Part shown: positions 1-32,389 of the stretch, in pieces
How the letters are laid out: every line of letters starts with the position of its first letter
Numbering within the stretch: the first letter of the stretch is position 1
DNA from: an unicellular cyanobacterium SU2
Lineage (GTDB): Bacteria; Cyanobacteriota; Cyanobacteriia; Cyanobacteriales; Microcystaceae
DNA length: 32,389 bases
Assembly (NCBI GenBank): GCA_002110465.1
Contig: NEED01000079.1
Span: forward strand, 1 to 32,389
Reading direction: 5' to 3'
The notes under the pieces: model-generated
What the model saw: the letters and a program-made list of their open reading frames with translations, nothing else
Databases searched by the model: none
What the model was told of the DNA's origin: nothing
Made by a program: the position numbers and the translations under genes

Positions 1-159
1 TCTCTAGGGTATTTGTTAGCCAAAGTTCTACAAATACGCTGCGAACGCCAGTTTGTCTGGAGACATTGAGAAGTTTAGCTACTTCTTAATGCGAATGAAT
101 CCCCAACTATAATCTCCGATTTAGTTGAGGTGCGTTCAAGTAGTATTGTTAATCAACCT

Positions 160-717
160 CTAATCAAAATCACCATCATCACCCCCGTAAAAGTGTATCC
201 GTCCACTTCCTAGATATAAACCGAGGGGATTTTCTCCTTCAGGGTAAGCGGTAACGCCAAATAAATAAATTCCTCCATATTCTGGGTTTCTTTTAGATTT
301 GACTCCCACGGAAAAAGTTGTCCCAGGAGCGACTAAAGTACCTAAGATGATTGTTAGAGTTTGGGTTGCTTCATCCCATTGCGTTTGTTGAACTGTCAAT
401 GCTTTTCCCCGATGATCAGGTGTTCCTTCAAACGCGATCGTTTTATCTAAATAGTATTGGATCTTTTCACTTCCTTGACGTTTTTGAATCGTGACATATC
501 GTAAAGGTTGGCCACTTCGCTCAGGTAAGTCGATTGTATAGTAATAGATTGCCCGTTGAATACGAGTTCCCGCAAATGTCGTCATCACATTTACGAGTTT
601 AGGAGATTGACTAAAGAAGGTTCTTCCATCTTTTAATTTAAGACCTAAAGATGGATTAGCAATAACTGTTAATAAACTCGATAAACCAATCAGGGTTCCT
701 AAAATTATTCTGCTCAT
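160..717 (-). CDS. DUF2808 domain protein, predicted exported
   Basis: Encodes about 185 aa of the cyanobacterial DUF2808 type, a family without a known biochemical function. Residues 1-20 form a hydrophobic signal-like segment (SRIILGTLIGLSSLL) with a likely cleavage site near the first Ala-Asn, so the protein is probably periplasmic or surface-exposed. The remainder is beta-rich, with motifs such as YYYTIDLPE and FSVGVKSKRNPEYGG, and an acidic C-terminus. The open frame extends 14 codons upstream to a TTG, but I chose the ATG at 717 because it begins the signal peptide and is preceded by AAGGTAACA, a plausible ribosome binding site. The upstream minus-strand NifX-like gene ends 35 nt before, so the two may be co-transcribed. 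Family assignment is by recognition of the sequence pattern. Confidence 0.75.
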   Translation of the reverse strand: MSRIILGTLIGLSSLLTVIANPSLGLKLKDGRTFFSQSPKLVNVMTTFAGTRIQRAIYYYTIDLPERSGQPLRYVTIQKRQGSEKIQYYLDKTIAFEGTPDHRGKALTVQQTQWDEATQTLTIILGTLVAPGTTFSVGVKSKRNPEYGGIYLFGVTAYPEGENPLGLYLGSGRIHFYGGDDGDFD

Positions 718-752
718 AAGTGTTACCTTAATACAGCACTTTTTGAAGACAA

Positions 753-1118
753 TTAACAACTTCCATCTTCTTTGTGGGGAGTCGGAGAAACCCTAGGAAT
801 GGTGCCATCAATTACCCCTTTAATAGCTGTTTTCGGGTCAGTTTCGCTAGTAATATAAACGGTGATTCCTCGACGACTCAATCGTTCTGTTAACCCTTCT
901 CCTGCTTCTCCTGTAATCAAAACCATTCCATTTAGTCGGTGAGGAGTAACATCATCAGTGTGGAGATCATGAAAAGTTGGTTCAGTTTCAGGGATTTCTA
1001 ATTTTTCGAGTAAAATCGGTTCTCCTTTTGAATTGGTTTCATACACTAAAAAGTTACGCGCACGACCTGTTTTTCCACCGATTGTGCGAAAGTCTTGACT
1101 GACAATAGCAATTTTCAT
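753..1118 (-). CDS. NifX/NifB-type FeMo-cofactor-binding domain protein
   Basis: 121 aa. It resembles the dinitrogenase iron-molybdenum cofactor domain (NifX/NafY/NifB C-terminal fold): it opens with MKIAIVSQDF, has RTIGGKTGRARNFLVYE early, and a central LNGMVLITGEAGEGL followed by LSRRGITVYITSE, the usual alternating beta-alpha layout. Proteins of this fold bind FeMo-co precursors in nitrogen fixers, but stand-alone copies also occur away from nif genes and their ligand is unknown. No nif gene is present in this window, so a direct role in nitrogenase assembly is not supported here. The ATG at 1118 starts at the conserved MKIA. The DUF2808 gene follows on the same strand after 35 nt. Confidence 0.7.
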   Translation of the reverse strand: MKIAIVSQDFRTIGGKTGRARNFLVYETNSKGEPILLEKLEIPETEPTFHDLHTDDVTPHRLNGMVLITGEAGEGLTERLSRRGITVYITSETDPKTAIKGVIDGTIPRVSPTPHKEDGSC

Positions 1119-1600
1119 TTATTTTTTTTATTCATTGGATAGTATTTAGGATACTAGCATAACAGTCAAGGATTCCCTTTCATTTTTTAATAAATATTTT
1201 AGCTATTTCCAAAGATTACACTGAGTTAAACGGAATTGAATAACGAGAGGCAACAGACAACAAGAATAATTCTTGATTATTCCACAATTTTTCTTTATTT
1301 TTACCATATTTAACATTGAAATTTTTGATAAAACAACTAGATTTTTTAAAAAAAAGTGATGGATAAGAAAGTAATGAGGTGAGAAAAACAAAAACTTTGT
1401 GAAAAATTTTTCCATTACTGAGGAGATTGAAAGTCAAGCTAGATAATTAAAGTCTGGTCATTTTTGTCTTAAAACTGAAAATAGCCAATTTCTAGGACTA
1501 TTATTTATCGTCTGACTTCGGCAATAAAAAGTTTAACACTAATCATGTTTGCAAGTGCCAAGGCATTGATCCCGATTCAGTTGTTTTACAGATTGTTTCA
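1119..1600. other. Intergenic, AT-rich, no convincing gene
   Basis: This space separates the minus-strand NifX-like gene from psb34. Two overlapping minus-strand frames near 1203-1437 have Phe/Lys/Asn-rich translations typical of chance AT-rich reading, with no recognisable domain. I see no RNA gene or repeat here; the psb34 promoter lies just beyond its right end. Confidence 0.5.
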
Positions 1601-1609
1601 ATAAACCCC

Positions 1610-1639
1610 TTGCTTTGTCAAGGTTCATTGTACTATATT
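1610..1639 (+). promoter_or_regulatory. Candidate sigma70-type promoter of psb34
   Basis: TTGCTT at 1610-1615 and TATATT at 1634-1639 are separated by 18 nt, about 45 nt upstream of the psb34 start. A ribosome binding site AGAGGA is visible at 1671-1676. Read by eye; no transcription start evidence. Confidence 0.45.
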
Positions 1640-1684
1640 AAGAAAGATAACTAAATTTAAAAAGTGTTTTAGAGGATTTCTTTT

Positions 1685-1873
1685 ATGCCTTATACAACTG
1701 AAGAAGGTGGACGGCTTAACAATTTTGCGGCAGAACCCAAAGTTTATCAAGCTGAACCTCCTACTAAGTCAGAACAACGTAACTACATTATTTTAGGTAT
1801 TGGCGCATTGTTATTGGTAGGTGGTTTATTCACAGTTGCTATTTACGCTTCTTCTACTGCAGGAGTTAGCTAG
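1685..1873 (+). CDS. psb34: Psb34 (Ssl1498-like) photosystem II assembly protein
   Basis: 62 aa, the usual size for the Ssl1498/Psb34 family, which is related to the high-light-inducible protein relatives. The N-terminus MPYTTEEGGRLNNFA and the segment PPTKSEQRNY are characteristic. A single membrane helix follows at about residues 34-56 (YIILGIGALLLVGGLFTVAI). In Synechocystis Psb34 attaches to photosystem II assembly intermediates around CP47 during late assembly; it acts in the thylakoid membrane. The ATG is preceded by AGAGGA and by a good candidate promoter, and the gene is probably monocistronic because a hairpin terminator lies 30 nt beyond its stop. Confidence 0.88.
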   Translation: MPYTTEEGGRLNNFAAEPKVYQAEPPTKSEQRNYIILGIGALLLVGGLFTVAIYASSTAGVS

Positions 1874-1903
1874 GAAATCCTAGTAAAAATTTATTAATAG
1901 TGT

Positions 1904-1933
1904 AGAGGCGTTGCTAATATTAACAACGTCTCT
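1904..1933. terminator. Bidirectional hairpin terminator between psb34 and DUF58 gene
   Basis: AGAGGCGTTG (1904-1913) pairs with CAACGTCTCT (1924-1933) around a 10-nt loop, with one G-U type pair. It sits between two convergent stop codons. On the minus strand the hairpin is followed by a T-containing stretch (AAATTTTT), on the plus strand by a weaker CTTAATTT. Confidence 0.6.
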
Positions 1934-1934
1934 C

Positions 1935-3095
1935 TTAATTTGAGCGTAAAGGTTTTTGTAGCTGAAGCGGTAAAGGTTGATTGGTATCAATGACTAACCC
2001 AGGAACTTGAGGATTAAGTGGCAATGTTTGGTCTATGGTTTCCTTGGTGGAAAAAAATACCCAACGACTGCCTAGAGACAGAGATTTTAGGGTGGCGGGG
2101 TTTTGGGTTAACCAAATAGCAGGTAAGGTAGGAAAGAGCAAATTACTCTCTTGTTCTTGAAATTCGATAGCTGCTAAGGTTTCTAATACTTGACGGTTTC
2201 CATGAATTACCCCTGTTCGGGCTGTCCAAAGTTTAACATTAAGTTGACAGCGCATAGCATAAAAGTAGAGTGAGGCAGCAGCAATAACTGCCAGTTCAAA
2301 ATTCTCCTCGTGCCAAGGAGACGCACTATCGAGACAGATGAGAATATCTTCCCCTCCCGTGATCACCTCCAATTCCCTAACTTTAAATTCATCAAACCGC
2401 GCACTTGTACGCCAATGGATCAACCGCATTGGATCACCGTGACGGTAGGGACGGAGGGTTTTTGTCACCCCTTCATGGGACGCTTGATAACGGCGATCGC
2501 TGTGCATTTTATCGCTGTCTTGATGACCAATGCTATCGACTAAAGGACATTGAGTTAGGGATAAAATTTGAGGATAAACAATGGCTTTGGTGGGTACTTC
2601 CTGACAACGGCTACACCAAAAAAGTCCTAGGGGAGTTCCTGTGGTAATTTGGATTTCCTGCCAATGATAGACTCCTCGTTTTTGGGTTGGGAGATAATAA
2701 GTCCATTGATATTCCCCACGGGGAGGAATCACTTCAATAGCTGTTTTGATGGGTTTTTCCAAGACACGGGGGACGAGATCCCAGACTTCTAATAAAGTTT
2801 TGGGGGCTTTCTGGGCATTTTCAATGATCACTTTGATGGTCAAATCTTCCCCTGCACTCACAGGGGCAATGGGTAGGCGACGCGCTTTGAGATGACGTTG
2901 CGATCGCATAGGAAGTATTGCTCCTAACCCTAATAAGGCGATAATGGTTCCACTGAGAACATATAACCATCCTGCCATCGTATTAGTTGCTGCTCCAAAG
3001 AAGCAAACAGCAATTCCCCCGATTAACCAACCACTAAATGCTGGAGTTGCCCAGTGGGTTTCTAACCATTGAGTCACAGAAGACGAACTTTTCAT
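1935..3095 (-). CDS. DUF58 domain membrane protein
   Basis: About 386 aa. Two hydrophobic helices near residues 18-60 anchor an ordered soluble part. The DUF58 hallmark is seen at about residues 212-232: TLRPYRHGDPMRLIHWR followed by TSAR and KVRELE. The C-terminal region (ILICLDSASPWHEENFELAV) resembles a VWA-like fold. DUF58 proteins are usually encoded next to MoxR AAA ATPases and transglutaminase genes and are thought to act in assembly or maturation of envelope complexes; no moxR is adjacent here. The longest frame begins at a TTG at 3116, but a TATATT box lies just upstream of it, which would put the transcript start near that TTG, so the ATG at 3095 is preferred. It is divergent from sbcD. 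Confidence 0.75.
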   Translation of the reverse strand: MKSSSSVTQWLETHWATPAFSGWLIGGIAVCFFGAATNTMAGWLYVLSGTIIALLGLGAILPMRSQRHLKARRLPIAPVSAGEDLTIKVIIENAQKAPKTLLEVWDLVPRVLEKPIKTAIEVIPPRGEYQWTYYLPTQKRGVYHWQEIQITTGTPLGLFWCSRCQEVPTKAIVYPQILSLTQCPLVDSIGHQDSDKMHSDRRYQASHEGVTKTLRPYRHGDPMRLIHWRTSARFDEFKVRELEVITGGEDILICLDSASPWHEENFELAVIAAASLYFYAMRCQLNVKLWTARTGVIHGNRQVLETLAAIEFQEQESNLLFPTLPAIWLTQNPATLKSLSLGSRWVFFSTKETIDQTLPLNPQVPGLVIDTNQPLPLQLQKPLRSN

Positions 3096-3170
3096 GAGTG
3101 AAGAATAGATGCTCAAGCTTCTAATATAGTAGCAATAGTTAGGAGGTTTTTAGATTTAAAATTGTAGATT

Positions 3171-4445
3171 ATGATCAAAATTCTTCATCTGTCTGACATC
3201 CATCTCGGTAGTGGTTTTACTCATGGTCGTATCAATCCTAAAACGGGTTTAAATACCCGCCTTGAAGATTTTATCAAGATGTTAAGTTTATGTATTGATC
3301 GGGCAGTTACCCAAGAGATTGATCTAGTGTTATTTGGGGGGGATGCGTTTCCTGATGCTACGCCGCCTCCCTATGTTCAAGAAGCTTTTGCTTGTCAATT
3401 TCGTCGTTTAGCTGATGCTAATATCCCTACAGTATTGTTAGTCGGAAATCATGATCAACATTCTCAAGGGGATGGGGGTGCAAGTCTTTGTATTTACCGC
3501 ACATTGGCAGTTCCAGGGTTTATTGTAGGAGACAGTCTTAAAACCCATACAATCTCTACTAATAATGGTGAAATTCAAGTTATAACGTTGCCTTGGTTAA
3601 CCCGTTCAACCCTTTTAACTCGTCGTAAAACTGATAGCTTATCCTTTGAAGAAGTTCAACGTTTATTAATTGAAAGTTTGACCCTAGCTTTAGAAGGAGA
3701 AATTCGTCAACTTGATCCCACAATACCAACTATTTTACTAGGTCATTTAATGGCAGATAGGGCTAACTTCGGAGCCGAAAAATTTCTAGCTGTTGGCAAA
3801 GGATTTACCATCCCAATGTCTTTATTAATTCGTCCTGAATTTGATTATGTTGCCCTCGGTCATGTTCATAAACATCAAAACCTAAATCCATCTAATAATC
3901 CCCCAGTTGTTTATCCAGGAAGTATTGAAAGGGTAGATTTTAGTGAAGAGAAAGAAGAAAAAGGATATATTTTTTTAGAAATTGATAAAGGGCTGGTTAA
4001 TTGGCAGTTTAATCCATTACCGGCTCGTTCCTTTTGTACTATTAATATTAATGTAGCTGAAAAATCTGACCCGCAGAAAGCAATTCTTAAAGCCATTGAC
4101 GAAAAACTTAGTAAAGATGCCGTTGTTCGATTAATTTATAAAATTCGGTCTGAACAGTTAGAATTAATCAATACAGGAGAAATTCATGAAGCATTAAAAG
4201 CGGCTCATAGTTATACAATTAGACCTGAGTTATTGAGTCAATTGTCTCGTCCTCGCTTGCCAGAATTAGGAGTCGGAAATAGTTTAGATCCTCTGTCGGC
4301 ATTACAAGCTTATCTTGATAATAAAGAAGATCTAACAGATATCGTTAAAGATATGTTAGAAGCGGCGGAACTTTTACTCAATAAAGATGATTCTAATTTA
4401 GATTTATCAGTTAAACAAGAAGTCTTACCATTAGAAAATTTATAA
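3171..4445 (+). CDS. sbcD: SbcD/Mre11-type metallophosphoesterase (DNA repair nuclease subunit)
   Basis: 424 aa calcineurin-like phosphoesterase. The two-metal motifs are in order: D9-I-H11 (LSDIHLG), GGD58, VGNHD95, GHLMAD near residue 190-200, and GHVH at 230-233. This is the pattern of SbcD/Mre11, the nuclease that with the ATPase SbcC processes hairpins and DNA ends during repair. After the catalytic domain there is a capping region to about residue 340 and an acidic, less conserved tail. Length matches cyanobacterial SbcD-like proteins. No sbcC is adjacent, so the partner, if any, lies elsewhere. The ATG at 3171 starts directly at the conserved MIKILHLSDIH. The divergent DUF58 gene begins 75 nt upstream. 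Confidence 0.85.
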   Translation: MIKILHLSDIHLGSGFTHGRINPKTGLNTRLEDFIKMLSLCIDRAVTQEIDLVLFGGDAFPDATPPPYVQEAFACQFRRLADANIPTVLLVGNHDQHSQGDGGASLCIYRTLAVPGFIVGDSLKTHTISTNNGEIQVITLPWLTRSTLLTRRKTDSLSFEEVQRLLIESLTLALEGEIRQLDPTIPTILLGHLMADRANFGAEKFLAVGKGFTIPMSLLIRPEFDYVALGHVHKHQNLNPSNNPPVVYPGSIERVDFSEEKEEKGYIFLEIDKGLVNWQFNPLPARSFCTININVAEKSDPQKAILKAIDEKLSKDAVVRLIYKIRSEQLELINTGEIHEALKAAHSYTIRPELLSQLSRPRLPELGVGNSLDPLSALQAYLDNKEDLTDIVKDMLEAAELLLNKDDSNLDLSVKQEVLPLENL

Positions 4446-4690
4446 CCAATCAACCAGATTGAATAATTAGTTGATAATTAATAGACAAGTTGCCCGTTGC
4501 CTTTAAGATGAAATTCAATCAAATTTCTCACTCAAAAACTTAGCCCATTAATTAGCAATTTGAGTTTAACCAACTATCCTGGATAATATGGCAGTCGCCA
4601 AAATGATTAAGACATTTTCCTCTTCGGGAGTTTCGGAGTTCCCCGTTCCCAAAATGGTATGATTTAAGGGGACTTTGATAGCCACTCACT

Positions 4691-5812
4691 ATGTCAGACT
4701 CTTTAGTTTCCCTTTATCTTGTCACCTCTGATAACCCTTGTCCTGACTGTGTTTCCTTACAGTGGGGAATCTTATCGAAAACGGAGCCAATCATCATCGG
4801 TGATCAGTTACCTTTCGTGTTACTAATGCGCTTTAAGGAACAGGAAAAATCTCTCCTCAACGGTCACCTCAAGTTTGGCATCAAAGGTGCTATCTTAACC
4901 GTGCAACTTGAAGATGGAGAAATTATTGAGCCTCTGTCTTCTCTGGATAATTTGGGTCAACTTCAAACCCATTCTCCAAGTCTTGCGATTTGGCAATTAA
5001 TTTCCCCAACAGGGGTCTCTATTTTGCAAACCGAGTCTACTTTCTCCCCATTAGCGGTTTTTAAACCTTTTAACGCTTCTATTTGTCTAACAATTACCTT
5101 AACCATTACGCCCTCAGATCTCTCGATTACCAATGCAGAGGGCTTGTGGCGACACGATATTCACCCTAATCAACACGCTATTCTAGATCGGGTTTTAGCT
5201 TGGTTTTTATATAAAAATCGATTATCCAACTATCTTTGTCGAATCAAGTTAACGTCAGACCAAAATCGGGATATCATTCGAGAAAATAAACCCAGGGGGG
5301 AAATTGATCCCCAAGCCTTAGCACAACTTCATCAGTTGCTTAATCGTTTTGACACGGCTGATACCCAGGATTTATTAGAATTAACAGCTTTAGGAAATTT
5401 AGATCCTTTGAAAGATTTAGCAGGAGGTAATTTTCTGGCGGGTGAATTAAGTGGAGTTGCTTTAAGTGGGGCTATTCTGTCTCGAACCAATTTTCGGGGA
5501 GCTAATTTAACAGATGCAGATTTGAGTGAAGCTCTCTTGAATTATTCTAGATTTAGTGGGGCAGATTTGAGTGGCTCTCTTTTAGGAAATGCTCAATTAG
5601 TTGGAGTAGATTTCTATCGTGCTAGTTTAGCTCTAGCTAATTTGATTGGGGCTAACTTAACCGGCGCCAACTTACAAGAAGCGAATTTAAGTCAAACCAA
5701 TTTTTCAGGGGCGACAGTAACAGGGGCTAAATTTGGTCAAAATCTAGGGATGACCGAGAAAATGAAGGCTAGTTTGGCGCAAAAAGGAGCGATTTTTCTA
5801 GATAATTGTTAA
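4691..5812 (+). CDS. Pentapeptide-repeat protein
   Basis: 373 aa. The N-terminal ~240 residues form a domain I do not recognise. Residues about 245-350 are a run of pentapeptide repeats of the A(D/N)LxX type (for example GANLTDADLSEALL, GANLTGANLQEANLS), which fold into a right-handed quadrilateral beta helix. The protein ends with a short helix-like tail, MTEKMKASLAQKGAIF, that is common after such repeats in cyanobacteria. No signal peptide or membrane segment is visible, so it is probably cytoplasmic. Function unknown; pentapeptide proteins range from DNA-mimic gyrase protectors to structural adaptors. It lies 38 nt upstream of lpxD on the same strand and may be co-transcribed with it. Confidence 0.8.
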   Translation: MSDSLVSLYLVTSDNPCPDCVSLQWGILSKTEPIIIGDQLPFVLLMRFKEQEKSLLNGHLKFGIKGAILTVQLEDGEIIEPLSSLDNLGQLQTHSPSLAIWQLISPTGVSILQTESTFSPLAVFKPFNASICLTITLTITPSDLSITNAEGLWRHDIHPNQHAILDRVLAWFLYKNRLSNYLCRIKLTSDQNRDIIRENKPRGEIDPQALAQLHQLLNRFDTADTQDLLELTALGNLDPLKDLAGGNFLAGELSGVALSGAILSRTNFRGANLTDADLSEALLNYSRFSGADLSGSLLGNAQLVGVDFYRASLALANLIGANLTGANLQEANLSQTNFSGATVTGAKFGQNLGMTEKMKASLAQKGAIFLDNC

Positions 5813-5850
5813 AGAATGTTAGATTGTCTCATTGAAAAAATTATCTCACC

Positions 5851-6897
5851 ATGAAAATTAGTGAAATTATCGAAAAACTTAGGTCATTAGTTGCCGATTC
5901 TAGCTTAACTAACTCTCCTGATAACAATCCCCCTATTACTGGACTGGCTCCTGTTGATGAAGCCGTAACGGGACAACTCAGCTATATTGAAGGGGATAAA
6001 TTTGCGGCAATGGTTCACAAAACGGCTGCCAGTGCCTTGATTTTGCCCCTTGATGAAGTATTACAGCGTCAAGCCGCCGAAAAAGGAATTGCTTGGATAG
6101 CCACCCCACAACCCCGTTTAATGTTCGCTCAGGCGATTAATCTGTTTTATCAGCCTTTTCATCCTGCCCCTGGTATCCATGCAACGGCTGTTATTGACTC
6201 TGACGTGGAACTGGGAAAAGATATCTATGTTGGTCCTCATGTCGTCATTGAAAAAGGAGTGACTGTAGGAGATAACGCTTGCATTCATGCCAATGTAGTA
6301 ATTTATCCAGGGGTTTCCATCGGCGATCGCACCATTCTCCATGCTAACTGTACCATCCACGAAAGAACTAAAATCGGTTCTGATTGCGTTATTCATAGCG
6401 GTGCAGCGATCGGTTCTGAAGGGTTTGGATTTGTTCCTATTCCCGAAGGCTGGTTTAAAATGGAACAGTCAGGGTATGTGGTTCTTGATGATGGGGTAGA
6501 AATTGGGTGTAATAGTGCGGTTGATCGCCCTGCGGTAGGAACCACTCGGATTGGTCGCAATACCAAGCTGGATAATTTAGTTCATGTTGCCCATAGTTGC
6601 CAAATTGGGGAGAATTGTGCTTTAGCGGGTCAAGTTGGCTTAGCAGGGGGCGTAAAAGTAGGAAATCGCGTTATTTTAGCGGGACAGGTAGGAGTTGCTA
6701 ACCAGGCTAACATCGGAGATGGAGTGATTGCCACAGCCCAGACAGGAATTCCTAATGATATCGCCTCAGGAGAAATTGTGTCTAGTAGTCCGGCAGTTCC
6801 TAACAAACTATATCTCAAAGTTTCTGCTATTTATAAACGCCTTCCTGAGATGTATCAGACCCTAAAACGTTTGCAAAAAAAGATTGAAGGGAATTAA
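5851..6897 (+). CDS. lpxD: LpxD, UDP-3-O-acylglucosamine N-acyltransferase
   Basis: 348 aa. Catalyses N-acylation of UDP-3-O-acyl-glucosamine, the third committed step of lipid A biosynthesis, in the cytoplasm. Residues 1-100 are the uridine-binding N-terminal domain; from about 105 to 310 there are hexapeptide repeats of a left-handed beta helix (for example [16 protein letters not shown]). The active-site histidine motif [10 protein letters not shown] is present with His248 at the catalytic position, followed by [12 protein letters not shown]. The C-terminal helix ([17 protein letters not shown]) is typical. Length fits the family. Other lpx genes are not in this window, as is usual when lpxD is unlinked from lpxA/C in cyanobacteria. 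Confidence 0.92.
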
Positions 6898-6985
6898 GTT
6901 TGTCAAATAGGTGGGCAAAAATAAATACAAATTATTGTAATCTTTGTTAATAGATAGCTGCTTGTTCTCTTACTACATAGATACA

Positions 6986-7723
6986 CTAGGAATTATTAGT
7001 GAATACTTCGAGAGTAAAATGAGTGAACCCAGAAGGAGCAAAAAATCTAATTCCCCGTTGCAAAATACTAGAATTGATTAGCCAATCTGTCGCCAAAAAA
7101 AATGTTTTTTCCGGTTCTAGTTGCCGAGGACCTGTAACTGAAAGACCATCATTCAAATGCCAGGTTAAATAATTTTCTGCTAAATCTTCTAATCCCTTCC
7201 ATGAAGTAGGTACTGAGGAAGACACAACATAATCTGGTGTCATACTTTTCGCTGTTCCCGTCCAACCCTCACAGATAGCTTGAGTGAGTGAATTATCAGC
7301 CTGAATTTCTGATAAATTGTCTAAGTATTCAGAAATTACAGTCATTCGTTCTATTTTTTTGTGTTCATTATAGATTAATGCTAGACTAACCCGTCTATTT
7401 TCATATCTAAATCCTGTCTCGAAACCAAAACTCTTTTCTAATTCGACTTGTTGAGAACCCCAAGAAAAACTATTATCTAAAAATAAACATGACATAATAG
7501 GCTTATTATAGGGTCCGAAAGTTTTAGTCTCTTTTTTCCCATCGTTATAAGTATAATGATTCTGGTGTTTAATTTGACTGCCATCTTCCTTAACTTGAAA
7601 ACTTCTAATACATTGAAAAGATTCAATTATCTTTCCTGAAGAAGAATATTTATTCCAAGTTCCGTGCCAGTTACCTACATGATATTCACAAAAGTTTTGC
7701 CAATTTTGAAGTTGTGGATTCAT
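6986..7723 (-). CDS. DUF3598 family protein
   Basis: 245 aa. The N-terminus (LQNWQNFCEYHVGNWHGTW) is the hallmark of the cyanobacterial/plastid DUF3598 family, a lipocalin-like beta barrel distantly similar to CpcS/CpeS-type bilin lyases. Seen further on are KTFGPYNKPIMSCLFLD and the C-terminal RGIRFFAPSGFTHFTLEVF. No enzymatic residue can be assigned and the function of the family is unknown; binding of a hydrophobic ligand is a fold-based inference. The ATG at 7723 starts immediately at the conserved region. It converges with lpxD. The upstream minus-strand neighbour, the LRAT-like gene, ends 134 nt before. Confidence 0.7.
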   Translation of the reverse strand: MNPQLQNWQNFCEYHVGNWHGTWNKYSSSGKIIESFQCIRSFQVKEDGSQIKHQNHYTYNDGKKETKTFGPYNKPIMSCLFLDNSFSWGSQQVELEKSFGFETGFRYENRRVSLALIYNEHKKIERMTVISEYLDNLSEIQADNSLTQAICEGWTGTAKSMTPDYVVSSSVPTSWKGLEDLAENYLTWHLNDGLSVTGPRQLEPEKTFFLATDWLINSSILQRGIRFFAPSGFTHFTLEVFTNNS

Positions 7724-7857
7724 CGGTGATTAAAAATTAATATACTGAGATATTTTAGCATAGGTAGGATGACTATAGGAAATGTATTATTAATCGACTT
7801 AATAAACAGATAAAAATATTTATTCATCAATCAAAGTAAAATCTACACATACCTCTT

Positions 7858-8214
7858 TTAGATACTGCCTCTAAACAAAATATTTAAAACAGGCTGAAAT
7901 ACTTGAATAATTTTTGCTCCAACGTTGGTTACAGAGACTTCTTGAGTTTGACCAGAATAACATTTTCCAGTCATAACATACCAAGCAAACATTTCACAGT
8001 TATTACTATGAATATTATAGGTTCCAAACTTATCAGGATAATTTTTTGCTCTATCTTCTTGTTCAGGGTTTAATTGAACGCCATTCCCTTTATACTCAAT
8101 ACCTTTGGGTCCCCATCCAATAGAATTTTCAAAAGTTCCATCCGAGGATAGAAAATAGTGTCGAGCAATACCACCAGTTGTTTCAATGGGAATACAATAA
8201 ATTGATGTAGCCAT
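7858..8214 (-). CDS. Small LRAT/NlpC-P60-like protein
   Basis: 118 aa. The segment RAKNYPDKFG...HSNNCEMFAWYVMTGK resembles the C-terminal half of LRAT-type permuted papain-fold proteins, whose catalytic Cys sits in an NNCEHF motif; here Cys73 is retained and the following His is Met. An N-terminal His19 (ARHYFLSSDGTF) could be the first catalytic His, but the second expected His appears as Asn30. Such proteins in bacteria are acyltransferases or peptidases; activity here is doubtful. A longer frame starts at a TTG (8244), but I prefer the ATG at 8214 (MATSIYCIP), which begins the first beta strand. No clear ribosome binding site is seen for either. Assignment is inference from motif shape. 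Confidence 0.5.
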   Translation of the reverse strand: MATSIYCIPIETTGGIARHYFLSSDGTFENSIGWGPKGIEYKGNGVQLNPEQEDRAKNYPDKFGTYNIHSNNCEMFAWYVMTGKCYSGQTQEVSVTNVGAKIIQVFQPVLNILFRGSI

Positions 8215-8350
8215 AGAAGTTTTCTTGTTTAATATCCAATTCAAAAAACAATAGATAACTCAAAACTACAAAACAGAAGATAATTTGTCAAGTAGATTCA
8301 AAAACTTACGTCTATACTCGGTATAACTGAGATAATTAATTTAATTTCCT

Positions 8351-9703
8351 CTAAAAACCTGAGCGACTTAAAGAAGGTAAAAAATTGACCAATTGAGGAA
8401 AAACAATAATTAAAATCAGGACAAATACCTGAAGTAAAATAAAAGGAATTGCCCCGCGATAGATATCTTCTGTTTTAACTTCTGGTGGGGCAACTCCCCT
8501 TAAATAAAACAAGGCAAAGCCAAAAGGTGGGGTTAAAAATGACGTTTGTAAATTAGCTGCAATAATTACTCCGTACCACATTAAATCTAAACCTAATGTT
8601 TCAGCAACTGGTTTAAAAATAGGGATAACAATAAAAGCAATTTCAAAGAAGTCAATAAAGAAACCTAAGATAAAAATCGTGACCATACTAACTAATAAAA
8701 AGCCAATTTGTCCCCCTGGCAGATTAGCTAAAAGATCTAACATAAAGCGATCGCCTTCTAATCCCCGAAACACTAAACTAAAGGCTGTTGAACCAAATAA
8801 AATAAAAATTACCATAGTCGTAATGCGTAGGGTCGCATCACAAACTTGCTTTAAAGAAACCCAACTTAATTGACCATTAAATGCCGCTAATATGATAGTT
8901 CCTAATGCCCCAACTGCCCCTGCTTCTGTGGGGGTTGCAATACCAAAAAAGATACTTCCCAACACTAATAAAATCAACAATAACGGCGGTAACATCGCCT
9001 GTAAAACTTGTTTGACTAACGCTTTTTTTCCGATATTTCTTTCTTCTAGCGGTAAAGGGGGAGCAACATCAGGACGTAAAAAAGCCACAATAATCACATG
9101 AAGACAAAACGCCCCTGCCATCATTAACCCAGGAATAATAGAACCAATAAATAAATTTCCTACGGGTATCCCTAATTGATCAGCGAGAACCACTAATACG
9201 ATACTAGGCGGAATTAATTGTCCTAGAGTTCCTGATGCAACGATCGCCCCTGTTGCTAATTCTTTGTTATAGCCATAACGTAACATAATAGGCAAAGAAA
9301 TTAACCCCATAGCAACTACTGTAGCGGCTACAACTCCGGTAGTTGCAGCTAATAATGCTCCCACAATTACGACAGCTAAAGCTAGTCCTCCTCTTATTCG
9401 GCCCAATAAAATTCCCATGGTTAACAGTAATTTTTCTGCAATTCCTGTTTTTTCTAACATGGAACCCAGAAATATAAAATAGGGAATGGCTAATAGGGTA
9501 TAATTCGCCATGATTCCAAAGATTCTCTGAGGTAAAGCAGTTAAGAATATAGGGTCAAATATCCCTAAAGCCACCCCAATTCCGCCAAAAATAATAGCCA
9601 CTCCCCCCAAAGAGAATGCCACAGGATAACCCACCGAAAGTAGGATTAAAGCCCCAACAAACATTAAGGAACCTAACCATTCATATGCCCATTCATACGC
9701 CAT
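8351..9703 (-). CDS. TRAP transporter large permease (DctM/GtrB type)
   Basis: 450 aa, almost entirely hydrophobic, with about a dozen membrane helices and the DctM signatures: LLAIPYFIFLGSMLEKTGIA, GTLGQLIPPSIVLVVLAD, GLFF-like TPTEAGAVGALGT, and NLQTSFLTPPFGFALFYLRG near the C-terminus. It is the channel-forming subunit of a tripartite ATP-independent periplasmic transporter, driving solute uptake with a sodium or proton gradient across the plasma membrane. Its start overlaps the end of the small permease gene by 11 nt, indicating translational coupling. In Synechocystis the homologous set (GtrA-GtrB-GtrC) imports glutamate, so an organic acid or glutamate substrate is plausible, but the substrate cannot be read from the sequence. 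Confidence 0.88.
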   Translation of the reverse strand: MAYEWAYEWLGSLMFVGALILLSVGYPVAFSLGGVAIIFGGIGVALGIFDPIFLTALPQRIFGIMANYTLLAIPYFIFLGSMLEKTGIAEKLLLTMGILLGRIRGGLALAVVIVGALLAATTGVVAATVVAMGLISLPIMLRYGYNKELATGAIVASGTLGQLIPPSIVLVVLADQLGIPVGNLFIGSIIPGLMMAGAFCLHVIIVAFLRPDVAPPLPLEERNIGKKALVKQVLQAMLPPLLLILLVLGSIFFGIATPTEAGAVGALGTIILAAFNGQLSWVSLKQVCDATLRITTMVIFILFGSTAFSLVFRGLEGDRFMLDLLANLPGGQIGFLLVSMVTIFILGFFIDFFEIAFIVIPIFKPVAETLGLDLMWYGVIIAANLQTSFLTPPFGFALFYLRGVAPPEVKTEDIYRGAIPFILLQVFVLILIIVFPQLVNFLPSLSRSGF

Positions 9704-10244
9704 CGTGATCTTCCTCTTTTGGGGGTAATTGTCCGTTGAAAATCGCCCAATTTTTAATGGCTTCGGCTACTCCTTGGAAAATCAGTAAAAGAAAACTAAC
9801 AATAATCATGGATTTAATGGGATATCGTGGCAAACCACCAGGGTCGGGAGATTGTTCTAAAATTTGCCAGGAACTAATAATACTTCCCCAGGAAAAATAA
9901 ATTACCAGCAATGAAAAAGGAATTAAAAATAAGAGGGTTCCGATAAAATTAACCAGGGCTTTTCGTCGCGGTGGCAAATCTTTATAAAACAGATCAACAC
10001 GAACGTGATCATTGTGTTTTAAGGTGTAAGCTGCCCCCAAGAGAAAAACGATATCAAATAAATACCATTGAATCTCAATCAAAGCATTGGACGTTAAATT
10101 TTGTCCGATCAATCTTCCCAGATATCGTCCTATAACATTCCAAACACCGACTAATACCATTAATAAAACTAACCAGTAGGTAAGTCTTCCTACCCATTCA
10201 TTGATAGTATCAATAATACTGGCAATCCCAAGAAGTTTTTGCAA
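9693..10244 (-). CDS. TRAP transporter small permease (DctQ/GtrA type), TTG start
   Basis: 183 aa with four membrane helices (about residues 18-40, 58-75, 95-120, 143-165) and the DctQ motif RVDLFYKDLPPRRKALVNFI between helices two and three. It pairs with the large permease DctM. The start is unusual: the frame opens at TTG (10242-10244), preceded at good spacing by TGAGGT; the next Met is inside the first membrane helix, so the TTG is very likely real. The stop overlaps the dctM start. The periplasmic binding protein (DctP) normally encoded alongside is absent: the next upstream gene is surE. A gap of 73 nt with heptamer repeats separates it from surE. Confidence 0.83.
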   Translation of the reverse strand: MQKLLGIASIIDTINEWVGRLTYWLVLLMVLVGVWNVIGRYLGRLIGQNLTSNALIEIQWYLFDIVFLLGAAYTLKHNDHVRVDLFYKDLPPRRKALVNFIGTLLFLIPFSLLVIYFSWGSIISSWQILEQSPDPGGLPRYPIKSMIIVSFLLLIFQGVAEAIKNWAIFNGQLPPKEEDHDGV

Positions 10245-10257
10245 CGGTTGACCTCAA

Positions 10258-10292
10258 AGTTAATAGTTAATAGTTAATAGTTGATAGTTGAT
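10258..10292. repeat. Heptanucleotide tandem repeat (AGTTAAT/AGTTGAT x5)
   Basis: Five exact-phase 7-nt units: three AGTTAAT then two AGTTGAT. This is the short tandemly repeated repetitive (STRR) style of repeat known in cyanobacterial intergenic DNA. It lies between surE and dctQ on their shared strand. Confidence 0.8.
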
Positions 10293-10317
10293 ATTTTTAC
10301 ATACATGGATGCCATTA

Positions 10318-10995
10318 TTAGAGTTTAATCAGGGTTACTGCAATATTGCCAGAAAAACAAACATCTACATCAGTTCCTGGCGATCGCGGTCTTTTGGCAT
10401 ATTCCCCCTGGTAATAATAAAACTCTCCTTCTAACCGATAGTCCACCGGTAAGGGATGGGTGCTCATCTCACAAAACACGATTTCGGGTTCTGGGGAACC
10501 CACCTCTAAATGGGGTAAATTGACGTTCCAAAAACTGCCAGGGGCTAGAGGATGACTCCACAGCGTTTCTAATACCTTGGTAGTCCATTGTGTGGCTATA
10601 TTCCAATCAATCACTAACGGTCGCTTAATCCAATGGGAAATGGCAATTCCTGGGACTCCGTGCATCGCAGCTTCTCTAACGGCAGCCACGGTTCCTGAAA
10701 TGTAGACATCTACCCCTAAATTTCCCCCAGCATTGATCCCTGATAACACCCATTTTGTCTCCTTAGCCACTTGCGTTAACGCTAGACGAGTACAGTCGGC
10801 AGGAGTTCCATCTACAGCATACTCAGTCTTAGACCGTTTTTTAAGGTGAATCGGTTTATTAGTGGTGACGCGGTGGCCACAACCTGAGTGTTGTTCTTTC
10901 GGGGCAACAATGACCCCTTTTCTCCCTAGGGCATTGTGTAAGGCACGAATTCCAGGGGCATCGATCCCATCATCATTAGTCAAGATAAAGGTCAT
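10318..10995 (-). CDS. surE: SurE 5'/3'-nucleotidase
   Basis: 225 aa. SurE is a metal-dependent nucleoside monophosphate phosphatase involved in nucleotide salvage and stationary-phase survival. The N-terminal metal site is TNDDGIDAPG (Asp8, Asp9), followed by the HSGCGHR loop and the family signature SGINAGGNLGVDVYISGTV and AAVREA. The C-terminus ends in a typical core strand (DVDVCFSGNIAVTLIKL). The frame can be read from a TTG eight codons upstream, but the ATG at 10995 (MTFILTNDDG) matches the usual SurE start. Length is near the lower end of the family. It is on the same strand as the TRAP genes, with a repeat-bearing gap between, so co-transcription is uncertain. Confidence 0.9.
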   Translation of the reverse strand: MTFILTNDDGIDAPGIRALHNALGRKGVIVAPKEQHSGCGHRVTTNKPIHLKKRSKTEYAVDGTPADCTRLALTQVAKETKWVLSGINAGGNLGVDVYISGTVAAVREAAMHGVPGIAISHWIKRPLVIDWNIATQWTTKVLETLWSHPLAPGSFWNVNLPHLEVGSPEPEIVFCEMSTHPLPVDYRLEGEFYYYQGEYAKRPRSPGTDVDVCFSGNIAVTLIKL

Positions 10996-11117
10996 GTTAT
11001 AGCTGATTTTCTCAGTCAATATTCAATCTTTCGCTATTAATTTAACTTAAAATCGCACCTGGACAAGACCAAGGCGCGATCTATTTAACTAAATTTAAGT
11101 TATTTAATTTGAGTTAA

Positions 11118-11396
11118 TTAAACCGAAGTTATTTGAGCATGGGGAAGATTTTCTGAATCATATAGAGGTCTCTCGGTTCCATTAACCAAACATTTTTTAA
11201 TTAAAGTGTTCTCTAATTGAACAACTGTTTCAATACTTTCCCAATTGGTCGTAAAAGGTCGAGCGGCTAGAGCGCAAGCTTTCCATTCAGCCCGAACCGC
11301 TACCCCCAACTGCTGGCACATCCCTCCTCTACGCCCTTCCGTTTGATAGTAACGACAATAGCGACAAGAAGAGGTCAGAAAATTAGCTGTTTTCAT
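11118..11396 (-). CDS. Conserved small four-cysteine protein
   Basis: 92 aa, function not recognised. Four cysteines are spaced C11-x2-C14-x12-C27-x13-C41 (SCRYCRYY, GGMCQQLG, KACALAARPF), a pattern that could bind zinc or an iron-sulfur cluster. The N-terminal ~50 residues look conserved in cyanobacterial type (CRYYQTEGRRGGMCQQLGV), the rest is variable. No membrane segment or signal peptide. The ATG at 11396 is the only plausible start. It sits upstream of surE on the same strand, 122 nt away. Metal binding is inference from Cys spacing; loss of one Cys in homologues would argue against it. Confidence 0.6.
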   Translation of the reverse strand: MKTANFLTSSCRYCRYYQTEGRRGGMCQQLGVAVRAEWKACALAARPFTTNWESIETVVQLENTLIKKCLVNGTERPLYDSENLPHAQITSV

Positions 11397-11578
11397 GGAT
11401 GTTTTTTGTGTGAAGAGTTATTTTAAAATTGAGAGAATTTATTCCTGTCTTTCATTATCCAATATCATCTTTTTATTGAGGATCAGGTCTTAATTGAACT
11501 CCCATCTAGATTCTAGTGACCCCCAAAACTATTAAGTCTTTATCTTTTTTTTATAATTTTTTTACAAAAATAAATACA

Positions 11579-11602
11579 ATATTGCTTAGTGCTAAACAAT
11601 AT
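11579..11602. promoter_or_regulatory. 24-bp near-perfect dyad, possible operator
   Basis: ATATTGCTTAG and CTAAACAATAT flank a 2-nt centre with one mismatch, giving an 11-bp dyad. It lies in the 5' region of the four-cysteine gene, about 180 nt upstream of its start on the minus strand, following a long T-run. A loop of 2 nt is too short for an RNA hairpin, so a dimeric protein binding site is more likely. The regulator is unknown. Confidence 0.3.
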
Positions 11603-11691
11603 ATTGAGAATTAAGAGAGAAAAACTAGACCATTTTTCAGATAAACCTATAGGGATCAAGTTTAAAAAGGGTGTAAAACAGTAACAATCAA

Positions 11692-12060
11692 TACTAATTT
11701 AATTAGTTTAACTTAAATAAACCCTTCAATAACAATTCTTTAACTAGGGTGAAATTACCCAGGGTATGAGGGATTTGTTGGCCGTTGTCGAGTCGCGCAA
11801 TGTATACACAGAGACCACCGTTTAAGTTCACCAGGAGGCTTGGGACAAAGGCATTGAGGACACAAAGGAAGACCTTACTAATTTAATTAGTTTAACTGAA
11901 ATAAACCCTTCAATAACAATTCTTTAACTAGGGTGAAATTACCCAGGGTATGAGGAATTTGTTGTCCATTGTCGAGTCGCGCAATGCATACACAGAGACC
12001 ACCGTTTGAGTTCACCAGGAGGAGTGGGACAAAGGCATTGAGGACACAAAGGAAGACCTT
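11692..12060. repeat. 184-bp tandem duplication covering the 3' end of the DUF721 gene
   Basis: Two direct copies, about 11692-11875 and 11876-12060, with a period of 184 bp and roughly eight differences by eye (about 96% identity). Copy 2 (right) encodes the C-terminal zinc ribbon and stop of the DUF721 gene; copy 1 (left) is an orphan that still encodes the same zinc ribbon and stop without an interruption. Since 184 is not a multiple of 3 and copy 2 ends in its own stop, copy 1 is not translated as part of the gene. Confidence 0.9.
11755..11876 (-). pseudogene. Orphan duplicated C-terminus of the DUF721 protein
   Basis: The left repeat copy, read on the minus strand, gives GLPLCPQCLCPKPPGELKR, then WSLCIHCATRQ and ends PSYPG-stop, corresponding to the final ~39 residues of the neighbouring protein. 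All five cysteines of the ribbon are kept. Five of about 39 residues differ (Thr to Lys, Met to Ile, Trp to Arg, Thr to Pro, Ser to Pro). No start codon or ribosome binding site precedes it, so it is most likely a dead by-product of tandem duplication. Confidence 0.6.
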
Positions 12061-12508
12061 GCGATCGCGCTTTCATTAACTCACGCCAACGTTGAAAGGC
12101 GGTTTGTGGAGTGGTAGCTAATTCATCAGAAGAAGTTTGGGAAATAGGATTAGGAAGCTCAATGTCACTCGGATGAGATGATGCTACAGAAGTGTCTGCA
12201 ACAGATTGAGAATCATGCCACCGGGCTGAAGAAAATCGAATATCAACAAGGGGTTCTGTTGGAAATTGAGCATTAATTTTTTCAAGGAGAGAGTAACGTT
12301 GTAATGATAAATGTTGCGCCCAAACCGCACTTGAGGTAGCCACCAACAGGACATTTCTCTGAATATATAAGGGTTTAGTGTAGATAACAGTCTTGGGATC
12401 AAGAATCTGATGCCAATATTGGTGTACACGACAATATCGCTGATATTGATCCCATCCAGGTTGTTTCTGTAAAGCCGTTAGTAAATGATCGAGAGAATTA
12501 AAAGCCAT
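11939..12508 (-). CDS. DUF721/DciA-like protein with C-terminal zinc ribbon
   Basis: 189 aa. The N-terminal ~100 residues (FNSLDHLLTALQKQPGW, then LYIQRNVLLVATSSAVWAQ and LSLQRYSLLEKIN) match the DUF721 domain, shared with DciA, a replicative-helicase loader/operator in bacteria lacking DnaC; that role is family knowledge, not shown here. A low-complexity Ser/Thr linker follows (about residues 105-140). The C-terminus carries a compact ribbon with Cys155, Cys158, Cys160, Cys173 and Cys176, probably a zinc site. The frame opens at a TTG one codon earlier, but the ATG at 12508 (MAFNSLD) is the likely start. The 3' end is duplicated in tandem downstream. It is divergent from the proline-rich gene. 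Confidence 0.72.
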   Translation of the reverse strand: MAFNSLDHLLTALQKQPGWDQYQRYCRVHQYWHQILDPKTVIYTKPLYIQRNVLLVATSSAVWAQHLSLQRYSLLEKINAQFPTEPLVDIRFSSARWHDSQSVADTSVASSHPSDIELPNPISQTSSDELATTPQTAFQRWRELMKARSQGLPLCPQCLCPTPPGELKRWSLCMHCATRQWTTNSSYPG

Positions 12509-12640
12509 CAAACCGAATCCTCATATCAAGCAATATCATAGTTTTTTGGATAAACTAAACGATGAATTCTACCTTAACTTGTTCAAAAATCCTTTAAAAT
12601 TATCATAAATTTGTTAACTTTATCCAAGTTACTGAGAGAA

Positions 12641-13813
12641 ATGACCAATAATAACGATAGTGCCTTAGTTAACCCTAACAATAGAGATCAAGATCCCATT
12701 GAAGCAGAAATTATTAGGGACACTGGCCCAAACACCTCAAAGGCCCATTGTGATACTCATTCAGAAAACGATCACAATCAAGTTGTCGATCTTGTCCATC
12801 AATCAATACCTACTCAAACAAATGATGAGTTGGTATTAGGGCCATTCGATTTACAAGATAATTCCCCCGAAGTGATATTTAACACCAACAAAAGTTGGCT
12901 TGAATACCTAAGTACCCCTTGGGGACTGGGAAGTTTTGCTTTGCTATTGTTAGCAAATATTATTGTCAGTTGGGTTCAGTTATCCACCTCTTCCAATGTA
13001 ACTACGGCACAGAAACCGCTAGATGCTACTTCCCCAGAAAAATCCCCTCTTGTCAAGGAATTAAATCTAACCGAAAGTCCTCAAGAGTCTTTCTCCCTAG
13101 AATCGTTAACTACCCTACCTCCTCAACCAAAATCAACCGCTGAGACTGTTATTCCTAATCAAATGGCACTCAAGGCAAAAACGATTAATCCTTCCTTACC
13201 CCCCTCTAATCTAACTGACGCTTTATTACCCCCTTCTTTACAACCTCGACCGATTGCACCATCTTATCCAATGCCTTCTCAAGTCAGTCAGACTGTCTCG
13301 GCTGACACTAAAGCGAACACTCAACAACCTGTTGCAACCATTCCGTCTCCTCCTCCGTTAAAAGTTCCTTCGGCGGTGGTTCCGGTCAATCTTGAACCGC
13401 CTCTTCCACCCACTAATCAAATAATCTCTCAAGAACAATCCCCAAAACCGTCCTTTAACACTCAAACCCCGACAATTGAAATTTCTGCCCCTGCTTCGAG
13501 GAATTCTGGAGATTCTGCCCCAATGATTGAGATTTCTTCCCCTTCTGAGAATGGTCAAGCCCCTCGAATAGAAATTTCTCCCCTTGTTTCTAGTAATTCT
13601 GAAGTGTCTCAAGACGAGAAAGTTCGTCAAACAATATTACAGCAATTAACAAAGGAACAGACTGAGGCTTCTCCTATGCCTTTAGGTTTTAGCAACAAAA
13701 GGCGTTTGGAAATGCAAAATAGTGAAAATCAAATTTCTCCTAGGCAACTTCCTCGGCAAATGAAACAATTAGAACATTTACAACAGCGTAGACTATTAGA
13801 TTCAGGGAATTAA
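12641..13813 (+). CDS. Proline-rich single-pass membrane protein, unknown function
   Basis: 390 aa. An acidic, Asn-rich N-terminal segment (about 90 residues) precedes one membrane helix at about 94-116 (WGLGSFALLLLANIIVSWVQ). The rest is an extended Pro/Ser/Thr-rich region without recognisable domain, ending in a basic helical tail (KRRLEMQNSENQ, LPRQMKQLEHLQQRRLL). An internal repeat of the form P-x-IEIS-x-P occurs three times, with IEIS at about 278, 295 and 309. This topology suits a spacer crossing the periplasm or cell wall, like TonB-type or septal proteins, but no TonB C-terminal domain is present. The frame extends to a TTG at 12611; the ATG at 12641 with GAGAGA upstream is preferred. 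Confidence 0.65.
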   Translation: MTNNNDSALVNPNNRDQDPIEAEIIRDTGPNTSKAHCDTHSENDHNQVVDLVHQSIPTQTNDELVLGPFDLQDNSPEVIFNTNKSWLEYLSTPWGLGSFALLLLANIIVSWVQLSTSSNVTTAQKPLDATSPEKSPLVKELNLTESPQESFSLESLTTLPPQPKSTAETVIPNQMALKAKTINPSLPPSNLTDALLPPSLQPRPIAPSYPMPSQVSQTVSADTKANTQQPVATIPSPPPLKVPSAVVPVNLEPPLPPTNQIISQEQSPKPSFNTQTPTIEISAPASRNSGDSAPMIEISSPSENGQAPRIEISPLVSSNSEVSQDEKVRQTILQQLTKEQTEASPMPLGFSNKRRLEMQNSENQISPRQLPRQMKQLEHLQQRRLLDSGN

Positions 13814-13876
13814 CTTGTATGAATTAGCTGCGCTAGGTGATCAACTTATGAAGGAAAAACAAAGATTTAAGAAAAG

Positions 13877-14494
13877 CTAAATAGTCTCAAAATCAGCCAT
13901 CATCTGTTGGCGATCGCACTCTAATAACCATTCGTTGAATTCGTCGTATGTCCGTTTCAACAAATTTCGATTTGAACCAATTATATCCATACCTCGGTCA
14001 TCATAAGGATGTACCAAAATATCTGTCTCAAAATCAAAAAGATAAAGATCGCATTTACTTTGTGGGCTAATGCCTAATTCATTGGCTAATGTTCCCCACA
14101 AAAATTTAGGGATTTCACTCTTAACGAGATTGAAACAAATAAAAGTACGAGTAAGTAGATATTCTTTGTTGTATAATTCGTCTTCTTCTTGATACTTTTT
14201 TTGCCAAGTCCAGTGTTTTTTAGGAATTTTTATTTCGCATTTTTTCAAAGAACGAAAAATCGAAAGATGAGCCAAGTATCTTTTTGAACCCCAAAAAGCT
14301 AGACAAATAACAACTGTATCTGTCTCACGAAAAATGAAATTAATTAAAGATTTCGCTCTATTATAAGCTCTTAAAAATTGCTCAATTTTAGAAAAGTTGC
14401 CAGAAAGTTCAAAGCGTAAACTTCCCCGATGGTTGTAAAAAAGAGCAAAATCTAGGGCTTGCTCGCCAAATTGTTCCCTAATTTGTTCTTGCAT
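13877..14494 (-). CDS. DUF3885 domain protein
   Basis: 205 aa. The C-terminal part has the DUF3885 signature: CDLYLFDFETDILVHPYDD followed by RGMDIIGSN at about residues 148-170, then YDEFNEWLLECDRQQM. The family is found scattered in bacteria, often in contact-dependent inhibition or polymorphic toxin neighbourhoods as a possible immunity protein, but no toxin gene is adjacent here, so no function is assigned. No membrane or signal segment. The ATG at 14494 gives the first methionine, MQEQIREQFGEQAL, which matches the usual amphipathic N-terminal helix. The gene stands alone, converging with the proline-rich gene. Confidence 0.65.
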   Translation of the reverse strand: MQEQIREQFGEQALDFALFYNHRGSLRFELSGNFSKIEQFLRAYNRAKSLINFIFRETDTVVICLAFWGSKRYLAHLSIFRSLKKCEIKIPKKHWTWQKKYQEEDELYNKEYLLTRTFICFNLVKSEIPKFLWGTLANELGISPQSKCDLYLFDFETDILVHPYDDRGMDIIGSNRNLLKRTYDEFNEWLLECDRQQMMADFETI

Positions 14495-14930
14495 AAATTT
14501 TATTGGTTTCGGACTGCTGTGATAGGACTAAACTCCTTACTACGAACTTTGAAAAAATGAATACAAAATACACGAATAATTTTGCTTTGGTACTTACCGT
14601 GAATTACGAGAATGTTGACAATTTTTGTTTTGTACTTAGCTACCTGAGTTTGACATAAGGTATTTTGTGGATAACTTACCATAAAATAACCGTAAAGTAG
14701 GAGTCTCAAAGCCTGATTCTCAAAGTTGAGAACATCATAACTCCGTGTTCACAACAAAAGCCTAACCCCGTTGCGTAGCATAACGTAGTCGCACTCCTAA
14801 CACCGAATTCAGACTTAGCTGCATTCTACCGATGGAATAGTTTACTATTACAATAAATTAAGAAGTACAATAAATTAAGAAGGCTGACAGGGCTGTTCTT
14901 ACTTGCTAACCCATCCCGACCAGAGACTCT
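14495..14930. other. Intergenic region before lepA
   Basis: A minus-strand frame at 14500-14709 gives a 69-residue Ile/Lys/Val-rich translation without a recognisable domain and is likely chance. The space holds a 17-bp tandem repeat close to lepA and presumably the lepA promoter, which I could not pick out confidently. Confidence 0.4.
14849..14882. repeat. 17-bp perfect tandem repeat upstream of lepA
   Basis: TACAATAAATTAAGAAG occurs twice back to back (14849-14865 and 14866-14882), 48 nt before the lepA start. Each copy contains TACAAT, which could serve as a -10 box, so the duplication may double a promoter element; this is inference. Confidence 0.7.
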
Positions 14931-16742
14931 ATGACCGACGTTCCTGTTTCTCGTATTCGTAACTTCTCCATCATTGCCCACATCGACCATGGGAAGTCAA
15001 CCTTGGCTGATCGTATGCTGCAAGATACCGGAACCGTTGCCCAACGGAAGATGAAAGATCAATTCCTCGATAACATGGATCTAGAACGGGAACGGGGGAT
15101 TACTATCAAGTTACAGGCAGCGCGGATGAAATATACGGCAAAAGATGGGGAAGAATACATTCTAAACCTCATTGATACCCCTGGTCATGTAGACTTCTCC
15201 TATGAGGTGTCCCGTTCTTTAGCCGCTTGCGAAGGGGCGTTATTAGTAGTAGATTCATCCCAAGGGGTAGAAGCCCAAACCTTAGCCAATGTATATTTAG
15301 CTTTAGAAAATAACCTAGAAATTATTCCCATCTTAAATAAAATTGACCTTCCAGGAGCAGAACCAGAACGGGTAGCGAGTGAAATTGAAGAAGTCGTCGG
15401 TCTTGATTGCAGTGATATTATTAAAGCCTCGGCTAAAAATGGGATTGGGGTTGATGAAATTCTAGAGTCTATTGTTCATCTGGTTCCTTCTCCAGAAGAT
15501 ACTGTTAATAAACCATTACGGGCTTTGATTTTTGATAGTTATTATGATCCATATAGGGGAGTAATTGTTTACTTCCGCGTTATGGATGGAACGGTTAAAA
15601 ATGGCGATCGCATTCGCTTAATGGCTTCTGGAAAAGAATACGATCTCGATGAATTAGGGGTTCTTTCTCCCACCCAAGTTCAAGTCGATAGTCTCCACGC
15701 TGGAGAAGTAGGCTATTTAGCGGCAGCGATCAAAACTGTAGAAGACGCACGAGTCGGGGATACTATTACTCTAGCAACAGAACCCGCCAAAGATCCTCTC
15801 CCAGGCTATACAGAAGCTAAACCAATGGTGTTTTGTGGTTTATTTCCCACCGATGCGGATCAATATGAAGATCTACGAGAAGCTTTAGATAAGCTTAAAC
15901 TCAATGATGCAGCCTTATCCTATGAACCCGAAACCTCTAGCGCGATGGGGTTTGGTTTTCGGTGTGGGTTCTTGGGGTTACTTCACATGGAAATTGTTCA
16001 AGAAAGATTAGAAAGGGAATATAATCTTGATTTAATTACCACCGCACCATCCGTAATTTATCGGGTGACAACCATCGAAGGAGAAGTGATCGAAATCGAT
16101 AACCCCAGTTTACTTCCTCCCCCCCAAAAACGGGAAAAAATTGAAGAACCTTATATCCAAGTAGAAATGATCACCCCTGAAACTTATGTAGGAACTTTGA
16201 TGGAATTATGTCAAAGTCGTCGCGGGGTGTTTAAGGATATGCGTTACTTTACCCTATCAAGAACAGCTTTGATTTATGAGTTACCTTTAGCAGAAGTTGT
16301 TACCGACTTTTTTGATCAATTAAAGTCGCGATCGCGGGGGTATGCTAGTATGGAATATCAATTAATTGGTTATCGAGAAAACCCCTTAGTTAAATTAGAT
16401 ATTCTAGTCAATGGAGATGGGGTAGATGCGTTGGCGATGATTGTACACCGAGATAAAGCCTATTTTGTTGGTCGCGCGTTAACCGAAAAACTCAAAGAAT
16501 TAATTCCCCGTCATCAATTTAAGGTTCCCATTCAAGCCGCTATTGGCTCAAAAGTTATTGCTAGCGAACATATCCCTGCACTGCGTAAAGACGTATTAGC
16601 AAAATGTTATGGCGGAGATATTTCTCGTAAGAAGAAACTGTTACAAAAACAAGCCAAAGGGAAAAAACGCATGAAGTCTATCGGAACTGTCGATGTTCCC
16701 CAAGAAGCATTTATGGCGGTGTTGAAATTAGATACACAGTAG
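14931..16742 (+). CDS. lepA: LepA, elongation factor 4 (back-translocating GTPase)
   Basis: 603 aa, the normal length. LepA is a ribosome-associated translational GTPase. G-domain motifs are present in order: P-loop [15 protein letters not shown] (residues 17-31), switch I with [16 protein letters not shown], and [13 protein letters not shown]. Domains II, III and V follow (for example [20 protein letters not shown], and SRRGVFKDM). The LepA-specific C-terminal domain ends with [20 protein letters not shown] and [15 protein letters not shown]. The ATG at 14931 gives the usual [21 protein letters not shown] single gene with no partner on its strand close by. Confidence 0.97.
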
Positions 16743-16882
16743 TTAGTATAAAAGGCAAGTTAAACCTTTATTCAATAAATACGAGAGCTGTTCTCACAGC
16801 CTTTGCCTTCTCTGGTTAATTCTTTAGGATTGAGGAATTGTGTCAGTTTTATTATTGAAATTAACCTCGACAGTCACCAGTG

Positions 16883-17086
16883 TTAGTTGTGATCATCTGA
16901 TGAATCTATCTGCCAATAGTTTGGATTTTGATAACACCATTCTCCCACAAAAGAACGCTCAGTATCTGATCTTAAAATAGTGTAGCGATCTACAGCTATC
17001 CATCCTGCTATGGTATAAGGTTTTGGAGAACTTGGTAGGCTAATTTTTTCACCTTGCATGACTGGTGGGATGAAAATGGAATGCAT
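16883..17086 (-). CDS. Small hypothetical protein next to an IS630 remnant
   Basis: 67 aa, unknown. It begins MHSIFIPPVMQGEKISLP and contains YTIAGWIAVDRYTILRS and FVGEWCYQNPNYWQ. The same frame continues upstream into transposase-derived sequence through a GTG, but an ATG at 17086 preceded by GGAGGTG about 11 nt away is a better start, so I treat this as a separate small gene. A single Cys and no membrane helix. No family recognised. The frame fusion to the transposase fragment is probably accidental. Confidence 0.4.
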   Translation of the reverse strand: MHSIFIPPVMQGEKISLPSSPKPYTIAGWIAVDRYTILRSDTERSFVGEWCYQNPNYWQIDSSDDHN

Positions 17087-17122
17087 CAAATTTAGGCCAC
17101 CTCCAAAATTAGTACACACGAG

Positions 17123-17269
17123 TCGCTTCGTAGTGCGATTTTTTTTTCGAGTTAATCTTCTTTTTTGTAAGAAGCGACAGATATTACTGATAGATAACTT
17201 CACACCTGTTTCGAGAGCGATCGCTTCTTGTAACTCCTCTAACCCTCTTCTGTCACTCTCCGAGATTTC
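17123..17269 (-). pseudogene. IS630-type transposase fragment (N-terminal helix-turn-helix)
   Basis: On the minus strand this reads ESDRRGLEELQEAIALETGV, then KLSISNICRFLQKRRLTRKK, an arrangement typical of the DNA-binding N-terminus of IS630-family transposases (helix-turn-helix with SxSTIxRxLxxxGLTRK). A TAG at 17270-17272 closes it upstream and the catalytic DDE domain is missing, so this is a decayed relic. No inverted repeats were found around it. Confidence 0.6.
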
Positions 17270-17502
17270 CTATTAATAAAAGGTTTTCAAGAACAACGCT
17301 CTCAATTTGAGGTATATTAAATACGATTTAGCAAAATTGTACATGCGAATAACTCCAAAAATAAATGGAGAAGGTCGATTTTAAAACTCAAGAAATTATA
17401 AATAAAGTCACTAGGTAAGACTGTCAGAACGAGAAATCTGGTACAATCTATGGGAGTTTATGATCTTACGATCAATCTCAGTTAGTCAAACTTTTGGAAC
17501 AT

Positions 17503-18615
17503 ATGGACAATATACCCAATCACCTCAGTAAAATCGATGGGCAGTTAGGTAAGCTAACTATATTCGGGTTTCCATTTGAAGAGCTTGCCCTTAATGCTTC
17601 CTTTGAAGAGATTATCTATTTATTTTTGCATGGTCATCTTCCGAATCAAGGTGAATTGGACGGACTCACTGAGAAATTACTAGCTCATCGAAATCTTGAC
17701 GGCAAAATATTAGATATTCTTAAAATTGCCGCAGAAAACCAGATTGAACCCACTGAAGCTTTGCGCGTTGGCGTTAGTTGCCTTTCCTTGGATATGGCTT
17801 CAAATCGGATAGATAAAGAGGGAATTAGTGGCGCACTGAAAATAATTGCTTCAATTCCTGTGATTACTGCAACCTATTGGCGGTTAATTAATAACCAAAC
17901 GCCGATTGTGATTCATTCAGAATTAGGTCATGCAGCCAACTATCTATATATGCTAACGGGAAATGAGCCTACACCTGAAGATGTTCGCTCCCTTGAGACC
18001 TATCTAAATACCGTGGTTGAACATGGACTTAATGCCTCTACGTTCGCTGCACGAGTGGTGATGTCAACTCGCTCAGATTTTGTGTCTGCTATAACCGCCT
18101 CCATTGGAGCTTTGAAAGGCATTCTCCACGGAGGAGCTCCAGGACCTGTTCTCGATATGTTGTTAGAGATTAAAGATTCTTCTGAGATAGAACTTTACTT
18201 ACGACGTAAATTTGAAAATAGGGAACTGTTGATGGGCTTTGGTCATCGAGTCTATCGAGTAAAAGATCCACGAGCAGTGCTTCTCTCAGAAGTAGCAGAG
18301 CAAATGTGGGATCGCAAGGATGGTTCAGACCTCTGGAATCACGCAGTTGAGTTGGAAAGAATTGCCTTAAAGCTTCTCAAAGAATATAAACCTAATCGCA
18401 GTATTCAAACTAACGTAGAATATTACACAGCATTGGTCTTGTATGGACTAGGTATTCCCTCATCCCTGTTTACATCGACCTTCACTGTTAGCCGAGTTGT
18501 GGGATGGTTAGGACACTGTTTTGAACAACTTGAGCAAGATCGTATTATTCGTCCCCAATCCACATACACCGGACCTCGTGAACAAAAATGGTGTCCCATT
18601 GCCCAGAGAGCATAA
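17503..18615 (+). CDS. Divergent citrate synthase family protein
   Basis: 370 aa. Citrate synthases condense acetyl-CoA and oxaloacetate. Seen: LHGGAPGPVLDML with catalytic-type His209, GFGHRVYRVKDPRA with His248, and the C-terminal VSRVVGWLGHCFEQ plus RIIRPQSTYTGP, all standard. Two departures: the position of the catalytic Asp is Glu306 (TNVEYYTALVLYGLGIP), and the N-terminal substrate-loop motif YRGY is IFGF (LGKLTIFGFPFEELA). It also lacks the usual short N-terminal strand. Methylcitrate synthases and citrate synthase paralogues of other bacteria include Glu-type members, so this may be a paralogue with another acyl-CoA, not the housekeeping GltA. The TTG at 17494 is upstream of the better ATG at 17503. 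Confidence 0.85.
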   Translation: MDNIPNHLSKIDGQLGKLTIFGFPFEELALNASFEEIIYLFLHGHLPNQGELDGLTEKLLAHRNLDGKILDILKIAAENQIEPTEALRVGVSCLSLDMASNRIDKEGISGALKIIASIPVITATYWRLINNQTPIVIHSELGHAANYLYMLTGNEPTPEDVRSLETYLNTVVEHGLNASTFAARVVMSTRSDFVSAITASIGALKGILHGGAPGPVLDMLLEIKDSSEIELYLRRKFENRELLMGFGHRVYRVKDPRAVLLSEVAEQMWDRKDGSDLWNHAVELERIALKLLKEYKPNRSIQTNVEYYTALVLYGLGIPSSLFTSTFTVSRVVGWLGHCFEQLEQDRIIRPQSTYTGPREQKWCPIAQRA

Positions 18616-18858
18616 ACAAAAGATGGAGCAAGGCTCATAGCAAAAACTGTCTCAAGTATGGCAGTCAAAGCATGGGTTAGGATACGCTGAATTGTTGAAA
18701 TCCAATTATAGAGTAAGTTGTCCTTCTGTCTTCTGCGTCTAAGCCTTCTGCTTTATTTATCATTTCAAGAGGTAATTGAGCCAAATTGTTCAGTGAAAAC
18801 AGAATGCAAAACCGTAAAATGATATCTTCTATTCAAGAACAAAGCAACATAAAATTTA

Positions 18859-19509
18859 ATGGAAATTCTCCCCTCAGAAATTTTAGGGATAAGTAAATTT
18901 GATCAATGTGTTCTCAATATCTCTCTCATTAATATTTGTAACCAAGAGAGTTATGTGGGAAAACAAATGAGAAAACTGTATAACGCTTGGAAAGCCGAAA
19001 CAGACGAAGCTGTTAATAACCCTTGGTTAGATTTACATCAATTTACAATTTATGTTCCCCATCCTGACCAAAAATATGAGGATGTTACTTTAGAACAGGG
19101 TTTAACGCTTGGTTATAACATAGAAGTGAAACCCATTGAAGATATCACTAAAGTTCCTTATAAAATCCCTCATGGAGGACATTTCATTGTTGTTCTAAAA
19201 CAGACCAAAACCGATTGTGGTTTTAGAATAGCAGCTACTGGAATTTTTGTCCGTTCTCTTGCAGTTTTTAGCCTTGATACAGTTATTGATCCTGAAGAAG
19301 GTAAATACCAAACCCTTGTTGTCAAACACCCTATCATCAGAGATTATCCTCAAAATTGGCAACAACAAATGGAAAAGTTTTTGCAAGGAGAAATAGCAGA
19401 AGAAAACCTTCCTAGTCTGATTAAATATGTTGATCAAGCTGAAAATAATGACTATAGATCTCCGTCTTGGAATGAGATTTATTTATCTGGCCAAGGTTTT
19501 GTCATGTAA
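18859..19509 (+). CDS. Hypothetical protein, unknown function
   Basis: 216 aa, not recognised. The translation looks like a genuine soluble protein with mixed composition and no low complexity: LYNAWKAETDEAVNNPWLDL, then YKIPHGGHFIVVLKQTKTDC, then SLAVFSLDTVIDPEEGKY. No signal peptide or membrane helix. No ribosome binding site precedes the ATG at 18859. It follows the citrate synthase gene on the same strand after 243 nt and converges with the small membrane protein gene 32 nt downstream. No function proposed. Confidence 0.6.
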   Translation: MEILPSEILGISKFDQCVLNISLINICNQESYVGKQMRKLYNAWKAETDEAVNNPWLDLHQFTIYVPHPDQKYEDVTLEQGLTLGYNIEVKPIEDITKVPYKIPHGGHFIVVLKQTKTDCGFRIAATGIFVRSLAVFSLDTVIDPEEGKYQTLVVKHPIIRDYPQNWQQQMEKFLQGEIAEENLPSLIKYVDQAENNDYRSPSWNEIYLSGQGFVM

Positions 19510-19541
19510 CCACCTAGAAGCTTAATGTTAAATAATATAAC

Positions 19542-19799
19542 TTATGAATTGTTTACAATAATTTTCATAGCAAACGCAATAAAAAAAGACTGAATAAACA
19601 GTAATAAAATAATTCCAATAATAATTAAGATAACATAGCGTTTAACCATTGCCAGCAATGCTCGAACCACCGCCCGACTAATGGTTTGTTCTAGTCCGTT
19701 ATTGGTCATTACTTTATAGACAATTTTATCGACTTCCTCGTCAACTCTTCTACTTATAGATCTTTTGCGCTTTTGATTGGAATATTCTGTTTGATCCAT
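19542..19799 (-). CDS. Small single-pass membrane protein
   Basis: 85 aa, unknown. A basic, charged N-terminus (QKRKRSISRRVDEEVDKIVY) is followed by an amphipathic stretch and one strong membrane helix (VILIIIGIILLLFIQSFFIA) near residues 53-75. By the positive-inside rule the N-terminus faces the cytoplasm. The longest frame starts at a TTG (19814), but the ATG at 19799 (MDQTEYSNQ) is preferred. It is divergent from flv4, separated by about 420 nt. No family recognised. Confidence 0.5.
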   Translation of the reverse strand: MDQTEYSNQKRKRSISRRVDEEVDKIVYKVMTNNGLEQTISRAVVRALLAMVKRYVILIIIGIILLLFIQSFFIAFAMKIIVNNS

Positions 19800-20134
19800 T
19801 GAACTGTAACTCAACTATCATCTTCTGTGAACTTTAGCAGATTTAAGTCTCGTGTAACCCAAAATTGGGAATTTCTATTTTAAGGGTTTTGGCGATCGCA
19901 TCAATTCAGATAATTTTTGATAAGTCAAAGAAACGCTCAGGAGTTGGACATAAACCAACAACACTATATCAACTTATGTGAATAACCCTAGAATCTTTCC
20001 CTATTGGCTGTTCCGAAGTTCTCTGCAAAGCACTCAGCTTAGTCGTCGTTCAGTGAAAAACAATAGTTATTATTTTTTATACTAAATAACTTTAAATATA
20101 ATTTTTACTTATTAAAGACTTAAAAAATTGACAT
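19800..20134. other. Upstream region of the flv4 operon
   Basis: AT-rich, no gene seen. It holds an inverted element ATCAA-N12-TTGAT at 19900-19921 and, nearer to flv4, a candidate promoter listed separately. The flv4 operons of other cyanobacteria are induced at low inorganic carbon and regulated by LysR-type and AbrB-type factors and an antisense RNA; whether these act here cannot be read from the sequence. Confidence 0.4.
19900..19921. promoter_or_regulatory. ATCAA-N12-TTGAT inverted repeat, possible LysR-type site
   Basis: ATCAA (19900-19904) and TTGAT (19917-19921) form a 5-bp inverted repeat with a 12-nt spacer, about 300 nt upstream of flv4. LysR-type regulators of carbon acquisition genes (NdhR/CmpR family) use AT-rich inverted repeats of similar layout. 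The match is short and could be chance. Confidence 0.25.
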
Positions 20135-20164
20135 TTTACAAAGCTTATGTAGTCAAGCCATAAT
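20135..20164 (+). promoter_or_regulatory. Candidate promoter of flv4
   Basis: TTTACA at 20135-20140 and CATAAT at 20159-20164, spaced by 18 nt, about 50 nt upstream of flv4, which has a strong ribosome binding site AGGAGG at 20203-20208. Read by eye only. Confidence 0.3.
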
Positions 20165-20217
20165 GAGACATAAGCAAATTTAAGTTTTGTAAAAAATTTA
20201 TTAGGAGGCAGCAGCGT

Positions 20218-21948
20218 ATGGTTGCACTCACAGTTCATAGTAGGGATTGTACTCGATCAAGTCGTTTAACTGCACAAACGAGAGACATTGGGCAAGAAAC
20301 AAGAGTTATTCGTTGTTTAGACTGGGATCGCGATCGCTTTGATATTGAGTTTGGCTTAAGAAATGGAACAACTTACAATTCCTTTTTAATACAAGGGGAA
20401 AAAACCGCTTTAATTGACACCTCTCATCGGAAGTTTGAGCAATTATATTTGGATAATTTAACCAGTTTAGTCGATTTGTCAACCCTTGATTATCTGGTTG
20501 TTAGTCATACCGAACCGGATCATAGTGGGTTAATTAAAGATATTTTAAAACTAGCTCCCCAAATTACTATTGTCGGTTCAAAAGTCGCCATACAATTCTT
20601 AGAAAATATGGTGCATCGACCCTTTAACAGTTTAATTGTCAAGAGTGGATCTACCTTAGATTTAGGGAATGGACATGAATTAAACTTTATTTCTGCCCCT
20701 AATCTTCACTGGCCTGATACCATCTTCACTTATGATCAAAAAACCAGCATTCTCTATACTTGCGATGTCTTTGGAATGCACTACTGTGATGATTATCTCT
20801 ATGATGAAGAACCCGATCTACTCCAAGGAGATTTCAAGTATTATTTCGACTGTTTAATGGGTCCTAATGCCCGTTCAGTTTTAGCAGCGTTGAAACGCAT
20901 CGATAAGCTAAATATTGATACCATTGCCACTGGACACGGACCATTGTTAAAACATCATATTCCCCAATGGGTTAGTAATTATGGTAAATGGAGCAAAGAA
21001 CAGGCTAAAACCGATAATTTAGTAGTCATCTTTTACGACGAAAACTATGGTTATGGAGAAGAGATCGCTAGACATATTGCCCAAGGACTGCAAAAAACCG
21101 AGGTTAACATTGACTTAATTGATTTATCCACCACTGATCCTCATGAAACCAGACACTTAGTCTATGAAGCCAAAGGGTTAGTGTTGGGTATGCCTTCCCA
21201 AAGTGATGATCATGCTCAGGTCATGGTTAATACTATTTTAGCCGTTGCCCACCCCAAACTTGCCATCGGTTTATTTGAGTCAGGAGGAGGAGAAGACGAA
21301 CCCATTTACCCTCTACGCAACAAATTTCAAGAAATTGGCGTAACCGAGGGATTTCCCCCCATTTTGCTGAAAACCGCTCCTACTCCTAGCACCGAAAAAA
21401 TAGCCGAAGAAGCAGGAACGGATCTCGGTCAATGGATCACCCGCGATCGCTCTATCAAAACCTTAAAAAACATCGATTCGGAGCTAGAGAAAGCATTAGG
21501 ACGCATTAGCAATGGATTGTATTTAATTACAGCTAATAAAGGGGAAATTGCCGGATCGATGTTAGCCTCTTGGGTCATTCAAGCGAGTTTAGAACCCTTG
21601 GGGGTTGCCATTGCGGTGTCCAAAGATCGGGCTATTGAGTCATTATTGCATCCAGGCGATCGCTTTGTTCTCAATGTACTCGAAGAGGGAAATTCTCAGG
21701 GGTTGATGAAACACTTTCTTAAACGCTTTCCCCCAGGGGCTGATCGCTTTGCTGGCATTAAAATCTACCCTGCTAAAAATGGTTCTCAGATTTTAGCCAA
21801 TGCCTTAGCTTACCTTGAATGTCAAGTGACAAGTCGCATTGACTGCAGAGATCACTGGATTATCTATAGCACAGTTCAAATTGGACGAGTCTCGAAAGTG
21901 GACGGTATAACAGCAGTTCATCATCGCAAAGTTGGAACTCATTATTGA
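20218..21948 (+). CDS. flv4: Flv4, diflavin flavodiiron protein
   Basis: 576 aa. Cyanobacterial flavodiiron proteins pass electrons to O2 or another acceptor through a diiron/FMN core fused to a C-terminal flavin reductase domain. Domains: metallo-beta-lactamase-like (about 30-275), flavodoxin (about 275-415), flavin reductase (about 435-575). The canonical diiron ligands are present: H97-x-E99-x-D101-H102 (SHTEPDHSGL), LHWPDT, CDVFGMH and ATGHGP. This canonical set plus gene order identifies it as Flv4 rather than Flv2. In Synechocystis Flv2/Flv4 form a heterodimer that relieves excess electrons at the photosystem II acceptor side. The ATG at 20218 has a strong AGGAGG upstream. First gene of the flv4-sll0218-flv2 operon. 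Confidence 0.92.
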   Translation: MVALTVHSRDCTRSSRLTAQTRDIGQETRVIRCLDWDRDRFDIEFGLRNGTTYNSFLIQGEKTALIDTSHRKFEQLYLDNLTSLVDLSTLDYLVVSHTEPDHSGLIKDILKLAPQITIVGSKVAIQFLENMVHRPFNSLIVKSGSTLDLGNGHELNFISAPNLHWPDTIFTYDQKTSILYTCDVFGMHYCDDYLYDEEPDLLQGDFKYYFDCLMGPNARSVLAALKRIDKLNIDTIATGHGPLLKHHIPQWVSNYGKWSKEQAKTDNLVVIFYDENYGYGEEIARHIAQGLQKTEVNIDLIDLSTTDPHETRHLVYEAKGLVLGMPSQSDDHAQVMVNTILAVAHPKLAIGLFESGGGEDEPIYPLRNKFQEIGVTEGFPPILLKTAPTPSTEKIAEEAGTDLGQWITRDRSIKTLKNIDSELEKALGRISNGLYLITANKGEIAGSMLASWVIQASLEPLGVAIAVSKDRAIESLLHPGDRFVLNVLEEGNSQGLMKHFLKRFPPGADRFAGIKIYPAKNGSQILANALAYLECQVTSRIDCRDHWIIYSTVQIGRVSKVDGITAVHHRKVGTHY

Positions 21949-22073
21949 AGATAGGCAAGAGACAACAGGCAACGGACAATAGGGTTATATCATCGCAAGA
22001 TTTCCTTATCTTTTTCCATCTCCTAGTCTCTTTATCTTCCCATTCATTATTAACCTTTTAAAATCTTAAGATC

Positions 22074-22610
22074 ATGTACGAATCTTTAAAAAATACCTCC
22101 CCACAGCGCAAAAGTTGGCTTAACTTAAACCGTATCGTCAACATTCTGGAAGTAATTCAAGATGCCATTGTCATCTGTCTGTGTTTGGGACTATTTTCCT
22201 TCATGGTGTTGCAACTGTATTCAATGGTATTGTCTCTCTTGCCACCGGTGCAATTTCAGGTGGTCACAGCTGACATTTTATCCTTGCTTATTTGGGTGGA
22301 ATTGTTCCGTTTATTGATTATTTACCTCAAAGAACAACGTATTTCTATCGGAGTTGCCGTAGAAGTAGCCATTGTCTCAGTTTTACGAGAATTTATTGTC
22401 AGAGGAGTCCTGGAAATTCCTTCAACGCAAGTATTAGCAACCTGTGCCTTTTTACTGGTTTTGGGGACATTAATGGTGATTCGAGTTTGGCTTCCTCCTA
22501 CTTTTGACGGAATTGATCCCGAACACACCGTATCCCAACGCCATCAACAACGTTCAACGGCAAAAAAAGTACAAAATAATGGTAATCACGCTATTTTAGC
22601 GAAAAATTAA
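22074..22610 (+). CDS. Sll0218-like / PsiE-family membrane protein
   Basis: 178 aa with about four membrane helices (IVICLCLGLFSFMVLQLYS, then a second near 65-85, a third near 98-115 and a fourth ILATCAFLLVLGTLMVIRVWL region). It resembles the PsiE (phosphate-starvation-inducible E) family and, by its position between flv4 and flv2, is the counterpart of Synechocystis Sll0218, a thylakoid protein that stabilises photosystem II dimers. It carries a hydrophilic Gln/Asn-rich tail. The start ATG at 22074 follows flv4 by 125 nt and flv2 begins 130 nt later. The biochemical role of PsiE-type proteins is not established. Confidence 0.85.
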   Translation: MYESLKNTSPQRKSWLNLNRIVNILEVIQDAIVICLCLGLFSFMVLQLYSMVLSLLPPVQFQVVTADILSLLIWVELFRLLIIYLKEQRISIGVAVEVAIVSVLREFIVRGVLEIPSTQVLATCAFLLVLGTLMVIRVWLPPTFDGIDPEHTVSQRHQQRSTAKKVQNNGNHAILAKN

Positions 22611-22637
22611 GTCCTGAATTCAGATTTCGAAGTTTAG

Positions 22638-22712
22638 TCTATTCTTCTTTGTCTCCTTGTCTCCTTGTCTCCCTGCTCCCTGCTCCCCCTCTCTCCCCTG
22701 CCTCCTCATCAA
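22638..22712. repeat. Pyrimidine-rich degenerate tandem repeat
   Basis: Runs of GTCTCCTT and GCTCCC type units, almost all C and T on the plus strand, between the Sll0218-like gene and flv2. Such C/T-rich spacer repeats are common in cyanobacterial intergenic DNA. It makes a spurious upstream extension of the flv2 frame from a TTG at 22657. Confidence 0.6.
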
Positions 22713-22740
22713 AATAACCGACTATCATCAAATATCAATC

Positions 22741-24468
22741 ATGCTTACCTCAACCTGTCTTCCTACCCGTCCCCGTGATGTTCAAACTGTTACCATTGGG
22801 ACAAATACGACGATTTTTCGCTCTCGAACCTGGGAACGTCTCAAATTTGAAGTAGAGTATGCCCTATGTAAAGGAACAACAGCCAATACTTATTTAATTG
22901 AAGCGGATAAAATAGCCTTATTTGACCCGCCAGGAGAGTCTTTTACTGAGATTTTTTTAGAAAAACTAGAACATTATCTGGCTTTATCGGAGATAGACTA
23001 TGTAATCCTCGGTCATGTTAATGCCAACCGTATGGCTACATTGAAAATTTTACTGGAAAAAGCTCCACAAATTACTGTAGTTTGTTCTAAACCGGCTGCT
23101 AAAACCCTAAAAGCGACACTTCCTCAATGGAAGAACCAAATTAAAGTCGTGCGTTCGGAGGATAGCTTAGAGTTAGGACAAGGTCATCAATTACAGTTTA
23201 CCTTTATTCCAACTCCTCGCTGGCCCGATGGACTGTGTACCTATGATGATAAAACTCGTATTCTTTACACCGATAAATTATTTGGTCTACATCTATGTCA
23301 CGATGCGGTGTTTGATGACGACTGGAAAGAGTTAGATCACGATCGCCGTTACTATTTTGATTGTCTTCATGGGGCGCAAACAAAACAAGTTACGGAGATT
23401 TTAGATAGAATTGAACCATTTTCTGCTAAATATTACGCCCCTGGTCATGGGGTAATCGTACGCTATAGTTTAAGTCGTTTAACCTACGATTATCGTCAAT
23501 GGTGTCAACAACAGCAGTGTCAAGACTTAAAAGTGGCCTTATTGTACGCTTCTGCTTATGGAAATACAGCCATTATGGCTCAAGCGATCGCCCAAGGGAT
23601 CATGGATCAAGGGGTCGGGGTAGAATTAATTAATTGTGAGTCAGCGACAACCGAAGAAATTACCCGCGCTATTGAAGACTGTGATGGTTTTGTGATTGGT
23701 TCTCCAACTCTGGGTGGTCATGCACCCGTACAAATTGAAACTGCGTTAGGAATTGTGTTAGGGAATGACAGTAAAACCAAGTTAGCGGGGGTATTTGGGT
23801 CTTATGGCTGGAGTGGGGAAGCTGTTGACTTAATTAGTCAAAAATTGCAAGATGGCAACTATAAGTTAGGATTTGAGCCGCTACGGGTTCGTTTCAGTCC
23901 CGATGAATCTGCCGTAGAAAACTGTCAACAAACAGGGGCTAACTTTGCTCAAACCTTGAAAAAACGTCAAAAACAAGGATCTGTCACCTCTGGGTTAACC
24001 ACGGTGCAAAGCGATCGCACCGAACAAGCGATCGGGCGTATTGTCGGTTCTCTGTGTGTGATTACCACCTGTCAAAACCACAGTCATCAAGGGTTTTTAA
24101 CCTCTTGGATCTCTCAAGCAACCTTTACTCCACCAGGGTTAATGATTGCTATTGATAAAAAACAATGGAATGAAGCAGATTTTAACCCACAAACTCCGTT
24201 TATTGTTAATCTTCTTAAAGAAGGGCGCAATGTCAGGAAACATTTTTCTGAGTGCAAGAGTAGTTCTTTTGAACAACTGGAGACAGAAACCGCGTCCAAT
24301 GGTTGTTTGATTTTAAAGGAGGGTTTAGCTTATCTTGAATGTACCGTACAAAAACGCATCGAGGCCGGCGATCGCTGGTTAGTTTATGCACTGGTTAACC
24401 AAGGTAATGTTTTAGAAGGGACAGGGTTAACGGCGATCGCTCATCGAAAATCAGGACGACAACTATAA
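22741..24468 (+). CDS. flv2: Flv2, diflavin flavodiiron protein with altered metal site
   Basis: 575 aa, same three-domain layout as Flv4. The diiron ligand motif is non-canonical: H92-V-N94-A-N96-R97 (GHVNANRMAT) replaces HxExDH, PRWPDG replaces LHWPDT, and TDKLFG replaces CDVFG; the last His motif APGHG is kept. This is the known Flv2-type pattern, in which the site differs from classical flavodiiron proteins and the subunit pairs with Flv4. Flavodoxin (about 255-400) and flavin reductase (about 425-575) domains are intact (SAYGNTAIMAQAIAQGIMDQ is the FMN phosphate loop). The frame extends to a TTG at 22657 through a pyrimidine repeat, so I chose the ATG at 22741 (MLTSTCLPTRP). Confidence 0.92.
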   Translation: MLTSTCLPTRPRDVQTVTIGTNTTIFRSRTWERLKFEVEYALCKGTTANTYLIEADKIALFDPPGESFTEIFLEKLEHYLALSEIDYVILGHVNANRMATLKILLEKAPQITVVCSKPAAKTLKATLPQWKNQIKVVRSEDSLELGQGHQLQFTFIPTPRWPDGLCTYDDKTRILYTDKLFGLHLCHDAVFDDDWKELDHDRRYYFDCLHGAQTKQVTEILDRIEPFSAKYYAPGHGVIVRYSLSRLTYDYRQWCQQQQCQDLKVALLYASAYGNTAIMAQAIAQGIMDQGVGVELINCESATTEEITRAIEDCDGFVIGSPTLGGHAPVQIETALGIVLGNDSKTKLAGVFGSYGWSGEAVDLISQKLQDGNYKLGFEPLRVRFSPDESAVENCQQTGANFAQTLKKRQKQGSVTSGLTTVQSDRTEQAIGRIVGSLCVITTCQNHSHQGFLTSWISQATFTPPGLMIAIDKKQWNEADFNPQTPFIVNLLKEGRNVRKHFSECKSSSFEQLETETASNGCLILKEGLAYLECTVQKRIEAGDRWLVYALVNQGNVLEGTGLTAIAHRKSGRQL

Positions 24469-24913
24469 TCGATTTTCCTGATATCGCTTTTGCTTCATTT
24501 TGAGGTGTTAAACCCAAATTTTTCATCAAATCTAGTGATAAAAACGGATTGGGTTTGGCATCCTCTTACCTTTAAAAAAATTTACGGTAAATGTTCCTGT
24601 TGAAAAAAAACAGGAATACTATATTGTTGATTTAAGAAAAATAACTAGAGAAGTTCAATGACTCGCAAACTGCTGTAGGCAATGTTTTTTTAATATGTCT
24701 GCGTTAGAAAAAGTATTAATGTAACTTATATTTTAGCGATCGCAAAGAATTGAAAATCAAATCGCTGTAACTATTGCATAACAAGGATTTCAGAGGTTGG
24801 CTGCCCCATATCGCACGAACCCTATATTACCGCCTAGTTGTCAGATAAGGAAGATCCTTAGACATGGAAATAAGTAGAAATAACAGAAAATAAGTAGAAC
24901 TATTTCACCATTG
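24469..24913 (+). other. Intergenic DNA after flv2, possible untranslated transcript
   Basis: About 440 nt without a credible gene, ending in a strong hairpin terminator. Near 24770-24850 there is a more GC-rich island (GGTTGGCTGCCCCATATCGC and onward), and a repeated AATAAGTAGAA motif lies near 24863 and 24889. The stretch could be the flv operon 3' end, a small RNA or a decayed insertion-sequence end. Nothing identifies it firmly. Confidence 0.35.
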
Positions 24914-24937
24914 CCCCCGTTTTGGGGGATTTTTTTT
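24914..24937 (+). terminator. Rho-independent terminator
   Basis: A CCCCC stem (24914-24918) pairs with GGGGG (24924-24928) across GTTTT, followed by A and an eight-T tract at 24930-24937. Strong plus-strand intrinsic terminator, roughly 450 nt after flv2 and 150 nt before the glycosyltransferase operon, so the two are transcriptionally insulated. Confidence 0.8.
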
Positions 24938-25093
24938 CCCTCATTTTTGGGACTGACATCTCAAGTTTTGTGAACTTATACTAAGACCAGATTATGCCGC
25001 ACTTAACAACGCCATAAGTATTGACCGTGTAACTTCTCGTGAGACCCCGTTATCTTTTTTGTCCACTTAGTTATATTGCACCCTCCTCAAATT

Positions 25094-26347
25094 ATGCCTT
25101 TAACTACCATGAAAAAGCCTACTATTCCTCTTAAATCCTTACCTAACCTCAAAAAAGTCCAAAAGCTCAGAATTGCCTTTTATTCCCACGATACAATGGG
25201 TTTAGGTCATAAGCGTCGAAACCTCTTAATTGCCCAAAGTTTAGCCCATTCTGCTCTTAATGCAGATATCTTAGTGATCAGTGGAATGAGTGATATGACC
25301 AAAGTGGGGACTCATCCGAACATTGAATATTTAACCCTACCTGCTTTATATAAGACCAAAGAAGGGCAATATCAAGCCCGTCGTTTGGATATGTCCCTTG
25401 ATGCTATCATTAAACTGCGATCGCAAGTCATTCGGGTAGCTATCAAGAATTTTCAGCCGGATGTCTTTATTGTGGATAATGTTCCCAGAGGGGCCGAAGG
25501 AGAATTAGATCGTACCCTCAAATATTTACGCAACCAGGGTAAAACCTTTTGTGTTCTTGGGTTACGAGATATTTTGGATCAACCAGAGGTCATTATCCCA
25601 AGTTGGAAAAAGACCAAAAATGAAGAGACGATCGCTCGTTTCTATGATAAAGTTTGGATTTATGGTGATGCCACGGTTTACGATGCCATGAAAAAGTATC
25701 AATTTTCGGCTGGGGTTGCAGCTAAAACTCGCTACACAGGGTATTTAGACCAACGGTATCGCTTAAACTATACAAAATCTCAGGAAAAACAGCCCATAAA
25801 CCAAAAATCTGAACGCCTAGCCCTTTGTTTGGTGGGTGGGGGACAAGACGGTTATCAATTAGCAAAAGGGTTTGCCCAAGCACAGCTACCCCAAGATACT
25901 AACGGAATTATCATAACAGGTCCTTTGATGCCCAGTCAACTGCGTCAACAGTTACACCATGAAGCAAAAAATAGACCTAATTTACAGGTATTAGATTATG
26001 TTTCTGAACCCACTTTATGGCTACAAAAAGCAGATTTTGTGGTAGCCATGGGGGGCTATAATACCACTTGTGAAATTTTATCTTTTGAGAAACGAGCGTT
26101 AATTGTTCCTCGTATTCAACCGAGAGAAGAACAGTTAATTCGGGCGCAACGGTTACAAGCATTAGGATTAGTCGATATGTTACACCCTAATGATATTACC
26201 CCGAAAGCTTTAAGTCAGTGGTTATGTCAAGATGTGGTTAAACCTAACGTGCATGAAAATATTGACTTTAAAGGATTACAACGTATCCCTCAATATTTAG
26301 GAGAAATGTTAGCAGGATCTGACCCTATACTTCTCAAAGTCAGCTAA
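25094..26347 (+). CDS. MurG-like glycosyltransferase (COG4671 type)
   Basis: About 417 aa, GT-B fold. The N-terminal domain opens with LRIAFYSHDTMGLGHKRRN, the nucleotide-sugar-transferase pattern of predicted glycosyltransferases related to MurG/GT28; the C-terminal domain has the glycine loop LCLVGGGQDGY and the VAMGGYNTTCEILSF segment that contacts the nucleotide. The frame opens at a TTG (25076); an ATG at 25094 or 25109 is more likely, and no ribosome binding site helps to choose. It is the first gene of a five-gene cluster with two GT4 genes, an ABC exporter and a kinase, pointing to synthesis of a glycoconjugate. Substrate and acceptor unknown. Confidence 0.75.
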   Translation: MPLTTMKKPTIPLKSLPNLKKVQKLRIAFYSHDTMGLGHKRRNLLIAQSLAHSALNADILVISGMSDMTKVGTHPNIEYLTLPALYKTKEGQYQARRLDMSLDAIIKLRSQVIRVAIKNFQPDVFIVDNVPRGAEGELDRTLKYLRNQGKTFCVLGLRDILDQPEVIIPSWKKTKNEETIARFYDKVWIYGDATVYDAMKKYQFSAGVAAKTRYTGYLDQRYRLNYTKSQEKQPINQKSERLALCLVGGGQDGYQLAKGFAQAQLPQDTNGIIITGPLMPSQLRQQLHHEAKNRPNLQVLDYVSEPTLWLQKADFVVAMGGYNTTCEILSFEKRALIVPRIQPREEQLIRAQRLQALGLVDMLHPNDITPKALSQWLCQDVVKPNVHENIDFKGLQRIPQYLGEMLAGSDPILLKVS

Positions 26348-26398
26348 AAACTAGAACAATTTTCAAACAGCAAACTTAGTGAGGGAGGAACTTAATTT

Positions 26399-27616
26399 AT
26401 GCGTGTTGGTTATGTGGTTAAACGGTATCCCCGTTATTCAGAAACCTTTGTAGTTAATGAAATTTTAGCCCATGAAAAAGCGGGATTAAACATTGATATT
26501 TTTGCCCTGCGTCCCCCTTGTGACACCCATTTTCAAAACTGTATTTCTCAGGTTAGGTCCAGGGTAACTTATATTCGTAAACCCATCCAGGGACGGATTA
26601 GTGAGTCTCTTAATAGTTTATCTCCAACTGCTGCTAGTTATTTTTGGGCAGAATTACAAGAATTAGGTAAATTAGTTCCTGATTTCTGGAGTAAACTATC
26701 TATAGCACAAGGAGAAACAGCGAGTACGGTTTATCAAGCTGCTTGGTTGGCCAGGGAAGTTAAGTTAAGAGGAATTACCCATTTACACGCCCATTTTGGG
26801 TCAGTTGCTACCAGTGTAACTCGCTTAACGTCTCACTTTGCGGATGTTCCTTATACGTTTACAACCCATGCTAAAGATATTTTTCATGAAAGTGTAGATA
26901 TTGATGATATGAACCGAAAACTTAGGGATGCTTCGACTGTTGTTACGGTGAGTAATTATAATCAACAATACCTACAAAAAACTTACGGAAAAGTAGCTGA
27001 TAAAGTACGAAGAATTTATAACGGATTGAATTTATCTCAACTTAATTATCAGTCTCCTCAATATCGTCCTCTTCGTATCATTTCAGTAGGTCGTTTGGTA
27101 GAAAAAAAAGGAACTTCGATTTTAATTGATGCTTGTTTTTTATTAAAAGAGTTAGGTTTTGAGTTTCATTGTCAAATTGTGGGGACAGGCGACTTAGAAA
27201 CAAAATTAAAGCAGCAAATTGAAACATTAAAGTTAGATGACTGCGTTGAAATTATTGGGCCACATCCTCAGAATGAAGTGTTTAAATTGATTCAAGAGAG
27301 TGCCGTTTTTGCAGCCCCTTATATTATTGGAAAAGATGGAAATAGGGACGGTTTACCAACTGTATTATTAGAAGCAATGGCTTTAGGAACTCCTTGTATT
27401 GGAACGGATGTTACGGGTATTCCTGAAATGATTAAACATGAAGAAACAGGGTTAATTATTCCTCAAAATAATCCCGAAGCTTTAGCGATGGCATTACAAA
27501 CTTTATTAATCAGTGAAAATATGAGAGTTCAGTTAGCAGAAAATGCTAGAAAACTGATGGAAACTGAATTCAATATTGAGCAAAATGCGGCTAGTTTAAG
27601 ACAGTTTTTTCAGTGA
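26399..27616 (+). CDS. GT4 family glycosyltransferase
   Basis: 405 aa. Opens MRVGYVVKRYPRYSETFVVN, the N-terminal pattern seen in GT4 enzymes of exopolysaccharide clusters (WcaL/ExoL-like). Central motifs: HLHAHFGSVATSVTRLTSHF, TTHAKDIF and the nucleotide-binding SVGRLVEKKG; the Glu-containing E-x7-E region is DGLPTVLLEAMALGTPCIG. A retaining GT-B transferase acting at the cytoplasmic face is the expected role. A ribosome binding site GGGAGGAAC precedes the ATG at 26399. Gap to the upstream gene is 51 nt, to the downstream gene 49 nt. Confidence 0.82.
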   Translation: MRVGYVVKRYPRYSETFVVNEILAHEKAGLNIDIFALRPPCDTHFQNCISQVRSRVTYIRKPIQGRISESLNSLSPTAASYFWAELQELGKLVPDFWSKLSIAQGETASTVYQAAWLAREVKLRGITHLHAHFGSVATSVTRLTSHFADVPYTFTTHAKDIFHESVDIDDMNRKLRDASTVVTVSNYNQQYLQKTYGKVADKVRRIYNGLNLSQLNYQSPQYRPLRIISVGRLVEKKGTSILIDACFLLKELGFEFHCQIVGTGDLETKLKQQIETLKLDDCVEIIGPHPQNEVFKLIQESAVFAAPYIIGKDGNRDGLPTVLLEAMALGTPCIGTDVTGIPEMIKHEETGLIIPQNNPEALAMALQTLLISENMRVQLAENARKLMETEFNIEQNAASLRQFFQ

Positions 27617-27665
27617 AAAGTTATCAGTTATTAGGTAATAATTAGTTTGTTTTAGGAGGTAATTA

Positions 27666-28835
27666 ATGATGCGTATTGCTTATATTTGTGCTGATTCAGG
27701 TATTCCTATTTTTGGACAAAAAGGATGTTCTATTCATGTGCAAGAAATTCTTAGAGGGTTTTTAAAACAAAATCATCAAGTCCATTTATTTAGTCCTCGG
27801 TTTGGTGAGAATAAACCCGATGATTTACAAACCATAAAATTACATGAATTGTTACCCATTCCGAAAGTTGCCCAAGGGTTAAGAGAAAAAATTGCTTTAT
27901 CTATGAACTCAGAAATAGAAGCAGCGTTAGACTATGCAGAACCCTTTGATCTAGTGTATGAAAGGTATTCCTTATGGAGTTATTTCGCAATGGAATACGC
28001 TAGAAAAAAAGGGATTCCTGGGATTTTAGAAGTTAATGCACCTTTAATTTTAGAACAACAAAAACATCGTAGTTTAGTCCATTTTCAAGAAGCTGAAACC
28101 GTTGCCATCAAAGTATTTAATGCAGCGACAAGCATTATTGCTGTGTCTGATGAAGTGAAAAATTATGTCAGTCAATATGTTAAAAACCCTGACAAAATAA
28201 AAGTGATTCCCAATGGAGTCAATGCTGATCGGTTTCATCCTAAAAAGATCACACCTCATGCTTATTTTACCGTTGGTTTTGTGGGATCATTAAAACCTTG
28301 GCATGGCTTACCTATTTTATTAGAAGCTTTTGAACAATTTCATCATCATTATCCCCAAAGTAGACTATTAATTATCGGAAAAGGACCTGAAAGCGATCGC
28401 TTACAAACGGAAATTAATCAGAAAAATCTCAACTCAGCCGTACAGTTAACTGGGTCTGTACCTCCCTATGCTATCCCCTTTTTATTAGAACAAATGGATG
28501 TGGCAGTTGCCCCATATCCCCCCTTAGATAAATTCTATTTTTCCCCTCTGAAAGTCTATGAATACATGGCCGCAGGGTTACCAGTTGTGGCCAGTAATAT
28601 TGGGCAAATAAGGGACGTTATTAAACATGGAAACAACGGGTTATTGTGTCTCCCTGGAGATAGTAACGCCTTAACAGAAGCCTTTGTCCGTTTAATGCGA
28701 TCGCCCCAACTTCGTCACCAGTTAGGCACATCAGCCCGTCAAACGATCCTCGATCATTATACCTGGGATCAGGTGGTAGAGAAGATTTTACGGTTAGCAA
28801 AAGAAGCAAACAAAACTTACCTAAACGTTGCGTAG
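27666..28835 (+). CDS. GT4 family glycosyltransferase, second
   Basis: 389 aa, GT-B. Opens MRIAYICADSGIPIFGQKGC with the acceptor-loop pattern of GT4 enzymes; the nucleotide-sugar domain has VGFVGSLKPWHGLPILLEAF and SPLKVYEYMAAGLPVVASN. It is distinct from the upstream GT4 gene in sequence, so the two probably add different sugars. AGGAGGTAATTA precedes tandem ATG codons; I use the first. The stop at 28835 is 19 nt before the ABC transporter start, the tightest spacing in the operon. Confidence 0.82.
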   Translation: MMRIAYICADSGIPIFGQKGCSIHVQEILRGFLKQNHQVHLFSPRFGENKPDDLQTIKLHELLPIPKVAQGLREKIALSMNSEIEAALDYAEPFDLVYERYSLWSYFAMEYARKKGIPGILEVNAPLILEQQKHRSLVHFQEAETVAIKVFNAATSIIAVSDEVKNYVSQYVKNPDKIKVIPNGVNADRFHPKKITPHAYFTVGFVGSLKPWHGLPILLEAFEQFHHHYPQSRLLIIGKGPESDRLQTEINQKNLNSAVQLTGSVPPYAIPFLLEQMDVAVAPYPPLDKFYFSPLKVYEYMAAGLPVVASNIGQIRDVIKHGNNGLLCLPGDSNALTEAFVRLMRSPQLRHQLGTSARQTILDHYTWDQVVEKILRLAKEANKTYLNVA

Positions 28836-28854
28836 TGAAACGGAGAAACCAGTA

Positions 28855-30687
28855 ATGACAACAACAAAATCATTAAAAAGTACAATTCCCAATTTAGGGC
28901 GAATTTTAGCCCGTTTTTGGCCTTATTTGCGCCAAGAAAAGTCATGGCTAGGGTTTGCCATGTTAGCGGTGACGGGAGATGTGGTGTTACGCATTCTCGA
29001 ACCCTGGCCCCTGAAATTTATTTTTGATCATGTTCTCATCCAAGATCAGTCCTCATTGCCGGTTTTTGAGGCTATAAGCCCCCTTGCTGTCTTAACCCTT
29101 TGTGCGTTAGGAATCATCGGTATTACGGGTTTAAGGGCGTTTTCAGCCTACTGGAGTACGGTTTCTTTAGCCACTGTGGGCAGTCGAGTGATGATTCAAG
29201 TTAGAGAACAGGTGTACCGTCATTTGCAAAGATTATCCCTGACTTATCATAACCAGGCCAGAAGTGGGGATCTCATTGTTCGGGTGAGTAGTGATGCGAG
29301 TCGCTTACAAGAGATTTTAATTACGGCAACGCTTCCCCTAGTTATCAGTATCATGACGTTATTGGGGACAGTAGGGGTTATGTTTTGGTTAGATGCCCAT
29401 TTAACCTTATTATCGCTGTTAACCTTCCCTTTATTTATTTTTGCGTCTGGCCGTCTCAGTCAACGTATTCGGGCCGCGTCTATGATGCAACGACAACAGG
29501 AGGGGGAAGTTGCTGCTACTGCATCGGAGTCATTAGCAGCTATTAAACTAATTCAAGCGTTATCTTTAGAAAATGCATTTGCTGACAACTTTGCTAAACA
29601 AAATGACCAAAGTTTAAGCCAAAGTGTGCAAACACAACAATTATCCGCCTCTTTAGAACGGGTGGTGGATGGCATCATTGCCTTAGGAATGGCGATCGTT
29701 TTATGGTATGGATCATGGTTAGTGTTACGAGATGCCTTAACACCAGGGGATGTCATTGTATTTTTAACCTACCTTAAAAATAGTTTTAAACCAATTCAAA
29801 ATTTTGCCAAATATACAGGACGGTTAGCTAAAGCGGCAGCCTCTGGGGAACGTATTTTAAACATATTAGATGAAACCCCAGAGATTAAAGATTTACCCAA
29901 CGCCATGATCGCCCCTTCTTTCCAGGGAAATATAATGTTTCAGGATGTTAGTTTTGCTTACAATTATTCTCATCCTATCCTTAATAAGATTAATTTAGAT
30001 ATTAAACCAGATCAATTTGTTGCTGTTGTGGGACAGTCGGGTAGTGGCAAATCAACCTTAATGAGTTTATTACTCAGATTGTATGCTCCCGTATCAGGAA
30101 ATATTCTAATTGATGGGCAAAATATTCGCAATTATACGTTAAAGTCTTTACGTTCTCAGATGAGTGTGGTTTTACAAGAAAGTCTTTTATTTGCAGCGAC
30201 TATTAAAGAGAATATTGCCTATGGAATGGATAATATTACTGATGAAGAAATTATCAAAGCTGCTAAGTTAGCCAATGCCCATGATTTTATCGAAAAACTA
30301 CCCCAAAAATACGATACTTTTGTAGGAGAAAGAGGGGCAACTTTATCAGGGGGACAACGACAAAGAATTTCTATTGCTAGGGCTGCTATTCGTCAAACTC
30401 CCATCTTGATTTTAGATGAACCAACAACAGGACTTGATCAAAAAAGTGAAAAAGCTGTTATCGAAGCTTTACAAAGATTAGCTAAGAATAGAACCACATT
30501 TTTAATTACTCATGATCTTTCATTAGCAACTCAAGCTGACATGATTTTATATATAGAAAGAGGACAAGTTTTAGAACAAGGAACCCATTGGGAATTATTG
30601 CAAAAAAAAGGGCTATATTCCCAATTATATAGAATTCAATGTCATAAAAATAACCAGTCTTTTGAACCATTACCTATTGCAAAATAA
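28855..30687 (+). CDS. MsbA-type ABC exporter (half-transporter, fused TMD-NBD)
   Basis: 610 aa. Six membrane helices in the first ~320 residues (for example GLAFAMLAVTGDVVLRILEP region, and GIIALGMAIVLWYGSWLVL), then an ATPase domain: Walker A GQSGSGKST at about 393-401, LSGGQ at 497-501, Walker B ILILDEPTTG with Asp521-Glu522, and LITHDLS. These exporters flip lipid-linked glycans or other amphipathic products out of the inner leaflet; with three glycosyltransferases next door this one probably exports their product. The frame opens at a TTG (28828), but the ATG at 28855 has GGAGAAACC upstream and avoids overlap with the preceding gene. Confidence 0.88.
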   Translation: MTTTKSLKSTIPNLGRILARFWPYLRQEKSWLGFAMLAVTGDVVLRILEPWPLKFIFDHVLIQDQSSLPVFEAISPLAVLTLCALGIIGITGLRAFSAYWSTVSLATVGSRVMIQVREQVYRHLQRLSLTYHNQARSGDLIVRVSSDASRLQEILITATLPLVISIMTLLGTVGVMFWLDAHLTLLSLLTFPLFIFASGRLSQRIRAASMMQRQQEGEVAATASESLAAIKLIQALSLENAFADNFAKQNDQSLSQSVQTQQLSASLERVVDGIIALGMAIVLWYGSWLVLRDALTPGDVIVFLTYLKNSFKPIQNFAKYTGRLAKAAASGERILNILDETPEIKDLPNAMIAPSFQGNIMFQDVSFAYNYSHPILNKINLDIKPDQFVAVVGQSGSGKSTLMSLLLRLYAPVSGNILIDGQNIRNYTLKSLRSQMSVVLQESLLFAATIKENIAYGMDNITDEEIIKAAKLANAHDFIEKLPQKYDTFVGERGATLSGGQRQRISIARAAIRQTPILILDEPTTGLDQKSEKAVIEALQRLAKNRTTFLITHDLSLATQADMILYIERGQVLEQGTHWELLQKKGLYSQLYRIQCHKNNQSFEPLPIAK

Positions 30688-30734
30688 CCGTAAGCCGATG
30701 AACTCCCCACCCTACAAACAAGGAAAATTAAACT

Positions 30735-31736
30735 ATGAATATTCAAGTTGACGACTCATTTAATCTACTTTCTGATCCTAATTTATTGTTTCTAAAAGAT
30801 GCTTTATTACCTAATAAAGTTGAACAAGCTTTTAAACACTATTTTCCAGATATCATCAAAAATAATTGCTTATCTGAAATTAAAATTATCCGTTACAAAA
30901 CACAAAAACGCTGTTTAATTGAATATCAATTCACGGGTGAAAAAGAATTTAGCTTACTCGGAAAAGTAAGATTTAAAGGGACTGATACCAAAAGTTATTA
31001 TCTACAAAAATATCTGTGGAAAAATGGCTTTAATGATCACAGTTTAGACAATATTTCTGTTCCTCAACCTATTGGGGTTATTCCTCAGTGGAAAATGTGG
31101 TTACAGAGAAAAGTTCCAGGATATACTACCACCCTTTTATTAGGTAAACCCGATGGGGTTAATATTGCCGAAAAAATTGCTTACGCTGCTTATAAATTAC
31201 ATCAATTTCCTGCTAAAACAGATCGCTATCATATCATTGATAATGAACTGCATATCTTACATCAAAAATTACCATTAGTTATTAAATTGTATCCCCAGTG
31301 GAAGAGTCGAGTTAGGGAGATTTTAAAACAATGTAATAAGTTAGGTAACCGTTTATCTTATATTCCGTGTGTCGGTATTCATCGAGACTTTTATGCAGAC
31401 CAAATTATCATTAATAGTTCTTGTCTTTATTTACTGGACTTAGATTTATATTGTTATGGTGATCCGAGTTTAGATATTGGTAATTTTATCGCCCACATTA
31501 CTGAATATAGTTTAAGGGTTTTAGGGGATTTTCAAGCCTTAAAAGATCGAGAAATAGCCCTGCAAGAAGCTTTTATTCAACTAACAGGAGAAGAAAGCAG
31601 ACAAAGGATCATGATTTATAAATTCCTAACTTTAGTTAGACACATTTATATTAGTACGCAAATAAAAGAACGGAATGTTTATACAGAAGATTTAATCAGG
31701 TTATGTGAAAGTTATTTAGAAACAGAAATGATTTAA
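30735..31736 (+). CDS. APH/choline-kinase-fold phosphotransferase-like protein
   Basis: 333 aa. The catalytic Brenner loop is GIHRDFYADQIII (His216, Asp218; the canonical Asn is Gln) and the metal site is YLLDLDLYCYGDPSLDIGNF (Asp235, Asp237), as in aminoglycoside/choline kinases and related sugar or lipid kinases. The N-terminal ATP lobe is weaker (IKIIRYKTQKRCLIEYQF), with no obvious APH signature for antibiotics. Given its place after the exporter and glycosyltransferase genes, phosphorylation of a sugar or lipid precursor is likelier than drug resistance; this is inference. A ribosome binding site AAGGAAAATT precedes the ATG. Last gene of the operon. Confidence 0.72.
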   Translation: MNIQVDDSFNLLSDPNLLFLKDALLPNKVEQAFKHYFPDIIKNNCLSEIKIIRYKTQKRCLIEYQFTGEKEFSLLGKVRFKGTDTKSYYLQKYLWKNGFNDHSLDNISVPQPIGVIPQWKMWLQRKVPGYTTTLLLGKPDGVNIAEKIAYAAYKLHQFPAKTDRYHIIDNELHILHQKLPLVIKLYPQWKSRVREILKQCNKLGNRLSYIPCVGIHRDFYADQIIINSSCLYLLDLDLYCYGDPSLDIGNFIAHITEYSLRVLGDFQALKDREIALQEAFIQLTGEESRQRIMIYKFLTLVRHIYISTQIKERNVYTEDLIRLCESYLETEMI

Positions 31737-31745
31737 CTTGTTTGT

Positions 31746-31762
31746 ACAGCCTAAAAGGCTGT
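31746..31762 (+). terminator. Hairpin after the glycosyltransferase operon, weak terminator
   Basis: ACAGCC (31746-31751) pairs with GGCTGT (31757-31762) over a 5-nt loop, 10 nt after the kinase stop. No T tract follows, so it may only be an mRNA 3' end stabiliser. Confidence 0.35.
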
Positions 31763-32059
31763 GTTACGATACATAGAAAAACTATAGCTTAATTTGATAT
31801 GATGATGTTAATTCTCAAAAGGTGTTAAAGACTTCAGTTGTCATTGCGAGGGGAAAAACCAATATTAACCTTTAACTCTCACTAAAAATACTCCTAAGCA
31901 ATCTTCAAATAACCCCAAAAATAGCTTAATTTACTTATTACTATATTCGTAATAATACTCCTTTATATTTTTAGCTATTTTTGAGAACTTATATAGCAAT
32001 CGGATTTGATTTGTGAAAAACCATAAGCTTCCCGATAAAAAAGAAAAATCCTTATTCTA
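31763..32059. other. Intergenic, AT-rich, nothing seen
   Basis: About 300 nt of low-complexity AT-rich sequence between the operon and the insertion sequence. No gene, promoter or RNA is visible. Confidence 0.5.
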
Positions 32060-32132
32060 ACCTGAGTTCGGGATAAGAAAAGGGAGGAGTAGTAAGCTGA
32101 AAAGAACCAAACTATTCAGCAACTCCGCCCCA

Positions 32133-32389
32133 TGTTCAGTATAGATGCTCTATTTTGCCATGTAGACGATCTCTTGGTGCGCGTTCCCTTGCGCCGTGAG
32201 ACGGCGCGGGGTCGCACCGCTTTCTGCCAAATTTTTGAACCTCAATGGCGTAAACAGTTAATCCCACATTCCGCACTTCAAAATGTAGTATTAAAGAAAT
32301 CTCAAAAAGATGCTTGTATTATTAATAAGTTCTCTATTTCAAAAAGAGAACTACTGTTCAAGAATGTTGGATTAGCATTTAGCGGGTAT
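32133..32389 (+). pseudogene. IS982-type transposase N-terminus with palindromic insert
   Basis: Starts MFSIDALFCHVDD, matching the IS982 transposase N-terminus (MxSLDALFCxVDDFC). A 51-nt insert encoding 17 residues then interrupts the family sequence, which resumes as FCQIFEPQWRKQLI. After this point the translation (PHSALQNVVLKKSQK and on) no longer matches. By my reading the insert preserves the frame; the exact position of the ATG may be off by a base. Not functional. Confidence 0.5.
32171..32221. repeat. Palindromic short element inserted in the transposase
   Basis: Nested hairpins: GGTGCG (32176-32181) with CGCACC (32213-32218), and GCGCCGT (32191-32197) with ACGGCGC (32201-32207) over a GAG loop. 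GC-rich, in contrast to its surroundings. No second copy was found in this window. Confidence 0.7.

Follow-up and report, generated by a model that had tools for sequence, protein, structure and literature searches.

The Sinorhizobium meliloti msbA2 operon (SMb21188-SMb21191) encodes glycosyltransferases together with an MsbA-type exporter, is activated by the ExoS/ChvI two-component system and, in the available text of the reports describing it, is proposed to make and export an unknown polysaccharide (PMC3687685, PMC12239276). We analysed a 32,389-nucleotide stretch of DNA from the unicellular cyanobacterium SU2 (contig NEED01000079.1; hereafter the window), in which a five-gene cassette, A to E, likewise places glycosyltransferases and an MsbA-type exporter in a single operon. 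Unlike the cassette, the msbA2 operon starts with an acyltransferase gene, and the available text of the same reports names no kinase in it. We rejected msbA2 as an orthologue: in the msbA2 region examined (L061) solely D was matched (28.7% over 81% of D; 31.7% over 45%), with A, B, C and E unmatched. On pSymB, the S. meliloti homologues of A are found at another site, near 837 kb, in the arrangement A-B-A2 without E.

D shares its architecture, a single-chain half transporter with a transmembrane and a nucleotide-binding domain, with MsbA (lipid A), PglK (lipid-linked oligosaccharide) and ChvA (cyclic glucan). In contrast to these exporters, D misses the cut-offs of the corresponding NCBIfam models, MsbA_lipidA (434.8 bits, cut-off 602), chvA (278.8, cut-off 585.4) and PglK (185.2, cut-off 1000). 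It also falls short of TIGR02204 (438.5, cut-off 780.4), which together with MsbA_lipidA is the nearest model. Having missed the MsbA_lipidA equivalog cut-off, D was rejected as an MsbA lipid A flippase. The Wzx/Wzy and KpsMT/Wzm-Wzt pathways also carry several glycosyltransferases per cluster, whereas the cassette is without Wzx, Wzy, OPX, a chain-length regulator and a two-chain ABC transporter. A Wzx/Wzy-dependent exopolysaccharide or O-antigen locus was dismissed, as neither Wzx nor Wzy was matched in the five proteins (Pfam, NCBIfam) or in selected neighbours (Pfam), and so was an ABC-dependent capsule or O-antigen system, since D is one chain and not a separate permease and ATPase. No description of the cassette was found in the available text of the literature searched, in keeping with the initial annotation, which had recognised no described pathway of this composition.

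Organisation and conservation of the operon

All five genes are intact open reading frames on the plus strand of the window. Gene A (25094-26347), labelled COG4671-like in the initial annotation, encodes a GT28/MurG-like glycosyltransferase, B (26399-27616) and C (27666-28835) encode GT4 glycosyltransferases, D (28855-30687) the MsbA-type ABC exporter and E (30735-31736) an APH-fold small-molecule kinase. The intergenic gaps are 51 nt (A-B), 49 nt (B-C), 19 nt (C-D) and 47 nt (D-E), so that the five plus-strand genes with gaps of 19-51 nt described in the initial annotation were recovered as claimed. Its mostly clear ribosome binding sites were also seen, with RBS-like stretches preceding B (GAGGGAGGAAC), C (TTAGGAGG), D (GGAG) and E (AAGGAAA); no clear site was found for A, the start of which is uncertain (TTG 25076, ATG 25094 or ATG 25110). 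In comparisons with three close relatives dN/dS was 0.11-0.20 (14 gene comparisons, omitting B of L029, which is split into two ORFs).

Upstream of A, three tandem 10-bp repeats on the plus strand (ATAAGTAGAA, ATAACAGAAA, ATAAGTAGAA; 24870..24899) form a possible operator, variants of which occur in L029-L031. They are followed on the same strand by a terminator-like hairpin with a T run (24914..24937), 5' of a sigma70-like promoter (CTGACA-18-TATACT; 24953..24982) with a consensus score of 10/12. Across 24469-25120 we counted five terminator-like matches, four of them overlapping at 24914..24937, against 0.4 expected from shuffles, while the three sigma70-like sites do not exceed the shuffled number (2.4). 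Both promoter hexamers are identical in 4/4 Crocosphaera-type loci. Intact reading frames, short gaps, low dN/dS and a conserved upstream region show A to E to be a genuine operon. It contains no initiating transferase, polymerase or ligase and, as previously noted, no polymerase, Wzx or acyltransferase gene directly adjoins it in the window.

Searches of the five proteins against Pfam and NCBIfam agreed with their initial assignment to glycosyltransferase, kinase and exporter families. A carries a GT28/MurG-type domain (Glyco_tran_28_C, 38.1 bits against a Pfam cut-off of 22), scores below the NCBIfam murG equivalog cut-off (20.2 against 250.25) and, in a profile search of solved structures, has MurG as its best matches, including MurG 1f0k at 2.7e-06; its glycine-rich loops are invariant in 20/20 aligned sequences. 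B and C both match Glycos_transf_1 (GT4) by Pfam, and the NCBIfam models nearest to B are EpsE and WcaL, under their cut-offs. D contains ABC_membrane and ABC_tran (Pfam) in one chain, with Walker A, LSGGQ, Walker B and H-loop all present by eye, and its top solved-structure matches are ABCB4 and ABCB1, then Sav1866 and MsbA.

The window copy of E scores slightly under the cut-off for PF01636 APH (21.9 against 23.2 bits), and APH was matched at E<=0.001 by all 15 E homologues scanned. E carries HRDFYxDQ and DxD motifs, in which H216, D218, Q223 and D235 are invariant in 20/20 aligned sequences; we take the HxD...N/Q and DxD motifs to be catalytic. Model match and motifs together assign E, by sequence, to the APH-fold kinases. 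In a profile search E matched a chain annotated 'aminoglycoside phosphotransferase family protein' (3e-05) and, weakly, chains of APH(2'') (E 0.06-0.16). The class V lanthipeptide protein LxmK was tried and rejected, with 25.8 bits for the window E, 36.9 for that of L036 and 48.4 for E2 of L039 against a cut-off of 315. AlphaFold models of A and E, built from four close sequences, were both unreliable (pLDDT 47.9-50.6), and the fold searches made with them carry little weight; that for A returned GT-B transferase and UDP-GlcNAc 2-epimerase folds (94 matches at E<=0.001), and that for E returned APH/choline-kinase folds (zero matches at E<=0.001).

E and the close form of A occur in the same 21 of 386 cyanobacterial genomes, with no genome carrying one alone, and the order A-B-C-D-E is retained in 19 of the 21. 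Across 18 loci, distance matrices built for the products of A to E correlate with one another (r 0.89-0.96), which also reflects shared descent. The cassette is thus conserved and forms one unit, in line with the operon of the initial annotation. Three genomes of the same genus, of 2.8-3.1 Mb and presumably reduced endosymbionts, are without A and E.

The same gene order, plus an extra or fused second kinase, is also found on E. coli plasmids (18 of 5,426 genomes) and on two rhodobacterial plasmids. Because the order recurs on these proteobacterial plasmids, at 32-50% identity, co-occurrence is not limited to close relatives; such a limit is what the initial annotation had named as counting against it. 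On the E. coli plasmid, E is followed by genes for a nucleotide-sugar dehydrogenase, nearest to a UDP-glucose 6-dehydrogenase model and under its cut-off, and for an Alginate_exp barrel. Related type-2 clusters carry either a UDP-glucose/GDP-mannose dehydrogenase-family gene (one scanned; four homologues, one of them a fragment) or an epimerase-family gene. In streptomycin-like schemes a kinase acts inside the cell and a phosphatase outside; we dropped such a scheme because the histidine-phosphatase genes of type-2 clusters are without a signal peptide (by eye).

Partner genes and a repeat box in relatives

In other genomes the cassette is accompanied by further genes. Of 20 such genomes, 12 have an OprB-type porin gene after E or E2, and 10 have a sensor kinase/OmpR-type regulator pair next to the cassette. 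The one sensor scanned is nearest to the cztS/silS/copS heavy-metal sensor kinase model (212.1 bits, cut-off 292.55). The gene content given in the initial annotation was correct for the five genes but incomplete, as it was without the porin, the two-component pair and the metal-type operator of other genomes.

At the cassette loci of several relatives we found a box, YTCAT-N6-YTCAT-N6-YTCAT, with an 11-bp period. The 37 loci (747,605 bases) hold 19 perfect triples, where base composition alone predicts 0.2. As the box was first noticed and then counted in the same loci, with simple mononucleotide shuffles (60 each), better tests are provided by a whole-genome scan and by a contrast between MntC-like genes and their paralogues. 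The scan returned 35 box sites against 10 for a reversed control pattern, and 21 of the 35 lie off the cluster, in 17 places (a G095 pair across a bin border being counted as one place). Off-cluster triples occur at three mntP and two MntC-type genes; at nine of the 17 places no metal or system gene was recognised, two of these nine not having been read. The two-repeat YTCAT form is present at 12 of the 14 best MntC-like genes and at 0/14 second-best paralogues, where MntC-like is a rank-based assignment (the best PF01297 match per genome), seven further PF01297 matches without a locus are left out, and one of the 14 (G119) was already known to carry the box. Only 2/5 MntP genes have the YTCAT pair.

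Similar repeats are known from Synechocystis, where the copper regulator CopR recognises TTCAT-N4-5-TTCAT, a motif that, in the available text of the report, is also found upstream of mntC and between nrsRS and nrsBACD (PMC4182526). Cassette loci of some relatives resemble the ManSR/CopRS metal-sensing two-component regulons in an OmpR-type regulator, in TTCAT direct repeats and, for the one sensor scanned, in being nearest cztS/silS/copS; they differ in a spacing of N6 instead of N4-5 and in targets that include a putative glycan cassette, and ManR was identified in none of these genomes. Since this repeat class is common to CopR, mntC and nrs targets, the signal need not be manganese. The triple box is missing from the region upstream of A in five loci that do have an adjacent sensor/regulator pair (L039, L044, L045, L071 and L072).

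In the window, no YTCAT pair or triple lies upstream of A, and the 10-bp repeats are found there instead; neither the sensor/regulator pair nor the porin accompanies this copy. The metal link is drawn from relatives, because the entire window genome holds zero perfect boxes and no close homologue of the sensor or regulator (best matches 34% and 47%), and the closest protein to the cluster porin in that genome reaches 39%.

Candidate product and competing readings

Gene content, order, co-inheritance, intact motifs and the box and partner associations suggest, at roughly even odds (about 0.5), a module that would make, phosphorylate and export an anionic glycan and that may be metal-regulated in some relatives. 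The initial annotation had likewise suggested that a glycoconjugate, either a glycolipid or an oligosaccharide, could be made, phosphorylated and exported. In the cytoplasm, A, then B and C, would build up a short oligosaccharide, probably using a membrane-borne acceptor or a small primer; E would phosphorylate the oligosaccharide or a sugar precursor, rendering the glycan anionic, and D would move it over the plasma membrane. An outer-membrane beta-barrel may then release it, an OprB-family protein in many cyanobacteria and one of the alginate-export type in the case of the E. coli plasmid; in the window genome this role would fall to a general porin. In box-bearing lineages the product could be a metal-responsive anionic glycan of the envelope or extracellular space, because there the cassette lies behind a box of the manganese-transporter type, often with a sensor/OmpR pair, the one sensor scanned being nearest to a heavy-metal model, under its cut-off. 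Metal control appears to be absent in Crocosphaera, where the operon seems to rely on a promoter specific to the lineage.

Metal-triggered remodelling of lipopolysaccharide offers an analogy for a doubtful alternative, in which A to C would glycosylate an envelope lipid, E would phosphorylate it and D would flip it in the manner of MsbA or PglK, which would change how divalent cations bridge the outer membrane. MurG, the best solved-structure match of A, works on a lipid carrier, the models nearest to D are of the MsbA type, and the structures matched by D include lipid translocases, although these do not discriminate. However, a flipped lipid has no obvious need of the porin or alginate-export barrel that accompanies many cassettes, and no lipid enzymes adjoin among the families scanned. 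It is also unlikely that the operon is an ordinary exopolysaccharide accessory locus, its order kept through operon transfer, whose sugars go into a polymer produced at another site by a Wzy- or synthase-dependent route. The proximity of B to EpsE and WcaL, from exopolysaccharide and colanic acid loci, and the nucleotide-sugar dehydrogenase genes adjoining homologues would fit such a locus, but the cassette supplies an exporter itself, and in many cases an outer-membrane barrel and regulators too, and Wzx/Wzy/Wza-type families had no Pfam match among the selected recurrent neighbours. Self-protection in a glycosylated bioactive small molecule, with E as a resistance-type phosphotransferase and D as an efflux pump for the natural product, is very improbable: the E profile matches an aminoglycoside phosphotransferase chain (3e-05), and APH(2'') weakly, and A is also similar to macrolide-type glycosyltransferases, but no scaffold-making gene was found among the recurrent neighbours scanned (part of the flanking ORFs), E is present in 21/21 genomes, and cyanobacteria and enteric plasmids share an identical gene order.

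The anionic glycan module could be taken further, to a distinctly unlikely form in which a metal-responsive, secreted phospho- or uronate-oligosaccharide would serve as a divalent-metal ligand, either a siderophore-like glycan or a buffer for metals outside the cell. Such a system would have a sensor, biosynthetic enzymes, a kinase, an inner-membrane exporter and an outer-membrane porin of its own and would be common to cyanobacteria, alphaproteobacteria and enteric plasmids.

Taken together, a gene order kept from cyanobacteria to E. coli plasmids, and kinase and GT28 genes that are inseparable among the 386 genomes sampled, point to one undescribed product. Manganese passage across the cyanobacterial outer membrane is treated as unsettled and speculative in the available text of a published account (PMC7020235). 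If the operator link to manganese transporter genes is true, it would join metal supply and the shaping of the cell surface with the crossing of the outer membrane by manganese.

A conserved five-gene unit

The operon (25094-31736) comprises five intact genes on the plus strand, A to E, separated by 51, 49, 19 and 47 nt, exactly as the initial annotation had described for gaps of 19-51 nt. Pfam assigned a GT28 C-terminal domain to A (38.1 bits against a cut-off of 22), identified B and C as GT4 transferases and D as an ABC exporter in one chain, and placed E among APH-fold proteins with a score slightly below the cut-off; in NCBIfam, no cut-off was reached for A to E among the matches listed (the best 25 each for B, C and D). 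The proteins are 85-94% identical to those of cassettes on three contigs named Crocosphaera or Cyanothece, which suggests a Crocosphaera-type host, and dN/dS values of 0.11-0.20 across 14 gene comparisons, which omit B of locus L029 because it is split into two ORFs, show that all five genes are under purifying selection. The SU2 genome (5.24 Mb, 82 contigs) contains a single match to A. Directly upstream of the operon, at 20218-24468, two flavodiiron-type genes, both encoding ODP and flavin reductase domains and the second additionally flavodoxin, flank a PsiE-domain gene, a set that resembles the flv4-2 arrangement.

In four Crocosphaera-type loci, sequence conservation extends about 230 bp upstream of A and is lost beyond that point. 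This conserved region carries tandem 10-bp repeats (24870-24899) and a terminator-like hairpin (24914-24937), followed by a predicted sigma70-like promoter (24953-24982). Promoter-like sites before A were not more numerous than in shuffled sequence, and the predicted promoter is supported by its conservation rather than by site count. The repeats and hairpin together (24870-24937) could act as an operator or attenuator.

Genes A to E form one unit. Using thresholds of E<=1e-20 for A and E<=1e-10 for E, we found homologues of A in 18 and of E in 15 of 146 genomes of the phylum, and in 32 and 21 genomes, respectively, of a 386-genome draw that includes every hit of the smaller one. A close form of A (at least 50% identity) occurs in 21 of the 32 genomes, counting G296, in which A lies in two pieces; the rest have a distant form (33-39%), and four have both. 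Across the 386 genomes, those with close A are precisely the 21 with E (naive probability of such a match 4e-35, assuming independent genomes, which these are not). Inspection of the surroundings of all 21 showed that the order A-B-C-D-E is retained in 19, two of which have a second kinase gene, E2, between D and E; in one of the 19, an additional ORF separates A from B. At L040, E lies upstream of A and E2 behind D, and in the genome represented by L043 and L066, A is separated from B-C-D-E. Flanking genes are mostly unshared among 22 loci, bar a few close pairs and the porin, sensor and regulator partners. Distances of the five proteins correlate (r 0.89-0.96, 18 loci), as expected for co-inheritance, although common vertical descent would by itself produce such correlations. 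Both A and E are absent from the same-genus genomes G147, G183 and G268 (2.8-3.1 Mb).

Partner genes and plasmid-borne cassettes

Of the 20 cyanobacterial genomes with the cassette besides SU2, 12 have a gene for an OprB-family porin after E or E2, and in 10 the cassette adjoins genes for a HAMP sensor kinase and an OmpR-type regulator; families were assigned from scans of one or two representatives each and, for the remaining members, by similarity. The scanned porin is an 'iron uptake porin' in NCBIfam (467 bits, cut-off 100), and the model closest to the scanned sensor, below its cut-off, is the heavy-metal family cztS_silS_copS. The window's copy lacks these partners present in its relatives. 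In 12 loci with the distant A form (type 2; L046-L049, L073-L080), we found the sensor/regulator pair in eight, the porin in five, a second GT28 gene in all 12, a histidine phosphatase in seven and a match to E in none. A UDP-glucose/GDP-mannose dehydrogenase-family gene lies upstream of A in five of them (one scanned, four assigned as homologues, including a fragment).

Outside cyanobacteria, where the initial annotation had suggested looking for the same gene order, it recurs on E. coli and two rhodobacterial plasmids. Of 72,556 plasmid records, 275 contain homologues of A and 14 homologues of E. E. coli plasmid p1RM9088 carries A-B-C-D-E2-E, then genes for a barrel of the alginate-export family (84.2 bits against a cut-off of 25.2) and for a nucleotide-sugar dehydrogenase closest to the UDP-glucose 6-dehydrogenase model (568.5 of 757 bits, below cut-off). 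Among 5,426 complete genomes of E. coli, 18 contain its A-to-E stretch, which is plasmid-borne every time. Plasmids of Paracoccus aestuarii and Pseudorhodobacter turbinis encode A-B-C-D together with a fused protein matching both E and E2 (740 aa in one, 810 aa as the longest ORF in the other), with a divergent sensor/regulator pair upstream. Three rhizobial stretches have the arrangement A-B-A2, A2 being a second GT28 gene, and gave no match to E; the S. meliloti msbA2 operon, an initial literature lead, was rejected as an orthologous locus, its genes not being homologous one for one. The literature searched, which included few subscription papers, yielded no description of the cassette. In both plasmid regions of Candidatus Manganitrophus that contain A-like genes, a TMEM165/GDT1 gene lies close to the cluster (L053, 9572-9847; L063, 2271-2543); the Mn exporter Mnx belongs to this family (UPF0016; PMC11649195, PMC7380456).

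Predicted functions of the gene products

The seven residues R53, K77, H216, D218, Q223, D235 and D237 of E are invariant in 20 of 20 aligned homologues, and E is therefore probably an active kinase; its gene neighbours make a sugar or glycan the most likely substrate. Alignment showed that A retains its glycine-rich loops, and visual inspection of D showed intact ATPase motifs; predicted structures were of too low quality for use. A, B and C would build the glycan, E would phosphorylate it and D would export the product, which an outer barrel may hand onward. The operon proposed in the initial annotation is real, and its interpretation as a unit that could make, phosphorylate and export a glycoconjugate is supported in part, with the unit being wider and better connected than noted there.

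The YTCAT box and a candidate metal link

Several loci carry three direct repeats, YTCAT-N6-YTCAT-N6-YTCAT, on the strand of A and upstream of it. The perfect triple is present in 5 of 23 type-1 (close A form) and 3 of 12 type-2 upstream regions, four further regions match 11 of 12 box positions, and the remaining 23 gave no box signal clearly exceeding shuffles. L039, L044, L045, L071 and L072 have an adjacent sensor/regulator pair and no triple upstream of A, and in G024 a perfect box lies 3 kb upstream of type-1 A. In four type-2 loci (L047, L073, L075, L077) the dehydrogenase-family gene immediately follows the box; at L033, box and A are separated by genes for a glycerate kinase and a member of the sodium:sulfate symporter family (6343-9147).

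Across 37 loci (747,605 bases) we counted 19 perfect triples against 0.2 expected from composition. A scan of 20 whole genomes gave 35 box sites, distributed over 15 of the genomes, compared with 10 sites for the reversed control pattern. Of the 35, 14 (13 places) are no more than 4 kb from A, and the other 21 occupy 17 places. Three of these 17 are in front of MntP genes (PF02659), to which the box is inverted; two are in front of genes for ZnuA/MntC-type binding proteins and one in front of an ABC ATPase gene, and two lie beside regulator genes of the cassette system (G308, G042); no metal gene was recognised among the seven read of the other nine. L091 and L110, from genomes G022 and G074, share an identical perfect box beside a gene common to both; the copy scanned, that of L110, encodes a PPIC-type rotamase.

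When PF01297 genes of 14 genomes were ranked within each genome to contrast MntC-like genes with paralogues, a YTCAT pair lay upstream of the best match in 12/14, the second-best in 0/14 and the third in 0/2, compared with 18/664 background tiles; for MntP genes the figure was 2/5. Five of 12 cassette genomes searched have a homologue of the regulator (60-92% identity), and a perfect box occurs at the cluster in four of these five and in none of the other seven. The five loci named above that combine an adjacent sensor/regulator pair with no triple run counter to this association. In SU2, MntC-like and MntP genes carry only an HTCAT variant, and no YTCAT or HTCAT-type pair lies upstream of the operon.

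Passages of PMC4182526 give the CopR site as TTCAT-N4-5-TTCAT, report sites of this type upstream of mntC as well as in the interval from nrsRS to nrsBACD, and describe CopRS as without effect on these mntC and nrs genes; more than one metal regulator thus seems to use this box class. Passages of PMC7020235, PMC11649195 and PMC13421787 describe ManSR as a sensor of Mn that represses mntCAB, and give no ManR consensus. We therefore limit our claim to a metal-type regulatory link, predicted from sequence in relatives of the window's copy, for which manganese is the best guess as the metal.
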